The notes below the pieces were generated by a model. That model made no database searches, was not told the origin of the DNA, and worked only from the letters and a program-made list of their open reading frames with translations. DNA of 64,000 bases from Sphingobacteriia bacterium (GTDB lineage Bacteria; Bacteroidota; Bacteroidia; Bacteroidales; UBA7960), in contig JAABRR010000007.1 in assembly GCA_011390785.1 (NCBI GenBank), forward strand, positions 1-64,000, written 5' to 3'. Below are positions 1-64,000 of the stretch, one piece after another; the first letter of the stretch is position 1; every line of letters starts with the position of its first letter. The position numbers and the translations under genes were made by a program.

Positions 1-531
1 AAGCCTGTTTTTTGGGATTATGGGTATGGATTTAAAGTAATGGGTGAAGGAAGAAACTTCCGTTTCAGTCATGGCGGGGCAACTGCAGGATGGCATTCTC
101 ATTTTATGGCATTCCCCGAAAGGGGACAGGCCGTTGTGGTAATGACCAACGGAACCAATGGATGGGTACTGTGGCCTGAAATAGAAAGGGCGGTGGCAAA
201 TGTTTTTGAATGGCCGGTTCCGGTAACAAAATATGTTGCACCCATTGAACTGACGGAAAATCAGATTGAAGAATATACCGGCAATTATGCAATGAATGGC
301 CTGGATATTTCAATCACTTCTGACACGGCCGGTTTGAGTTTTGAAGGGGCCGGTATACGATGGCAACTGATACCTGTTCAAACAGATACGCTTGAGATTG
401 CAGATATGGAAGGGCAGGTGTTTTTCAGAAGAAGCGAGGAAAATGAGATTACCGGTTTGCACATGTGGTTTGGTGAACCTGACTGGTCGCCATACAGAGC
501 CTGGGATTTTACAAAAAAGAGCAGCGATTAG
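1..531 (+). CDS. Serine hydrolase, beta-lactamase class C family (C-terminal part)
   Basis: The reading frame is open from base 1, so the gene begins upstream of the window and only its last 176 codons are seen. The segment HGGATAGWHS followed by a hydrophobic strand ending in VVVMTNG is the third active-site motif region (HxG in place of KTG) of class C beta-lactamase / esterase-like serine hydrolases. The SxxK and YxN motifs lie outside the window. After it come about 110 residues of beta-rich C-terminal sequence typical of the extra domain found in many Bacteroidota members. Family is fairly sure; substrate (peptide, ester or lactam) cannot be told. Confidence 0.8.
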   Translation, partial: KPVFWDYGYGFKVMGEGRNFRFSHGGATAGWHSHFMAFPERGQAVVVMTNGTNGWVLWPEIERAVANVFEWPVPVTKYVAPIELTENQIEEYTGNYAMNGLDISITSDTAGLSFEGAGIRWQLIPVQTDTLEIADMEGQVFFRRSEENEITGLHMWFGEPDWSPYRAWDFTKKSSD

Positions 532-642
532 TATCTGGAAATGAATTCAACAGAAGAAGGCATTTAATTTCCAGGTCATTTTTTAGTGTGGTATAAACTC
601 CTCCGACTATGACTCTAAATCGTGCCCTGAATGCAATCAATT

Positions 643-1575
643 CTACCTCTCAGAAAACATTTTATTCATCACCAGCAGATGCGGTAAGGTAATGACCGCG
701 ATAAAAATGAAGAGTACCGGCAGGGGATCAATATGATTCAAAAAACCTGACCAGAGCAATGCGGTCAGTCCCAGGAAAAAAATGGCCAGCAGCGTAAACG
801 GTAAAGCCGCTTTCCATAGCCGCCAAACGGAATTTTTATCGCCTAGAAATTCTGACATATGATCAAACGTATTCAGCGAGTGCCATCCGCCGAAATATAG
901 GGCAAAAGCGGGTAGCAAGGGTAAAAAGTAGATTACTACCAGCAGCAATACGAAGTTGATCCATTTTACCTGTTGCCATTTCAGGGGCTCAAAACGCTGG
1001 GCGATAACACTTATCAAAATAAGGGATACCAGCAAAACTCCGTAAACCCCCAAGGAATTGCCTGCAATCCATTGCCAGATGTTCAGGGCCGGCATACTTT
1101 CACGGGTGATGCGAAAGATCAGGTCTGCAGTAAAGGCCGGTTCACGCATCAGGATAAGGAAAAGTACCAGTGTGCCCAAAAGCATCTGACTCACTTTCCA
1201 GAGCAAATGCCGCGGTGCAGATTGCATATCCGATTCACCGAAATGCCACGCCGATAATAGCAGAAACAACGAAAGACTTAAAACCGGCATAAAAAACCAA
1301 AGGATGGCATAGGCTGCAATCTGTAAAATGTATTTAAACAGGAAACGAAACAGGGAAAAGGGTTTTTTTTTCTTTTGGAAGTATTTTTCTTCCACAAGGT
1401 GATCTACGGCTCCGTGCGGTATGCCAATTAATATAACAAAGATGGCGAAGAAGATATAGTCTATAGCCGGGTTTACTTCTCCGGCCAGTTGATGAATTAA
1501 CACCACGACTATACCCATTATCAGGGCCCAGAAACGGGGCTGACGAAGTTGTTGTTTTAATGTTGTATTAAGCAT
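643..1575 (-). CDS. blh: Brp/Blh family beta-carotene 15,15'-dioxygenase
   Basis: A 310-residue multi-pass membrane protein with the family's histidine motifs: PHGAVDH at about residues 53-59, WHFGESD near 108, and GGWHSLNTFDH near 230. In characterised Blh proteins these histidines bind iron and the enzyme cleaves beta-carotene into two retinal molecules. Its ATG overlaps the last 8 bases of the upstream lycopene cyclase gene, so the two are almost certainly co-transcribed and translationally coupled: lycopene to beta-carotene to retinal. Retinal usually serves a rhodopsin, but none is encoded in this window. Confidence 0.9.
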   Translation of the reverse strand: MLNTTLKQQLRQPRFWALIMGIVVVLIHQLAGEVNPAIDYIFFAIFVILIGIPHGAVDHLVEEKYFQKKKKPFSLFRFLFKYILQIAAYAILWFFMPVLSLSLFLLLSAWHFGESDMQSAPRHLLWKVSQMLLGTLVLFLILMREPAFTADLIFRITRESMPALNIWQWIAGNSLGVYGVLLVSLILISVIAQRFEPLKWQQVKWINFVLLLVVIYFLPLLPAFALYFGGWHSLNTFDHMSEFLGDKNSVWRLWKAALPFTLLAIFFLGLTALLWSGFLNHIDPLPVLFIFIAVITLPHLLVMNKMFSER

Positions 1576-2767
1576 TTTGCAATTCCCTTAAAACATGATA
1601 TTCATATTCCGGTTGGGCAAAGCTTTTTCCGGTCAGCCTGTAATACAAAGCTTTTAAGAAGATGCGGATGGGCAGTCTTGCGAATATGTTGGCCTCCTCC
1701 CATACACTGGTTTTCTGATCGAGAAAGCGCAATATGGTCTCCATCTTTCTTCGCTGAAACAGCTGCGTGAAAATTTCTTTGCAGGTTTGCGGGTGATTGC
1801 GGATTATCCAGAGCAAAAGTGCATCATAAAAAGCAAACCTGTCATTTTCGTTGAAACGCTTCGGTTTCTTACCTGTAAAATAGGCCCGGGCAATTTCTTT
1901 GCTGTCATTGTGGATTCGTTGAAAAGCATAACCTGTGCTTGCTTTAACCATGCCTGCCAGCGTTCCCAGGTTAATCTCACCGTTTTTGCCAGAATGCCTG
2001 AAAACTCCCTGCTGCATAGGGATCTGGCCGTATTCTTTTTCCAGTAAATTATATTTTTTGCCTACATGTTCCGAGATATAAGCTGCAATCTCTTTTTCAT
2101 AAACCGACATATCGTATGGTTGAGGGCCGAAATAAGTCAGCTCAACCAGGGCTCGCTTTTCCGTCAGGGGTAAGATGTACATAAAGCGACATTCACCATT
2201 GCGGGCAACCGTAAAATCCATCAGACGGGCGTTATTGGGGTCAAAGGCCACATCTTCCGATTCGATAAACCAGCCACGGAAATGCTGCCAGAGATCTATT
2301 CGGGGTTTTTCACCCAGAAAAGCACTGTTGTAAACTTTGGGGGATTTATACAATCCGTTTCCTGTAGTGACCTTAAAACTCCCATCTGAACCTGAAATAT
2401 CCAGAGCTATATCTTTTTGAAATTGTATATTGGGATTTTGGGAAAGAAACTCCTCGTTGAAATACTCAAAAAAAGATTCACCCGGAATGTAGTGATATTT
2501 GAAATTCCCAAGATCCTGGCGTACGATAACATCATCCGATTTAAAAGAGAGTTCTTTCCAGGATGTGTTAACCATTTTTTGTAACTCCGGTTCCAGGTCA
2601 TTATCCCAGAAGCACCAAGAACGCTGCTTTTCTTTTCCGTCTCCCAGCAAAAGAACCTTTTGATTTGCAAAAGCAGGATATTTCGAAAGCTCATACAACA
2701 GCAAAAAACCGGCTAATCCATCGCCGATAACTATCAGATCAAAAAGTGTTTTTTGCTGTGTTTGCAT
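1568..2767 (-). CDS. crtY: Lycopene beta-cyclase (CrtY type)
   Basis: A 399-residue flavoprotein of the lycopene cyclase family, which closes both ends of lycopene into beta-carotene. The N-terminus has the dinucleotide-binding segment DLIVIGDGLAGFLLLYELS, followed by the family signature RSWCFWD near residue 50; FLGEKPRIDLWQHFRGW further on is also typical. The frame could start at a TTG three bases earlier, but the ATG at 2767 is preferred. It is the first gene of a two-gene unit with blh (8-base overlap). Other carotenoid genes (crtE, crtB, crtI) are not present here, so precursors must come from elsewhere in the genome. Confidence 0.9.
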   Translation of the reverse strand: MQTQQKTLFDLIVIGDGLAGFLLLYELSKYPAFANQKVLLLGDGKEKQRSWCFWDNDLEPELQKMVNTSWKELSFKSDDVIVRQDLGNFKYHYIPGESFFEYFNEEFLSQNPNIQFQKDIALDISGSDGSFKVTTGNGLYKSPKVYNSAFLGEKPRIDLWQHFRGWFIESEDVAFDPNNARLMDFTVARNGECRFMYILPLTEKRALVELTYFGPQPYDMSVYEKEIAAYISEHVGKKYNLLEKEYGQIPMQQGVFRHSGKNGEINLGTLAGMVKASTGYAFQRIHNDSKEIARAYFTGKKPKRFNENDRFAFYDALLLWIIRNHPQTCKEIFTQLFQRRKMETILRFLDQKTSVWEEANIFARLPIRIFLKALYYRLTGKSFAQPEYEYHVLRELQNA

Positions 2768-2858
2768 CAATTAAAATTTAAAGTTATTTGTAAACATGTA
2801 AATAGTTGAATTGTTCTCTTTCCTGTTTTGTAAATTTTGAAAATAAATCCAATTTTTC

Positions 2859-2889
2859 TTGGTTTCGAAAAGAGCAAACCTTATATTTG
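2859..2889 (+). promoter_or_regulatory. Bacteroidota-type promoter for perR-katG
   Basis: TTG at 2859-2861 and TATATTTG at 2882-2889 are separated by 20 bases. This matches the -33 TTG / -7 TAnnTTTG pattern known for the primary sigma factor of Bacteroidota (usual spacing 19-21). The inferred transcription start falls at about 2896-2900, just before the palindromic operator. Confidence 0.65.
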
Positions 2890-2899
2890 CTGACTATTA

Positions 2900-2918
2900 A
2901 AAGAGAATCATTCTCTTT
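2900..2918 (+). promoter_or_regulatory. Perfect 8-3-8 palindrome, likely PerR/Fur-family operator
   Basis: AAAGAGAATCATTCTCTTT is a perfect inverted repeat (8-base arms, 3-base centre) whose core GAGAATCATTCTC resembles Fur/PerR boxes. It sits over the inferred transcription start and 14 bases before the perR start codon, an ideal place for autorepression. A lone half-site-like TTCTCTTT lies at about 2814-2821, toward crtY. Confidence 0.7.
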
Positions 2919-2932
2919 AACGGGCACCGAAT

Positions 2933-3355
2933 ATGAAAGCAGAAGAAATCAGCAGGAAACTTATTGAAAAAGGTCTTAAAGTTACTCCCCAAAGGATTGC
3001 TGTTTATGAAGCTGTAATACAACTCAACAATCATCCCACCGCAGAAAGTATTATCAAAAATATCAAGAAAACATCTCCACATATAGCTTCGGCAACAGTA
3101 TATAAAGTGCTGGATGCCTTAACAGAGAATGGCCTGATTAAAAGAGTAAAAACTGAGAAGGATATAATGAGATATGATGCTATTCTTGAAAAGCATCATC
3201 ATTTATATTGCACCGAAACAGATCGAATTGAAGATTACCAGGACGAACATCTGGACAGGTTGATTGAGAATTATTTTAAGGAAAAAGAGATTCCCGATTT
3301 TGAAATTGAAGATATAAAACTACAGATCAACGGGAAGTTTATGAAAAACAATTAA
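2933..3355 (+). CDS. perR: Fur-family peroxide-type repressor (PerR-like)
   Basis: A 140-residue Fur-family regulator: winged helix at about 1-85 (KVTPQRIAVYEAV, ASATVYKVLDAL) and a short dimerisation domain. Against Bacillus PerR the regulatory metal ligands are kept: the His of NHPTAE, the Asp of RYDA and the His cluster KHHH. Only one of the four structural zinc cysteines remains (HHHLYC); the partner of its CxxC and the whole C-terminal CxxC are missing. katG starts 32 bases downstream on the same strand, which supports a peroxide-sensing role and co-transcription. Fur or Zur function is less likely in this context. Confidence 0.88.
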   Translation: MKAEEISRKLIEKGLKVTPQRIAVYEAVIQLNNHPTAESIIKNIKKTSPHIASATVYKVLDALTENGLIKRVKTEKDIMRYDAILEKHHHLYCTETDRIEDYQDEHLDRLIENYFKEKEIPDFEIEDIKLQINGKFMKNN

Positions 3356-3366
3356 TTGAAAGTTAA

Positions 3367-5574
<2,208 letters not shown>

Positions 5575-5623
5575 GGGTTTTAGCAATCTGCTGATTTAAA
5601 ACCAGATTAATAATAGATTATTT

Positions 5624-5654
5624 AAAGGTAGTTCGGAAACGGGCTGCCTTTTTT
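5624..5654 (+). terminator. Rho-independent terminator of katG
   Basis: A 10-bp stem with three G-U pairs (AGGTAGTTCG / CGGGCTGCCT, 5626-5649) closes a GAAA tetraloop, is extended by A-T pairs, and runs into a T tract, 50 bases after the katG stop. Confidence 0.85.
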
Positions 5655-5854
5655 GATTATTATGGGGGTTCGATGACCTAATACATCTTTATCATCTGTA
5701 AGATTCAAACCGCTAGGGTTATCTTCATTTGTATCATCAAATAATCGAACAATTAATATAATCGTTTTTAAATTCATCGATTTTTATTGTTTCAGATAGT
5801 ATGAATATTTTGGTACTCCCCACAAACAAAGCTTTGGGTGCTCTGCTCATAATA

Positions 5855-6074
5855 CTACTTTGACACATTTAGTAATTCATTTTACAATGTAGCCCCTACA
5901 GGGTTTAGAGAAACATACCGGATATCTGAAGCTACAATAATTTATGCCCCACAGGTAAAAGACGGGTATTCCTGTTATTACCGCGTAGCAGTTTAATTAT
6001 TGTTGAAAAAAAGTTGCTCCCTGTTTTTTTACCGCGTACCGGTTACATGCCAAGATTACAATGTGTCAAAGTAG
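5855..6074. repeat. 220-bp element bounded by 15-bp inverted repeats
   Basis: CTACTTTGACACATT (5855-5869) and AATGTGTCAAAGTAG (6060-6074) are perfect reverse complements. Inside are a small REP-like motif TAGCCCCTACAGGG near 5892-5905 and a 10-base direct repeat TTACCGCGTA at 5978-5987 and 6029-6038. There is no open frame. The form suggests a non-autonomous mobile element (MITE-like) or a decayed insertion sequence; no clear target-site duplication is seen. Confidence 0.55.
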
Positions 6075-6654
6075 AATTAGGATAAAGTAGAGTTTTGCAA
6101 TAAATTTTTGTTTAATTAGTTGTGACATTCCATCCAGGGGCCTGGGGGGACCATTTGTTTTCGAAGCATACTAATTGCTTTCACCAAACAATGTCAGTTG
6201 CTTTGTCTGTTATTGAAAACATGTACAAAATAATTGTGAAAATATATTCATTAATCGTCAATTATGTTTAATTTAGCGGGAAAGTTTTTATAAAATAAAA
6301 GGAAACAATACCAGGAAAAGCATCTGATGCTTATCATTTCTTGTCCTCCCCCAACAAACCAGTGGCTTTTTCGTGTGCAACACAAAAATTAGTCACCGGG
6401 TTTTATGGTTATCAATAGTTTACAGATTCGTATAAACAAAGAATACAATACCTTTAACAAAGTGCAGTGGCATTTAGGGTTTTATTGATAATTCAGACAT
6501 TCCTCCCTCTTCATTCTTTTAGCTTTGGCTGAGAGTTTTTTAGTATTTAATTACTTATTTACGCAACACTTTATCGTTCATTGCTGTAACTCCCAACTGC
6601 AACAACAATAAATAGAAACATATAAATCAAAAAGTGCATTAAATAATTTAAAAA

Positions 6655-6661
6655 AGGAGGT
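6655..6661 (+). promoter_or_regulatory. Strong Shine-Dalgarno site before the gene at 6667
   Basis: AGGAGGT lies five bases before the ATG. Most genes in this window have only A-rich leaders, as is usual in Bacteroidota, so this full anti-16S match stands out. Confidence 0.7.
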
Positions 6662-6666
6662 CAAAA

Positions 6667-7155
6667 ATGCAACACAAACAATTAAAATGGAGTGTCGCAC
6701 TTTTGTTGGGGCTTTGCCTGACAGGATTGCAAGCACAGCAAAGTATTAACACCGCAGGTGGTAATGCTTCGGGTAGTGGAGGCTCGGTGAGCTATTCCGT
6801 AGGACAGATTGTGTATCAAACTCATGCAGGAACCGGAGGTTCGGCATTAGAAGGAGTTCAACAGCCATACGAGATTTCTGTTGTAACAGCGATTGAAGAA
6901 GCCAAAGAAATAAAGCTTTGGTTTTCAGCTTATCCAAACCCCACTACCGATTATCTTACATTGAGCATTGATGAGTATGATATCTCAAACTTATCATACC
7001 AAATCTTCGATATCAATGGAAATCTTTTACAAAGTGAGAAAATCACAAACAATCAAACAAACATTGTTATGAGTAATCTTGTGCCAGCTTCTTATTTTGT
7101 AAAGGTAACAGGAAGTAAGAATGTAGTAAAAACGTTTAAAATCATTAAAAATTAG
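6667..7155 (+). CDS. Small secreted protein with T9SS type A sorting domain
   Basis: A 162-residue protein with a signal peptide (about 1-24, cut after LQAQ), a short Gly/Ser-rich segment containing GGSVSYSVGQIVYQT and GVQQPYEIS, and a C-terminal type A sorting domain (YPNPTTDYLTL at about 97, KTFKIIKN at the end). The Ser-Val-Gly-Gln-type segment recurs in many Bacteroidota proteins encoded just upstream of secreted fibre-like or cell-surface proteins; its function is unknown. The next gene starts 13 bases later with its own strong ribosome site overlapping this stop codon, so the two are a unit. Confidence 0.85.
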   Translation: MQHKQLKWSVALLLGLCLTGLQAQQSINTAGGNASGSGGSVSYSVGQIVYQTHAGTGGSALEGVQQPYEISVVTAIEEAKEIKLWFSAYPNPTTDYLTLSIDEYDISNLSYQIFDINGNLLQSEKITNNQTNIVMSNLVPASYFVKVTGSKNVVKTFKIIKN

Positions 7156-7160
7156 GGAGG
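7154..7160 (+). promoter_or_regulatory. Strong Shine-Dalgarno site before the gene at 7169
   Basis: AGGGAGG overlaps the stop codon of the upstream gene and lies eight bases before the ATG at 7169. Two adjacent genes with this trait contrast with the rest of the window. Confidence 0.65.
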
Positions 7161-7168
7161 ACTAAACA

Positions 7169-8101
7169 ATGAAAAAATTATTTGCAATTGCAGTCGCCGT
7201 TCTGTTAACAGCAAGTCTGTTTGCTCAGGCACCCGAAAAAATGAGCTATCAGGCAGTAATTAGAGATGCAGATGCTAATTTGGTATCAAACCAGGAAGTA
7301 GGAGTTCGTATACAAATACTTCAGGAATCAGAATTTGGTGCAGCTGTTTATGTTGAAACACAAACACCAACTACAAATGAAAATGGACTGATGACTATTG
7401 AAATAGCAGGTGAAAATTCTGAAGTGGTTAGCGGAAATTTTTCAACTATTGACTGGGGAAATGGGATCTATTTCATTAAAACTGAAATTGATATAACCGG
7501 AGGAACATCTTATGTAATTACAAATACAAGCCAGTTGCTAAGTGTGCCCTATACATTTTATGCCCAAAAGGCCGGCATTGCCGGAAATGCTGCAACATCT
7601 GAAACTGCTGCTGTGGCTGAGAGTGTGGACTGGGAAGATGTTGACAATAAACCAGTAACATTATCTGAAATGGGGATTCCCAATCCGGTAAATATCTCTG
7701 CAATTTACCCCTCGTGTAAAACCCTGGATGCTTTTGACAGTAACTATCAGAAATTAGCCGATTTAGGAACATTCACCAAATTGAACGCAGAAACTTTATT
7801 AGAATTAATGTTTATTGGAAGATTAGCAGTAGGTACAATGACTGGGTTGGCTGTAACTTTTGAGTTAAGAATTGATGACCAGGCTACTACAAATAAATTT
7901 GCCTGTGCTACTGTAAGAGAAGAAGAGGTTGGTCTGCAGGGAACAAATGCAACAATATATGGTGTTTTTAACAATATACCCATAGGTTCCCATACCGTTA
8001 GTATTTGGGTAAAGGCAACTTCAGGTACAGGAACAAATGCCCGTATTAGTCCAAATTGTTTTTCCTCTGTTGATAAGGTTATTATTAAAGAATATAAATA
8101 G
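7169..8101 (+). CDS. Secreted protein with conserved N-terminal region and variable C-terminal head
   Basis: 310 residues. After a signal peptide (MKKLFAIAVAVLLTASLFAQ) comes a conserved block, about 21-140 (KMSYQAVIRD, RIQILQ, YVETQTPTTNENGL, YFIKTEID, LLSVPYTFYAQKA), that fronts many secreted Bacteroidota proteins whose C-terminal parts differ widely. A short linker (about 141-170) leads to a C-terminal beta-sandwich-like head (about 185-310: VTFELRID, IPIGSHTVSIWVKA, DKVIIKEYK). No sorting domain is seen on this protein; its upstream partner carries one. It resembles a fibre or receptor-binding architecture, but no function is known and I do not assign one. Confidence 0.75.
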   Translation: MKKLFAIAVAVLLTASLFAQAPEKMSYQAVIRDADANLVSNQEVGVRIQILQESEFGAAVYVETQTPTTNENGLMTIEIAGENSEVVSGNFSTIDWGNGIYFIKTEIDITGGTSYVITNTSQLLSVPYTFYAQKAGIAGNAATSETAAVAESVDWEDVDNKPVTLSEMGIPNPVNISAIYPSCKTLDAFDSNYQKLADLGTFTKLNAETLLELMFIGRLAVGTMTGLAVTFELRIDDQATTNKFACATVREEEVGLQGTNATIYGVFNNIPIGSHTVSIWVKATSGTGTNARISPNCFSSVDKVIIKEYK

Positions 8102-8210
8102 TACCTGCTGAAAAACATTCACAATTGAAGTTTGCAATCATATAACCTTTAATTTCAAACTTTTAAAATAAGGTTTTAACATCTATATCCTTAATCTTAC
8201 CCTGGGGTAG

Positions 8211-8307
8211 GACGACTTCCTGATCGTTCAACCAAAGGGTAAGACCCAGCACGTTTAAATTTATCAAAATATTTCACCCCACACCCATTTTCCAGGATTG
8301 GCTCATT
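8211..8307. repeat. Degenerate direct repeat, copy 1 (partner 10262-10359)
   Basis: About 97 bases align in the same orientation with 10262-10359, starting with GACGACTT and ending with GGCTCATT. The copies flank the esterase gene. The homology covers the 3' end of an oxidoreductase-like gene plus its downstream spacer. Confidence 0.7.
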
Positions 8308-8456
8308 GGGTGTTATCTATTAACAATTTGTCTTTGTACTCATTGCCTGAATCATATCCAGAACTCCGGATCATCCAGGTAAAGCGCTTTGAACTATGAA
8401 GAAAAGGCCAACAATGCTTCCCAATATAGCGTAATAAGTTATATTTTTAATTCTCA
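8211..8456 (-). pseudogene. Internally deleted remnant related to the FAD-dependent oxidoreductase gene
   Basis: Read on the minus strand from 8456 there is a start with a signal-peptide-like segment (MRIKNITYYAILGSIVG then LFFIVQSA) that soon stops. In other frames follow GNEYKDKLLIDN, like GNEYKGKIFIDT inside the intact oxidoreductase at 10312-12054, and NEPILENGCGVKYFD, nearly identical to that protein's last residues. At DNA level 8332-8347 equals 11520-11535, and 8211-8307 aligns with 10262-10359. It therefore looks like a paralogue that lost most of its interior and gained frameshifts. The rest of the 8102-8620 gap holds no clear gene; a 27-codon frame at 8491-8574 (minus) may be another scrap. 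Confidence 0.55.
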
Positions 8457-8620
8457 TAATTATCGGTTTTCTGATTAGGATGATCAAAAATTAGGCTTTC
8501 ACAATCGCTTTAGGAGAATATCTGTTCCAAATAGCATAGTAATTTGTTTCAATGGCTTTACGTGGTGGTATCATTTTTTTTTAGCCGTATATTGCAGATT
8601 AAGTCTTCTTTTTTCTGCTG

Positions 8621-10207
8621 CTATTCCGGAAGAAGAGCGCGATGGATCAGGAAGGCAACCAGTTTGTAACCCTGTTCGTTGAAATGCACACCATCCCGCG
8701 TGAGTTCATCATAAACCGGCCATAGGGCAGACTGAACATCGATGTAGGCAACATCAGCTTTTGCAGCTACTTTAGCAAAGTCTTTGTTGAGCTGTTGCAC
8801 TCTGCGGGCACCACCGTGGTATTTTTCCTGCAGGATGCTGTCGTGGCCATAGGGTGGAGGCGAAATCATTACAATCTCGGGTACTGATCTATTTTCGTAG
8901 TATAGCTTTATGGAATCAAGTAACTGGTTATAAAGCCCCGGTACTTCTCTTAGTTTCCTGTCAAATTCATTTTTACAATCGTTGGTACCCAGCATAATGA
9001 GCACTTTGTTGATTCTGTTGCCTTCCGGATCATACCGCGTAAGATGATTTGTAATATTTTTGAGAGAATTTCGCGACTCACTGCCCGAATTATCAAATCC
9101 AATGGTGTTTCCTGAAATGGATGTATTAAAAAATGTATCGTTGAACAACAATACCTGCAGCTGATCTACCCATCCTCCTTTTTTGGCCCCATTGGAATCA
9201 CCAATAACCAGGACGGTTTCTGCCGGAACATGATTCAATGCTACTTCGGTAAGCATTTCATGCCCACCATCAAAAATAACAATCTGTATTTTATCTTCAA
9301 ACTGATTGGCATAGTGGATTTTTCTGTCAGAAATTGTTTGTTTCCCATCTCCGGGCATGTAGCGCGTTACGACCAATTGGTTGATAATATCCTGAGAAAT
9401 CAATTCGGTTGAGGCCATAGGCTTAAAATCCCGGATTATTTTATTGCACATTTCTAATGAATGTGTAATGGGAACAGAGCCGTTGTAGCCATCATGAATT
9501 CCTGCATATAAATACAATCTGCTGTTTTCACGAAGTTCAACAGGTGTATCCATAAATATGGGTGATCTTTTTTTTGCTTCCTGAACATCCGGATATTTTT
9601 CATTGCCTGCGGTTGCCAGAGCTATATGGCTGGCATACGGGGTTTGTCTTCCCAATGATTCATAATACCATTTCGACAAATCTGTAATAGGAACCCAGGC
9701 TGAAAACGTACGAATGTTATGTTTCGATTGCATATAGGCGATTAAGGTTGCATGTCCGCCACCACTTACCCCTATTACATGAATATTATGGATGTCAACA
9801 TTTGCGTTCTCAAGGGCATACGCTATGGCATCGTCGATATCAGACGTCACCAGTGGGCTGCCACAGGCCTCGATGGTGTTGTTCGGGCCGCGAAAATCCG
9901 GACGAATGTAGTTATAATCACGGGCTAGTATTTCCTGAATTAAAGGATCACGCTGCTGGTAATTGTTGCTCCAGGTGTGAAGACTTACGATCAAAGGTTG
10001 GGGCGTGTCTTGCGAAGTAGCATAAAAATAGGCGGGCTGTATTTTTCCATCAACTGTTGATGGTATTTCCACATCCAAAAACTGTTGTGGCCAATCAGGC
10101 CTTGATGTATCATCCCATTGGGGGTCCTGGGCCTGTGTGAAGTTCAAAATCAACAGGCCTAATAAGGTACATGCAAAAAAATGGATTACTGGTTTCATTA
10201 TGGTCAT
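8621..10207 (-). CDS. Two-domain secreted esterase: alpha/beta hydrolase plus SGNH/GDSL hydrolase
   Basis: 528 residues from the ATG at 10207 (signal peptide to about residue 27; a second ATG lies three codons later). The N-terminal half is a prolyl-oligopeptidase-like alpha/beta hydrolase: nucleophile Ser148 in GVSGGGH, Asp239 in GIHDG, His316 in DGGHEM. The C-terminal half is an SGNH hydrolase: Ser338 in GDSNG, Asn409 in GTND, Asp505-xx-His508 in DGVHFN. Both triads look complete, so both domains may act, probably removing acyl groups from glycans. The frame stays open upstream to 10315, but that part is the repeated spacer, not protein. It follows the FAD oxidoreductase gene by 104 bases on the same strand. 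Confidence 0.85.
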   Translation of the reverse strand: MTIMKPVIHFFACTLLGLLILNFTQAQDPQWDDTSRPDWPQQFLDVEIPSTVDGKIQPAYFYATSQDTPQPLIVSLHTWSNNYQQRDPLIQEILARDYNYIRPDFRGPNNTIEACGSPLVTSDIDDAIAYALENANVDIHNIHVIGVSGGGHATLIAYMQSKHNIRTFSAWVPITDLSKWYYESLGRQTPYASHIALATAGNEKYPDVQEAKKRSPIFMDTPVELRENSRLYLYAGIHDGYNGSVPITHSLEMCNKIIRDFKPMASTELISQDIINQLVVTRYMPGDGKQTISDRKIHYANQFEDKIQIVIFDGGHEMLTEVALNHVPAETVLVIGDSNGAKKGGWVDQLQVLLFNDTFFNTSISGNTIGFDNSGSESRNSLKNITNHLTRYDPEGNRINKVLIMLGTNDCKNEFDRKLREVPGLYNQLLDSIKLYYENRSVPEIVMISPPPYGHDSILQEKYHGGARRVQQLNKDFAKVAAKADVAYIDVQSALWPVYDELTRDGVHFNEQGYKLVAFLIHRALLPE

Positions 10208-10261
10208 AATAGAAAATTTTGGTGGGTAAATAGTTAACTTTTCATGCCTAATTTGTGTTCG

Positions 10262-10359
10262 GACGACTTTCTGATCATCCAACCACAAGGTAAAGGGCAC
10301 CATTTTCCTAATCAATCAAAATATTTCACCACACAACCGTTTTCCAGTATTGGCTCATT
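10262..10359. repeat. Degenerate direct repeat, copy 2 (partner 8211-8307)
   Basis: This copy spans the last codons of the intact FAD oxidoreductase and the spacer before the esterase. In the spacer both copies also encode a TLWL(D/N)DQ(K/E)VV-like peptide in another frame, with a synonymous double change at the second Leu, which hints that an ancestral protein once extended through it. Confidence 0.65.
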
Positions 10360-12054
10360 AGATAGTCTCTGTCTTTCCTTTAGTGGTTCAGAAGAGGGTA
10401 CCAGAGGAGGAAATCTCTCAGTATCCGGAAACAGAAACTGTTGATCGGCAAGAAGCTGTTCTCTTAAACGGGGATAACTCAAATCGTGCAGCTCCGTATT
10501 GGTTTCCAGAGCCATGGATGCTGCTGTGGTGGCTGATTGCCCCAGAATCATAAAGACAGGTTCCATGCGGATAGAGCCGTAGGCAATGTGAGATGCTGAC
10601 ATGGCGCAGGTTACGAGCAAATTATCACATTCATTTCGTTTGGGCAATATGCTGGCGTATGGTATGGCATAAGCACCTCCGGCCCATACTTCAATGTTTC
10701 CTTCGTTTTGTACGCAACCCATCCTGGTTATGTATCGTTGCACATTGTGCGAATCCATGGTGTAGGAACCCATGCCAATTGATTGGTCGGCTATAGTTAT
10801 TCTGCGGCAATCGTTCTCGGTCATTACATACTCTCCAATCATTCTTCTTGCCTCGCGCACGTAAATCTGATCGGGCCAGTGACCGTTGTTGGTGAATTCA
10901 TCAGCAGGCAGACCCCATTTTTTTACTTCATCTCTAATGTTTTTGGGCACACGCGGATGGTTGGCCAGCGTCCACATCAGTCCTTTCTGGTAATGCTCCT
11001 GTTCGGCTATGATGCTTTGTCTAATGCTATAGTTTCCATTGGGGTACTCATAGTTGATCCCAATTTTGTTGGTGGAAACACCCCATCTGTTATTGGTGTC
11101 GGTTTTTCGGTTGGGCATCATATGTGGGAGCCAGGGAACGCGCGTTTCGCCAGCTTCGAAATTTCGGAAGAGCAATTCATACTCCAATTCATCATATCCC
11201 TGCGGTTTTTCAATAGGCACCTTGTTTTCATCAACATCGGTAAGGCTCATTCTGAAGCAATAGGCCTGAATTCGGTGATCGCCTTCAAAATCTTTGCCTG
11301 GATCATCTCCGTGCACGCCGGGTAAAATTCCGCTTCGGGGGTTACCAGGTTCAATGTAGGGATCTACAAATCCGGGGATAATGTGGTTGTGTGTCCGCAC
11401 TTTTTGTACACCATTAAGGGTTTCACCATATACCGAATTTGCTTCACGACCCACATGGTAAGATACCCCTGCCATGGCCATCAGATCGCCTTCGTATGTG
11501 GTATCAATAAAGATTTTGCCTTTGTACTCATTGCCATTTTCGGTAACAATAGAAGTGATTCTGTTTCCTCGTTTGTTAACGCCATTGCTTCCCAACACCA
11601 ACCTGTCATTGATGACCACCGGAATCCTGTTTTCTTCCAGCATTTGCTGGTAAACTGCCATGGCTGCGCTGGGTTCAAAAAACCATGACGTATCATTGGC
11701 ACCAACAATTTTGGGTTCTTCATATTTCCATTTCGATTCATCCATATAATATTCCCTGAGTCTTTGGTAAAAACCTCTCGACATGCCACCAATGGCATCG
11801 GCAATTCCAAGGTCGGTGGCCCCAAGGCCTCCGGTGGTTAGTCCGCCAATACGTTGGGAAGGTTCAACAATTATGCATGACCGCCCCATTTGGGTAGCCT
11901 TCACAGCAGCGATAATACCCGCTGAAGTAGCACCATATATCACTATGTCGTAAACAGTTTCTGCTGCCTGGCAACTTTTAAGATAAGCCGGTAACAGCAA
12001 TCCTCCGGAAAAGATGGCTGTGTTTTTAAGAAAATCTCTGCGGTTTTGGTTCAT
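10312..12054 (-). CDS. FAD-dependent oxidoreductase with Tat-type signal
   Basis: 580 residues. The N-terminus NRRDFLKNTAIFSGG is a twin-arginine signal, followed by a Cys (LKSC, residues 25-28) that could be lipidated. YDIVIYGATSAGIIAAVKA (about 35-53) is the FAD-binding turn, then VEPSQRIGGLTTGGLG, typical of the FAD_oxidored family (PF12831). IFIDTTYEGDLMAMAG and the C-terminal RMEPVFMILGQSA agree. The protein should be exported folded with its flavin. Relatives lie in many polysaccharide loci, but substrates are mostly unknown. It is followed on the same strand by the esterase; a deleted relative sits at 8211-8456. Confidence 0.85.
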   Translation of the reverse strand: MNQNRRDFLKNTAIFSGGLLLPAYLKSCQAAETVYDIVIYGATSAGIIAAVKATQMGRSCIIVEPSQRIGGLTTGGLGATDLGIADAIGGMSRGFYQRLREYYMDESKWKYEEPKIVGANDTSWFFEPSAAMAVYQQMLEENRIPVVINDRLVLGSNGVNKRGNRITSIVTENGNEYKGKIFIDTTYEGDLMAMAGVSYHVGREANSVYGETLNGVQKVRTHNHIIPGFVDPYIEPGNPRSGILPGVHGDDPGKDFEGDHRIQAYCFRMSLTDVDENKVPIEKPQGYDELEYELLFRNFEAGETRVPWLPHMMPNRKTDTNNRWGVSTNKIGINYEYPNGNYSIRQSIIAEQEHYQKGLMWTLANHPRVPKNIRDEVKKWGLPADEFTNNGHWPDQIYVREARRMIGEYVMTENDCRRITIADQSIGMGSYTMDSHNVQRYITRMGCVQNEGNIEVWAGGAYAIPYASILPKRNECDNLLVTCAMSASHIAYGSIRMEPVFMILGQSATTAASMALETNTELHDLSYPRLREQLLADQQFLFPDTERFPPLVPSSEPLKERQRLSNEPILENGCVVKYFD

Positions 12055-12089
12055 AATATCTCAAGAATTAAGAATTAAGAATGAATGTT

Positions 12090-12326
12090 CTAATTTAGAG
12101 TAATTTTTGGTAACAGAATGCTTTTTTCGCCTATCCTGATATGGTTTCCTTTTTTTGCAATATGAATATCGGGGTGAAATTTTCCAGCTACCTGCAGGGT
12201 AATTATCACCAGAATATCCTTGTTGCACTGAATATCAATCAAATGAATTTTTGAAGCATTAGGATGGGTTGTATAATATTTTAAACACGGGATGTAAAAT
12301 AAATACAGAATATTGCAAACACCTCG
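12090..12326 (-). pseudogene. C-terminal fragment of an unidentified secreted protein
   Basis: An open minus-strand stretch of about 78 codons without a start codon ends at 12090. It reads as real protein (ASKIHLIDIQCNKDILVIIT, then LQVAGKFHPDIHIAKKG, ending SILLPKITLN), with alternating hydrophobic residues as in the C-terminal beta-sandwich of polysaccharide lyases or hydrolases. A stop lies just upstream at 12327-12329. I take it as the truncated end of a lost carbohydrate-active gene; the family is not recognised. Confidence 0.4.
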
Positions 12327-12785
12327 TCAAGATAGCAAAAGTTTGAAAAATAAAAACTTCATAAAGTGCAAATGAGGTGATAGCATTTTATTATTGAAAC
12401 AAATTTACATTTCTGGTGGTTTATAGTATATGATAATCCTTGGTTTCTAACCTTATCCGAAAAGCTGATTACCAGAATCTATATGCAGAAATAATTATAA
12501 TTGCCAGTATAAGGCCCAACAGCCGGGTTTTTTAAAGTAACGAAAAGTTACTTTTTGCAATTTCTAAAGTATACTATAACAGAATTTTAAAGTTTACTGT
12601 ATAGGCGTTGTATAGATGAAATAATGCTTTTTCTTTGGTTTACGAAAAACAAATGATGGTAATATTTTTTTTTTTCTTCTGACGTAATTTACTTTTATAC
12701 TGTCAAAACACACCAGGTCGGAATCGAACACTTTTGAGTAAAGGCTCAACACACGGTTTTAACCGAAATGCCAAAATAAAAAAGT
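12327..12785. other. AT-rich leader region of the glucan locus
   Basis: No coding frame on either strand. It must contain the promoter of the plus-strand glucan operon, but no clean TTG / TAnnTTTG pair is visible; TACTTTTA near 12690 is the nearest -7 candidate. A fragment at 12712-12731 resembles a tRNA T-arm but no tRNA can be folded around it. Confidence 0.4.
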
Positions 12786-14162
12786 ATGAAGGAATTTTCG
12801 AACGGATCACTATACGCTGTCATTTACCTTTTTGTGGCAATATCTCTTGTTTTTACAGGATGCGATGATGCTATTGAGCCACCGCCAGATGATAACTACA
12901 ATAGTCACTGCCCACGACTTCGAAAGCAAATAAATACTCCTCTCACCGACGATCAACTTTTAGATCTTGTCCAAAAACAAACCCTTAAGTATTTCTGGGA
13001 TTTTGCCGAACCCAACTCAGGTATGGCGCGCGAAAGAAATACATCAGGCAATCTTGTGACTTCCGGTGGCAGCGGATTTGGCATCATGGCTATAATAGCA
13101 GGTGCAGAAAGAGGGTTCCTGGATCGCGATAAAGTTCTCGACAGGATGATCAAAATTGTTAATTTTCTGGAAACTGCTGATCGTTTTCACGGAGCATGGG
13201 CTCACTGGATGGATGGGCGCAATGGTAATGTTATCCCCTTCAGTTCGAATGATAATGGTGGAGACCTGGTAGAAACAGCATTCCTGCTACAGGGCTTGCT
13301 TACCGCCCGCGAATATTTTGATGGAGATACCCCCAAAGAAATTGCACTAAGGCAAGACATTGATACTCTTTACGGCGAAGTGGACTGGCAATGGTACACC
13401 CGTGGACAAAATGTATTGTACTGGCATTGGTCGCCCACAGTTGATTTTGCAATGAATATGCGCATAAGCGGTTGGCATGAAGCACTTATTGTATATGTGC
13501 TGGCGGCAGGTTCACCCACGTATCCCATTGCACCGGAGGTTTATCATCAAGGTTGGGCCAGGAACGGAAACATGAAAAACGGACGTTATTTTTATAATGT
13601 TCAGCTTCCGCTAGGCCCTGATTTTGGCGGCCCGTTGTTTTTCGCCCACTACTCTTTTCTCGGACTTGATCCACGTGGCCTGAACGATCAGTACGCCAAC
13701 TATTGGGACCAAAACCGCAATCATACTCTCATTAATTATAAGTATGCTATTGCCAATCCTAACGAATTCTGTCATTACTCCGATTCCATTTGGGGCCTCA
13801 CCGCCAGCGACGACCCCGAAGTGGGCTATCAGTCGCATGCACCAAATAATATTAGTGGTAGCGACAATGGCACTATTACACCTACCGCTGCCCTTTCATC
13901 TATGCCCTATACTCCCGAAGAAAGCATGAAAGCACTGAGAACTTTCTATTATTATATGAATAATAATCTGTGGGGTAGTTATGGGTTCAAAGATGCCGTA
14001 AACTTTGATCATAACTGGTATGCCGATAGCTACCTGGCCATTGATCAGGGGCCTATTGTGGTAATGATTGAAAACCATCGCTCAGGTTTGCTTTGGGATA
14101 CCTTTATGAAAAATGAGCACGTAAATAACGGACTTCAAACCTTAGGATTTTATTACGAGTGA
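12786..14162 (+). CDS. GH144-like endo-beta-1,2-glucanase, lipoprotein
   Basis: 458 residues. The signal ends in VFTGC, so the mature protein is a lipoprotein. The rest is the (alpha/alpha)6 barrel of the glycoamylase-like family (PF10091), used by GH144 enzymes that cut beta-1,2-glucan. Recognisable blocks: LKYFWDFAEPNSGMARERN near the N-terminus, ISGWHEALIVYVLAAGSPT, WGLTASD, DNGTITPTAALSSMPY and QGPIVVMIENHRSGLLWD near the end. A second, distinct copy lies at 17813. GH144 contains both endo-acting and sophorose-releasing exo-acting members; which this is cannot be told by eye. It is the first gene of the proposed operon. Confidence 0.82.
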   Translation: MKEFSNGSLYAVIYLFVAISLVFTGCDDAIEPPPDDNYNSHCPRLRKQINTPLTDDQLLDLVQKQTLKYFWDFAEPNSGMARERNTSGNLVTSGGSGFGIMAIIAGAERGFLDRDKVLDRMIKIVNFLETADRFHGAWAHWMDGRNGNVIPFSSNDNGGDLVETAFLLQGLLTAREYFDGDTPKEIALRQDIDTLYGEVDWQWYTRGQNVLYWHWSPTVDFAMNMRISGWHEALIVYVLAAGSPTYPIAPEVYHQGWARNGNMKNGRYFYNVQLPLGPDFGGPLFFAHYSFLGLDPRGLNDQYANYWDQNRNHTLINYKYAIANPNEFCHYSDSIWGLTASDDPEVGYQSHAPNNISGSDNGTITPTAALSSMPYTPEESMKALRTFYYYMNNNLWGSYGFKDAVNFDHNWYADSYLAIDQGPIVVMIENHRSGLLWDTFMKNEHVNNGLQTLGFYYE

Positions 14163-14217
14163 TAAGCTTTCATTAAGCCGTATAAAAAATATTTTAAAAT
14201 CAAAACTTCACAATGTA

Positions 14218-17200
14218 ATGATAAAAACAAACAAAATATACTTTCAATTCTTGTTTATTGGGTTACTGTTTACCTTGCCGTTTATTGTATCGGCACAGCT
14301 TTCTGTTAGTCCGGCCACATATCAGTTTCCTGCAAGACAGGTTGGTTCTGAATCAGAAGAAGTTGTATTTACCCTTGAGAACGAAGGGATTGCAGCAGAA
14401 GTAATCACTCCGGAGCAAATTCAAATTGTATCGCAAAACGGGAAAAGCACTCCTATTTCTGTAATGACATATAATATCTGGAACGACAACCAGAACTGGC
14501 CTGCCCGCCTGGCTCATATGCTTAGTGAAATCAGAATCCTTAACCCCGATCTTATAGGACTTCAGGAAGTGATTCAGCGGTCGTCTTTGCCCAATCAGGC
14601 GCAAACTCTTGCCGATTCACTGGGTTACTACTATTATTTTTCTTCGGTAGATCCTGTTACTTCGGCGCAAAGATTTGGTAATGCAATTCTTTCCCGATAT
14701 CCTCTGCTGGAAACCAACTGGAGACATCTGCAACCCGAGAACGATTATCGTATAGCAGTTCATGCCAAAATTGAAATTGCAGGAAACATTATTGATTACT
14801 ATAACACCCACTTGCACAATACCGCTGTTAATGCGCATATCAGAGAACAGCAAATCACCGATCTGTACGATTTTATTGATGATACATCAACATCAGACTA
14901 TATTTTTGTAACCGGCGATTACAACGCCAATCCCGATTGGGATGAGATGGAATTGATGTACGAAGATTTCTATGATGTTTATCCTTTTTTTCATGAAGAT
15001 CATCTGGAACCGGATCATAGCACCCTAAATTTTAACTGGGGGCATCAACAAAGAAGAATCGACTACATTTTTTTCAACAAAGCTGCTGAAACCATGCTCA
15101 TACCCCAATCGGCAGAGGTAGTCCTTGATCAACCTGATGAAAACGGAATTTATGGTTCAGACCACTTTGGTGTTTTAGCCACTTTCAACCTGCTTTCTGA
15201 TGCCGATGCCTTCCTTCTCAGAAACATCGAACAATCTCTTACTCTGCAACCCGGAGAATCTACCCAGGTGGATGTAATATTTGCCCCTTTTGTTGTGGGG
15301 CAGCATGATGTGAATCTTGAAATTCCCGGAATGACGGTACCCCTTAGCGGAGAAAGTTTTGATGCCACCATACACCAATACCCGTGGGAAGAAGATTTTT
15401 CAACAACACAACCGGGTGTATTTCCACTGGGGTGGGAAGCCAATACAGAAGTCTGGCAGGTATCTGATTCTGATAATGCTGAAGGTACTACCCCCGAACT
15501 TGGATTCGTAAATAATGCGCAGGAGGAAGGCATTTTTTGGATAAAATCTCCCTTCCTGAATACTGTCGGGCTCGATAGCATGGAGCTTTCTTTCCACCAT
15601 CAGTTAGCTGTGACTCCCGAACCGGTTAATTTTAACCTGCAACTGATGGTTTTCGGTGCCGGACAGGAATACCTGGTAATGGAGTGGTTAAATCCTGCTG
15701 CTTTTGCCGCAGAAGAGTTTACTGTTCAAATAAACAGCGCCCTGCATGGCATAGGTAGTGGGATTGTTCAGCTTGTTTGGATGGTTGATGGAATCGAAAA
15801 TCCAGGCGCCAGCTGGTTTATTGATGATGTAATGCTTACGGCTGAACCGGCCCTTTCAGTTTCTCCGGTTTCGTTTTCTTTTGAGCCTCAGCTGATCAAT
15901 ACGTCTTCTGATCAACAGATTTTTACACTTACCAATATTGGGGGTGGCACGCTGAACCTGATGCCCGGGGATATTACCCTGGTTGGAAACGATGCCGACC
16001 AGTTTGTTTTACAAAATATATCAAATCCGGTTGCTCTGGGCAATATGGAAACGGCAGAAATTTCTCTGGTATTTCAACCCGGTACAGTAGGTTTAAAAAA
16101 CATCTCATTAACTTTTCCCGGGCATGAAATTCCTGTTGACGGACTCGCTTATGACCCTACAATTACAGAAATGCCGTGGAGTGAAGATTTTAGTGGACTG
16201 GCCGGCGGGAGTATACCTTTGGGCTGGGCTACCAATGTTGTAAACTGGGGTGTTTTCAATGGCAATAATGCAGGTGGCGAAGCCCCTGAAATGGTTTTCT
16301 GGTGGCAGCCTGAAACAGCCGGAGAGTTCATTCTCACCACACCTAAAATAGAAACGCAAACCTTCGACACTCTCATATTGTCTTTCAAACATCGCATCAA
16401 TGATTTTGGCCCTCCCGGGCAATTCACCCTGAAAGTGCTGGCCATTACACCCGAAGCCACGCATATTCTGCAACAGTGGCAAAATCCTGGCAGTACCGAT
16501 CCTGCTACTTTTACAATCCTTTTAACTTCGGAGCAGGGTTTAGGAAGCAATGAATTTCAACTTGCATGGGTTTTCCAGGGGACTACCGACAATATTACGC
16601 AGTGGGATATTGATGACATATTATTGAAAGAACCTGGTAATGTTTCCGAAGCAGAGATTTTACCCAAATCTTTCGACTTTGGGCAGCAGGTTACCGGAAC
16701 ACTTTCCCAACCGGCAATATTTACTGTTCGAAACATTGCCGGTGGTACATTAAGTATTACTCCTTCCAACATTCAGATAGAAGGTGCTGATGCCAGTTCC
16801 TTCCTTTTGCAGTTACCCGCAGAGGGTATTGAACTTTCAACCTTTGAGACTGCTGAAATCTCCGTTTCTTTTATTCCGCAAACCCCTGGAGCTAAAAATG
16901 CATTACTAACCGTTCCCGGTCATCAAATTCCCCTTACCGGTTTGGGTGTAGACGTGGAATATTTCATTTACAGCGATTTCTCGGTTGTAGAAAGTGGAAT
17001 ACCCTATACCAACGTAGGTGGATTCAGAGAAGTACCCGGTTGGGCCACATCCAGTCTCAGTGCTACCGATGTTTCAGGCGAAGGAGACTTTGGCAATACC
17101 ATCTTACGTATCAATTATGATCTAACACAGACAAATGACTTTACATCTTACTGGATGTGGGCCTTCCCCTCAGCCAACATCAGTGGTCATGATAAAATGA

Positions 17201-17736
17201 TAATATTCATCAAAGCTGATGAACCTGCCAGCAATGTCAGGATTCAAATGTTCGACACAGATGGTATACAGGGATCAAACGGCGCATCTTATACCTATAT
17301 CGATGTAGACACAGAATGGCAGGGATTGGTTTTGCCTGTCAACGATTTTTCTACCATGGACTGGGCAGAGAATTTACCCGATATGAGCAAGATCCAGCGA
17401 ATAGATATCACCTTTGAGAATGGATCAACTACACCATTGCAAAATACCATTTATGTTGATATGGTGGGATTCGAGGAGCAGTCATCTTCTGCGCCAGACC
17501 TTACAAATAACGATTCTTTCCAAATGTATCCTAACCCAGCCGGGCAAAGTGTAACTCTTTTCACACCGGAACAGGCACTCATTTCATTTATTGACCTTCA
17601 TGGAAAAGTGCTGATCAATCAAATATCCGGTCAAAATCATACTACCGTAGATTTATCCGCCCTTGAAAGTGGTATTTACATAGTGAAAGTTCAAAATCAG
17701 AAAGGTACCTCAGTAAAAAAACTTTTGGTACTGTAA
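14218..17736 (+). CDS. T9SS-exported multidomain protein with EEP phosphodiesterase domain nested in an Ig-like domain
   Basis: 1172 residues with a signal peptide (1-26). Residues 27-71 are the first half of a choice-of-anchor-D (ASPM-like) domain; its second half resumes at about 327 (DADAFLL). Between them, about 79-326, lies an endonuclease/exonuclease/phosphatase domain with its metal and catalytic residues: MTYNIW (Asn86), LIGLQEV (Glu), GDYNANPD and the final SDH (315-316). Two more Ig-like domains and two beta-sandwich (choice-of-anchor J) domains follow, then a domain at about 914-1090 shared with the protein at 29477, and a type A sorting domain (MYPNPAG). It probably acts on the cell surface on a phosphodiester. 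Its place among beta-1,2-glucan enzymes suggests, but does not prove, removal of phosphoglycerol-type groups. Confidence 0.85.
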   Translation: MIKTNKIYFQFLFIGLLFTLPFIVSAQLSVSPATYQFPARQVGSESEEVVFTLENEGIAAEVITPEQIQIVSQNGKSTPISVMTYNIWNDNQNWPARLAHMLSEIRILNPDLIGLQEVIQRSSLPNQAQTLADSLGYYYYFSSVDPVTSAQRFGNAILSRYPLLETNWRHLQPENDYRIAVHAKIEIAGNIIDYYNTHLHNTAVNAHIREQQITDLYDFIDDTSTSDYIFVTGDYNANPDWDEMELMYEDFYDVYPFFHEDHLEPDHSTLNFNWGHQQRRIDYIFFNKAAETMLIPQSAEVVLDQPDENGIYGSDHFGVLATFNLLSDADAFLLRNIEQSLTLQPGESTQVDVIFAPFVVGQHDVNLEIPGMTVPLSGESFDATIHQYPWEEDFSTTQPGVFPLGWEANTEVWQVSDSDNAEGTTPELGFVNNAQEEGIFWIKSPFLNTVGLDSMELSFHHQLAVTPEPVNFNLQLMVFGAGQEYLVMEWLNPAAFAAEEFTVQINSALHGIGSGIVQLVWMVDGIENPGASWFIDDVMLTAEPALSVSPVSFSFEPQLINTSSDQQIFTLTNIGGGTLNLMPGDITLVGNDADQFVLQNISNPVALGNMETAEISLVFQPGTVGLKNISLTFPGHEIPVDGLAYDPTITEMPWSEDFSGLAGGSIPLGWATNVVNWGVFNGNNAGGEAPEMVFWWQPETAGEFILTTPKIETQTFDTLILSFKHRINDFGPPGQFTLKVLAITPEATHILQQWQNPGSTDPATFTILLTSEQGLGSNEFQLAWVFQGTTDNITQWDIDDILLKEPGNVSEAEILPKSFDFGQQVTGTLSQPAIFTVRNIAGGTLSITPSNIQIEGADASSFLLQLPAEGIELSTFETAEISVSFIPQTPGAKNALLTVPGHQIPLTGLGVDVEYFIYSDFSVVESGIPYTNVGGFREVPGWATSSLSATDVSGEGDFGNTILRINYDLTQTNDFTSYWMWAFPSANISGHDKMIIFIKADEPASNVRIQMFDTDGIQGSNGASYTYIDVDTEWQGLVLPVNDFSTMDWAENLPDMSKIQRIDITFENGSTTPLQNTIYVDMVGFEEQSSSAPDLTNNDSFQMYPNPAGQSVTLFTPEQALISFIDLHGKVLINQISGQNHTTVDLSALESGIYIVKVQNQKGTSVKKLLVL

Positions 17737-17812
17737 AAGTCACAAAATGAATGTTTTTTTATAAAAAATTGTATAGATAACCTTTAATCAGACTTATATT
17801 AACCAAAACAAC

Positions 17813-19216
17813 ATGATTATGAAAACCTTGATATCTTTTCCCCGGATCATAGTTATTTTTTCCATTGTTATGTTTTCATGCGGTAAGTCTCCGCAAACTA
17901 CAGAATTTATTTCCCGGGGAAACATAGACTATCCCCTTAGTGCTGATGATGAAGCACTGCTGGACTCCATTCAATACCATACTTTTTTGTTTTTCAAAGA
18001 CAAGGTAAATCCAGAAAAGGGTCTGTTCAAGGACCGCGCAGCAGATTATGCTCCCTCCAGTATTGCTTCAACCGGATTTGCCCTACCCACTATGGCAGCG
18101 GCAGTTGAAAGAAACTGGATGACCCGGGAAGAAGCAGCCCAGATAACTTTTAACGCACTGAATTTCCTGATAAACTCTGAACAGAGTGATGCTCCGGATG
18201 CTACCGGTTACAAAGGATTCTACTACCATTTCATTGATATGGAGACAGGCGAACGCACCTGGGAATGTGAATTATCATCTATCGATACCGGATTACTTAT
18301 GATGGGGATCATATTTTCAAGAAATTATTACAACCGTGATAATGAAACGGAAAGTCAGATCCGCGATATGGCTGCCCAATTATTGGGAAAAATGGACTGG
18401 AGCATCTTCGAAATGGGCCCGGAAACCAAACAGCCCAACACCATTTCCATGGGCTGGAAGCCAGAGGATGGTATGCTTAACTGGGGGTGGCACGGTTATA
18501 ACGAAGGACTTTTTCTTTATATTCTTGCTGCCGGAACAGGAATGGAAAACGTTGAAGAAAGTTTTGATGCCTGGCTGGCAACGTATGAATGGAAAACTCC
18601 ATATCCCGGGCTTTCTCACGTAATCTTTCCTCCCCTGTTCGGACATCAGTTTTCACATGCCTTTATCGATTTCAGAGGTATTGTAGACAAATACATGAAA
18701 GAAAAGGGTATTGATTATTTTGAAAATTCTCGTCGGGCAACACTAACACAACAGCAATATGCAATCCAGAATCCTTTTGAATGGAAAGGTTATGGTGAGT
18801 TTTGCTGGGGGGTTACTGCAAGCGACGGACCGGGGAGTGCCTATAATTATGATGGTTATGAATTTAAAGGCTATGCTGGCAGAGGTGCCGCCAGTCCCGA
18901 AGACAACTACAATGATGACGGAACCATTGCTCCTTACGGTGCACTTTCATCGCTCCCGTTTGCCCCCGAAATTGTATTTCCTACCATAAGATCAATGATA
19001 GAAATTAGTGGCGACAGCATATGGGGCCCCTACGGATTTTATGACTCTTTTAATTATACGGCAGGCTGGGTTAATGATGATTTTATCGGAGTGGCACAGG
19101 GCCCTATGCTGGTTATGATAGAGAATTTCCGTACCGGACTTATCTGGGATTATGTTATGCCAGACCCTATCATTCAAGAAGGATTAAACAAGCTTGGTTT
19201 TGAATACCTGGATTAA
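17813..19216 (+). CDS. Second GH144-like beta-1,2-glucanase, lipoprotein
   Basis: 467 residues; an ATG two codons in would also serve. The signal ends in MFSC, so it is a lipoprotein. It has the same glycoamylase-like barrel as the protein at 12786 (IASTGFALPTMAAAVERNW, WHGYNEGLFLYILAAGT, CWGVTASDG, DDGTIAPYGALSSLPFAPE, QGPMLVMIENFRTGLIWD) but is clearly diverged, so the copies likely differ in cutting mode (endo versus exo) or preferred length. It lies between the EEP protein and the transporter with short same-strand gaps, which supports one operon. Confidence 0.82.
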   Translation: MIMKTLISFPRIIVIFSIVMFSCGKSPQTTEFISRGNIDYPLSADDEALLDSIQYHTFLFFKDKVNPEKGLFKDRAADYAPSSIASTGFALPTMAAAVERNWMTREEAAQITFNALNFLINSEQSDAPDATGYKGFYYHFIDMETGERTWECELSSIDTGLLMMGIIFSRNYYNRDNETESQIRDMAAQLLGKMDWSIFEMGPETKQPNTISMGWKPEDGMLNWGWHGYNEGLFLYILAAGTGMENVEESFDAWLATYEWKTPYPGLSHVIFPPLFGHQFSHAFIDFRGIVDKYMKEKGIDYFENSRRATLTQQQYAIQNPFEWKGYGEFCWGVTASDGPGSAYNYDGYEFKGYAGRGAASPEDNYNDDGTIAPYGALSSLPFAPEIVFPTIRSMIEISGDSIWGPYGFYDSFNYTAGWVNDDFIGVAQGPMLVMIENFRTGLIWDYVMPDPIIQEGLNKLGFEYLD

Positions 19217-19300
19217 CAGGAATGTTTACGAAAAACATTAAAATGATTGGAAGATAATTATCAGAAAGGCTGATATCATCTAAAATTAATATTTGATCCA

Positions 19301-21355
19301 ATGAACGAGCAGAAACCCACGAAGCAAAATGCAGGCACGCTGGATGAAGACCGGATAAAGTTTTCGCAACTTGCGGCATTTGGTTCAGGTGGTATAATAC
19401 CCATCGCCCTCTTTAATGTGGCTGGTATACTTGTGGGCTTAATGGGCAACATCAGCCTGGGACTGAGTGCCTTCTGGCTGGGTGTGATCCTTATCATCCC
19501 TCGTTTATGGGATGCTGTTTCTGACCCTATTATCGGTCACTTTTCCGACAATGTACGCACTCGCTGGGGTCGTCGGCGCCCCTTCCTGCTGGTAGGCGGA
19601 ATTCTTGTGGCCGTATTTTTTGTACTTATGTGGTGGATACCCAAAGGTGATATGGTGCGTGTTTGGTTTCCTTCAGAATTGGGTTATCAGGCTTTTCAGC
19701 TGGGTTATATCCTTATCTCGCTTTTGCTCTTTTTTACTGCCTGTACAATCTTTGAGATCCCTCACGGTGCATTGGGAATGGAAATGACTTCCGACCATCA
19801 CGAACGCACCAGACTTTTCAGTGCCAAAAGTTTCGTAGGTAACCTCTTTGCCATGAGTACACCCTGGCTTTTTGCACTTGCCAACATGGAAGTATTTAAA
19901 GGACCCGGGGGCAATGAAGCCGATGGAATGCGTTACGTTTCCTTATTGGTTGCAGCTATCCTGATCCCTTTATCGTTCTGGTGGTTTTTCTCCTTGCGCG
20001 AGCCAGGTTTCAAAAGGGTTGTTAAGCAGGAAAAAACTCCTTTCTGGAAGGATATGAAACATGCTGCAAGCAATAAAAACTTCATCAAACTTACGCTAAC
20101 CATATTCACTTTGGCAATGGGGTTCAATTTTGTGAACCTGCTGGGCTCGTATATACCCATCTTTTATATTTTTGGTGGTGATAAGGTTGCAGGAGCCTAC
20201 CTGCTGGGGATCAACGGAACAGTATGGGCAGTTACAGGCCTGCTGGCTGTCTTTCCCTTAAACTGGATCGGACCCAAAATCGGGAAACGTAAAACGCTTA
20301 TCCTTGCCATCGGGCTTATGGCGCTGGCACAATTATCGAAAATTGTTTGTTATAATCCCAACTATCCCTACCTGATCGTTATCCCTACCATGCTGCTCTC
20401 TGCAGGTATGCTTTTCTTCTTTACCCTGGGAGCATCGATGGTGGGAGATATTTGTGATGAAGATGATCTTAACACAGGTCAACGCACTGAGGGGAGTTTT
20501 TATTCCATATTCTGGTGGTTCATAAAAATGGGGACAGCTCTTGCAAGTTTCGTGGCAGGTGCTCTGATCGTTTTTACCATGTTCGATCAAACCCAGGTAA
20601 CACGTGTTGACGCCATTGAAGGAAGTGTAAGGGAAATGCGCACGGAAGTTCAAAGGCTAGAACAGGAAGACTTTTATACAGATTCAGCAAATGCTGATAT
20701 TTCCACACTCGAAAACCAGGCATCCCAGGCTCTCAATGAAGCCAGCGAACAACTTACCTATCTTGAAAAGGAAGCGGTAAGAAATCCGGGTCGTGATCAT
20801 GTAGTGGAAACCCGCGACCAATTCTTTTCAGCAGCCATTGAAGAGATCCGTAATACAACAAATGAACTTGAAGCAGTGAAGCAAAAACTTCAGGAACAGG
20901 ATATTCAAAATTCGAATAATCTTGTGAAAGAAATTGTTGCATTAGCACTGCAAATCAAACAGAACAAAGCTCAAGTGGATGCTTTTCAGCTCGAAGCCCA
21001 CTTGAAAACCCGTACTAAAGAAGCGGAAACAAGCGAGGAGCATTACACCGAGTTGTTAGGAAATATTGGTAAAATTGGAAATGATCTGTCATCCATTAAT
21101 ACATCCCGCGATCTTGAGCTGCTGGAAGAAGAACTTATTGAAATCGAAGATCGTATAGTACCACTCAAAAGACAATCTCCCTATACCCTTTTTATGATGC
21201 GGTTAGTGGAAATCGGATTGCCCGTTTTACTAAGCATTTTTTCCTTCTTTTTTGTCACAAGATATTCTCTCACCGAAGAAAGATTGCAGGAAATTAAACA
21301 GCTTTTGAAGGCAAGAAATAAAAAACGCGAAGAACAATTTCAAAATAATGAGTAG
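19301..21355 (+). CDS. GPH-family sugar:cation symporter with large coiled-coil insertion
   Basis: 684 residues, about 220 more than usual for glycoside-pentoside-hexuronide (GPH, MFS) transporters. The membrane part is typical: WDAVSDPIIGHFSDNVRTRWGRRRPF early, DICDEDDLNTGQRTEGSFYS near 390-410. After the eleventh predicted helix (ALASFVAGALIVFTMF) comes a highly charged, Glu/Gln-rich helical stretch at about 433-625, then the last helix (about 630-652) and a charged tail. By standard topology the insert faces the periplasm. The protein should carry imported beta-1,2-gluco-oligosaccharides across the inner membrane. Its last 8 bases overlap the next gene's start (ATGAGTAG), so translation is coupled. 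Confidence 0.85.
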   Translation: MNEQKPTKQNAGTLDEDRIKFSQLAAFGSGGIIPIALFNVAGILVGLMGNISLGLSAFWLGVILIIPRLWDAVSDPIIGHFSDNVRTRWGRRRPFLLVGGILVAVFFVLMWWIPKGDMVRVWFPSELGYQAFQLGYILISLLLFFTACTIFEIPHGALGMEMTSDHHERTRLFSAKSFVGNLFAMSTPWLFALANMEVFKGPGGNEADGMRYVSLLVAAILIPLSFWWFFSLREPGFKRVVKQEKTPFWKDMKHAASNKNFIKLTLTIFTLAMGFNFVNLLGSYIPIFYIFGGDKVAGAYLLGINGTVWAVTGLLAVFPLNWIGPKIGKRKTLILAIGLMALAQLSKIVCYNPNYPYLIVIPTMLLSAGMLFFFTLGASMVGDICDEDDLNTGQRTEGSFYSIFWWFIKMGTALASFVAGALIVFTMFDQTQVTRVDAIEGSVREMRTEVQRLEQEDFYTDSANADISTLENQASQALNEASEQLTYLEKEAVRNPGRDHVVETRDQFFSAAIEEIRNTTNELEAVKQKLQEQDIQNSNNLVKEIVALALQIKQNKAQVDAFQLEAHLKTRTKEAETSEEHYTELLGNIGKIGNDLSSINTSRDLELLEEELIEIEDRIVPLKRQSPYTLFMMRLVEIGLPVLLSIFSFFFVTRYSLTEERLQEIKQLLKARNKKREEQFQNNE

Positions 21356-23792
21356 TTCCATGACAATGAATAATGAGACATTCACAATCCGTGATAATTT
21401 GTTTTACCTTAATGGGAAAGAAGTTTTTCTAAATTCAGGTGAAATACATTATTTCAGGATTAAGCGTGAATACTGGGACACTCACCTGGCAGCAGCCCGG
21501 GAGGCCGGACTTATGGCCGTTAGTAGTTATGTGCCCTGGGACTGGCATGAACCCAAGGAAGGGGTCTTCGATTTTGATGGCTCTACCATTGCCGAACGTG
21601 ATCTCAAAGGATGGTTGCAAAAATGCAGGGAACATGGTTTAAAGGCCATAGTAAAACCCGGGCCATACATCCTTGCAGAATATCGGGGGGCAGGTTTACC
21701 TGAATGGTTTCTTGATAAATATGAAGATGATGTAAGGATGAGCAACAGAAAAGGCGACAAGGTTTCAAGCGAAGGAGTAAATCTGTTCCATCCCATTTAT
21801 CTCGAAAAAGTTACGAAATGGTATGATAATATCATGCCTCTGATAAGCAAAAGTGAAGTTGCGAGCGGAGGCCCCATAATCATGATGCAGATTTGCAATG
21901 AGATTGGTCTGTTTTCATGGCTGGCCCATCAGGCTGATTATGGCGACAACGTAAGAGAACGATTTATTGAATGGCTAAGTGAAAAATATTCTGATATTGA
22001 AGAACTAAATGGTATTTGGAAAACTCAATACATACAATTCAGTGAGATTGAATTACCTCCTGATGTGATTACACCTTATGCATCCAAAAACGATAGGGCA
22101 AGAGATTTTGACTGGCACTACTTCTGGAGGAAATATTATGCTGATTACTTGAAAATGCTTGTAAAAATGGCACGCGACAGAGGTATAAGTGTACCATTTT
22201 ATCATAACCTGCCAGGCTGGATTTTTGGCCATGGTTATGAGTTCCCTGTAAATATAACGATGTACGACGAGCTTTACGGTGAAAAAAGCGATATCATCTT
22301 TGGTGTAGATCACATACCCGAATTTATGTCGCACCGAAATATGCATGACGATCGTATCATCAATGATATAGCTGCTGCCATGCAGGGGAATAAGCCTTTG
22401 TTTGCCGCAGAGTTTCAGAGTGGTTCGCGTGAGTATCATGTGGTAACCAACCCACGTGAAATGGAACTATTTTACAAAGCGAGTATTGCCAATGGGCTTA
22501 AAGGATGGAACTACTATATGTTCTCGCAGGGCCGCAACCCCGTTCGCAAAGGATACTCTGGCGATACTTTCTACTGGTTTAATCCGCTTACAGCCGAAGG
22601 AGAACGCACATCTGCCTTCCCTCTTGTACAAAGGATGAGCAAAATCATTAATACCTGCGAATCCCTTTTTGTAAAATCAAAACGTAAAGCTGACGTTTGT
22701 GTCCTTTTCTATCCGCCTTATTACACATCCGAACTGGAAAGACCTGAAAACGGAGCAAGCGAATTAACGTTTGTACCCGCAGCAATCAGAAGACCTGCGT
22801 ATTTCGACGGTTTGCTGAAAGTGTTACAGGTGCTGAACATTGATTACGACATGGCCGATCTCACCAAAATCTCGCATACCGATCTGCAACAATATGAGCA
22901 GGTATGGGCATTTTGTACCGATGAGATGGATGCGCGTGAACAGCAAATCCTGATAGATTACACTTCAGCCGGAGGCAAAACAATGATCTTCCCCAATTTA
23001 CCCGACCGCGAAATATCTCAGCAACCCTGCACCATGATCCGGGAAGCAGTGAAGATAAATCCAGCCGGAAAAGAATTCATCGATTCTCCCCTGATTGTTG
23101 TTCTGGGTTTGAAAGATATAAAATGTGCCAATCCGCAAATTACCTATGCTGAGGAATCTTTGGCAGATGATCAGATCATTGCCAGAACCCTTAGGGGAAA
23201 TGTCTGTGGTTTTACCAAACAACTGGGATCAGGAGAGATCGTCCATCTGGGCACCTGGCTGGGATTCGACACTGAAGGACACAAACCTGTGTACATGGCA
23301 CTGCTCAACAGAATGGGGGGTAACCTCAGAGTGGCATCTGCCAGCACTGATAATATTACTGTTCGCCAAAGGTTTTCTGAGAATGGAACCGCTTTGCTTT
23401 TTGCCGGAAATTATTATAACGAAGAACAAGAAGTTTCCATTAAATATACCCATCCTGCAACAGGAGAAACACTGTCATTACCCTATTCCGGGGAATCAAT
23501 CAACTTCCCACCGCTTTATGCTGTTCTTTCGCCGGTTTGCATGAAGGTTACCAATGTACTTACAATCCTGCATTGCACTTCCGACCTGTTGTCGGTAGAT
23601 AAGAACGAAAATTATCTGAAAATTACGCTTTATGGCGACCGCGATCTGATGGGTGAGCTGGTTCTGGAAGGAAAAATAACATCTGCTGAACTGGATGGAA
23701 TACCCGTAGAGCCTGAGCTCAAAGAAAACAGGATTATTCTTTCTTACGATCACAATCATAAAAAAGAAATTTTACTTAGTATAAAACTCTGA
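21348..23792 (+). CDS. GH35-family protein, likely 1,2-beta-oligoglucan glucosyltransferase
   Basis: 814 residues, no signal peptide, so cytoplasmic. The TIM barrel is GH35: SGEIHYFRI, VSSYVPWDWHEP, KPGPYILAEYRGAGLPEW, acid/base Glu185 in MQICNEIG and nucleophile Glu355 in LFAAEFQSG. GH35 is best known for beta-galactosidases, but a characterised member from Ignavibacterium acts on beta-1,2-linked gluco-oligosaccharides as a transferase. With a GH94 two bases downstream and GH144 enzymes upstream, that activity is more likely than beta-galactosidase here. It starts inside the transporter's stop region (8-base overlap). Confidence 0.75.
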   Translation: MSSSMTMNNETFTIRDNLFYLNGKEVFLNSGEIHYFRIKREYWDTHLAAAREAGLMAVSSYVPWDWHEPKEGVFDFDGSTIAERDLKGWLQKCREHGLKAIVKPGPYILAEYRGAGLPEWFLDKYEDDVRMSNRKGDKVSSEGVNLFHPIYLEKVTKWYDNIMPLISKSEVASGGPIIMMQICNEIGLFSWLAHQADYGDNVRERFIEWLSEKYSDIEELNGIWKTQYIQFSEIELPPDVITPYASKNDRARDFDWHYFWRKYYADYLKMLVKMARDRGISVPFYHNLPGWIFGHGYEFPVNITMYDELYGEKSDIIFGVDHIPEFMSHRNMHDDRIINDIAAAMQGNKPLFAAEFQSGSREYHVVTNPREMELFYKASIANGLKGWNYYMFSQGRNPVRKGYSGDTFYWFNPLTAEGERTSAFPLVQRMSKIINTCESLFVKSKRKADVCVLFYPPYYTSELERPENGASELTFVPAAIRRPAYFDGLLKVLQVLNIDYDMADLTKISHTDLQQYEQVWAFCTDEMDAREQQILIDYTSAGGKTMIFPNLPDREISQQPCTMIREAVKINPAGKEFIDSPLIVVLGLKDIKCANPQITYAEESLADDQIIARTLRGNVCGFTKQLGSGEIVHLGTWLGFDTEGHKPVYMALLNRMGGNLRVASASTDNITVRQRFSENGTALLFAGNYYNEEQEVSIKYTHPATGETLSLPYSGESINFPPLYAVLSPVCMKVTNVLTILHCTSDLLSVDKNENYLKITLYGDRDLMGELVLEGKITSAELDGIPVEPELKENRIILSYDHNHKKEILLSIKL

Positions 23793-23794
23793 AA

Positions 23795-26700
23795 ATGAAT
23801 ATTCAAAACCATACCGGACTCAACATTGATTTCCTCGATAACGGCGCAGTAAAATGCATAAAAGCCGGATCAATCAGGATTAGTATGAGAGAGGCATCTC
23901 CTTTCTCAGAGCCCGGGGTAAATATTTTTCTGAGAAAACATACTGACAATATTGAATATATTCCTTTAACCGGCCCTGACAGCGCGGGTGTCTTCCGTTT
24001 AAGCGATAAGGAATATATGACAAAGGGAAACCGGGAAGGTGTGGAATATCTTTGCGCGATTCAGTTTTCAGAGAAAAGCCAAAGCTGGCAATGGAACATC
24101 CGGATATCAAACAAATCGGATAAGGAAGCTGAATTTGATGTGATATGCGTGCAGGATGTCGGGCTAAAAGCAGCCGACTCAGGAACTGTAAATGAATATT
24201 ATGTAAGCCAGTATTTAGAAAGATTGATCCTTGAAGATGATAAGCTGGGTCCTGTGATCTTTTGCCGGCAAAATATGAAAGAAAAATCAGGACATCCGTG
24301 GTTGATGATGGCCTGCAAAAAAGGTGCATTATCGGGATTAACAGACGGTATGCAGTTTTATGGAAAATCATACAGAGTTACCGGAATTCCCGAATCATTG
24401 CTCTCTAAGAAACTAAGAGGCGAATATGCCGGAGAGTCTTCGTTAATTGCACTTCAAGGGAAGCCTTTTGCTTTGAAAAGTGGTGAAAGTTTTTCTGATG
24501 CTTTTGTTTTTTCTTTCCTGGCCAACCACCCCGAAGCCACTTCAGCGGCAGACTTGAAACGTCTTCCCGGGATACTTCAGGAGTTTACGGACGAGCTCCC
24601 TGAATTTGAAGACAATGGATGGCAGCAGCCAGTTACCAACCTATTTAAGACAGCGCTATTATTTCCATCGGAAGAACTTAACAGTGAGCAACTGAATAGC
24701 TTTTTTGGCGCTTCGCGTCGTCATGAAGAAACAGCGAATGGTAAACTATTATCCTTTTTCTGCAATGATCATGACCATGTGGTGCTTAAAGCCAAAGAAC
24801 TTCTAACCGACCGTCCGCACGGGCATATCATACAGGCAAATTCAGGTCTTAAACCGAATGAAGCCATCATGTCGACCAACCCTTATGCTTTCGGGGTTTT
24901 CAACTCACATATTACCCAGGGTAATACAAATTTCAACATATTCCTCTCAGTTTGCTCCGGGCAGTTTAATCTTGTTAAGGAAACCGGACAGCGAATTTTT
25001 GTCAGCATAGGAAATGAAACCTGGTTGCTGGGTGTTCCTTCTGCATTTGAAATGGGTCTTAACCATTGCCGGTGGATTTACAAGTTTGGTGAACAAATAT
25101 TACAGGTACGCACCTGGACCGACCCCCATTCGGCAAATATTCATACGGATGTAAAAGTACTTTCTGGAGGCGAAATAGATCTTACCCTTACTCATCAGTT
25201 CGATCCTTTGAATTCATGGAAAATAATTCCGAAGAAAACCGGAGAAATAATTGCCCGCCCGGCCATGGAAAGCATGATCATCTCAAAGTTCCCTGAAGCA
25301 CAATTCAGAATTCTGTTGCATGACAGTAATTCCGGGATTGAAATTCAGGGTGCAGAAACCTTGTGCAATGAAACCAACCGGAAAACTGACCATTCACTTC
25401 TTGTACTCAAGGTGAAAAGCACTATGAATTTTGCCATGAGTTTTGTGGGTGAAGTTACTTCCCCTGCCAAAACCATCAGGATTGAAGATACAGACCAGCA
25501 GTTCCGGCATGATTGCAAGGAAGCAACACGGGCATGGAAAAACCTGAGCCAGTATTTATCTCTGAAAGGGAATCACAAGGATATATCTGCCATCAATGAA
25601 ATCATTCCCTGGTATGGAATGAATGCATTAATCCATTACCTTACACCTTATGGCCTGGAGCAATTTGGAGGTGCTGCATGGGGAACACGTGATGTGTCGC
25701 AGGGTCCCATCGATCTGCTTTTATATCTTGGTAAATACAAGGAAGCTCGGGAAGTACTCTGCACCATTTTCTCCAACCAAAATCCTGATGGAGGATGGCC
25801 TCAGTGGTGGATGTTCGACAGCTATTCTGAAATCAGGGCGCACGAAGCCCATGGCGACATCATTTACTGGTGCATCATTGCCCTTGCTTATTATATTAAC
25901 ATGAGTGGTGATGTTAAAATTCTTGATGAAGTTCTGCCATGGTACAGCGAAAATTCCAAAGAAACAGAAAAGTCAGGCCTTGCTGAACATGTTGAAAGAC
26001 TTATTAATATAATTGTTAGTTCATTCATTCCCGGTACTTCGCTGGTACCCTTTGGTGGTGGCGACTGGAATGACTCTCTCCAACCCGTAAGCGAAGACCT
26101 GGCAAGCCGGATGATCTCATCCTGGACCGTTGAAATGAATTACCAGGCCTTCAGGCAATATACCAGGGTGTATGAAGCAGTCGGCAACAAGAACAAAGCC
26201 CTGGAATTGAATCAAATTTGTGAAAAGATAAAATCAGATTTTAACAAATATCTGGTTAAAGATGATGTTGTTGCCGGCTATGGATTGGCAGAAAAAGATG
26301 GCAATATCAGTGTTCTGCTCCATCCCACCGATACAACAACCGGAATTAAGTATAGTGTATTACCCATGAACCGTGGTATCATCAGTGGTCTTTTCAGTCG
26401 CGCACAGGCAGAAAAACATCAGTACCTTGTAGAAACCCATCTTAAAGGACCCGACGGAGCAAGACTCATGGATTGTCCTTTGCCCTATAAAGGGGGTGTT
26501 CAGGAGATTTTCCAGAGGGCCCAAAGCAGCACATTCTTTGGCCGTGAGATCGGGCTGATGTACATTCATGAACATATTCGTTATGCCGAATCACTTGCCA
26601 TCATGGGCAAACCGGAAGCATTTGTTAAGGCACTACGGCAGGCTATTCCTGTTGGTTATCGTGATATTGTGCCATGCGGCGATATTCGCCAGGCCAATTG

Positions 26701-27139
26701 CTATTACAGCAGCTCCGATGTGGTTTTTAAAAGCAGATACGATGCTGATCGGAGATATGAAGATGTAATTAGCGGAAAGATGACAGTGAGAGGTGGCTGG
26801 AGGGTTTATTCAAGCGGACCCGGTATATTCATAGGATTGATAGTTTCACGTTTACTGGGAATCAGAACATTTGCAGAAAATGTTGTGTTTGACCCGGTTA
26901 TGCCACCACCCTTCAATGGACTTACCGCAATCACAGAGCTTTTTGGTAATCCGGTTGAAGTGACATTCTTAACAGGCAAACAAGGTTTTGGTGTAAGATC
27001 TGTTTTATTAAATGGTAACCCGTTAAATATTAAAATGGAAGAAAATCCTTATCGTGAAGGTGGCGCAATTATATCTAAAGAAAAGATTATCAGTTTAATT
27101 AAGAATGTAAACAATAAACTGGAAATAGAAATAAAATAA
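23795..27139 (+). CDS. GH94 phosphorylase, likely 1,2-beta-oligoglucan phosphorylase
   Basis: 1114 residues with no signal peptide. The signature FGGGDWNDS (Asp757-Trp-Asn-Asp760) holds the general acid of GH94 enzymes; WGTRDVSQGPIDLLLY, NPDGGWPQWWMFD and the C-terminal VRGGWRVYSSGPGIFI region are also typical. Cellobiose phosphorylases are near 800 residues, whereas 1,2-beta-oligoglucan phosphorylases are about 1,100 because of a long N-terminal beta part, which fits here. Expected reaction: sophoro-oligosaccharide plus phosphate gives glucose 1-phosphate and a shortened chain, saving ATP. Two bases separate it from the GH35 gene, so the two probably act together. Confidence 0.82.
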   Translation: MNIQNHTGLNIDFLDNGAVKCIKAGSIRISMREASPFSEPGVNIFLRKHTDNIEYIPLTGPDSAGVFRLSDKEYMTKGNREGVEYLCAIQFSEKSQSWQWNIRISNKSDKEAEFDVICVQDVGLKAADSGTVNEYYVSQYLERLILEDDKLGPVIFCRQNMKEKSGHPWLMMACKKGALSGLTDGMQFYGKSYRVTGIPESLLSKKLRGEYAGESSLIALQGKPFALKSGESFSDAFVFSFLANHPEATSAADLKRLPGILQEFTDELPEFEDNGWQQPVTNLFKTALLFPSEELNSEQLNSFFGASRRHEETANGKLLSFFCNDHDHVVLKAKELLTDRPHGHIIQANSGLKPNEAIMSTNPYAFGVFNSHITQGNTNFNIFLSVCSGQFNLVKETGQRIFVSIGNETWLLGVPSAFEMGLNHCRWIYKFGEQILQVRTWTDPHSANIHTDVKVLSGGEIDLTLTHQFDPLNSWKIIPKKTGEIIARPAMESMIISKFPEAQFRILLHDSNSGIEIQGAETLCNETNRKTDHSLLVLKVKSTMNFAMSFVGEVTSPAKTIRIEDTDQQFRHDCKEATRAWKNLSQYLSLKGNHKDISAINEIIPWYGMNALIHYLTPYGLEQFGGAAWGTRDVSQGPIDLLLYLGKYKEAREVLCTIFSNQNPDGGWPQWWMFDSYSEIRAHEAHGDIIYWCIIALAYYINMSGDVKILDEVLPWYSENSKETEKSGLAEHVERLINIIVSSFIPGTSLVPFGGGDWNDSLQPVSEDLASRMISSWTVEMNYQAFRQYTRVYEAVGNKNKALELNQICEKIKSDFNKYLVKDDVVAGYGLAEKDGNISVLLHPTDTTTGIKYSVLPMNRGIISGLFSRAQAEKHQYLVETHLKGPDGARLMDCPLPYKGGVQEIFQRAQSSTFFGREIGLMYIHEHIRYAESLAIMGKPEAFVKALRQAIPVGYRDIVPCGDIRQANCYYSSSDVVFKSRYDADRRYEDVISGKMTVRGGWRVYSSGPGIFIGLIVSRLLGIRTFAENVVFDPVMPPPFNGLTAITELFGNPVEVTFLTGKQGFGVRSVLLNGNPLNIKMEENPYREGGAIISKEKIISLIKNVNNKLEIEIK

Positions 27140-27156
27140 CTGAATATTTAATAAAC

Positions 27157-29391
27157 ATGTATAGAATATTGCAAAATTTTATTTACCTTTTACCACTGAT
27201 ACTTTTCCTGGCATGCGCATCAGAAAAGCAGGATGTCGAGACAAGGAATATGGATCGTTTTATCGATAACCTGATGAAGGAAATGACCCTGGAGGAAAAG
27301 ATTGGTCAATTAACCTTATATTCAAGTTTTATGGATGAAACAGGTCCTTTTATGAATGAAGATTATCTTGATTATATCAGGGTGGGGAGAGTAGGGGCTG
27401 TTTTCAATGCTTACACCACTGAATACACACGTGAAATCCAGCGTATTGCTGTTGAAGAAACCCGCCTGGGAATTCCTCTTCTTTTTGGATATGATGTGAT
27501 ACACGGTCATCGCACCATTTTTCCCATGCCCATAGGCGAAACTGCTACCTGGGATTTGGAAATGATTGAGCAATCCGCCCGCTATGCAGCACAGGAAGCT
27601 ACCGCCGAAGGTTTGAACTGGACCTTTTCTCCCATGATAGATGTTACACGTGATCCCCGGTGGGGGCGTATTGCCGAAAGTTCGGGCGAAGATCCATTGT
27701 TGGCATCGCTCGTGGGGAGGGCAAAAATCCGTGGTTATCAGGGTGATGATCTAAGCCAACCGAATACCATGCTGGCTACCGCCAAACATTTTGCCGCTTA
27801 TGGCTTCCCGCAGGCAGGCCGCGATTATCATACCGTTGATATTTCTGAGCTTACATTGCGTAATGTTGTGTTGCCTGCTTTTAAGGCAGCCGCCGAAGAA
27901 GGCGTAGCTACCTATATGACCTCTTTTAATGATCTTTTTGGAGTACCCGCTTCAGGCAGCAATTTTCTGCTCAACGAAGTGCTAAGAAACGAATGGGGCT
28001 TCGATGGATTCGTGGTAACCGATTACACATCTATCAACGAGATGGTGCCCCACGGTTTTGCCCGCGACGACAAACATGCAGGCGAACTTGCTATCAATGC
28101 AGGTGTTGATATGGATATGCAGGGTTCTGTTTACCATGACTATCTCGAAGAGCTTGTTGATGATGGCAAAGTAAACGAAGAAACTATCGAAAAGGCAGTG
28201 AGAAGAATTCTTACATTGAAATATAAACTGGGTTTGTTTGAAGATCCGTATCGTTACAATGACAAAGATCGGGAAGAAACGATGATCATGACCCTTGAGA
28301 TTATGGATTTTGCCCGAGATTTTGCCCGCAAATCTGTTGTACTGCTTAAAAATGAAGAAAATACGCTTCCCCTTTCCGATGATGTCCGATCACTTGCCCT
28401 TATTGGCCCCATGGCTGACAACCAACGAGATATGATCGGCTCATGGTCAGCTGCCGGCGATTATGCCAAAAGCGTAACCTTACGCAAAGGGCTGGAAAAC
28501 AGGTTAGGCACCAATGCACGCATTAATTACGCGCAGGGAACTACCGTTAATGGAACGGATCGGTCCGGTTTCTCCCAGGCAATTGCTGCGGCACGCAATT
28601 CAGATGCAGTGATAATGGCTTTAGGCGAAGAGTATTGGCAAAGTGGAGAAGCAGCCAGCCGTTCCGATATCAGTTTGCCTGGTGTGCAGGAAGAGTTATT
28701 CGATGAGATCATTAAGCTTGGAAAACCCGTTGTTGTAATCATTATGAGCGGAAGACCCCTTACCATTGGCAATGTTGATGAAAAGGCTGATGCGATATTG
28801 TATGCCTGGTACCTTGGCACCACTACCGGCGATGCGCTGGCAGATGTTATGTTTGGCGATTATAATCCTGCTGCAAAACTGCCGGTAACTTTCCCCAGAA
28901 ATGTGGGTCAAATCCCAATTTTCTATTATGCCAAAAATACCGGCAGGCCCGAGTCAGAAATCAAATTTACATCCAAGTACCTTGATGTGCCCAATACACC
29001 CTTATATCCTTTTGGATACGGGCTGTCTTATACCACGTTCGGGTATTCAGATATTACACTTTCATCCGATCAGTTACCCATGGATGGAGAGTTGAAAGCA
29101 ACCCTTAGTGTTACCAACACCGGAGATCGTTTTGGAGAGGAAGTTGTACAGTTTTATACACGTCAATTGGTAGGAAGTGTAACCCGTCCTCTTAAAGAGT
29201 TGAAGAATTTTCAAAAAATTGGCCTGGAACCCGGTGAAACCAAAGAAGTTGTTTTTACAATTTCTGCTGCTGATCTGGCTTTTTATAACGCACAAAATGA
29301 ATTGAAAGCAGAACCCGGAGCTTTTCACCTGTTTATTGGTGCCAGTTCTGCTGACGTAAAAAAGGCAGCATTTACGCTGCTTTCTAAATAA
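27157..29391 (+). CDS. GH3 beta-glucosidase (BglX type), lipoprotein
   Basis: 744 residues; a signal ending in FLACAS marks a lipoprotein, so it acts in the periplasm or at the surface. It has the full GH3 set: TIM-barrel domain with KHFAAYG and the nucleophile Asp289 in GFVVTDYTSINEM, the alpha/beta sandwich with ALGEEYWQSGE, and a C-terminal fibronectin-III-like domain (about 650-744, GEEVVQFYTRQ). It likely trims glucose from sophorose and short beta-1,2-oligosaccharides, as a Bacteroides GH3 homologue does. It starts 17 bases after the GH94 gene. Confidence 0.88.
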   Translation: MYRILQNFIYLLPLILFLACASEKQDVETRNMDRFIDNLMKEMTLEEKIGQLTLYSSFMDETGPFMNEDYLDYIRVGRVGAVFNAYTTEYTREIQRIAVEETRLGIPLLFGYDVIHGHRTIFPMPIGETATWDLEMIEQSARYAAQEATAEGLNWTFSPMIDVTRDPRWGRIAESSGEDPLLASLVGRAKIRGYQGDDLSQPNTMLATAKHFAAYGFPQAGRDYHTVDISELTLRNVVLPAFKAAAEEGVATYMTSFNDLFGVPASGSNFLLNEVLRNEWGFDGFVVTDYTSINEMVPHGFARDDKHAGELAINAGVDMDMQGSVYHDYLEELVDDGKVNEETIEKAVRRILTLKYKLGLFEDPYRYNDKDREETMIMTLEIMDFARDFARKSVVLLKNEENTLPLSDDVRSLALIGPMADNQRDMIGSWSAAGDYAKSVTLRKGLENRLGTNARINYAQGTTVNGTDRSGFSQAIAAARNSDAVIMALGEEYWQSGEAASRSDISLPGVQEELFDEIIKLGKPVVVIIMSGRPLTIGNVDEKADAILYAWYLGTTTGDALADVMFGDYNPAAKLPVTFPRNVGQIPIFYYAKNTGRPESEIKFTSKYLDVPNTPLYPFGYGLSYTTFGYSDITLSSDQLPMDGELKATLSVTNTGDRFGEEVVQFYTRQLVGSVTRPLKELKNFQKIGLEPGETKEVVFTISAADLAFYNAQNELKAEPGAFHLFIGASSADVKKAAFTLLSK

Positions 29392-29404
29392 GAAAAGATG
29401 TACA

Positions 29405-29422
29405 AACAGGCTCAGGCCTGTT
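29405..29422 (+). other. Small hairpin between GH3 and the T9SS binding-protein gene
   Basis: AACAGGC-TCAG-GCCTGTT forms a perfect 7-bp stem with a 4-base loop 13 bases after the GH3 stop. No T tract follows, so it is more likely an RNA-stabilising or partial attenuation hairpin than a full terminator. Confidence 0.5.
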
Positions 29423-29476
29423 GGTATTCTTTATAACCAATCATTTTTTTAATTATTAACCTAAATTTCAAAACCT

Positions 29477-31279
29477 ATGAAAAAGTTTACATTTTTAATG
29501 GCCTTTCTGATGATCTTTTCAGTTATGGCTAAAAGTCAGACCGTTGTTTCTGACTTCGAACATCTAAGACTTAACCTGATGAAAGGTGGAGACGAAGACA
29601 ACAGCTCCTTTAGGGTTGTTCCGAATCCTGACCAGGGAGATGCCAATCCAAGCGATTATGTGGTGCAATTTCATCGTGACATGGACGGAGTTCCATGGGG
29701 TGGTTTTTTTGCATTCCTTCCTGAAGATGGAAAAATTGACCTGACCACTGACAAGTACATCCATGCCCAGGTTTGGAAAACACGTATCAGTCCTGTTAAA
29801 TTTAAGATAGAGGCGGGCACCACGGCCAATATTGAAGTAGCATCCATGAATCCTCAAACTCTTACCGGAGAGTGGGAAACCATGGTTTTTCATTTTAGTG
29901 AAGCTACCGGCGAGTATGGCACTGTTGTTTTTATGCCCGACTTTAATGACCCGGTTGATCTTACCGAAGATATTGTAATTTATTTCGACAATATCTATGT
30001 TTCCAACAGCCCTGATGTTGGAGCCGCTCCTACCCAACCCATTGAAGACTTCGAAACCATCAAAATGAATCTTATGGCAGCCGGTGACAATGGCCACCTG
30101 CACATTATCCAAAATCCTGATCAGACGGAAGAATACGGAAGTGCTCATGTTGTTGAATTTAAAAGGGGTGTTGGCGAACCATGGGGCGGATTTTTCTCTA
30201 CATTGCCAGAGCCTTTGGATCTTTCAACCCATAAATATGTGTATGTAGATGTCTGGAAGCCACGTATCAGCCCGCTTAGATTTAAAGTTGAAGGTGGCCC
30301 TTCTGATAATACAGAAGTAGTTTCTATGATGCCTCAAACCAAAGTTGAAGAGTGGGAAACCATAGTATTCGATTTTAGTGCCATTGACGGTCAATGGGCA
30401 ACCATTGTTTTCATGCCTGATTTTGAAGATCCCCTTACCCTTACCGAAGATATCATGATCTACTTTGATAATATCAGAGTTGGCGATGCCCCTTCTGGTG
30501 AGCCTGGCGATTTTATGGCCATGGACTTTATGTGGAGCGATTTTGAAGGAGAGTATACCAATGTAGGTGGTTTTTATGAAGCCATGAATGCTAACACCGT
30601 TGCCAGCGTTATTGCTGATGGAGGGGTTGATGGTGGTGCTGCCGTTGAACTTACCTATACAGTATCTGCCGAAAATACTTCTACCGGTTACCAGATGTGG
30701 TCTTTCCCCGATATGATTGATGTTAGTTCATACAACTTTGTTGTTCTTAATGTAAAAGCTGATGTTGCCATCGACGACGTACATCTTATTTTACGCGATG
30801 ATGTAAATGCTCATCAGGAAGGTAACAGCCAGCATCCTTTCAGCATTGGTACCGAATGGCACCAGGTTTTCCTTCCATTGGACAATTTTACCGTTCAAAC
30901 TGGTTCGGAAACAGCTGCTGATCTTACCATTCTGCATCTTATTCAGGTTCGGTTTATCCATGAAGTTGTTAGTGTTCCCAGCGGAACTGTGCATATTGAC
31001 GACGTTGGTTTTACCACCGATGCAGTAAATGCGCCTGTTGTTAGTATTGATGAGTTGAGAGTTAATGTTTACCCCAACCCGGCAAGATCATTTATGGAAG
31101 TTGCTGCTGTTGCCGGCTCACAAATCAGCCTTATAAACATTAACGGAAGCATTATCGAGTCCAGGATTGCTGATACTGGTACTACCCGTTTCAATGTTTC
31201 TCAGTTACCCCAGGGTATCTATTTTGTAAGAGTTATTAACAACAATAATATTGTTACCAAAAAAGTAATGGTACAATAA
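29477..31279 (+). CDS. T9SS-exported protein of repeated beta-sandwich domains, putative surface glycan-binding protein
   Basis: 600 residues. After a signal peptide (1-21) come two homologous domains, 24-175 and 188-335, sharing VVxFxR, PWGGFF, KxRISPxxFKxE, MxPQT, EWETxVFxFS, VFMPDFxDP and YFDNI. A different domain follows at about 352-513 (FMWSDFEGEYTNVGGFYEAM, ending HIDDVGF) that recurs near the end of the EEP protein at 14218 (YTNVGGF). A type A sorting domain (VYPNPA at 531) ends the protein. The folds look like galactose-binding/CBM jelly rolls; no catalytic motif is seen. The role is inferred: holding beta-1,2-glucan at the surface for the SusCD complex. Confidence 0.75.
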   Translation: MKKFTFLMAFLMIFSVMAKSQTVVSDFEHLRLNLMKGGDEDNSSFRVVPNPDQGDANPSDYVVQFHRDMDGVPWGGFFAFLPEDGKIDLTTDKYIHAQVWKTRISPVKFKIEAGTTANIEVASMNPQTLTGEWETMVFHFSEATGEYGTVVFMPDFNDPVDLTEDIVIYFDNIYVSNSPDVGAAPTQPIEDFETIKMNLMAAGDNGHLHIIQNPDQTEEYGSAHVVEFKRGVGEPWGGFFSTLPEPLDLSTHKYVYVDVWKPRISPLRFKVEGGPSDNTEVVSMMPQTKVEEWETIVFDFSAIDGQWATIVFMPDFEDPLTLTEDIMIYFDNIRVGDAPSGEPGDFMAMDFMWSDFEGEYTNVGGFYEAMNANTVASVIADGGVDGGAAVELTYTVSAENTSTGYQMWSFPDMIDVSSYNFVVLNVKADVAIDDVHLILRDDVNAHQEGNSQHPFSIGTEWHQVFLPLDNFTVQTGSETAADLTILHLIQVRFIHEVVSVPSGTVHIDDVGFTTDAVNAPVVSIDELRVNVYPNPARSFMEVAAVAGSQISLININGSIIESRIADTGTTRFNVSQLPQGIYFVRVINNNNIVTKKVMVQ

Positions 31280-31293
31280 CTTTAATGAATCAT

Positions 31294-31331
31294 AAAACCC
31301 GGAAAGGATAATTCCTTTCCGGGTTTTCTTC
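31294..31331 (+). terminator. Rho-independent terminator between the enzyme genes and susC
   Basis: A 15-bp perfect stem (31294-31308 with 31313-31327, core ACCCGGAAAGGA) with a 4-base TAAT loop ends in TTTTCTT. It lies 14 bases after the stop codon. It separates the enzyme operon from susC-susD, which must then have its own promoter or rely on readthrough. Confidence 0.85.
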
Positions 31332-31514
31332 AAATTATTTTTTAACATTGAATCCAATTGATCACACCACTAATTGCTCATAAAAATAAAATGAACTATA
31401 CTTCCTGGTTATTTAGTTCTTGCAGGAATATCAACTTTGCTTTGTCATTTACCTGCAATGAAAAATAAACCCAGAACAAAACAACAATCTATCAATTAAC
31501 TAAAATCTATTAGA

Positions 31515-34500
31515 ATGAAACGAGCATGTATAAACGCAAACACCCATAAGCATGAATTATTGGGCATGCAAGTTCCATCTGGCTTTTCCAGTCTCTTTAA
31601 GGAACTGAAAAAGCTTATTCTGAGTATGTTATTTGTGGCATTTACAGCTTCCATATCTATGGCTCAGATTACTGTTACCGGCACTGTAACCGCAGAGCAG
31701 GATGGATTAACCCTACCCGGTGTAAATGTTGTAATTAAAGGAACAACCACCGGTACCGTAACTAACATAGATGGGATGTACACAATTAACAACGTGTCGG
31801 AAGATGCCACACTGGTATATTCTTTTATTGGAATGATCACTACAGAAGTGCCGGTAGATGGCCGCACTACCATCGATATAGCCCTTAGTACCGATGCCAT
31901 AGGTATTGACGAGGTAGTAGTAATTGGATATGGTACAGCACGGTCTTCCGACTTAACGGCCCCCATCCCTGTCATTGAAGCAACAGATATTGTACGAAAT
32001 GTTAATACCAGTGCTGCTTCTGCCCTTCAGGGCGCTGTTTCAGGGGTGCAGGTAATTAATCAGGGGGCTCCTGGTTCCACTCCCGAGATCATCATCAGGG
32101 GTATGGGATCTATGCAGGGTGCACAACCCCTTTATGTTGTGGATGGAATGTTTTACGATAACATCAACTGGCTTAGCCCTAACGATATACAGTCTATTGC
32201 CGTATTGAAGGATGCCTCTGCAGCTTCTATTTATGGGGTGAGAGCTGCAGGAGGAGTTATCATGGTTACCACTCGCCAGGGGAGAACAAATGAAGGTGTA
32301 ATCATTGAATATGATGGTTACATGGGCCTTAACTCTTCCAGCAACCTTATGGAAATGACCAATACCGAGCAGTACTCCACTATGTTGATTGAACAGGGCT
32401 CTCTCTCACGTCTCGACCCCTCCATTAATATCTGGGGTGGTCAACCATTCACTCTCGGTGGCATTGAATATACCATTCCTGCAACCAATACCGATTGGTA
32501 TGGCGAATTGCTGAGCAACGGGCAGGTGATGAATCATTCTCTTTCATTCAGGGGTGGATCACAACGTGCCACTTATCATGTGGGTGGAAGCTACCTTTCT
32601 GAAGAGGGTCTTCTGAAATCTGATAATAAGTTTGAACGTATCAACCTGAAAGCCAGTCTGAACTTCCTTCCTTATAAATTTCTGGATGTGGGTGCCAATA
32701 TTGTGATCAATCACAACATGTCTCGCGATGAAGGCTCTGTATGGGGCAGTATGTATAGTGCTGTTCCCATCATTCCTGTGAGAGAAGAGAATGGCGACTT
32801 TGCCGGTGTTATACAGGCTGGTTTTCAGGTGGGTCCTGTCAACAATCCGGTTGCACAACTATTTTATGACACAGGCAACCATAACTTTACCAGTGGTTTA
32901 AACCTTATGTATAATGCCCACGCCAATGTTAAATTACTTGGGAATGATAAACTGGTATTCAGAACCCAGTTTAGCCAGCAGCTTCGTAACAGCAACTACA
33001 GGGTATATAGCCCGGTTTACTTTGTTGACGACAAACTGAAGAACGAAAACTCTTCCCTCAAAAAAGAATGGAGCCAATACAGTGCCATCCACCTCGATCA
33101 TACCCTTACCTATAAAGAAGCGTTTGGCAACCATAATCTTACTGCAATGGGTGGTTTTTCTACCCGTCAGGTTGACGCTACCAATTTGGGCGGAAGTGCC
33201 AGTGATGTGCCCGGCGATTTGCCAGAGTATTTGTATTTTGGCAATTCTACCAATCCTAATCCTGAAAGTTATGACGTTTTTGATGGTGGGTTTGCTGAAA
33301 GGGGTGTTTCTTTCTTCGGGCGATTGATGTATAATTACGATGATCGTTATCTTATCAATGCAACCTACCGGGGCGATGGTACCGATAAATATTCACAAAC
33401 ATGGGGCTATTTTCCGTCTATTGGTGCCGGCTGGATTATCAGTGAAGAATCCTTTATGCAAAACCAGAACATCCTGGACAGGCTAAAGATACGCGCCAGC
33501 TGGGGACAATTGGGTAACAATGCTGTACCAAGAGAATCAGGTGCCAGAGAAATTTTTACCGGTTTTAACAACTCCTATGTTTTTGGTAGCGATTTGATTT
33601 TCCCGGGCTATGTTTCCAGCGTATATTTCAACCAACTGGAATGGGAAATTGTAGAAGAAACCAATCTTGGGTTAGAATTTTCAACCCTGAATTACCGGTT
33701 ATATGCCGAAGTTGACTATTTCCATAAAGTAACCAACAACGCTGCTATATATACCAGCAACCTTATGGGTGCCGGTGGTCTGATCAGAAATGCCGGTGAA
33801 ATTCTTAATACCGGGGTTGAGCTTAGCCTGAAATGGATGGACAAAATTGGTGAGTTTAATTATTTTATTAATGGAAACATGAGTACGCTACGCAACGAAG
33901 TGTTAAGCCTTGGCGGTGAACCCTATATAGATGCCGGCTCTGCCGAATACCGCAGAAGATCTGAACCTGGTCATCCTCTTTACTCATATTATGGTTATCA
34001 GGTAATTGGTGTTTATCAGAATCAGGCAGAAATTGACGCCCATATCGATACTGGTATTCATACTCAGGTGGAGCCTGGCTTCCTCAAATTTGAAGATGTG
34101 AATGGCGATAAAGTTATCAATGAATTTGACAGGCAATATCTGGGAGCCAATATTCCCAAATTAACTTATGGCGGCCAGGTAGGATTCGATTACAAGAATG
34201 TTGATTTTTCTGTATCCATGTATGGTTTGTGGGGCAATAAACTCATTAACAGGCTTCGTGGAGTTAGAGCCTTTCATGCCGACTTCAACTTTGACACAGA
34301 TTTGTATGATAACCGATGGAGAGGTGAAGGAACTTCCAATGAATATCCTTCTTCCAAAGGTTTGGCGAATTCCTGGAACCTGAGCCCGCTAAATTCTTTC
34401 CTTATTGAAGATGGTGCATTTTTTAGAATCCAGAACATAACCCTGGGTTACACCTTCAATGATTTGCTGCCAGGAAGCACATCGGGATCAAAAGTAAGAA

Positions 34501-34637
34501 TCCGTTTTACTGCCCAAAACCCGCTCACAGTATTTTCGTTCAACGGATTTACTCCCGAAGTTACCGGACAGGGTGATGCAGGTGGTGTATATCCTATTCC
34601 TACAAGCTTTATTGTGGGCATAAATGTTACTTATTAA
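31515..34637 (+). CDS. SusC/RagA-family TonB-dependent outer-membrane transporter
   Basis: 1040 residues. A long N-terminal leader precedes the hydrophobic signal (LILSMLFVAFTASISMAQ, about 36-53), then a carboxypeptidase-like domain (ITVTGTVTAEQDGLTLPGVN, about 54-135), a TonB-box/plug region (DEVVVIGYGT, DIVRNVNTSAASALQGAVSGVQV) and a 22-strand barrel to the C-terminal SFIVGINVTY. Such proteins import oligosaccharides too large for porins, paired with a SusD lid, encoded 69 bases downstream. In this locus the cargo is probably beta-1,2-gluco-oligosaccharide. The unusually long pre-signal segment may simply reflect an internal true start at Met18. Confidence 0.93.
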   Translation: MKRACINANTHKHELLGMQVPSGFSSLFKELKKLILSMLFVAFTASISMAQITVTGTVTAEQDGLTLPGVNVVIKGTTTGTVTNIDGMYTINNVSEDATLVYSFIGMITTEVPVDGRTTIDIALSTDAIGIDEVVVIGYGTARSSDLTAPIPVIEATDIVRNVNTSAASALQGAVSGVQVINQGAPGSTPEIIIRGMGSMQGAQPLYVVDGMFYDNINWLSPNDIQSIAVLKDASAASIYGVRAAGGVIMVTTRQGRTNEGVIIEYDGYMGLNSSSNLMEMTNTEQYSTMLIEQGSLSRLDPSINIWGGQPFTLGGIEYTIPATNTDWYGELLSNGQVMNHSLSFRGGSQRATYHVGGSYLSEEGLLKSDNKFERINLKASLNFLPYKFLDVGANIVINHNMSRDEGSVWGSMYSAVPIIPVREENGDFAGVIQAGFQVGPVNNPVAQLFYDTGNHNFTSGLNLMYNAHANVKLLGNDKLVFRTQFSQQLRNSNYRVYSPVYFVDDKLKNENSSLKKEWSQYSAIHLDHTLTYKEAFGNHNLTAMGGFSTRQVDATNLGGSASDVPGDLPEYLYFGNSTNPNPESYDVFDGGFAERGVSFFGRLMYNYDDRYLINATYRGDGTDKYSQTWGYFPSIGAGWIISEESFMQNQNILDRLKIRASWGQLGNNAVPRESGAREIFTGFNNSYVFGSDLIFPGYVSSVYFNQLEWEIVEETNLGLEFSTLNYRLYAEVDYFHKVTNNAAIYTSNLMGAGGLIRNAGEILNTGVELSLKWMDKIGEFNYFINGNMSTLRNEVLSLGGEPYIDAGSAEYRRRSEPGHPLYSYYGYQVIGVYQNQAEIDAHIDTGIHTQVEPGFLKFEDVNGDKVINEFDRQYLGANIPKLTYGGQVGFDYKNVDFSVSMYGLWGNKLINRLRGVRAFHADFNFDTDLYDNRWRGEGTSNEYPSSKGLANSWNLSPLNSFLIEDGAFFRIQNITLGYTFNDLLPGSTSGSKVRIRFTAQNPLTVFSFNGFTPEVTGQGDAGGVYPIPTSFIVGINVTY

Positions 34638-34706
34638 TACTTTCAGCAGAGAAAACAAAGCCATAAATACTTTGTTTTTCATTCACAAACTTCAAATTTT
34701 ACTAAA

Positions 34707-36260
34707 ATGAAACATTTTAAATTATTCAACATAATAGCCATCGTTTTGCTATTGATAGCAACGGGCTGTGAAGATTTCCTTGATAAAGCTGTTGAAGGGC
34801 AGGTACCGCTGGAAGAAGTTGATTATACAGATGAAAGCAGAATGTACGAACCTGTTTCAGGAGTTTACGCAAGGGCCAATGCCAACAACCTGCATCACTG
34901 GGCCAACCATTGTATGTTGCTTTTCAGAAGCGACTTCATTTTTAAAGGTGCCCATGCCAATGATCAGCCAGTAATGGAAGATATCCAGGATTATAAGTAT
35001 GAGTCTATGACGAATGCCTGGTTTGTTAATAACCTTTGGGTTGCCCATTTTGGACTTATTCGCGATGCGGATGCTGCTCTTGAGGAGCTTAACCAGTTTG
35101 CAGAACATACAACCGATCAGGCCCTTGTACGTCAGTATAAAGCTGAAGTGAGATTTTTCCGTGCGCTGGCTTATTGGCGTATGGCACGTATCTATGGCGA
35201 TATACCATGGTATAACAAGGACCTGGTGGCCGGTGCCCTCAGAAGGGCTCCACGCGAAGAAGCTTATCAATACATCATTGCTGAACTTCAGGAAATCGTT
35301 GATCATCTGCCTGCCCAACATCCCAATCAGCTAACCAACAGGGGAGGAGTTACCAAATGGGCTGCATATGCCCTGCTTGCCAAGGCTGCTGCCGATGTGC
35401 AGGAATACGACATCATGCTTTCTGCTTCCAAAGCTATAGTTGATAGTGGTGTCTTCTCACTTTTTCCTGATTACTACACCCTATTTAAGAAGCAGGGTGA
35501 GTTTTCAAACGAAAATATTTTTGAGATGAACCATACCGATTTCGGCCTTTCAACCGGCGATGCAACTTTTATTGATCAGTATTACGTGGCTCACGGAATC
35601 AAACAAGCTGGTGGTACCCGGTTTGATGGAGGGGCTTTTAATGGTGGTTGGGGCTTCTCTATGCCCGCTCAAAAGTACATCGACTTTATGGAAGACCGTG
35701 GCGAAGGAATCCGCTTGCAAACCAATATCATTTACCCCAACACCCGCACACAGGAAGGTGATTCTATTGGATCTATTCCTGGTGATTTACAGGCATTACT
35801 GGATCGTTATAACCAAAATGGCCGTGGCGCAGCAGAAGCCTATTGGTTTAAAACGTATTTGCCTTTTAACCAGCAATCGCAGGGCAGATATCGTTTTGGC
35901 GGGTATAACAACGTTCGGATTTTTCGCTATGCCGATGTTTTGTTGCTCTATGCAGAAGCTTTGATCCATACCGGCGGAGCAGGTGCCGGAGATGCGCCGC
36001 TTAATTTGGTGAGAGATCGTGCAGGTCTCGGTCCCATTTCAGGAGCTACCATCGATGATATTCTTGATGAGCGCGCAGCTGAGCTGGAGTTTGAATGGTC
36101 AGCCGACCGTTTCTTCGACCTTATCAGACTGGATCGTACCGAAGAACTCGGCCCCAATTTCGTAAAAGGCCAGCATGAGTATTATCCAATCCCCACAGTG
36201 CAAATCGATTTGCAACCCGGATTGGCGGAGCCTGCTGTTTCAGGGTTGTTCCCGAATTAA
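34707..36260 (+). CDS. SusD/RagB-family outer-membrane lipoprotein
   Basis: 517 residues; the signal ends at IATGC, giving a lipoprotein. The TPR-like helical N-terminal half (AEVRFFRALAYWRMARIYGDIPW) and C-terminal RagB part (RYADVLLLYAEALI, DERAAELEFEWSADRFFDLIR) are standard. It closes over the SusC barrel and binds the incoming glycan. It is co-transcribed with susC and followed by a strong terminator at 36305. Confidence 0.93.
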   Translation: MKHFKLFNIIAIVLLLIATGCEDFLDKAVEGQVPLEEVDYTDESRMYEPVSGVYARANANNLHHWANHCMLLFRSDFIFKGAHANDQPVMEDIQDYKYESMTNAWFVNNLWVAHFGLIRDADAALEELNQFAEHTTDQALVRQYKAEVRFFRALAYWRMARIYGDIPWYNKDLVAGALRRAPREEAYQYIIAELQEIVDHLPAQHPNQLTNRGGVTKWAAYALLAKAAADVQEYDIMLSASKAIVDSGVFSLFPDYYTLFKKQGEFSNENIFEMNHTDFGLSTGDATFIDQYYVAHGIKQAGGTRFDGGAFNGGWGFSMPAQKYIDFMEDRGEGIRLQTNIIYPNTRTQEGDSIGSIPGDLQALLDRYNQNGRGAAEAYWFKTYLPFNQQSQGRYRFGGYNNVRIFRYADVLLLYAEALIHTGGAGAGDAPLNLVRDRAGLGPISGATIDDILDERAAELEFEWSADRFFDLIRLDRTEELGPNFVKGQHEYYPIPTVQIDLQPGLAEPAVSGLFPN

Positions 36261-36304
36261 TCAGGTTTGTTGATAATCCCTTCGCCGGGTTGTTTAGATT
36301 ATCC

Positions 36305-36350
36305 AGATACTGAACCGGGTCCATTTTCCAGGTTCAGTATCTCTTTTTTA
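36305..36350 (+). terminator. Terminator after susD
   Basis: A 12-bp stem, AGATACTGAACC (36305-36316) with GGTTCAGTATCT (36331-36342), closes a 14-base loop and is followed by CTTTTTT. Confidence 0.8.
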
Positions 36351-36441
36351 ATTCTTTTAAAAGTCCTTCTATTTCAACAAGGACTAATTGCTTATTGATG
36401 AGCTTTCTAGGTGAAAAAGGAGAGAAGTTATCGTGAATTAC

Positions 36442-38490
36442 ATGCAAATGAAAATAATATTCCTATGTGGGTTTTTGATACTTCTCCTGTCAAACGGTTG
36501 TATGGAGAATTCAGGTATGAATGAAGAATTTAATCCTATTCTTCCTGTTCCAAAAGAAATTAATTTGCAGGATGGAACTTTTTCCTTTCGGGATACTTTG
36601 GTTTTATATGCTGATTTAAAAGTACTGGAACCGATGTATGATGTTTTAAAGCAGGAATTCAAAAGCCTTTATCTCACTGAGATCATTCACGATACCGATT
36701 CAGCAAGGGCTGGTATACTATTAAACATTGATTCATCATTGGATGAGGAGACCTATAGGGTAGCTGTAAATAATAATATTGTTGTCAATGGTGGGTCCTA
36801 TCGTGCGGTAGCCATGGGTACGGTAAGTGTATTGCAAAGCATTACCGAAATACTTGACCAGAAGTACATCCGGAAAGGTGTCATCTACGATTTTCCCGAT
36901 TTGCCATTCAGAGGATTAATGATAGATGTTGCCCGCAGAAAACACAGCATCGCAGTTTTAAAACAAATTGTTTCGTTGTGCAGGTGGTATAAAATACATT
37001 ATTTACAGCTTCACCTTACTGATGAGAATTATTTTAGTTTTCCTGCAAAAGCCTACCCTCAGCTTGCCACAGAAGAATTTCGCTTTGAGAAAGATGAATT
37101 AATTGATTTGATAGATTTTGCCAATGCCAGGGGCGTAGAGATTATACCCGAACTGGAAGTACCAGGTCATGCCGGGCAGTTTATTGAAAAAATGCCGCAA
37201 GTGTTTGGTTTTAGAAATGAAGAGCTTAACAGACAAACAATTAATATGGCGAATGAAGAGATTTACCCAATACTCGATACATTGATTGGAGAAATAGCCG
37301 ATATTTTTCATTCATCCAGATACATCCATATTGGGGGAGATGAACCAAATTTTAGTGGTATGGATGAAGATCCACAGATGCAACAATACCTGAAAAGTAA
37401 AGGACTTAATTCGGTAGAGGAATTGTACTGGCATTTCATTAACCAAATGCATGGATTTGTGAAAAAAAGAGGAAAGCAAACCATTGTTTGGGAGGGATTT
37501 TCAAAAGAGGGAAACCCTGTTGTATCAAAAGATATCATAGTAATGGCGTGGGAAACAATGTATCAGCTCCCTTCAGAATTGTTGGATGGCGGCTATACTA
37601 TTATCAATGTAAGCTGGAAACCGCTGTATGTAGTGAATACCAGAAAATGGGATCCACCGGAAATTCTTGCCTGGAACGTTTATCAATGGCAAAACTGGAT
37701 ACCTGAAATTCCTTCCTACGATACCATTCAAATTGATGAGCATCAAAATGTACTTGGCGCCAGCATGGCCTCATGGGATCAGCCGGAATATACAGAAATC
37801 AGTTCGTTGAGAAGGAGACTCCCGGCTATGGCAGAGCGTGTTTGGAATCTAGAAATGAATATTTCAGATGCAGAATTCCAAACCGCCTTAGATCAGTTAG
37901 ATACAAAGCTAAGCAGATATTTTTCACCTGTTCAGGTTCATGCATCCGGATTCAGTTTTCCGGAAATCTTGGATGGCCGTAACGATGAACAGGGTTGGTT
38001 TGATGATACGCTAGGGGTGAAGCTTAAAACACCCAATAATTTATTGGTTCGTTATACCACAAATGGAACCCCGGTTTCTGAATTATCTCCTGTGTATCAG
38101 GATGACCTGATATTTTCTGAATCTGTCACTTTGAGGTACAGGGCCTATTCCCTGACAGGAGAACCAGTGGGCCATGAAATACTAAATTATTATGAATTTT
38201 ATCCTTTGAAAATACGATTGGAAGGCGAACGATTAATAGATGATGATGAACGATGGGAGAGAGTAGATTCATGGAATTACCCTTTTTATGATAGTTTGAA
38301 AATACATATTTCGGCAAACAAACCGGGAGTAATCAGATTTGCAACCGGAGCAGAGAATCTAACAGAAAACTCACATCAATATAATGGACCCATATCAATT
38401 TATAACGATACAATTGTAAAAGCAGGACTGTTTAAAAACGACTCCTTAGTAGGCAAAACATGGATTCAGAATTTTAAGAAAATCATTTAA
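36442..38490 (+). CDS. GH20 beta-N-acetylhexosaminidase-like lipoprotein
   Basis: 682 residues from the ATG at 36442 (an in-frame GTG at 36433 and an ATG at 36448 are alternatives); the signal ends at LSNGC, so a lipoprotein. It has the GH20b N-terminal domain (about 30-145), then the TIM barrel with FRGLMIDVARRKHS, HLTDENYFSFPAKAYPQL, EVPGHAG and the catalytic Asp-Glu pair in IHIGGDEPN (about 300-301). A C-terminal chitobiase-like domain follows (about 505-570), then about 110 residues of unassigned sequence. It normally releases terminal GlcNAc or GalNAc, which does not fit a beta-1,2-glucan pathway. The terminator upstream makes it a separate unit. Confidence 0.87.
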   Translation: MQMKIIFLCGFLILLLSNGCMENSGMNEEFNPILPVPKEINLQDGTFSFRDTLVLYADLKVLEPMYDVLKQEFKSLYLTEIIHDTDSARAGILLNIDSSLDEETYRVAVNNNIVVNGGSYRAVAMGTVSVLQSITEILDQKYIRKGVIYDFPDLPFRGLMIDVARRKHSIAVLKQIVSLCRWYKIHYLQLHLTDENYFSFPAKAYPQLATEEFRFEKDELIDLIDFANARGVEIIPELEVPGHAGQFIEKMPQVFGFRNEELNRQTINMANEEIYPILDTLIGEIADIFHSSRYIHIGGDEPNFSGMDEDPQMQQYLKSKGLNSVEELYWHFINQMHGFVKKRGKQTIVWEGFSKEGNPVVSKDIIVMAWETMYQLPSELLDGGYTIINVSWKPLYVVNTRKWDPPEILAWNVYQWQNWIPEIPSYDTIQIDEHQNVLGASMASWDQPEYTEISSLRRRLPAMAERVWNLEMNISDAEFQTALDQLDTKLSRYFSPVQVHASGFSFPEILDGRNDEQGWFDDTLGVKLKTPNNLLVRYTTNGTPVSELSPVYQDDLIFSESVTLRYRAYSLTGEPVGHEILNYYEFYPLKIRLEGERLIDDDERWERVDSWNYPFYDSLKIHISANKPGVIRFATGAENLTENSHQYNGPISIYNDTIVKAGLFKNDSLVGKTWIQNFKKII

Positions 38491-38963
38491 CATCCAGGAT
38501 TTTGGCCACAAATTATAGTTTTGATCAATAGGTTGGCAAACTGAGACTTTCGGGGATGTCAAAATAAAAATATGAAGTCATTACTATTTACTATCTTTTT
38601 TGTTAAATAGCCTTTTTTGTTTTTTTCAGATAGAGAACTTCTGCGAAAATCGGGAAAAATTGCTAAATACTTTTCAACATAGGTAATTTGCTGGGTACGA
38701 AATTAAAATCATCCCAGTGTGTAGATAGAATTGTCATGGGTCATTACAATCAACAATCAAATAGTTTTAAAAACACTTAAAACCTTATTTTCATTTTTTA
38801 CCTGGAAGAAAATTCAGTAACCGCGCAGCAATAAATCTTATTACACTTTATTCAATATTCGGTTTGTAATAATACAGTGAATATATTATTGCTATTGTGC
38901 TTCACCATCCTTTTATATACTGACTACCTTTCTGTTGGGAAGCTGGTATAATTGATGCTTAGT
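38491..38963. other. AT-rich spacer without a gene
   Basis: Between the convergent ends of the GH20 gene (plus) and the CBM9-like gene (minus). I see no coding frame, clear terminator or repeat. Confidence 0.5.
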
Positions 38964-40136
38964 TTACCGTACCAGAATTTTTTCTGTTTTTCTTTGCTCT
39001 CCCAAAATTACTTCTACCAGGTAAATGCCGCTTTGCAGGCCATCCAAAGAGAACGATTTTTGAAAGGTTTCGTTTGATTTGGTAGCATCAAACCGCAATA
39101 CTTCTGACCCGTTAATGGAATACAATCTCAATTCTACCAGGCCCAAATTAGGATTACTGAGCTGTATATTTAATCTGCCAATGGCTACGTAAATATCCCA
39201 ATTGTAATTATCTGCAGTACTAAATTCTTCAGAAGATGTAGTATTGGCGGGCATTAGTTTGGCCACACCAAACCAATCGGCGTTAATCCAGTGGCTGTTG
39301 TGTGCGGCCAGGGGCACATCTACTGATCCAAAAAAGTGATCGCGCTTTAGTGGATTTTCACCTGGATTATCATTATCGCAATAGGCCATGCTTAAACCCA
39401 TTATTTTTCCTTCTTCAAGATCAACTACTGATGCTTCCTGGTTATTATGGTTATACGTATCATTGTGTACAATCAGTGAAAATTCCCAAAAATACTTATC
39501 ACTATCCTTTCTTAAGGTAAACTCCGGGATATGACTTTCATAATCTCTGGTGTTGCCCCAGGTTGTTCCTGCAATATCAACAGCATGTTTTTCAGTTTGC
39601 AGCTCATTATCCGCCAGTGCATTGGCGGCAATATGATAGGAGAAAGCATTTTGTGCATTGCATGTGGGGCAGTTTGACATGCCCGGATAAAGGGTATTAT
39701 CAAAAACGTGTGGACCACCGGAACGGTCTTCGTCAATAAATATTTCCACAATATCATAATTAGGATAGCCACCCGCAGGAAAGGCATATCCATCAACAAA
39801 GGCATCATCTGTTATTTCAACAAGAAAATACATAAGGTTGGTTTCAGACGACCACAACACCTTAAAATTGCCTGTAAAATCGTTTGCACCATCGTAAATA
39901 ATAAGTCCGCCTTCCTGGCCAAGATTACCTGATTCATTGTTCCAGGGCATCCAAACCTGGTCGATGGGGCTCCATTCCACTGCGTCCCAAACGGCATCTG
40001 CTTCGCCATCAATATTTGGTAACACAAGCGTTTCGGAGATGAACAGGGTATCTGTACGATCAAAAATCTGAGCCTTAAGCGTTGTTGTACCCATAAGCAC
40101 AAAAACGAAAAGAATGGTTAGGTATTTACATTTCAT
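38964..40136 (-). CDS. T9SS-exported protein with CBM9-like domain
   Basis: 390 residues from the ATG at 40136, where a proper signal peptide begins (MKCKYLTILFVFVLMGTTTL, cut near AQ); the open frame extends 44 codons further upstream but that part is not signal-like. Residues about 28-310 resemble the family 9 carbohydrate-binding domain (LPNIDGEADAVWDAVEWSPI, LMYFLVEITDDAFVD, YDIVEIFIDED, then ESHIPEFTLRK and GLSMAYCDND), common in surface proteins that hold xylan or other glycans and in some without sugar ligands. A type A sorting domain (about 325-390, GLQSGIYLVEVILG) ends the protein. It diverges from fucU. Confidence 0.8.
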   Translation of the reverse strand: MKCKYLTILFVFVLMGTTTLKAQIFDRTDTLFISETLVLPNIDGEADAVWDAVEWSPIDQVWMPWNNESGNLGQEGGLIIYDGANDFTGNFKVLWSSETNLMYFLVEITDDAFVDGYAFPAGGYPNYDIVEIFIDEDRSGGPHVFDNTLYPGMSNCPTCNAQNAFSYHIAANALADNELQTEKHAVDIAGTTWGNTRDYESHIPEFTLRKDSDKYFWEFSLIVHNDTYNHNNQEASVVDLEEGKIMGLSMAYCDNDNPGENPLKRDHFFGSVDVPLAAHNSHWINADWFGVAKLMPANTTSSEEFSTADNYNWDIYVAIGRLNIQLSNPNLGLVELRLYSINGSEVLRFDATKSNETFQKSFSLDGLQSGIYLVEVILGEQRKTEKILVR

Positions 40137-40202
40137 GGTAGTAAGTATAAATGAATAAGTTATTGAATATAATGGGGGGTAAAAATACAAAAAATAATTC
40201 CT

Positions 40203-40210
40203 TACTTTTG
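40203..40210 (+). promoter_or_regulatory. Candidate -7 element for fucU
   Basis: TACTTTTG matches TAnnTTTG and lies 88 bases before the fucU start. No TTG is found at the right distance upstream, so support is partial. Confidence 0.35.
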
Positions 40211-40298
40211 ATTTGATTTTTTTTTTAATCTGAACTTCCAGGGTTCGTTCATGCCTCGGAGAAAACAAATTGATGACATATCATTTAATGCTACCAAT

Positions 40299-40730
40299 AT
40301 GCTCAAAGGTATTTCACCCATTATCAGCCCCCAACTACTAAAAACGCTTGCCATGATGGGCCATGGTGATGAAATTGTACTGGCCGATGCTCATTTCCCC
40401 GGTCATGCCCTGCACCATGAAGTAGTCAGAGCCGATGGCCTTATGGTTGCCGATTTGCTCGAAGCCATACTACCGCTTTTTGAGTTGGATGCTTATGTTG
40501 ATGATCCGCTGATTATGATGCAGGTTGTTGATGGCGACACGCTAGATCCTTCTGTAGAAGCCCGATATCTTGAGAGCATACACAAAACCAATCCACAGAT
40601 CTGCAAAGTGGGCCGTATAGAGCGGTTTGATTTTTATGAACGGGCCAAAAATGCGTTTGCCATTGTAATGACCGGCGAAACGGCCAAGTATGGCAATATT
40701 ATTTTGAAAAAGGGGGTAACGTCCATTTAA
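40299..40730 (+). CDS. fucU: L-fucose mutarotase, RbsD/FucU family
   Basis: 143 residues from the ATG at 40299; an upstream in-frame ATG (40251) would add 16 residues not found in the family, whose members begin MLKxISP. The signature [20 protein letters not shown] holds the catalytic His and Asp. The enzyme interconverts alpha and beta anomers of L-fucose or related sugars in the cytoplasm. It is monocistronic here, closed by a strong terminator, and divergent from the CBM9-like gene. Specificity for fucose rather than ribose or others is by family resemblance only. Confidence 0.88.
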
Positions 40731-40738
40731 TCAAAGTT

Positions 40739-40774
40739 AAAAAGCCCGTGCTGATAATTCAGCACGGGCTTTTT
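40739..40774. terminator. Bidirectional terminator between fucU and the DUF1080 gene
   Basis: A 15-bp perfect stem, AAAAAGCCCGTGCTG (40739-40753) with its complement at 40760-40774 and a 6-base loop. A and T tracts on the two sides allow use from both strands, which suits the convergent neighbours. Confidence 0.9.
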
Positions 40775-40796
40775 AAATATTAGCCTGATAAATGTT

Positions 40797-41576
40797 CTAT
40801 AGTTCTTTAATCTTTATATTGCGGAACCAAACATCATCACCATGATCCTGAAGGCCGAAATAACCTTTAGATGCTACATCGGCCCATTCTTCGTTAAGAC
40901 CGGGGAATTTGCTGTTGGCCACGTCTTCATTCCATTTGGGAGTCCAGAGATGGTATTCAACAACTGTTTCGCCGTTTTGCATATGCCATACAGAACCTTT
41001 GAAAACTTTAATTTCGGCACTGTTCCATTCTCCTGCGGGGTTTGCATTTTGTGGTTTGGCAGGGTAGAGGTCGTACAACGAACCCGCCTGACGGTTTCCG
41101 TCAACGCCCGCTTTGGCATCAGGATGGTTTTCATTGTCAAGGATCTGCATTTCAGGAGCAGTCATCCAGATATAGTCGTAATCAGAAGTTTCCTGACCGA
41201 GGTAAAATATTCCTGAGTTTCCACCTTCTGATACTTTCCATTCGAGTTTTACGTGGAAATTCTGGAATTCCTGATCGTAGATAATGTCGCCACCATCTTT
41301 TGCACCGGCTTCACCTCTTCCCGAACCCTGAATATGCATCGTACCATCAGCAATTTCCCATGCAACAGGGAAATGATCTTTTCCATAGCCTCTCCAGCCT
41401 TCCGATGTTTCACCATCGAATAACAGAACCCAGCCATCAGCTTTTTCTTCTTCGGTAAGTGCATTCAACAGGGGTTCTGAGCTTCCTGATTTAGGAGCCT
41501 GGTTGCACGAAGTGAGAAAAAGTGATCCTGCAAGGAAGAAACTAAATGCAATAAAAGCTAATCTGAACTTCTTCAT
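40797..41576 (-). CDS. DUF1080 / 3-keto-disaccharide hydrolase, lipoprotein
   Basis: 259 residues; the signal ends at FLTSC (lipoprotein). The rest is the concanavalin-like DUF1080 fold (PF06439): GWVLLFDGETSEGWRGYG, WEIADGTMHIQGSG, FQNFHVKLEWKVSEGGNSGIFYLG, and the terminal YFGLQDHGDDVWFRNIKIKEL. Family members cleave 3-keto-glycosides by an elimination-hydration route after a partner dehydrogenase oxidises the C3 hydroxyl. It is the last gene of a minus-strand set with two Gfo/Idh/MocA oxidoreductases and DoxX, as in Bacteroides 3-keto-glycoside operons. Confidence 0.88.
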   Translation of the reverse strand: MKKFRLAFIAFSFFLAGSLFLTSCNQAPKSGSSEPLLNALTEEEKADGWVLLFDGETSEGWRGYGKDHFPVAWEIADGTMHIQGSGRGEAGAKDGGDIIYDQEFQNFHVKLEWKVSEGGNSGIFYLGQETSDYDYIWMTAPEMQILDNENHPDAKAGVDGNRQAGSLYDLYPAKPQNANPAGEWNSAEIKVFKGSVWHMQNGETVVEYHLWTPKWNEDVANSKFPGLNEEWADVASKGYFGLQDHGDDVWFRNIKIKEL

Positions 41577-41627
41577 TTTATTTGATTTTTATGTTATTAA
41601 ATAAATAGGTAAACTTTGATTGCAAAA

Positions 41628-43097
41628 TTAAGGCATATCTGGCAAACTCCAACCATCTCTGTAATTATGTTTCACCAATTCTTCAGCGAAAGCCATTGCA
41701 TTAATAGGATCAGTCATGGTTTTGTTAAATGTTGGGTGGCCATCAGTAATGTTGAAACCATCTTCAATAACGATTCTAATGGTTTCGTCATCACCAATAT
41801 TGGTAAACTTCATTTTTTCACCATCCCATTCTAGTTCTTTATGAAGCTCCTGTAAACGTACCGCAAGAACCCCCATAACTACCATTTCGTTGAACGGACC
41901 TGCTTCGTTAAAAGGAGATTTGGTTTCTATCCTGTTTTCAGGAGATTGTTTACATGCTCTTACCCAGTCCATTTCGTGGCTGCCTTCTACCCTACGTTCA
42001 GTTTTTGGGGCGTTGGGAACTCTTCCGGAGAGCAACCATGGGCGCACCCCGTAGCAACCGCAAACAAGTTTGTCTTTGGTACCGTGGAAGATTACACCAC
42101 CACCAGCATCATTCATATCTTTTCCGGCAGGCCATCCTTCTGGCATATCGGGTCTGAGACCGCCATCATACCATGTAACTTCTACTTCGGGGAAAGCAAT
42201 TTTCGATTTTGCCAAACCGCCTCTTTCCGGATAAATCAGTTTCACTTTTTCTGCCTGTGGTGCTGAGTCCTGAAGTAAAAGGGTAGATGTTCCCTGAACT
42301 TTTGTAGGGTATCCCAGGTTTAGGCCTTTGAAAACAGGATGAAGAATGTGACATGCCATATCGCCGAGAGCTCCGGTACCGAAATCCCACCATCCGCGGA
42401 AATTCCAGGGAGTATAGATTTCGTTGTAAGGACGCATTTTCGCTGGGCCGATAAACAGATCCCAGTTGATGGTGTCAGGCACAGGTTGTGGTGCGGGAGT
42501 GGGTAGCCCTTGTGGCCAGATTGGACGGTCGGTGAAAGCTTCTACTTTTGTAACTTCACCAATTTCGTTGTTCCACAACCATTCCACAACCTGGTTTACT
42601 CCTTCACCAGAAGACCCCTGGTTACCCATTTGGGTGGCTATTTTATATTTATCTGCCAGTCTGGTTAAGAGTCTTGATTCGTAAACGGTATGGGTAAGCG
42701 GCTTTTCAACATAAACATGTTTACCGAGGGTCATGGCATGAGCAGCCACGATGGCATGGGTGTGATCAGCAGTAGCTACAACAACAGCATCAATATCATT
42801 GATCATTTCGTCAAACATCTTGCGCCAGTCCCAGTATTTTTTTGCATTGGGGAAAGTGTCAAAGGCACCTTTTGCATAGCGCCAGTCAACATCGCAGAGA
42901 GCCACAATGTTTTCTTCCTGAACAGCTTTCAGAACACCGTTTCCACGTCCACCCACACCAACACCGGCAATGTTGAGTTTATCGCTGGGGGCCTTGTGCC
43001 CTAACCCACTAATAACAGTACTGGGTAGTATGGTAAAACCAGCTGCCACCGCAGCACTACTACCAAGGAAATTCCTTCTAGAGATTTTTTCTTCCAT
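41628..43097 (-). CDS. Gfo/Idh/MocA-family oxidoreductase with Tat signal
   Basis: 489 residues. ISRRNFLGSSAAVAAG is a twin-arginine signal, so the enzyme is exported folded with its cofactor. The Rossmann motif is GVGVGGRGNG (about 44-53), followed by CDVD and the family signature VEKPLTHTVYE. The C-terminal beta-sheet domain includes DFGTGALGDMACHILHP. Such enzymes oxidise sugar hydroxyls with NAD(P); by context the target is the C3 hydroxyl of a glycoside, making the substrate of the DUF1080 protein encoded 51 bases downstream. Confidence 0.88.
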   Translation of the reverse strand: MEEKISRRNFLGSSAAVAAGFTILPSTVISGLGHKAPSDKLNIAGVGVGGRGNGVLKAVQEENIVALCDVDWRYAKGAFDTFPNAKKYWDWRKMFDEMINDIDAVVVATADHTHAIVAAHAMTLGKHVYVEKPLTHTVYESRLLTRLADKYKIATQMGNQGSSGEGVNQVVEWLWNNEIGEVTKVEAFTDRPIWPQGLPTPAPQPVPDTINWDLFIGPAKMRPYNEIYTPWNFRGWWDFGTGALGDMACHILHPVFKGLNLGYPTKVQGTSTLLLQDSAPQAEKVKLIYPERGGLAKSKIAFPEVEVTWYDGGLRPDMPEGWPAGKDMNDAGGGVIFHGTKDKLVCGCYGVRPWLLSGRVPNAPKTERRVEGSHEMDWVRACKQSPENRIETKSPFNEAGPFNEMVVMGVLAVRLQELHKELEWDGEKMKFTNIGDDETIRIVIEDGFNITDGHPTFNKTMTDPINAMAFAEELVKHNYRDGWSLPDMP

Positions 43098-43178
43098 CGT
43101 TTTTTGTTTTAAATTACTATAATTGAACCGGTAGTTTTCTATGCGTCCCGGAGAATATTCATGCTAAGCTACAACACA

Positions 43179-44780
43179 TTATCCAAATTCAACATCTTTT
43201 TTGTTGTTGTCCCAAAATACTTTTTTATTATTTCGATAGGCAATGGTACCCATATGGGCCGTAATGGCTTCATCAACAGCTTCTTTGATTCCACAGCTAA
43301 CTGGTGTTCCGTTTCGTATGCTATCAATCCATTCTTTAATATGAAGATGGGCAGTATCAACCTGTTTTCCGCCCCTGTATGTATAAAGCAATCCTCTTTG
43401 AGCAAAGTATTGTTCTGTGGGGGATGAAATAGCATCTATTCCACCTTTTCCGGGTACATGCGTAATCATAGGAGAATCGGTAGGTATTACGCCATCCTGA
43501 ATGGCTTCGCGGTATCGGTTGGATTCCCGGTCGGCATAAACCATCAGGCTGTTGTCCAAGACCATATAGCCATCGCTTCCGAAAAAGGTTTTGGCCCTGT
43601 GTTGACTGTTTGCCAGGGTAGCACTGTATAGCAGGTTCAAATCAAGTTTCTGAAATTCGTAGCTTACATGCAAAACGTCGGGTACAGTGCGGCCATCTTT
43701 AAAGTAATAAATACCTCCGGAGGCGGTTGCAGCATCAGGGATGCCGACATTCATTACCTGGTTAATTACATCATATTCGTGGGTAAAAAGATCGCCGGTA
43801 AGCCCGGTGCTATAGTCCCACCAGCACCGCCAGCGGTGAAATCTTTCTGCACTGAACGGATGATCGGGGGCTGTACCTAAAAATTGTTGCCAATCAACAT
43901 TTTGGGGGTTGGTGTCGGGGTGGATGTCATATACCCAGGCACCAGAAGGGGAGTTACGGTTGGTAAAAGTTTCTACCAGGGTAATTTTTCCTAATAAATT
44001 TTTACGGATTACTTCCTTCGCTTTTTCGTGGCTTTCAATTTGCCGGTTTTGATGGCCCAGCTGAAAAACAATATTGTTTTCTTTTACTGCTTTTTCAATT
44101 TCGTAAGTTTCGGCAACTGTTAAACTAAGGGGTTTCTCAACATACACATGCTTTCCGGCGTTGGCAGCATCTATAACCATTTGTGCATGCCAGTGATCGG
44201 GGGTGGCAATTACTACTGCATCAATATCATCGGCAGCAAGAAGTTCTTTGTAATTTTTATAGACCCGGGCAGGTTTGCCTTTTTGCCCGTTAGACCCCTC
44301 GCGGTGGATGTTGGTAGAAGCTTCCAGTCCGGCATCGCGGTGAACTGTAAAAATATCGCAGATGGCAGTAATTTCTACATTGAGATTATCCATTTGCCGG
44401 TAAATTTCTACCCTGTTATCCTGCTTGTTTGTTTTGGCTGATTCAGTCCATTCATCAATCCATTTGGGTTGAATGAACCCCATAGAACGCATAAGGTAAA
44501 GACCTCTCCCTCCGGTACCAATTACGCCTACCCGTAGTGTGGTGCTATCGCCCGGTGTTTCATTTATATAGGCTGCTGGTGTTTCGCTACCTTTATCAAG
44601 GCTAAGGGTTTTAAGTAATTCATTATGTTTGTAGTGCTCCAGCTGTTTTTTTCGGAAAGCACCATAAACCAAAGCACCGGCAACGGGCAGGGTTATCAGG
44701 CTTTTCAATACATCTCGCCGGCCAATTCCCCGGGGAGTATTTTCTGAATTGATGTTATTATTATTATCGGTTGTTTCCAT
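43179..44780 (-). CDS. Second Gfo/Idh/MocA-family oxidoreductase with Tat signal
   Basis: 533 residues with a twin-arginine start (GRRDVLKSLITLPVAG, about 20-35), Rossmann motif VGVIGTGGRGLYLMRS (about 84-99), and VEKPLSLTVAE. STGLTGDLFTHEYDVINQV matches the metal-free substrate domain of the family. Its start codon shares one base with the stop of the DoxX gene (TAATG on the minus strand), so the two are translationally coupled. The two oxidoreductases differ enough to have distinct roles, such as forward oxidation and final reduction of the 3-keto sugar. Confidence 0.88.
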   Translation of the reverse strand: METTDNNNNINSENTPRGIGRRDVLKSLITLPVAGALVYGAFRKKQLEHYKHNELLKTLSLDKGSETPAAYINETPGDSTTLRVGVIGTGGRGLYLMRSMGFIQPKWIDEWTESAKTNKQDNRVEIYRQMDNLNVEITAICDIFTVHRDAGLEASTNIHREGSNGQKGKPARVYKNYKELLAADDIDAVVIATPDHWHAQMVIDAANAGKHVYVEKPLSLTVAETYEIEKAVKENNIVFQLGHQNRQIESHEKAKEVIRKNLLGKITLVETFTNRNSPSGAWVYDIHPDTNPQNVDWQQFLGTAPDHPFSAERFHRWRCWWDYSTGLTGDLFTHEYDVINQVMNVGIPDAATASGGIYYFKDGRTVPDVLHVSYEFQKLDLNLLYSATLANSQHRAKTFFGSDGYMVLDNSLMVYADRESNRYREAIQDGVIPTDSPMITHVPGKGGIDAISSPTEQYFAQRGLLYTYRGGKQVDTAHLHIKEWIDSIRNGTPVSCGIKEAVDEAITAHMGTIAYRNNKKVFWDNNKKDVEFG

Positions 44781-45262
44781 TATTTTTTTCTGAATTGCTT
44801 TATTAATCTGTCAATTCCAACAATATGCTCTGTTGGAAAAAAATACAAAACTGCAACGGCCAGCAGCTCTATCAGATTTTTATTTACCCATAAATAGCTT
44901 CCTTCGCCAGGGAAAAGATAATCGGCCATCATAAGCGGAGGATGGGCAACGAAGTAAAACAACAGCATAATCATTGCCCCAATCTTTGCAAGCCGGGAAA
45001 ATATTCCAACGATCATGGCGAAGCCTACCAGGGTTAAACCCCACACATTCAAAAAATCAACTATACTTAGTAGGTTCGGGTTTGATGCCATATTTATGAA
45101 AAATCCTGAAAACCATCCTTTACTATCCATAAGATATCCATACGAAGACCATCCGGGTTGAAGAACTTTGGTAATGCCTTCGTACATTAAATGCCAGCCA
45201 ATGGATATGCGAAGTGCAACCAAAAAGACCATCTGTACTGCACTGTAATTATTTTTGCTCAT
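44780..45262 (-). CDS. DoxX-family inner-membrane protein
   Basis: 160 residues with four predicted membrane helices (about 8-28, 64-86, 90-110, 128-146). ALRISIGWHLMYEGITKV and GLTLVGFAMIVGIFSRLAKIGA are typical of the DoxX/DoxD family, whose archaeal relative is part of a thiosulfate:quinone oxidoreductase. It heads the minus-strand 3-keto-glycoside operon and is coupled by one base to the first oxidoreductase. I infer that it could pass electrons from the exported NAD-dependent enzymes to the quinone pool; nothing in the sequence shows a cofactor site directly. Confidence 0.85.
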   Translation of the reverse strand: MSKNNYSAVQMVFLVALRISIGWHLMYEGITKVLQPGWSSYGYLMDSKGWFSGFFINMASNPNLLSIVDFLNVWGLTLVGFAMIVGIFSRLAKIGAMIMLLFYFVAHPPLMMADYLFPGEGSYLWVNKNLIELLAVAVLYFFPTEHIVGIDRLIKQFRKK

Positions 45263-45564
45263 TGAATTTATATAAATAGTTGACTTAATTTGCTATTTCA
45301 AATTTTGATTACAACCAAAGATTAAACCATTTTTGGGAAAAAAATCCGAAAAAGCCGTTAAAAATAATAAAACAAACCTGTTTTATTCTATTAAGAATAT
45401 ATAAGCATCTGCCTTAAGATAACAAAAGACCAAAAATACAATAAATCACCTTAATAAACAGGTACATATGTTTTTTTTGAAGGGGTTATTTAGATTATTT
45501 TGTATCTAAACATTGGTTTTCAGTTTAGATTAACTGTCAAATAATTTCAGAAACTGGAATGAAC
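45263..45564. other. AT-rich spacer upstream of the DoxX operon
   Basis: Very AT-rich, with no coding frame and no clean TTG / TAnnTTTG promoter pair on the minus strand, although the promoter of the DoxX operon must lie here. Confidence 0.45.
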
Positions 45565-45589
45565 AAAAAAACCCCTTTTCACAGGGGTT
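45565..45589 (-). terminator. Terminator of the arg-pro operon
   Basis: On the minus strand AACCCC-TGTGAAAA-GGGGTT is followed by a run of six T (45570 to 45565). It lies about 225 bases after the proA stop codon. Confidence 0.75.
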
Positions 45590-45813
45590 CAAATTTTAAT
45601 GGAGAAGATTCTGGATTTAGATATTTCTATCCAACCTTATTTAGTGCTTGCAAGAAAACGCCAATTGCTGCGTTATGCTCGTCTTCAAAACAGTCATCTT
45701 GTTATTTCAATGAGACTCTTGTTTTTCAGTCGTCGAAAGCCTTGCACTTGACGCTTTCTTATCAGATACATGTAAAAAGCCGGAGTTTTCTTGCTGACAC
45801 TATTTAACCAGAA
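45590..45813 (-). other. Unexplained structured segment downstream of proA
   Basis: This 224-base stretch between the proA stop and its terminator is far less AT-rich than the spacers around it and has short inverted repeats, such as AACGC/GCGTT around CAATTGCT and the palindrome CTTGCAAG. Frames across it (45559-45807 plus, and partial ones on minus) look non-coding. It may be a structured 3' UTR, a small RNA or a dispersed repeat unit. Confidence 0.4.
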
Positions 45814-47061
45814 TCACGGTCTTATCTGCCCATCGCCATAAATAATATATTTTGTTGATGTAAGCTCTCTTAATCCCATGGGGCCACGGGCATGGAGTTT
45901 TTGTGTTGAGATTCCGATTTCGGCACCGAACCCAAATTCAAAACCATCGGTAAAGCGTGTTGAAGCGTTAACGTAAACTGCAGCAGCATCTACTTCGTGC
46001 AGAAAACGTTGCGCTGCTGAGTAGTTTTCAGTAACAATAGCTTCTGAATGGCCGGTACCATAAGTGCTGATGTGAGAGATGGCTTCATCAAGCGATGATA
46101 CCACTTTTATGGAAAGGATTAAATCAAGATATTCGGTGCCCCAGTCTTCGGGGGTTGCATTGTTGGAAAAAGGTACCAGATCACAAACTTTTTGGTCGCC
46201 CCTGATCTCTACATTGAGAGATTTGAGCTCCTGACAAAGTGGGGGCAATATTTTTTCTGCCACTGCTTCATGAATTAACAGACTTTCCATGGCATTACAA
46301 ACGCCGGGGCGGTGTGTTTTGGCATTGACGGCAATTTTTTGTGCTTTCTCCAGATTGGCCGATTCATCAATAAATGTATGGCAATTGCCAATACCGGTTT
46401 CCAATACAGGCACTCTGCTGTTTTCTACCACCGTTTTGATAAGACCGGCTCCACCACGGGGTATTAGTACATCGAGATATTCGTTGAGTTTCATCATAGC
46501 CACTGCGCTTTCTCTGCCGGTGTTTTCTACCAGTTGAATGGCATCTGTAGGAATATCTTCCTTACTGAGCGCGTCCTGAATAACTTTTACAATGGCCATA
46601 TTGGAATGAATGGCTTCTTTTCCGCCACGCAGGATTACCGCGTTACCGGTTTTCAGGCACAGGGCAAAAGCATCAGCGGTAACATTGGGCCGTGCTTCGT
46701 AAATAATGCCGATAACCCCGAGTGGAACCCGTATTTGTCCTATTTGCAGGCCGTTGGGGCGTTTTTTCATAGAAAGGGTTTCGCCAATAGGATCATCGAG
46801 CCTTGCCACCTGTTCAAGCCCTTCTGCTATAGATTCCAGCCGTTGGCTGTTAAGGCGTAGCCTGTCAACCAGTGAGCCTTTTACGTTGTTGGTGTTGGCA
46901 TTATTGAGGTCTTTCTGGTTTTCTGAAAGGATATAGTCTGCTTTTTCAATAATAAGTTTGGCAGCCTGCATAAGGGCGCCATTTTTTTTGTTGGTGGAAA
47001 GCTGAGCAAGGGTTTTGGCGGCTTCGGAGGCTTGTTTGCCTTTTTGAATCAGTTCGTCCAT
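45814..47061 (-). CDS. proA: Gamma-glutamyl phosphate reductase
   Basis: 415 residues of the aldehyde-dehydrogenase-fold ProA family: PLGVIGIIYEARPNVTADAFALCLKTGNAVILRGGKEA, LIPRGGAGLI, and the catalytic Cys in HRPGVCNAMESLL. It reduces gamma-glutamyl phosphate (made by ProB) with NADPH to glutamate semialdehyde, the precursor of proline and, through ornithine aminotransferase, of ornithine. It is the last gene of the minus-strand argR-argG-argH-proB-proA cluster, 245 bases after proB, with a repeat element in between. Confidence 0.95.
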   Translation of the reverse strand: MDELIQKGKQASEAAKTLAQLSTNKKNGALMQAAKLIIEKADYILSENQKDLNNANTNNVKGSLVDRLRLNSQRLESIAEGLEQVARLDDPIGETLSMKKRPNGLQIGQIRVPLGVIGIIYEARPNVTADAFALCLKTGNAVILRGGKEAIHSNMAIVKVIQDALSKEDIPTDAIQLVENTGRESAVAMMKLNEYLDVLIPRGGAGLIKTVVENSRVPVLETGIGNCHTFIDESANLEKAQKIAVNAKTHRPGVCNAMESLLIHEAVAEKILPPLCQELKSLNVEIRGDQKVCDLVPFSNNATPEDWGTEYLDLILSIKVVSSLDEAISHISTYGTGHSEAIVTENYSAAQRFLHEVDAAAVYVNASTRFTDGFEFGFGAEIGISTQKLHARGPMGLRELTSTKYIIYGDGQIRP

Positions 47062-47090
47062 AATGTAATGTTTAGGTTTTTGTTTCGTTA

Positions 47091-47268
47091 CTACTCAGGT
47101 TATTTAGACTAAAGGCCGAAGGCTTTTAGAATATTGGCGAAAAGCTAATTTTTGCACCCGACACTCTTTCTTGTTCATTTTTTTTTAATATATGCATCGT
47201 CAGCTGGTTGAACTACTAATGGATTAATAACCTCTGGTGAATTCCTATAGTCTATCAATCTACAGCCT
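47091..47268. repeat. Degenerate repeat element, copy A (partner 52321-52432)
   Basis: It begins CTACTCAGGTTATTTAGACT, continues with a GGCCGAAGGCTTTT motif (small hairpin) and ends AGTCTATCAATCTACAGCCT. The same start and end occur at 52321-52432 with a different, shorter middle. It lies between proB and proA. Confidence 0.6.
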
Positions 47269-47306
47269 ACATCCCTGAGTATTTAATTTGTTTCTATTTG
47301 AATTTT

Positions 47307-48107
47307 TTATTCCCAAAAGAATAGGGTTCCTGTTGGGGTACCTTCTAATATTTGCTTGAGAATTCCGGGGTTGGCACCATTGGTAATTATTACTTTGATA
47401 CCTTGTGTCTGGCATATTTTAGCGGCAGATATTTTCGTTATCATCCCCCCCGTGCCAAAACTGTTTCCACTACCCATGGCAGATTTTTCCAGTTTACTGT
47501 TTATTTCATGTATTAGTGGAATAATTTTAGCATTGGGGTCTTTACCGGGGTCAGCAGAGTACAAACCGTCAATGTCGGAAAGCATTACCAGCAAATCAGC
47601 ATTAACAAGACAAGCTACATTGGCACTGAGGGTGTCATTATCTCCAAAAATAATTTCATCAGTTGCAACCGTATCATTTTCGTTAATGACCGGTATTACA
47701 TTCATGGATAGCAGTGCCCCCAGGGTATTGGATGCATTTTTTCTCCGCTCGGGTATATCAACAATATCGCGGGTAAGCAGAACCTGTGCTACTTTCTGGT
47801 TTTGAGCTTCAAAGAGTTTCTGGTAAATCTTCATTAGTTCAGCCTGACCCAGGGCTGCCAACGCTTGTTTATCAGCCGTTTCGGTGGGTTTCGATTTTAA
47901 ACCCAGTTTGCCGGAACCAACAGCAATGGCTCCTGATGATACTAAAATCATCTTTCTCCCTCTCAGCTGAAGCTCGGAAAGCACAATAGCCAGTTTCTCT
48001 ATCCTTTGAAAGTTTAATTTTCCATTGGGATAGCTAAGGGTAGATGTACCCACTTTCACCACTACGATTTTTGTTTGGGGTATTTGTTTCCAGTACTTGT
48101 CCTGCAT
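47307..48107 (-). CDS. proB: Glutamate 5-kinase without PUA domain
   Basis: 266 residues: only the amino-acid-kinase domain; the C-terminal PUA domain of the E. coli enzyme is absent, as in many short ProB proteins. The catalytic features are all present: VVVKVGTSTL (phosphate-binding Lys), LVSSGAIAVG, VINENDTVATDE for glutamate, LSDIDGLYSADP and SFGTGGMITKISAA (second Lys). It makes gamma-glutamyl phosphate for ProA. Its ATG shares one base with the stop of the preceding degenerate paralogue (TAATG), so the pair is translationally coupled and may form a mixed complex. Confidence 0.93.
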   Translation of the reverse strand: MQDKYWKQIPQTKIVVVKVGTSTLSYPNGKLNFQRIEKLAIVLSELQLRGRKMILVSSGAIAVGSGKLGLKSKPTETADKQALAALGQAELMKIYQKLFEAQNQKVAQVLLTRDIVDIPERRKNASNTLGALLSMNVIPVINENDTVATDEIIFGDNDTLSANVACLVNADLLVMLSDIDGLYSADPGKDPNAKIIPLIHEINSKLEKSAMGSGNSFGTGGMITKISAAKICQTQGIKVIITNGANPGILKQILEGTPTGTLFFWE

Positions 48108-48868
48108 TATGATTCCTGGTAAGAAGTTGTTAAAATTTCGGGAAATCCATTGATCATTTCTATATTGAGCCTGTATTCAGGGGCATTTTCTATTATTTGT
48201 TGTTCACTGATGGGTTTTCTTGTTACACAATTAAAGTTGATTTCTTTTGCTATATCTTTGCCTGCTTTGATCTTGTGGGCCAGTTGAAACAAAATGTCTT
48301 CTGATACTTCTGCCAGTAGGGGGTTATTTCTTACCACAAGCATAAATTTATCATCTTTCTGCTTTTTTACTACAATGGCATTGGGGCGTATGAGACGGGC
48401 CACAACCAGGGTAAGGGGATAATTATCGTTGAGTATAATATCGTCGGTAGAAACGGAATCATTCTCATTAATAATGGGGATGATATCTTTTTCTAGCAGG
48501 TTTATAAGGGTATTTCTGGCATTTTTCTTCCTTACCGGGTTATCGGCCACATCGCGTGTAATAAGTACCTGTGCCACCATTTGGTCGAAACCATCAAAGA
48601 ACATCTGGTAATACTTCATCAGATCGGCCTGACCAATGGCTGCTATGGCTTGTTTTGTAATCAATTCGGTGGGTGGCTCTGGCAGGCCCATTTTTGCGGT
48701 ACCCAACATTATGGCTCCAGATGTTACAATCAAAATCCGAAATCCGGCATTGCGTAAATTTGTAATAATCATAGCCAGATGCTCCATTTTTGGAAGACTT
48801 AATTTCCCATCTCCTTCAAATAAGGTATCTATTTCGACACGGAAAATAAGTGTATAACTTTTTTGCAT
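48107..48868 (-). CDS. Degenerate ProB paralogue, probable non-catalytic partner of glutamate 5-kinase
   Basis: 253 residues from the ATG at 48868 (a GTG at 48892 inside argH is the alternative). It aligns with ProB along its whole length: IVTSGAIMLGTAKMGL, AIAAIGQADLMKYYQMFF, QVLITRDVADN, IPIINENDSVSTDDIIL. However KVGT has become RVEI, the SDIDGLYSADP block is replaced by a KKQKDDKFMLVV region, and the GTGGM-Lys loop is gone. The two lysines needed for phosphoryl transfer are therefore lost while the glutamate/feedback-binding parts are kept. The frame is intact and tightly coupled to argH and proB, so it is likely an expressed pseudoenzyme with a regulatory role. Confidence 0.8.
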   Translation of the reverse strand: MQKSYTLIFRVEIDTLFEGDGKLSLPKMEHLAMIITNLRNAGFRILIVTSGAIMLGTAKMGLPEPPTELITKQAIAAIGQADLMKYYQMFFDGFDQMVAQVLITRDVADNPVRKKNARNTLINLLEKDIIPIINENDSVSTDDIILNDNYPLTLVVARLIRPNAIVVKKQKDDKFMLVVRNNPLLAEVSEDILFQLAHKIKAGKDIAKEINFNCVTRKPISEQQIIENAPEYRLNIEMINGFPEILTTSYQES

Positions 48869-48881
48869 GTTTTTACTACTA

Positions 48882-50222
48882 TTATATATCACCCATAAGG
48901 GTTTTGAGAGCTACATCAGATTTCATAAAATTAAACTGGTAGAGTACGGCATCCATTTTTTGCACTATCATATTATTACATAAATTACCGATACTTCCTT
49001 CGTGGGTATGATGAAGGTCCTTTTTGGGTTTGTATGTTTTGTCTGCAATTGTTTGTGCAACCATTTTGTATGCATTTCTAAAAGGAATACCCTCCAGCAC
49101 GAGTTTGTTCACTTCTTCAACACTAAAAATTGAATCATACATTTCATTCTTTATGATTTCAGGATTTACCTGCAGGTTCTCCATCAGAATATTGGCCATC
49201 GACAGACATTCATTTATTTCGTCGAAGGCAGTCATGAAGCTTTCTTTTGTTACCTGATAGTCACGATTGTAGCCTGATGGCAGATTGGTGGTTACCAGGC
49301 TTATCTCGTTGGGTAGCGACATAAGTTTGTTGCAGCGTGCCCGCATCATTTCAAATGCATCCGGGTTTTTTTTATGGGGCATGATACTGGAGCCTGTGGT
49401 AAATTCATCAGGCAGCGAAAAAAACCGGAAGTTTTGCCCGCTAAACAAACAAACATCCATCGACAAACGAGACAATGTATTTGCCAGTGATGCCAATGCA
49501 TAAGCAATGGTACGTTCATTTTTGGAACGACTGATCTGTGCATAGGCAACATTTACCTGTAAATTGTTAAATCCGAGCAATTGGGTGGTCAGCGATCTGT
49601 TTATGGGAAAGGATGAGCCATAACCTGCTGCTGAACCCAGTGGATTCTGATCACTAATGCGGTAAGCCGCCAGCAGGAGCTGAACGTCATCTACCAGGCT
49701 TTCGGCAAAGGCTCCAAACCATAATCCAAAAGAAGAGGGCATGGCTACCTGCATATGTGTATAGCCCGGCATAAGCACATCTTTATGGGTGTTACTTAAC
49801 TGAATCAGGGTTTTGAAAAGCTGATGGCTTAAATGCACCGTGTTTTTTAATGCTTCACGGGTAAATAGTTTCAGATCAACCAAAACCTGATCGTTTCTTG
49901 AGCGCCCGGTATGTAGTTTCTTGCCCACTTCACCCAACTTCCTGGTTAGCATAATCTCTACCTGGCTGTGTACATCCTCCACATCATCTTCAATATAAAA
50001 ATTATCAGCCAGAATGTCTTTTAATATTTCAGCCAGCGCTTTTTCCATCTGCTCTAATTCATCGGGGGTTATTATCCCAATATTTTCCAACATTCTGGCA
50101 TGAGCAATGCTTCCCAGCACATCATACGGAGCTAGTTTCTTATCAAGAATCCGATCGTTGGACACGGTAAAGTCTTCAACAGACTTTACCGTATTAAACC
50201 CTTTTTCCCAAAGCTTTTTCAT
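48882..50222 (-). CDS. argH: Argininosuccinate lyase
   Basis: 446 residues of the fumarase/aspartase superfamily. HTGRSRNDQV (early), SSFPINRSL and the flexible catalytic loop TGSSIMPHKKNPDAFEMMRARC with its Ser are all present. It splits argininosuccinate into arginine and fumarate. It follows argG by 23 bases and precedes the degenerate ProB by 13, in one minus-strand operon. Confidence 0.96.
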   Translation of the reverse strand: MKKLWEKGFNTVKSVEDFTVSNDRILDKKLAPYDVLGSIAHARMLENIGIITPDELEQMEKALAEILKDILADNFYIEDDVEDVHSQVEIMLTRKLGEVGKKLHTGRSRNDQVLVDLKLFTREALKNTVHLSHQLFKTLIQLSNTHKDVLMPGYTHMQVAMPSSFGLWFGAFAESLVDDVQLLLAAYRISDQNPLGSAAGYGSSFPINRSLTTQLLGFNNLQVNVAYAQISRSKNERTIAYALASLANTLSRLSMDVCLFSGQNFRFFSLPDEFTTGSSIMPHKKNPDAFEMMRARCNKLMSLPNEISLVTTNLPSGYNRDYQVTKESFMTAFDEINECLSMANILMENLQVNPEIIKNEMYDSIFSVEEVNKLVLEGIPFRNAYKMVAQTIADKTYKPKKDLHHTHEGSIGNLCNNMIVQKMDAVLYQFNFMKSDVALKTLMGDI

Positions 50223-50245
50223 TGTTTCCTGATTAAAATTTGTAC

Positions 50246-51499
50246 TTATTTCGATTGTCCGTTTTTCTTTCGCATTTCGGTAATGGCATGGTGGGCCATC
50301 AGCCGTATGGCGTTAATTTTAATGAACCCTTCGCTGTCCTGCTGGTTGAAGCCACCTTCAATATCCATGCTCGACAGGTTCTGGTTGTATAATGAGCTGG
50401 GCGATTCGCGGCCATCGATCATCACGTTGCCTTTGTAGAGGGTAAGGTAAACCACGCCATCAATAAGTTCCTGACTTTTGTTAATGGCTGCCATTAAAAA
50501 TTCCATTTCGGGACTGAACCAGAAACCATTGTAGGCAAACTCGGCAAAAACCGGAGAAAGCATATTTCGAAGTTTCATTACTTCGCGGTCCATGGCGATA
50601 CCTTCTATATCCATGTGTGCCGCAAGTAATATCGTGCCACCAGGGGTTTCGTAAATGCCACGCGATTTAATACCTACATACCGGTTTTCAACCATATCGA
50701 GCAATCCGATCCCGTTTTCTGCACCCAACTTATTTAGATAGATAAAGAGTTCGAGGGGCTGGGTTTCTGTGGTTCCGTCGTCAAGGTTTACAACCTTTAT
50801 CGGATTACCATCTTTAAAATAAACAGCAATGTGGGTTTCTTTATCAGGAGCATCCTGAGGCATTTTGATCTTGCTCATGATTTCACGCTCAGCTTTGTAG
50901 GCCGGGTCTTCCAATACCCCTGCTTCATGGCTGATGTGCAGTAGGTTATCGTCTTCGCTATAAGGCTTCTTCAGGGTTGATTTAACTGGGATGCCTTCCT
51001 TGGCTGCGTAATTCAATAAATCCGTACGACCCTGAAATTCATTAAGAAACTCTTTGTCTTTCCATGGAGCAAATACCTTGATCTGTGGATTCTGTGCATA
51101 GTAGGTAAGCTCAAACCGCACCTGGTCGTTTCCTTTTCCTGTGGCACCATGCGATACAATGGTTGCCCCTTCTGCTTCGGCTATCTCGATCTGTCGTTTG
51201 GCAATTACCGGGCGTGCCAGTGCTGTGCCAAGCAGATATCTGCCCTCATAAACGGCATTGGCTTTTATGGCGGGGAATATATAATCGGTAACAAATTCTT
51301 CTTTCAGGTCTTCAATATACACTTTCGACGCGCCAATGGCCAAAGCTTTTTCTTTTACTTCTACATAATCATCGTCCTGTCCAACATCGCCAACATAAGC
51401 AATTACTTCATAGCCTTTGTTGATAAGCCATTTTAAAATAACTGATGTGTCGAGTCCACCACTGTATGCCAATACGATTTTTTCCTTTTTTTCTGTCAT
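50246..51499 (-). CDS. argG: Argininosuccinate synthase
   Basis: 417 residues. The ATP pyrophosphatase loop is [11 protein letters not shown] (about 11-21); [16 protein letters not shown] is the citrulline/aspartate site signature. It joins citrulline and aspartate at the cost of ATP. It is the first structural gene after argR; an arginine-box-like site lies about 215 bases upstream of its start. Confidence 0.96.
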
Positions 51500-51711
51500 G
51501 ATGATATTTAAAATTTAGATAGTTAATAAAACTTTTATTTGAGATTACTTTAAATTTATATGATGACCATTTTTAATCCTTGAATTCCTGCTACCGGGCA
51601 AAGCTGTCGTGTTTTTTTAAGGGGGAGTTGATCTTATGTAATAACAAAATCAGCACAATCATAATTTTAGTAAGAGCTTTTACAGCATTTTAAATGTTTT
51701 TACCAGGCGAT

Positions 51712-51729
51712 ATTGAATAATATTTCATG
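51712..51729 (-). promoter_or_regulatory. Arginine-box-like operator upstream of argG
   Basis: The core TGAATAATATTTCA (51714-51727) differs in one base from the ArgR palindrome TGAATwwwwATTCA. It lies between the argR stop and argG, about 215 bases before the argG start codon. Only a single box is seen here. Confidence 0.55.
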
Positions 51730-51755
51730 AAGTTAGACAGGAAGCAAGGCGTAAT

Positions 51756-52217
51756 TCAGGAAATGAAGGGCCTTAAGCATTGCACCAGATCTTGCCTGGG
51801 AATCCCTTCCCTGGCAATTACCAGCAGGGTATCGTCGCCGGCTATGGTGCCTATAATTTCGAAAGCATTGATAGCATCTATTCTGTAAGCCATGCTGCTG
51901 GCAAAACCGGGCAGCGTTTTAATTACAGCCATATTGGATGTGTAATCTACAGAAATAAATCCTGAAGGTTGGCCCGAAAGGGGAGCAGATCCGTTTTGAG
52001 AAGCTTGCTGTAATTGTGATTCTGGTAAAACGTAAATCATACCCTTTTCATCATCAGGAACTTTAATCGCTTTTAGATATCGAAGGTCGCGCGATAAGGT
52101 GGCCTGGGTAAATCCATGTCCAGGTTTATTCAGTATTTCCAGCAGTTCTTCCTGGCTGCTTATCTTGCTGCTTTGTATTATTTTTCTAATTTCTAAAAGT
52201 CGGGCTGTTTTGCTCAT
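51756..52217 (-). CDS. argR: Arginine repressor
   Basis: 153 residues, the usual ArgR size. The N-terminal winged helix (about 1-70) contains SSQEELLEILNKPG and the recognition helix FTQATLSRDLRYL; the C-terminal oligomerisation/arginine-binding domain contains GTIAGDDTLLVIARE with its two Asp residues. It senses arginine and controls the genes downstream, and probably itself, since two operator-like boxes cover its promoter. Confidence 0.94.
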   Translation of the reverse strand: MSKTARLLEIRKIIQSSKISSQEELLEILNKPGHGFTQATLSRDLRYLKAIKVPDDEKGMIYVLPESQLQQASQNGSAPLSGQPSGFISVDYTSNMAVIKTLPGFASSMAYRIDAINAFEIIGTIAGDDTLLVIAREGIPRQDLVQCLRPFIS

Positions 52218-52272
52218 TATGAATAAATATGCAATTAAAATGCAAAATTATACATTTTGTTTACAACCGCAA
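52218..52272 (-). promoter_or_regulatory. argR promoter overlapped by two tandem arginine boxes
   Basis: On the minus strand TTG (52272-52270) and TAATTTTG (52250-52243) are spaced by 19 bases, matching the Bacteroidota -33/-7 consensus. Two ArgR-like palindromes lie on it: TGAATAAATATGCA (52220-52233) and TGCAAAATTATACA (52241-52254). Taken as 18-bp boxes they are 3 bp apart, the spacing of classic ArgR operator pairs; the second covers the -7 element. This predicts autorepression. Confidence 0.65.
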
Positions 52273-52320
52273 GATTATTATAAAAAAAAGTGATAAAATG
52301 GGGTAAAAAAATTTGTGTAG

Positions 52321-52432
52321 CTATTCAGGATATTTAGGCTGGGGGCTGAAGGCTTTTCTAATTTAGCAGGTTAAACAATTCCTGGGTTTTATTCAGTCTG
52401 GTTTATTCCAACAGTCTATCAAACTACAGCCT
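52321..52432. repeat. Degenerate repeat element, copy B (partner 47091-47268)
   Basis: It begins CTATTCAGGATATTTAGGCT, continues with GGCTGAAGGCTTTT and ends AGTCTATCAAACTACAGCCT, matching the ends of copy A in the same orientation. The spacer from 52433 to 52666 holds nothing I can define. Confidence 0.6.
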
Positions 52433-52666
52433 TAAAGCCTGATAGGTTTTAAATGTGTAAAGTATTTATATTCAGCAAGATAGGTGTTTGGCTAATGAAA
52501 ATCAGTAAATTAAAAAGATACAGAATGAAAAATTATGATAATTTTACGGGCTGTTTCAGAGCTATCTGTTTTTTAAGGCGTTATTTATCAATTTGGAAAA
52601 GGTAAGAAAAAGAAGGAAAACGATTTTCTTACTCATTTTGTATCACTCAAAAATTAAATACAAGTT

Positions 52667-54094
52667 ATGAACAAACTAACAAATGAATTACCGGGCAGTG
52701 CCAATCTGCCAAGAATCATTTTTTTATCGGTGGTGGCCACCCTGGGCGGGTTCCTTTTTGGGTTCGACAGCGGTGTTATAAATGGTACCGTTGATGGGTT
52801 GCAGCAGGCTTTTAATTCTGATGCCATAGGTACAGGTTTCAACGTAGCATCTATGTTGCTTGGTTGTGCTGCAGGTGCTTTTTTTGCTGGCACCCTGGCC
52901 GATAAATTTGGCCGTAAATATGTGTTGTTACTAGCTGCGTTTGCTTTTATGGTAAGTGCCTGGGGATCGGGTATTGCAGGCAGTTCAACAGAATTTGTTA
53001 TTTACCGTATTATAGGTGGCTTGGCTGTAGGTGCCGCCAGCATTCTCTCTCCTGCCTATATTGGTGAAATTGCTCCCCCGCAAATCCGGGGCCGATTGAT
53101 TTCTCTCCAACAACTGGCTATTGTACTCGGGTTGTTTTTTGCCTTCTTCAGCAATTATAGTCTGGCGGCAGCTTCTGGTGGTGTTTCCAACGAATTTTGG
53201 TGGGGTTTTGAAACCTGGCAATGGATGTTTTGGGTAGAATTGCTTCCTGCATTTTTATTTTTCTTTTTCCTTTTGTTTATTCCGGAGTCTCCGCGTTATC
53301 TGGTAGCTGTTGGAAAATTTGAAAAAGCAACCAATGTGTTGGCAAGTCTTACCAATTTAACCCTTGCCAAACAGCAGGTTGAAGATATTAAAACTACTGT
53401 TAGTGCACAACATAAGCCACGCTTTTCTGATATCATTAACGGAAAAACCGGTAAAGTGCATCCTATTGTTTGGGTAGGTATTGCTCTGGCAGCTTTGCAG
53501 CAGTTTACCGGGATTAACGTAGTATTTTACTATGGCTCTGTTCTTTGGCAGGCAGCAGGATTTACAGAATCTGATGCCCTGTTGCAAAACGTAATAACAG
53601 GCTCTGTAAATATTGGATTTACCTTTGTTGCCATATACCTGGTTGAAAGGGTAGGGCGTAAGCCATTGCTTATGATTGGTGGTTTAGGACAGGCTGTTAT
53701 GCTGGGAATATTGGCCTTGCTTTTCACCTCAGGAACACTTGATGCCGATAACAGGCTTATCCTTCCCGGAAATAACAGTCTTTATGCATTGATAGCAGCC
53801 AATGGTTATGTTGCCTTTTTTGCTTTTACCTGGGGCCCCATCATGTGGGTAATGCTTGGCGAGATGTTCTCCAACCGTTTCAGGGGAGCTGCTCTGGCGA
53901 TGGCCGGATTGGTACAATGGGTTTCCAACTTCCTGATTACCATTACTTTCCCGATACTTCTCACATCTATTGGATTGGGAGTATCTTACGGTATCTACGC
54001 TGCCTTTGGTGTTGTGGCCTTTGTTGTAGTTCGTAAGTATGTTACCGAAACGAAAGGCAAAACTCTCGAAGAAATTTCCCACTCTCAGGAGTAA
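52667..54094 (+). CDS. MFS sugar porter (SP family)
   Basis: 475 residues with 12 predicted helices. The signature motifs of the sugar porter family are present: GFLFGFDSGVINGT in helix 1, DKFGRKY after helix 2, GLAVGAASILSPAYIGEIAPPQIRGRL, PESPRYLV before the central loop, QQFTGINVVFYYG in helix 7, VERVGRKPLL and a final KGKTLEEI. It should bring a monosaccharide in with protons, like XylE or GlcP; the substrate cannot be told. It has its own terminator and no operon partners. Confidence 0.9.
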   Translation: MNKLTNELPGSANLPRIIFLSVVATLGGFLFGFDSGVINGTVDGLQQAFNSDAIGTGFNVASMLLGCAAGAFFAGTLADKFGRKYVLLLAAFAFMVSAWGSGIAGSSTEFVIYRIIGGLAVGAASILSPAYIGEIAPPQIRGRLISLQQLAIVLGLFFAFFSNYSLAAASGGVSNEFWWGFETWQWMFWVELLPAFLFFFFLLFIPESPRYLVAVGKFEKATNVLASLTNLTLAKQQVEDIKTTVSAQHKPRFSDIINGKTGKVHPIVWVGIALAALQQFTGINVVFYYGSVLWQAAGFTESDALLQNVITGSVNIGFTFVAIYLVERVGRKPLLMIGGLGQAVMLGILALLFTSGTLDADNRLILPGNNSLYALIAANGYVAFFAFTWGPIMWVMLGEMFSNRFRGAALAMAGLVQWVSNFLITITFPILLTSIGLGVSYGIYAAFGVVAFVVVRKYVTETKGKTLEEISHSQE

Positions 54095-54118
54095 TCTTTT
54101 CTTCTTCAGATATTTAAT

Positions 54119-54148
54119 AAAAAAGCCGGTTTTTACCGGCTTTTTTTT
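54119..54148 (+). terminator. Terminator of the sugar porter gene
   Basis: AAAAAAGCCGG, a 6-base loop, and CCGGCTTTTTTTT: an 11-bp stem ending in eight T. It may also serve the minus-strand gene at 54206-54427. Confidence 0.9.
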
Positions 54149-54205
54149 ATAACAAAGGGTGATTATGGAAGAGATGAACCTTTAGTAAAACCATCAATTT
54201 GTAAT

Positions 54206-54427
54206 TTATCCTTCACGGGTCTTTCTGCTTCCAACAAAAACAATTACACCTCCAATAACCATAGCAGCAGCACCCAACAACGGAGACCAGTTTACTTCTT
54301 TTTCTTTCTCGCGGGTAACTTCAATATCGCCAAGCTCAACAACCGATTCTTCGATTTTAAAATCTATCCCGGTATAGATAGTAAAAAGAAGCCCCAATAC
54401 AATAAGAATAATTCCCAGTATTTTCAT
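54206..54427 (-). CDS. Small two-helix membrane protein
   Basis: 73 residues. One hydrophobic helix at about 4-20 (ILGIILIVLGLLFTIYTG) and another at about 49-66 (LLGAAAMVIGGVIVFVG) flank an acidic/basic middle (GDIEVTREKEKEVNW). Similar small inner-membrane proteins are common in Bacteroidota and often sit beside CsbD-like stress genes, as here. No function is known. Confidence 0.7.
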   Translation of the reverse strand: MKILGIILIVLGLLFTIYTGIDFKIEESVVELGDIEVTREKEKEVNWSPLLGAAAMVIGGVIVFVGSRKTREG

Positions 54428-54500
54428 AAGATTATTTTTTAAAATTACAGATTACAGATTGAATATTTCCGATTACTGATCACCAATCACCAACCACCAC

Positions 54501-54686
54501 TTACAAATTGGTAAGCATTTTTTCGATCTCTTCCCTTCCTTTATCAAGTCTTTTTTGCAATCTGCCAATGAGTTCTTCTTCTTTTCCTTCTTCGTATAAC
54601 AGATCGTCATCAGTAAGGACGGAGTATTTCTGTTTGAGTTTACCTTTTATTGTATTCCAGTTTCCTTCTAATTTTAATTTTTCCAT
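54501..54686 (-). CDS. CsbD-family stress protein
   Basis: 61 residues, mostly helical and charged. GNWNTIKGKLKQKY followed by LTDDDLLYEEGKEEELIGRLQ is the CsbD-like signature (KGKxKQKxGxLTDDDL). CsbD proteins are induced under general stress in other bacteria; their molecular role is unknown. It lies 73 bases upstream of the small membrane protein on the same strand. Confidence 0.85.
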   Translation of the reverse strand: MEKLKLEGNWNTIKGKLKQKYSVLTDDDLLYEEGKEEELIGRLQKRLDKGREEIEKMLTNL

Positions 54687-54935
54687 GATAAGTAATTTTA
54701 CGATTCAATTAATAATAGGGCATATAAAAGAAAATACCTTGCCTTAAATTATTTTGAATGGCAGGCATCGAATTATAAATATCAGAATATCATTTATTTA
54801 TAAGCGGTTTTATAAATATGCTAAATCTGCCACAATATTATTGGGGTGACTAAAAATATAAAATGATTGCCCAAAGTGGGGAAATATTTATACAATAAGT
54901 GCTTTGGATAATTATTTTTTGAAAGGGATAGATTG
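54687..54935. other. AT-rich spacer upstream of the CsbD gene
   Basis: No coding frame or hairpin is evident. The minus-strand promoter of the CsbD gene must lie here but no clean consensus pair is visible. Confidence 0.4.
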
Positions 54936-55174
54936 TTATGTGGAGATGTTCAGGATTCCAACTTCCTGATTCAATATTTTGATTACCCTGTTTGGATTGC
55001 CTGGCCCTTCGTGCCGATTGTGAAACTTTCCGTTGCCGTCAGTTTTAACTAACAGTTCATGTGTAGAGCGATTATAAGGGACTTTAGTCCCATTGATTCA
55101 GTTTTTTTAACAAGCACATCTGTTTTCCCCGAAGGAGTAATCTGTGAGTAGTCGTGGGCACTTACCATATCCAT
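54936..55174 (-). pseudogene. Frameshifted remnant of an unidentified gene
   Basis: On the minus strand a frame starting at 55174 reads MDMVSAHDYSQITPSGKTDV, then LVKKTES, and stops at 55049. A second frame takes over just where the first loses sense (NGTKVPYNRSTHELLVKTDG, then KFHNRHEGPGNPNRVIKILN) and stops at 54936. The two join plausibly with one frameshift near 55090. The composition is protein-like, but I do not recognise the family. Confidence 0.4.
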
Positions 55175-55241
55175 GGATCGGAAGGATAAAGTATATTAAT
55201 CGTCCCCGTTAAGGCCGGCATTGAACTTAGCAGCCCGGAAT

Positions 55242-58200
55242 TTAAAGATTCCCAAATTTCCGCGTTTGGAAAGTATAGGTATCGGTTAACCGGATGATGT
55301 ATAAACCCTTTTGGCGGGTAGTGAAAGTATGCTCGAAAAAGCTGTCTTCAGGCACAAATTCGTTACGGTACACTTCCCTGCCAAACAGATCAAACACTCG
55401 CATTTGCAAAAATTCACCGGGTTGCACCCTGGCCCAAACCGTAGCCTGGTTTTGGCGATAGAGAATGTTTACGATTTTCAGGCTGTTGTATTTCTCTGTT
55501 CCTGAAGAAACTGCTGTCCAGTCGCTGTATTCATACGAACCGTCGAAATCGGTTTGCTTTAACCGGTAGTAATTGATACCGGTTAGGGGATGGGGATCGG
55601 TAAACTGGTAAGTGAGTGTTTGGTTCGAATTGCCTGCCCCCTGCACGTGGCCGATAATTTCAACAGACCGCATATCTGCGCTTCGCTCCAGGGTAAAGAA
55701 ATCGTTGTTGATTTCAGAGGCTGTGGCCCAGGATAGTAACACTTCAGAATCATTGCTGCTGGCTGTAAAGTGAAGCAGTTCGATTGGGAGTGGGTTTTCG
55801 TTGGAATCGCCACCCAAGGTAAAATCGGAGAAGCCGGACATACCTGAATGAATTATTGTATCATCTGTAAAAGATACAAATACACCATCAATACTCCAGG
55901 TATAAGATTCCGATGGACTTTTCAAGATTCTGATGTTTTCCGGTACATCAACACCCGGAAAGTCACTTGCATCAAGACTAAGCGTATAAGTCCCACTGGA
56001 AAGTCCATTGCCTGCATTGATTCGCCAGAATCCTTTCTCCGACAGGTTGTTGAAATTAATACCATCCGTAGTTGGGGGCAGTATTCCGAAGTATCCTGCA
56101 GGGATCTCCTCAATAAATTCAGCGGTGAGAGTACCACCATTCGTGTTTGAAGTAAACTCAACGATTGCCGGGTTGTAAGTAGTCTTTCCCACAGGGAAAA
56201 GAAAAGTCCCGGTAGAAGCGGGTACCCAGCGGGTAATTTTTCCGCGGATAGCGCCCTCTTCATAGATTAAATTGCCAGATAATTCAGGACTACTGCCAAC
56301 GATTAATTCATGGTCGGAATTTACCAGAATGCCCCGTCGCATAAATATCCTTTCTGAAACTTCAACATCAGCAGTAAGTGTAACGACATTTTCCTGATTC
56401 GTTTTTTCAACATTTAAACGGCTTACCGTTGCCGGTAATCCTGTTCCGGTAACCTGATCTACGCTTCCAATGAGTGCATAACCCGCTGAAGAGCTGAATA
56501 CCCTTCCGTTTGTTCTGATATTTCCTGTTTCACCGTTAAGATTGATACCATCTTCTGAGCCATATTTTAACGTTGCATCCGCGTTAATACTCACAATGCC
56601 TGAGGATCCGGTTATAGAATACAGACTACCGATTTTAAGACTTGCAGGAGAGTTTACATTCATGGTGCCATTTACCTGGAAGCCAGAACCAACCACAACA
56701 TTGGCTGCATCAAATTCGTCGTTTAATTCAAGAGCATTAATGTCAATATTGAAATAGGTTTTACCCCCACGAATACTATGGGTTTGAGATGAAGAAGTAC
56801 CGTACCATTCAATGGTACCGCCGCTAAGGTTGTAATCTCCGGTTAATTGAGGCAGTGGTACACCTTTCGCGCTCATCCTAAACCGTGAATTATCACTCAT
56901 TTCCAAATCAGCACTACCACTAAAGGTAGAACTGACAACATCCAGCACAGTATTGTCATCTTTTATGGTAACCGTACCGCTTATGTTACTAATGGCCGAT
57001 GATGTATTTTTTGTACCCCCACCGCTGAAAATAAGGCTGTGGTAGTTGCGTCCGCCCCGGAGCGTTTGGGTGCCTGGACCACCGTTGAGTTCGATGGTGC
57101 CGCCAGTTAATTGATAGGGACCTGTTAGTTGTGGAACGTATTGTGGGGCAGTGGTAAGTTCGGCTATTTGGTAGGTACCACCGGACATGACCAGTCGGCC
57201 ACTGCCATTGATTGGGTTTGCGGCTGATGAAACCAGCGTTCCTGATCTGATTTCGAGCCGACCACCAAGAGGGTCAAGCTGTGTTCCGTCAGAAATTCCA
57301 ATTCCATTGGTAAGGGTCAGGAAGTCTGTATCATTTTCGAGTTCAACGATCAGGATTTTACCGGTACTGCCGGTTGAGAGGGCATCGCCGGTAACCTGGT
57401 TTTGCTTACCCACATAGTGGAAAGTGGCGATTTGGCTGATGGATCGGTTTGATGCTGCAATGTTTTGAATATTTCCGGTAGAACCTGTTGATGCAGATAA
57501 TCCATCAGGACTGGAAATGATCAATGTTGAAGCCTGCTGAGATGAAAAGCTGTTTGAGCCTCCAATCTGTCTGATATTTAATGCAGTAGAGCCATTAAAC
57601 CCAAAATTTAATCCTGCCCCCGATTCGATTGTGATAGCACAATTACCGTTGAATTGCAAGTCATTAACCGTAAGCAAAATATTGGATCCATTTTTTGCAA
57701 AAAATCTCCACGAATTTATCTGGGGTGCAACATTCACCGATTGTAGACCATTCCCGGTGAAGTTGAAACTGCTATTTGCCGGAGTTCCATCATTTGTTAC
57801 CGTAACGCCTGGAGCAATTGACAAATCACCCTTAAGATTTACATTAATCCCCCCTGCGTTTCCTCCACCTGAATGAAACAGTTTAAGAACTCCGGAATTT
57901 GTAACAAGATTACCTTCAATGGTGAGCGTCTGAGATGTTGATGTACCTGAAAATGTACTTGTAAGACCCAACGTGCCTGAATTATGAATCAGATTTCGGG
58001 TAATAATGGCAGAGGGTGTGTTGGTATTTGAGAACATTACAAGGGGTGATGAACCAGAATTTGTAATTATTAAGTTTTCGCAGAGCGTTAGATCAGTATT
58101 TCCACCAACCAAAACCCAGGTATTATCAACGCTTATGTCAATGATTAAATCACCAAACTTTGCCCCCTGTGAATTATCGGCTACTGTGCCATAAATATTG

Positions 58201-60422
58201 ATCAAAGAAGACGTACCTGAACCATCATTGAGATGATCGAGAATAATAAAATCTGATCCGGGTTCAAAGTTTTCATTGCCAGCCCAAAAATCATGAGCAT
58301 TACCAATAGCGTTATTATGAAGAGTGAAAGTTCCACCACTTCTGATAATAAAATCAGAAGTCGATGCAAAATCAATCTGGCCATTCAATATGACTGAACC
58401 ACCACTTTCTATTTCCAGTTTTTTGTTGGCCCCAATGAACGGAACTGTAGGGTTTCCATCATCGTTTAGTATTAGTTCACCACCTGATAAAATGATTATA
58501 TCATTGTAGGTATTAGATGTATTACCCCCGGCTAATATTCCTGATTTATCAATTATCAAACGGGAAGGTTTCGTTCCCTGCGGTGATGCTGAACGTGACT
58601 CCCATGAACTTCCATTAAATTCTTCCCAGTAGTAGGGGTCTGAACCTGCCCAGGAAAGATCATATGAATTGTTTAATGGTCTGACATCCCCAGCCAAAAA
58701 TAAAAATTCAATAATATCAAAAGTTATTGAATTGGTTGTATTAAAAGTTAACCCCATGGATGATGCAGTAAGCTCAAGATCATCATCTGCAACACTATGT
58801 TCTAATCCGCTGAAAGTTGCCAAACCTGCTATTGCATTTGCCGATATTGGTTCTCCAGTCATACTGCCTAATGATGATAAAGAGATGCTACCTGTAAAAT
58901 CTAAATCCCTGTTGCCGAAAATATCTTCACCCTGAATGGTTACAGCCGGTGTCATAGCAGTTAATACTGTGGTATTGGATGGCTGTTGCACAAACCCTAG
59001 TCTGTCAGCAATTACTTCTATGCGGTTACGATCACTCGTGGTACTGGATGTTGCCCCTCCGGCATTGGTTTGAGCAAAGGTTGAACCAGCGGGGTTAGCA
59101 GTTGCTTCTAAAATGGTAAATTGAAGTTGCTGATTGTCGGTAACGTTAGTTTGAAAGGAGATTCTAAGGGTGATGGCTACTTCGTCATTATCACCGGCAG
59201 TAAAATCAGCCCCACCCAGTCCGGAAAAACTTATTATCCCGCTACCATAATTTATAGTGGGGGTATTGTTAAGCATGGTTCCCTGAGTGCCACCCCCAAA
59301 AAGAGCTGCAGAACGGATATTGCCAATATTGAAAACAAAAAAAGTTATTGAATTCAATTCTGTTGGCAGGGCATCCGCATCGTTAGCATCCAAACCACCA
59401 TCGCGTACCAGGAACTTAAAAACTCCAATACTCTGAGTAGTATTGGTAATAGGATTACCCTGTCGCTGTGTATAATCAATGTTTGATGAGTAAGTGTAGG
59501 TATTATCTTCAATAATATCCGACAAATTGCTATTCGTACCATTTCCCGAAATAGCAAAGGTAAACTCTGTATCATTATTGGGTATGGTAACCGTAGCTTC
59601 TCTTAACCCGAGGGCCGAAGGATCGAAGTTGATTTGGAAGGTGGTTGAATTGGTTGGGGCGATAATAGAACTGGCAGGCTGCTCAGTGACAGTAAAATCA
59701 GAAGCATGAGTGCCACTGATGGTTACATTCGGACTGCCCGTGAGTTCCAAATCTACTGCTCCTTCATTCGTTATAGTAAAAATGCGTAATTGGGTACCTG
59801 AGTTTATATCTACAGTTCCAAAATCGGTATGGTTGGTTGGGGATGGGGTGTTGCTGCCATTATTGATGGGCTGGCTGTTGCCAGTGAGGGAGATGGTGGG
59901 GCCACTAGTTGTTCCAATCCCCGTAATCACAATATCCCTCAATCGTTTTTCAGAGGGACTATCTCCACGGGTAAATCTTACTACCATATTTGATGAAGAG
60001 GAAGCTACTTCAATAGTGTTATTAAGATGGGTTGTTGATGTAGGTGTTAAACTATTGCCTGCCACTACCCAAGTATCTCCACCATTCAATGAGTATTCAA
60101 CAGTAATTGGCCCATCTCCACCTGATCCAAATTTGGCTACGGAAAGATTAACTTCAATCGATGAATAGGCACTAGCGTTAAAAGCAGGAGTAGTTAATGC
60201 CGAATTAATTGAAGTAAGCCGAGCATAACCGCTTGCTGCTGTTGTAAAAGTAACATCAGTTTGACTCCAACCGGTAGGTAAGCTTCCTGATCTTAATGTT
60301 TCATCAATTAGTACCTGCCCTCTCCCCTCCTCTCCAAAAAGCATCAATACAGCAAAAAGAATCAGCGAGGAAAGCTGGTATAGCGGGTACCAATGATGGT
60401 GGGCGGGTTTGAGTTTTGTCAT
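55242..60422 (-). CDS. Giant T9SS-exported surface protein with Ig-like and beta-helix-like regions
   Basis: 1726 residues. After the signal peptide (about 1-36) there is a beta-sandwich (to about 170), a choice-of-anchor-D domain (about 180-295: FGTVDINSGTQLRIFTITNEGAVDLELTG, FQINFDPSALGLREATVTIPN), further Ig-like parts (RLGFVQQPSNTTVLTAMTP), and a long stretch rich in short repeats such as LTGGTIELNG and LSGGTIEWYG that suggests a beta-helix. A fibronectin-III-like domain (about 1560-1645) and a T9SS sorting domain end it. It is Ser/Thr/Asn/Gly-rich, with no catalytic motif; likely an adhesin or structural surface protein. Monocistronic. Confidence 0.82.
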   Translation of the reverse strand: MTKLKPAHHHWYPLYQLSSLILFAVLMLFGEEGRGQVLIDETLRSGSLPTGWSQTDVTFTTAASGYARLTSINSALTTPAFNASAYSSIEVNLSVAKFGSGGDGPITVEYSLNGGDTWVVAGNSLTPTSTTHLNNTIEVASSSSNMVVRFTRGDSPSEKRLRDIVITGIGTTSGPTISLTGNSQPINNGSNTPSPTNHTDFGTVDINSGTQLRIFTITNEGAVDLELTGSPNVTISGTHASDFTVTEQPASSIIAPTNSTTFQINFDPSALGLREATVTIPNNDTEFTFAISGNGTNSNLSDIIEDNTYTYSSNIDYTQRQGNPITNTTQSIGVFKFLVRDGGLDANDADALPTELNSITFFVFNIGNIRSAALFGGGTQGTMLNNTPTINYGSGIISFSGLGGADFTAGDNDEVAITLRISFQTNVTDNQQLQFTILEATANPAGSTFAQTNAGGATSSTTSDRNRIEVIADRLGFVQQPSNTTVLTAMTPAVTIQGEDIFGNRDLDFTGSISLSSLGSMTGEPISANAIAGLATFSGLEHSVADDDLELTASSMGLTFNTTNSITFDIIEFLFLAGDVRPLNNSYDLSWAGSDPYYWEEFNGSSWESRSASPQGTKPSRLIIDKSGILAGGNTSNTYNDIIILSGGELILNDDGNPTVPFIGANKKLEIESGGSVILNGQIDFASTSDFIIRSGGTFTLHNNAIGNAHDFWAGNENFEPGSDFIILDHLNDGSGTSSLINIYGTVADNSQGAKFGDLIIDISVDNTWVLVGGNTDLTLCENLIITNSGSSPLVMFSNTNTPSAIITRNLIHNSGTLGLTSTFSGTSTSQTLTIEGNLVTNSGVLKLFHSGGGNAGGINVNLKGDLSIAPGVTVTNDGTPANSSFNFTGNGLQSVNVAPQINSWRFFAKNGSNILLTVNDLQFNGNCAITIESGAGLNFGFNGSTALNIRQIGGSNSFSSQQASTLIISSPDGLSASTGSTGNIQNIAASNRSISQIATFHYVGKQNQVTGDALSTGSTGKILIVELENDTDFLTLTNGIGISDGTQLDPLGGRLEIRSGTLVSSAANPINGSGRLVMSGGTYQIAELTTAPQYVPQLTGPYQLTGGTIELNGGPGTQTLRGGRNYHSLIFSGGGTKNTSSAISNISGTVTIKDDNTVLDVVSSTFSGSADLEMSDNSRFRMSAKGVPLPQLTGDYNLSGGTIEWYGTSSSQTHSIRGGKTYFNIDINALELNDEFDAANVVVGSGFQVNGTMNVNSPASLKIGSLYSITGSSGIVSINADATLKYGSEDGINLNGETGNIRTNGRVFSSSAGYALIGSVDQVTGTGLPATVSRLNVEKTNQENVVTLTADVEVSERIFMRRGILVNSDHELIVGSSPELSGNLIYEEGAIRGKITRWVPASTGTFLFPVGKTTYNPAIVEFTSNTNGGTLTAEFIEEIPAGYFGILPPTTDGINFNNLSEKGFWRINAGNGLSSGTYTLSLDASDFPGVDVPENIRILKSPSESYTWSIDGVFVSFTDDTIIHSGMSGFSDFTLGGDSNENPLPIELLHFTASSNDSEVLLSWATASEINNDFFTLERSADMRSVEIIGHVQGAGNSNQTLTYQFTDPHPLTGINYYRLKQTDFDGSYEYSDWTAVSSGTEKYNSLKIVNILYRQNQATVWARVQPGEFLQMRVFDLFGREVYRNEFVPEDSFFEHTFTTRQKGLYIIRLTDTYTFQTRKFGNL

Positions 60423-60866
60423 AACAGAGAGTATGTATTTGCGATAGATGTGTTAATGCAAAACGATACATTTTTGCAGATTTTCTGCGAAAAACGTATT
60501 ATAAAGATAAAATCCTGTGTGTGGTGTGGGACTAACCTTGTATTAATAAATCTTTAATACTGATGGCTTCCAATTATTGCATGCTTATATAAAGCTATTT
60601 AGATACTTGACTTATTACAAATTTAAACAATTAAAACAGGTGTTTTGATTGGGGATTTCAACAAAATTTTTCTACGGTTTTTTACCTGCAAACAAATACG
60701 AAATGATTTTTGAAGTCCATATTTCACAAATCATTTTATCAAGTATCTCAAAATCAGAAATTTAATAACAAATATTATCATTTTCTGTTTTTTACTGTAA
60801 CATTTCCCACCCCTTAACACGTCATAGCACTGTAACAAGATTAAAAACAAATCAAAATCAATAGTT
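60423..60866. other. AT-rich divergent spacer
   Basis: Between the divergent giant surface protein and the GIN genes. No coding frame. A 10-bp inverted repeat, AGATACTTGA (60601-60610) and TCAAGTATCT (60739-60748), bounds a 148-bp part; its meaning is unknown. No clear promoter pair is seen. Confidence 0.45.
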
Positions 60867-61598
60867 ATGAAAGCAAAAAACTACTCTTTTTCTCTGGCAC
60901 TGGTGCTTCTCTCAATGGGAATGAGTTTGCAGGCATGTGTATGGGATGTAAATGCCATCAAAGGCAATGAAACAATTGTTAACATAGATTATTCGATAGA
61001 CAAATTTACCCGTCTCGATGTTTCGGGTATGTACAAGGTAATTCTTTCGGAAGGAGATGTTCCTTCCGTAGAGATCGAAACTGACGAAAATCTCCAGGAT
61101 TATGTTGAAGTAAAGGTGAGAAACAACACTCTGCATTTGAGCATGAAAAGTGGCAACAGCTACAATCCCAGCAAGTTGATTGCTTATGTAACAGTAAATA
61201 CGCTCACATCCATGGATCTTTCCGGAGCCACCCTAGTTCAATCTGAATTTACTATCAGGGGCGACAAACTTACCATCGATGTAAGCGGGGCCAGTGAAAT
61301 AGACCTTGCCCTGGATGTTAAAAAACTTTCTACGAGTGTTTCAGGCGCCGGGAAAATTGACATGGAAGGAATTGCCACCCTACACGATTTAAGCATAAGT
61401 GGCGCTGCCAAAGTAGATTGTGAAAACCTTAAGACAGAAGATACTGATGTAAGCATCAGCGGTGCCGGATCAGCAAGGGTTTCAGCTTCCAACCATCTCG
61501 ATGCCAGTGTAAGCGGTGTAGGAACTATCAGATATGCAGGCAAACCGCAAACTACCGACCTTTCCACCAGCGGTATAGGCTCCATAAAAGAATTGTAA
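60867..61598 (+). CDS. GIN-domain (DUF2807) lipoprotein
   Basis: 243 residues; the signal ends in SLQAC, so a lipoprotein. The mature part is one head-GIN domain (about 45-240), a right-handed beta-helix-like fold built on repeats of the type (L/V)SxSGAG: LTSMDLSGAT, LTIDVSGASEIDL, LSTSVSGAGKIDM, LSISGAAKV, VSISGAGSARV, ASVSGVGTI. The name comes from adhesin-like proteins but the molecular role is unknown. A paralogue lies 89 bases downstream on the same strand. Confidence 0.87.
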   Translation: MKAKNYSFSLALVLLSMGMSLQACVWDVNAIKGNETIVNIDYSIDKFTRLDVSGMYKVILSEGDVPSVEIETDENLQDYVEVKVRNNTLHLSMKSGNSYNPSKLIAYVTVNTLTSMDLSGATLVQSEFTIRGDKLTIDVSGASEIDLALDVKKLSTSVSGAGKIDMEGIATLHDLSISGAAKVDCENLKTEDTDVSISGAGSARVSASNHLDASVSGVGTIRYAGKPQTTDLSTSGIGSIKEL

Positions 61599-61687
61599 AC
61601 CATTTAGAAAATTATATTACCAACTTAACAAGAAAACAAGAAAACAAGAAAATCCCTTTGCAACCACGAATCTAAATTTTTTAAATT

Positions 61688-63148
61688 ATGAAATCAACGA
61701 AAAACCTCCGAAAAATCACTTCAGCCATTTTGCTAATCGTTATGCTGGTGTTGCCAGGCGCATTGAAAGCGCAGGATGTGAGCCATGTAAGAGAAACCGG
61801 CCCTTTCTCCAAAATTGATGTGGGCAGCATTTTTAAAGTAGAACTTATACAGGGCGAAAACCACTTTGTGGAAATAACTGCTGATGAAGATCTGCTTGAA
61901 AAAATTGAAACCACCGTTAAAAATGGTGTTTTGAGTATCAGTCTTAAAGGCAACAACCGCAATGCCAAAGCATCGGTTTTGGTAATAACTCCTGAAATCA
62001 GCAGTATTTCTGTATCTGGCGCAGCATCCTTAACTGGTACCGGCGATATTGAAAGCCCTGCACTTACTGTTAATCTTTCCGGAGCTACATCTGCCACTCT
62101 CTCTGTTTTTACTTCTGCCCTCGAGACCAAAGTATCAGGAGCTTCTGATCTTACCCTTTCTGGTGAAACCGAGCATCATAGCGCAAATATAAGTGGTGCG
62201 GGCCAGCTAAAAGCCAAAGACCTTGTTACCCAAACCACCAATATTAAAACCAGCGGTGCTTCGAATGCAAAAATCAATGTGCAGGATCATCTTACTGCCA
62301 ATGCAAGCGGTACATCTCATATAGGTTATGATACTGATCCCGTTTCGAAAGAGATAGATGTATCGGGTGTTGCCTCCATCAATGAAGTAAGCCCTGAGTT
62401 TGGACCTTCTTCTTCAGCTTCCTCCGATACTACCCGAATGAGGGTTGGTAACAGAGACGTCACTATTGTAGAAGATATTGATATTGAGCGAAATGAAACC
62501 CCCAGAAAAAGGCGTTCTTTCCGCGACAATTGGGCTGGTTTTGAAATGGGAGTTAATGGTTTTATGGCACCCGGTTATGAGCTTAATCTTCCTGCCGAAA
62601 GCGATCCCATAGCCATCAGGTATGAGAAATCATTTGTTTACAACCTCAACTTATTTCAGCAAAATATAAACCTTATTGGCAACAATGTAGGACTGGTTAC
62701 CGGAGTTGGATTTACCTTCAACAACTACCGGTTCGACAACCAAACACGCCTGGTAAAAGGCCCCGAAGAAATTGAATTTATTACCGATACTGAAAATGAT
62801 ATTGTGCGCAACAAGCTGTTTCTTTCCTATGTAAATGTACCCCTGATGCTTGAGTTTCAGACCAAAGGAAATCGTGAGATTGATAGGTTCCACATTGCTG
62901 GTGGAGTAATAGCCGGTGGCCGCATCAGAACCAACACCAAGTATATTTATGATGATGAAGGCGAGAAACGCAAAGAACGAGAATACAAGGATTATTATAT
63001 TGCTCCTTTTAAATTGGATTTAACCGGACGTATTGGCTGGGGCAAGGTAAACATTTTTGCTACTTACTCGCTCAACAGCCTGTTTGCTGAAGGCAAAGGT
63101 CCTGAACTCTATCCTTTCTCAGTAGGTTTAAGACTGGTAAGCTTTTAA
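61688..63148 (+). CDS. GIN domain fused to an outer-membrane beta-barrel
   Basis: 486 residues with a signal peptide (to about 30, ALKAQ). The N-terminal half (about 35-240) is a GIN domain like its neighbour (VSGAASLTG, LSGATSATL, VSGASDLTL, ISGAGQLKA, TSGASNAKI). A charged linker (NRDVTIVEDIDIERNETPRK, about 255-280) leads to a C-terminal PorT-like eight-stranded barrel (about 285-486: GFEMGVNGFMAPGYELNL, GLVTGVGFTFNNYRF, SYVNVPLMLEFQTKG, ending in FSVGLRLVSF). The barrel would sit in the outer membrane. Whether the GIN domain faces the periplasm or outside is not clear. Confidence 0.87.
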   Translation: MKSTKNLRKITSAILLIVMLVLPGALKAQDVSHVRETGPFSKIDVGSIFKVELIQGENHFVEITADEDLLEKIETTVKNGVLSISLKGNNRNAKASVLVITPEISSISVSGAASLTGTGDIESPALTVNLSGATSATLSVFTSALETKVSGASDLTLSGETEHHSANISGAGQLKAKDLVTQTTNIKTSGASNAKINVQDHLTANASGTSHIGYDTDPVSKEIDVSGVASINEVSPEFGPSSSASSDTTRMRVGNRDVTIVEDIDIERNETPRKRRSFRDNWAGFEMGVNGFMAPGYELNLPAESDPIAIRYEKSFVYNLNLFQQNINLIGNNVGLVTGVGFTFNNYRFDNQTRLVKGPEEIEFITDTENDIVRNKLFLSYVNVPLMLEFQTKGNREIDRFHIAGGVIAGGRIRTNTKYIYDDEGEKRKEREYKDYYIAPFKLDLTGRIGWGKVNIFATYSLNSLFAEGKGPELYPFSVGLRLVSF

Positions 63149-63173
63149 CCAACTAATCAACAAATCGCATAAT

Positions 63174-63203
63174 AGGGAATACCAGCTGGTATTCCCTTTT
63201 TTA
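63174..63203 (+). terminator. Terminator after the GIN pair
   Basis: GGGAATACC-AGCT-GGTATTCCC (63175-63196) is a fully self-complementary 22-mer followed by TTTTTT, 26 bases after the stop codon. Confidence 0.85.
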
Positions 63204-63266
63204 TCCTGGTGAACCCGCCGGGATTTTTTTTGTTGAAATATCATATAAATCTTAAAACCAAATACA

Positions 63267-64000
63267 ATGAAAAAGCTGATAATCATATTTTTAATGGTTC
63301 CTATGTTTTCTGTAGCCCAGACTGACTGGGCCAATGTAGAAATCGGTGTTACGGAACTTGCACCCGGCATACACCGACTTTTTGTTCGCAATGCCGTTTC
63401 GGTGGTCGTAGCCCATGGCGATGATGGAATACTTATAATCGACGCTGCCTACGAGCAAAGCGCTGAAAGGGTAATGGAAGAAATACGCAAACTTTCTCAG
63501 GCTCCCATCAAGTATCTTGTCAATACCCATTTACACGGCGATCATACGGGAGGCAATAAGGTCTTGGGGAAAGATGTTCCGGTAATTGCCCACGGCTCGG
63601 TTCGCGAGTTTCTTTCAAAAGAGCAACGTCGTGGTGATAATGTAACTCCGGCATTTCCTGAATTTGCCCGCCCCGATATTCTTGTTGAGAACAGCATGAA
63701 ACTGGTATTGAATGGCGAATCTATTTCTATTACTCACCTGCCTGGTGGCCATACCGAAGGTGATTTGTTATTGTATTTCCCCGATTCAAAAGTTTTGGTA
63801 GTAGGTGATCTGCTCTTTGCCGGTTACTTTCCTTTTGTAGATACTTCCAATGGGGGTAATCCTTTTACCTATCTTGAGAATGTTGCCTACATTCTTGAAA
63901 ACTTCCCTTCAGATGTTGTTGTCAATGGAGGTCATGGACCGGTATTTAGCATGAGTGAACTAAAAGAATGGCATGCAACCCTTTCTGAAACTTTTATGAT
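63267..64000 (+). CDS. Secreted metallo-beta-lactamase-fold hydrolase (start only)
   Basis: The frame opens with ATG at 63267 and runs off the window after 244 codons. A signal peptide (MKKLIIIFLMVPMFSVAQ) is followed by the MBL fold: VRNAVSVVVAHGDDGILIIDAA, the zinc motif HLHGDH (about 91-96), GGHTEGDLLLYFPDSKVLVVGDLLF with the next His and Asp ligands, and NGGHGPVF with the last His. Periplasmic or exported MBL hydrolases of this kind include class B3-like lactamases, lactonases and cyclases; the layout does not decide between them. Confidence 0.85.
   Translation, partial: MKKLIIIFLMVPMFSVAQTDWANVEIGVTELAPGIHRLFVRNAVSVVVAHGDDGILIIDAAYEQSAERVMEEIRKLSQAPIKYLVNTHLHGDHTGGNKVLGKDVPVIAHGSVREFLSKEQRRGDNVTPAFPEFARPDILVENSMKLVLNGESISITHLPGGHTEGDLLLYFPDSKVLVVGDLLFAGYFPFVDTSNGGNPFTYLENVAYILENFPSDVVVNGGHGPVFSMSELKEWHATLSETFM

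Follow-up and report, generated by a model that had tools for sequence, protein, structure and literature searches.

In the window, the 64,000-nucleotide stretch of DNA analysed here, the gene at positions 14218-17736 (+ strand) encodes a protein of 1172 amino acids in which an endonuclease/exonuclease/phosphatase (EEP) domain interrupts the first of three Ig-like domains. The gene lies in a predicted beta-1,2-glucan utilisation locus, and its product is most likely a phosphoesterase of the cell surface whose targets are phosphate-bearing groups on beta-1,2-glucans.

An EEP domain nested in the first Ig-like domain

The protein starts with a signal-peptide-like N terminus (residues 1-26; 14218-14295), recognised by eye on the translation as a hydrophobic stretch running to VSAQ. 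At its other end we found a T9SS type A sorting domain (residues 1103-1171; 17524-17730, on the + strand like all features of the locus), which matched TIGR04183 with an E value of 8e-14 (51.4 bits, cut-off 23) and PF18962 with an E value of 2.5e-13. By this domain the protein is a predicted T9SS cargo. An earlier, sequence-only reading of this DNA had called the protein surface-exported; the export signal was found in the tail, and a position at the cell surface is the probable consequence.

Two of the three choice-of-anchor-D/Ig copies are uninterrupted, at residues 545-645 (15850-16152; best NF012200 stretch at residues 539-633) and 812-912 (16651-16953), and read ITLVGNDADQFVL and IQIEGADASSFLL, respectively. 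The first copy is split. Its N-terminal half (residues 27-71; 14296-14430) ends in IQIV at residues 68-71 and its C-terminal half (residues 327-381; 15196-15360) continues with DADAFLL from residue 328, the EEP domain (residues 77-326; 14446-15195) filling the gap of about 250 residues. Both the site of the split and the continuous junction in the other two copies are as the sequence-only reading had described them.

A profile made solely from the two intact copies matched the first copy in two pieces, with profile positions 2-50 covering residues 28-76 (E 5.8e-6) and positions 47-101 covering residues 327-381 (E 5.8e-9), so that together they account for a whole choice-of-anchor-D/ASH-like Ig domain. 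A contig search with the single protein returned no relatives, whereas one based on the alignment did, and the nested proteins compared number 14 (the window's and 13 others). In all 14, two complementary Ig pieces flank the EEP domain, with an overlap of 3-15 profile positions. The E values refer to a search of 14 sequences; the weakest halves scored 9e-4 (L042) and 0.017 (L040), and profile position 90 is the last that the second piece covers in two proteins, L042 and L043. As the two-piece match is present in every member, the nesting goes beyond chance.

The AlphaFold model of residues 27-392 had a pLDDT of 86.3 and a pTM of 0.84. Strands of the first Ig half were found at model positions 2-5, 9-15, 23-29, 35-37 and 43-46, and those of the second half from 306-309 to 346-355; the ten-residue blocks that contain them had mean pLDDT values of 85-98. 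The matches listed in fold searches with this model were taken up by EEP structures, and the structural basis for the closure of the Ig domain is the strand list and the pLDDT. Together with the profile match, these data suggest that the two halves pack as one sandwich. The nested arrangement proposed earlier, for which structure prediction had been named as a check, is therefore upheld by the two-piece match and by confident strands in both halves, with the single sandwich as the probable packing.

The EEP domain and its possible substrates

The inserted domain matched PF03372 over the whole profile (positions 1-225 of 225; residues 83-316, E 5.2e-23). EEP enzymes are recognised by a catalytic Asn, a Glu, an Asp/Asn pair and a terminal Asp-His. 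Residues N86, E117, H198, D234, N236, D282, D315 and H316 are identical in all 14 sequences, the window's included, in agreement with the earlier statement that the catalytic Asn, Glu, Asp and His are in place. VIA-align comparison of the nested model with EEP structures gave Z scores of 20.6-25.1 over the 50 matches listed. By profile, motifs and predicted fold, we assign the domain to the EEP superfamily.

This fold is common to nucleases, sphingomyelinases and sugar phosphatases, and the comparison tied nucleases (TDP2, Nocturnin) with a sphingomyelinase and a sugar phosphatase; the fold therefore does not fix the substrate class. Among solved chains, a phmmer search with the whole protein (E up to 0.01) returned TDP2 only, with a best E value of 2.6e-7 and a fold Z of 24.7. 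TDP2, or tyrosyl-DNA phosphodiesterase 2, is a eukaryotic DNA repair enzyme and, unlike the nested protein, has neither nesting nor a T9SS tail. Its place as the best sequence match would fit a surface nuclease or general scavenger of organic phosphate that rides in the glucan locus and frees nucleotides or phosphate from DNA or RNA outside the cell, or from other esters. The acidic pI (4.45) might seem to disfavour nucleic acids as substrates, but we dropped this argument since the locus neighbours are of similar acidity (4.3-4.9).

The nearest precedent for an EEP protein of the Bacteroidota acting on glycan phosphate is BT3783 of Bacteroides thetaiotaomicron (4c1r; Z 24.3, 20% identity), whose PDB title is mannosyl-6-phosphatase and whose gene sits in a mannan locus. 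Since this enzyme is a monoesterase, the label phosphodiesterase used in the sequence-only reading is also in question. The nested protein might thus remove plain phosphate from a glucan or oligosaccharide, as BT3783 does from mannose 6-phosphate, and the Z scores of 25 for the Bacteroides EEPs 3mpr and 3g6s point the same way as that of 4c1r. However, at E values up to 0.01 its sequence matches TDP2 chains and not BT3783, and the EEP close to BT3783 is a stand-alone one in sister locus L042 (E 2e-45). The solved chain of BT3783 is a single domain of 267 residues, without nesting, CBM or T9SS tail. The phosphoglycerol and phosphoethanolamine groups of osmoregulated periplasmic glucans (OPGs) are held in diester linkage, which also speaks against a phosphomonoesterase, and we regard this alternative as improbable. 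OPGs bear phosphoglycerol, phosphoethanolamine and succinate (PMC10514313, PMC11842490).

An enzyme of the phospholipase C or sphingomyelinase type, which would act on membranes of prey or neighbours and expose their periplasmic glucans, would agree with the Z scores of neutral sphingomyelinase (8j2f, 23.9) and of the Bacillus sphingomyelinase (about 21). These matches tie with or fall below those of nucleases and the sugar phosphatase, and the recognised domains of the nested protein are not known for membrane binding. We regard an enzyme of this type as very improbable.

Gene content of the locus

Upstream of the nested-EEP gene, at a distance of 55 bp, lies a GH144-type endo-beta-1,2-glucanase homologue (12786-14162; PF10091, which we take to stand for GH144, E 8.5e-79). 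Its best solved chain is 4gl3, titled 'putative glucoamylase' (E 3e-154), followed by 5gzh, 'Endo-beta-1,2-glucanase' (E 2e-141). A second GH144-type homologue starts 76 bp downstream (17813-19216; PF10091 E 1.5e-70), with XCC2207 (8xul) as best solved chain (E 3e-104) and 5gzh at E 2e-44. They are followed by a GPH/MFS-type sugar transporter (19301-21355; PF13347 E 6e-64), a GH35 homologue of the beta-1,2-glucosyltransferase IaSGT (21348-23792; 7vkw, 'beta-1,2-glucosyltransferase', E 1.7e-150) and a SOGP gene (23795-27139; SOGP_2nd E 4.9e-54, SOGP_N E 1.3e-50), which also matches 5h3z, titled just 'Uncharacterized protein' (E 1.7e-175). Further downstream are a GH3 beta-glucosidase homologue (27157-29391; PF00933 E 4.2e-68; 3u48 E 9e-225, 5xxl 'Periplasmic beta-glucosidase' E 8e-218), a protein with a T9SS tail and no recognised enzyme domain (29477-31279) and a SusC/SusD pair (31515-36260), with genes at 31515-34637 (PF07715/PF13715) and 34707-36260 (PF07980/PF14322). 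From the GH144-type genes, SOGP, GH3 and importer, this is clearly a predicted beta-1,2-glucan utilisation locus, as had been proposed. Promoter and terminator scans of the window were near chance, and a Bacteroides-type promoter pattern had 0 matches in the window.

A similar set of glucan enzymes is present in the Ignavibacterium album cluster, which comprises two GH144 genes, a GH94/SOGP homologue, the GH35 gene IaSGT and transporters; in the main text of that paper the words phosphatase and exonuclease are absent (PMC8861115).

The gene content bears on the scavenger explanation. Pi-responsive SusCD loci with phosphatases and phosphodiesterases exist in Flavobacterium johnsoniae, where the orphan EEP Fjoh_0074 is among the phosphodiesterases under phosphate depletion, with modest induction; in the same study, however, these clusters are described as clearly distinct from carbohydrate-enzyme SusCD clusters (PMC8115612). 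An NCBIfam T9SS DNase family also matches the nested protein, mainly in the tail region (residues 1063-1168) and with a score of 24 against a cut-off of 260. The remaining enzymes of the locus, on the other hand, are of beta-1,2-glucan type. With the glucan-binding-like fold and the genomic co-occurrence described below also standing against it, we consider a nuclease or scavenger unlikely, though of appreciable probability.

A CBM11-like module at the C terminus

New here, beyond the sequence-only reading, is a predicted beta-sandwich module of CBM11-like fold (residues 912-1095; 16951-17502), a region with no Pfam match at E values up to 0.001. Its AlphaFold model (pLDDT 86.9) resembles CBM11 of Clostridium thermocellum Lic26A-Cel5E (6r3m, 1v0a), with a VIA-align Z of 16.3 to 6r3m (rmsd 3.0, 161 aligned residues, 17% identity) and a Foldseek E value of 1.2e-7. 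CtCBM11 was solved with a mixed-linkage beta-1,3-1,4 tetrasaccharide, not beta-1,2-glucan. CBM30 (Z 14.2) and the complex I assembly factor 7zkq (Z 15.3) matched as well, and because the latter scores too, the fold by itself is no proof of sugar binding.

Of the 14 nested proteins, 9 carry the module and three are cut by contig ends. It recurs in the second T9SS protein of the locus (about 30527-31036; 27% identity, E 7.5e-17). The two Balneolales proteins are without it; their final segment instead shares 55-57% identity with a different part of the protein encoded at 29477-31279.

Distribution and linkage to GH144-type genes

The nested-protein family is rare, and 9 of the 13 named records carry names of Siberian soda-lake sediment series. 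The sequence-only reading had suggested looking for the same insertion in other GH144 loci. In all ten genomes of the window's family that have the nested-EEP gene (the window and nine others), it adjoins the same GH144-type gene. Among 59 relatives, the window's genome included, PF10091 was present in 10/10 genomes with the nested protein compared to 17/49 without it (Fisher p 1.3e-4, uncorrected for kinship). The four further genomes (two Balneolales, a Saprospiraceae and a Phaeodactylibacter) also contain PF10091, not seen adjoining the gene, which brings GH144-type genes to 14 of 14 genomes with the nested protein. The four of 14 records with no GH144 beside the gene include three contigs shorter than 9 kb. 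In sister loci L045 and L046, GH144 is followed by a LamG gene and the nested-EEP gene is absent, indicating that the latter is a dispensable accessory.

In the tree, a single clade is rejected for the genus of the window (p 1e-6) but not for its family (AU p 0.07), the two groups having been picked after the tree was seen; transfer across phyla is therefore not claimed.

Outside the nested family, the nearest proteins in 395 genomes drawn from the phylum are the stand-alone secreted EEPs L062-L064 (E 6e-22 to 1e-28), which by their translations have the EEP near the N terminus, then a sorting-tail-like segment, and no flanking Ig halves. Five sister loci have a stand-alone EEP near the regulator, which we weighed as a possible second phosphatase of the locus and rejected. 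The host genome carries this EEP-regulator pair on another contig, so the stand-alone EEP goes with the regulator, while a tie to the glucan enzymes need not exist.

Proposed function

We propose that the nested protein is exported by T9SS and would be held at the surface as an accessory to the beta-1,2-glucan locus. It has three Ig spacers, and the EEP domain inserted in the first would be a metal-dependent phosphoesterase; the CBM11-like module would anchor the enzyme on beta-glucan chains. It would hydrolyse phosphoglycerol, phosphoethanolamine or similar substituents on environmental beta-1,2-glucans, after which GH144-type enzymes, as well as the SusCD importer, would have a bare chain to act on. 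Taken as a whole, with anchoring and removal of substituents before GH144 and SusCD, we give this account an even chance. As for the glycan target suggested earlier, adjacency to GH144, the co-occurrence in all genomes and the CBM11-like module argue for it; phosphoglycerol in particular may be the group removed.

In the available parts of the literature we found no enzyme that removes OPG phosphate groups, a weak negative, and the enzymes described there act on the glucan backbone (PMC11842490, PMC10514313, PMC8861115, PMC12102758). Likewise, among the papers listed, no title or opening of an abstract named the nested layout or an EEP enzyme acting on beta-1,2-glucan, which is again a weak negative as the slashed superfamily name is unsearchable. 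It is a tentative and rather doubtful idea that the protein is the first of a class that would remove phosphodiester-linked substituents of beta-1,2-glucans at the surface, with an EEP-in-Ig and glucan-binding fusion traded among soda-lake Bacteroidota and Balneolota.

The layout is one in which an enzyme domain is accommodated as an insert within a spacer Ig domain, and the gene family offers a concrete, conserved candidate for the removal of phosphate groups from glucans.

Domain layout and nesting of the EEP domain

The gene at 14218-17736 (+) encodes a protein of 1172 aa, in which we found an EEP domain at residues 83-316 (PF03372, E 5.2e-23, full profile; Pfam), choice-of-anchor-D domains (NF012200, NCBIfam) and a T9SS type A tail at residues 1103-1171 (Pfam and NCBIfam). 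The sequence-only reading had placed the EEP domain inside the first of three Ig-like copies, split between IQIV and DADAFLL, and residue 71 is indeed the end of IQIV and residue 328 the start of DADAFLL. To test the nesting without presupposing it, a profile made from the two uninterrupted copies only (545-645 and 812-912) was searched against 14 full or partial proteins (the window's and 13 others). The window's first copy was matched in two pieces, profile positions 2-50 on the N-terminal side of the EEP domain and 47-101 on its C-terminal side. The same pattern was found in all 14 proteins, the two pieces sharing 3 to 15 positions, although the C-terminal halves were weak by themselves in two (E 9e-4 and 0.017 at loci L042 and L040 of other genomes). 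Complementary pieces on both sides of the insert thus confirm the split. The AlphaFold model of residues 27-392 (14 sequences) is confident (pLDDT 86.3, pTM 0.84) and has five strands on either side of the EEP domain; from the profile match and this model we infer that the split sandwich closes around the insert.

The catalytic residues were also in place as claimed: N86, E117, H198, D234, N236, D282, D315 and H316 are identical in 14/14 nested proteins, and the domain is therefore very probably active, as judged from its sequence. In fold comparisons with solved structures, the EEP part was closest to the Bacteroides EEPs 3mpr (Z 25.1) and 3g6s (25.0), followed by TDP2 (24.7), the mannosyl-6-phosphatase BT3783 (4c1r, 24.3) and human neutral sphingomyelinase (23.9). 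Because the top values tie (rows differing by ≤1 in Z), the fold does not pick the substrate. A sequence search against solved chains (E up to 0.01) matched only TDP2 chains.

Linkage to GH144 and distribution

The nested protein was found as a long match in 10 of 59 relatives, the window's own genome included, and in 10/10 a GH144-type gene (12786-14162 in the window) directly adjoins its gene, cut by the contig end in L023. PF10091, which we take to be the GH144-type family, occurs in 10/10 genomes with the nested protein versus 17/49 without it (Fisher p 1.3e-4, kinship ignored and several incomplete genomes counted). A contig scan gave 13 loci with the nested protein, nine already found and four new (L035 and L037, Balneolales; L036, Phaeodactylibacter; L038, Saprospiraceae). 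No GH144 gene was seen beside the nested gene in these four stretches, three of them on contigs below 9 kb; their genomes have two PF10091 matches each elsewhere, some partial. GH144 regions (L044-L052) were retrieved for nine genomes out of the 17 with PF10091 but without the nested protein, and the nested gene was absent from 9/9, L044 stopping just past the GH144 gene. Since these sister loci lack it, the nested EEP gene is an accessory that loci of this type may or may not carry.

A LamG-like gene with a lipoprotein-like start lies 3′ of the nested gene in L022 (5097-5933) and L024 (7873-8709), and directly 3′ of the GH144 gene where the EEP gene is absent (L045, 6190-7026; L046, 5756-6530; L049, 5993-6829), with gaps of 119 and 73 bases in L045 and L046. 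Its product may be a surface glycan-binding protein.

Among 395 genomes of the phylum (E≤1e-20; six candidates scored in genomes with many), matches were limited to the window's genome and to three distant EEPs of the stand-alone kind, and among 295 of the class (E≤1e-40) to the window's genome. In the EEP-domain tree, the window's genus as one clade was rejected (AU p 1e-6) but its family was not (p 0.07), which suggests exchange of the gene between related bacteria. CSSed or B1Sed isolate names stand on 9/13 named records; the DLM2 and GEM2 records may be from Canadian soda lakes. The CSSed and B1Sed series are described as coming from Siberian soda-lake sediments (PMC6146748, PMC6704655).

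The C-terminal module

Residues 912-1095 gave no Pfam match at E up to 0.001. Their model is a beta-sandwich (pLDDT 86.9) closest to CBM11 of C. thermocellum (Z 16.3, rmsd 3.0, 161 aligned; Foldseek E 1.2e-7), the structure of which contains a mixed-linkage glucan oligosaccharide. The remaining rows are chiefly CBMs and portions of polysaccharide-degrading enzymes; the N-terminal part of the Parabacteroides distasonis beta-1,2-glucanase 5z06 (Z 11.5) and the complex I assembly factor 7zkq (Z 15.3) score as well. The module is present in 9/14 nested proteins, three of the other five being cut by contig ends (L034, L036, L041). Further T9SS-type proteins encoded in these loci also carry it, among them the one at 29477-31279 (27% identity). 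The nested proteins of Balneolales (L035, L037) are without it and have as their C-terminal end a segment that shares 55-57% identity with a different region of the 29477-31279 protein. Lying in the protein itself, the modelled module is suggestive of a glucan target.

Other possible phosphoesterases near GH144 loci

In five sister loci, a second, stand-alone EEP followed by a regulator gene lies upstream of the GH144 gene (L022, 18756-19619; L026, 16310-17257; L027, 15078-15941; L028, 5656-7059; L029, 7827-8699). The L022 regulator is of the Reg_prop/LuxR type, the L028 EEP is in one frame after a membrane-type segment, and the L029 EEP (the same as L042, 4517-5389) is near BVU_0621 (3g6s, E 6e-59) and BT3783 (E 2e-45). 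The window's genome carries such a pair on another contig (L076, 12678-16409, contig C87); no regulator matched on the window's contig at E≤0.001. At another GH144 locus, a calcineurin-like metallophosphoesterase gene (L050, 1-1011), possibly an alternative phosphoesterase, lies upstream of the regulator with one gene between.

The beta-1,2-glucan locus and a proposed function

The nested gene is flanked by homologues of GH144-type enzymes, upstream at 12786-14162 (endo-beta-1,2-glucanase 5gzh, E 2e-141) and downstream at 17813-19216 (8xul, E 3e-104). The locus further holds SusC and SusD, a sugar transporter, a GH3, an SOGP homologue (5h3z, E 1.7e-175) and a GH35 homologue nearest to the beta-1,2-glucosyltransferase 7vkw (E 1.7e-150), and resembles the beta-1,2-glucan cluster reported from Ignavibacterium album (PMC8861115). 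Upstream, on the opposite strand (8621-12054), a double esterase gene (BD-FAE and GDSL), a possible deacylase for succinyl groups, lies beside a gene whose translation reads like an FAD-dependent oxidoreductase. A 1726-aa protein at 55242-60422 (-) has a HYDIN-like Ig domain and is otherwise without Pfam match.

The main rival is that the nested protein scavenges phosphate or nucleotides: in Flavobacterium, SusCD loci that respond to Pi include phosphatase and phosphodiesterase genes, but the study reporting them sets these loci clearly apart from the SusCD clusters that carry carbohydrate enzymes (PMC8115612). Taken singly, EEP enzymes, EEP sugar phosphatases and beta-1,2-glucan loci are already known; our literature searches found no account of the nesting, of the fusion to a CBM-like module or of the constant position next to GH144. 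BT3783 is the nearest functional precedent. Substituents listed for osmoregulated periplasmic glucans include phosphoglycerol, succinate and phosphoethanolamine (PMC10514313, PMC11842490). We propose that the nested protein is a surface-displayed phosphoesterase, the CBM11-like end of which would keep it on beta-glucan while the EEP domain would trim phosphate-bearing groups, with GH144 and SusCD acting afterwards.
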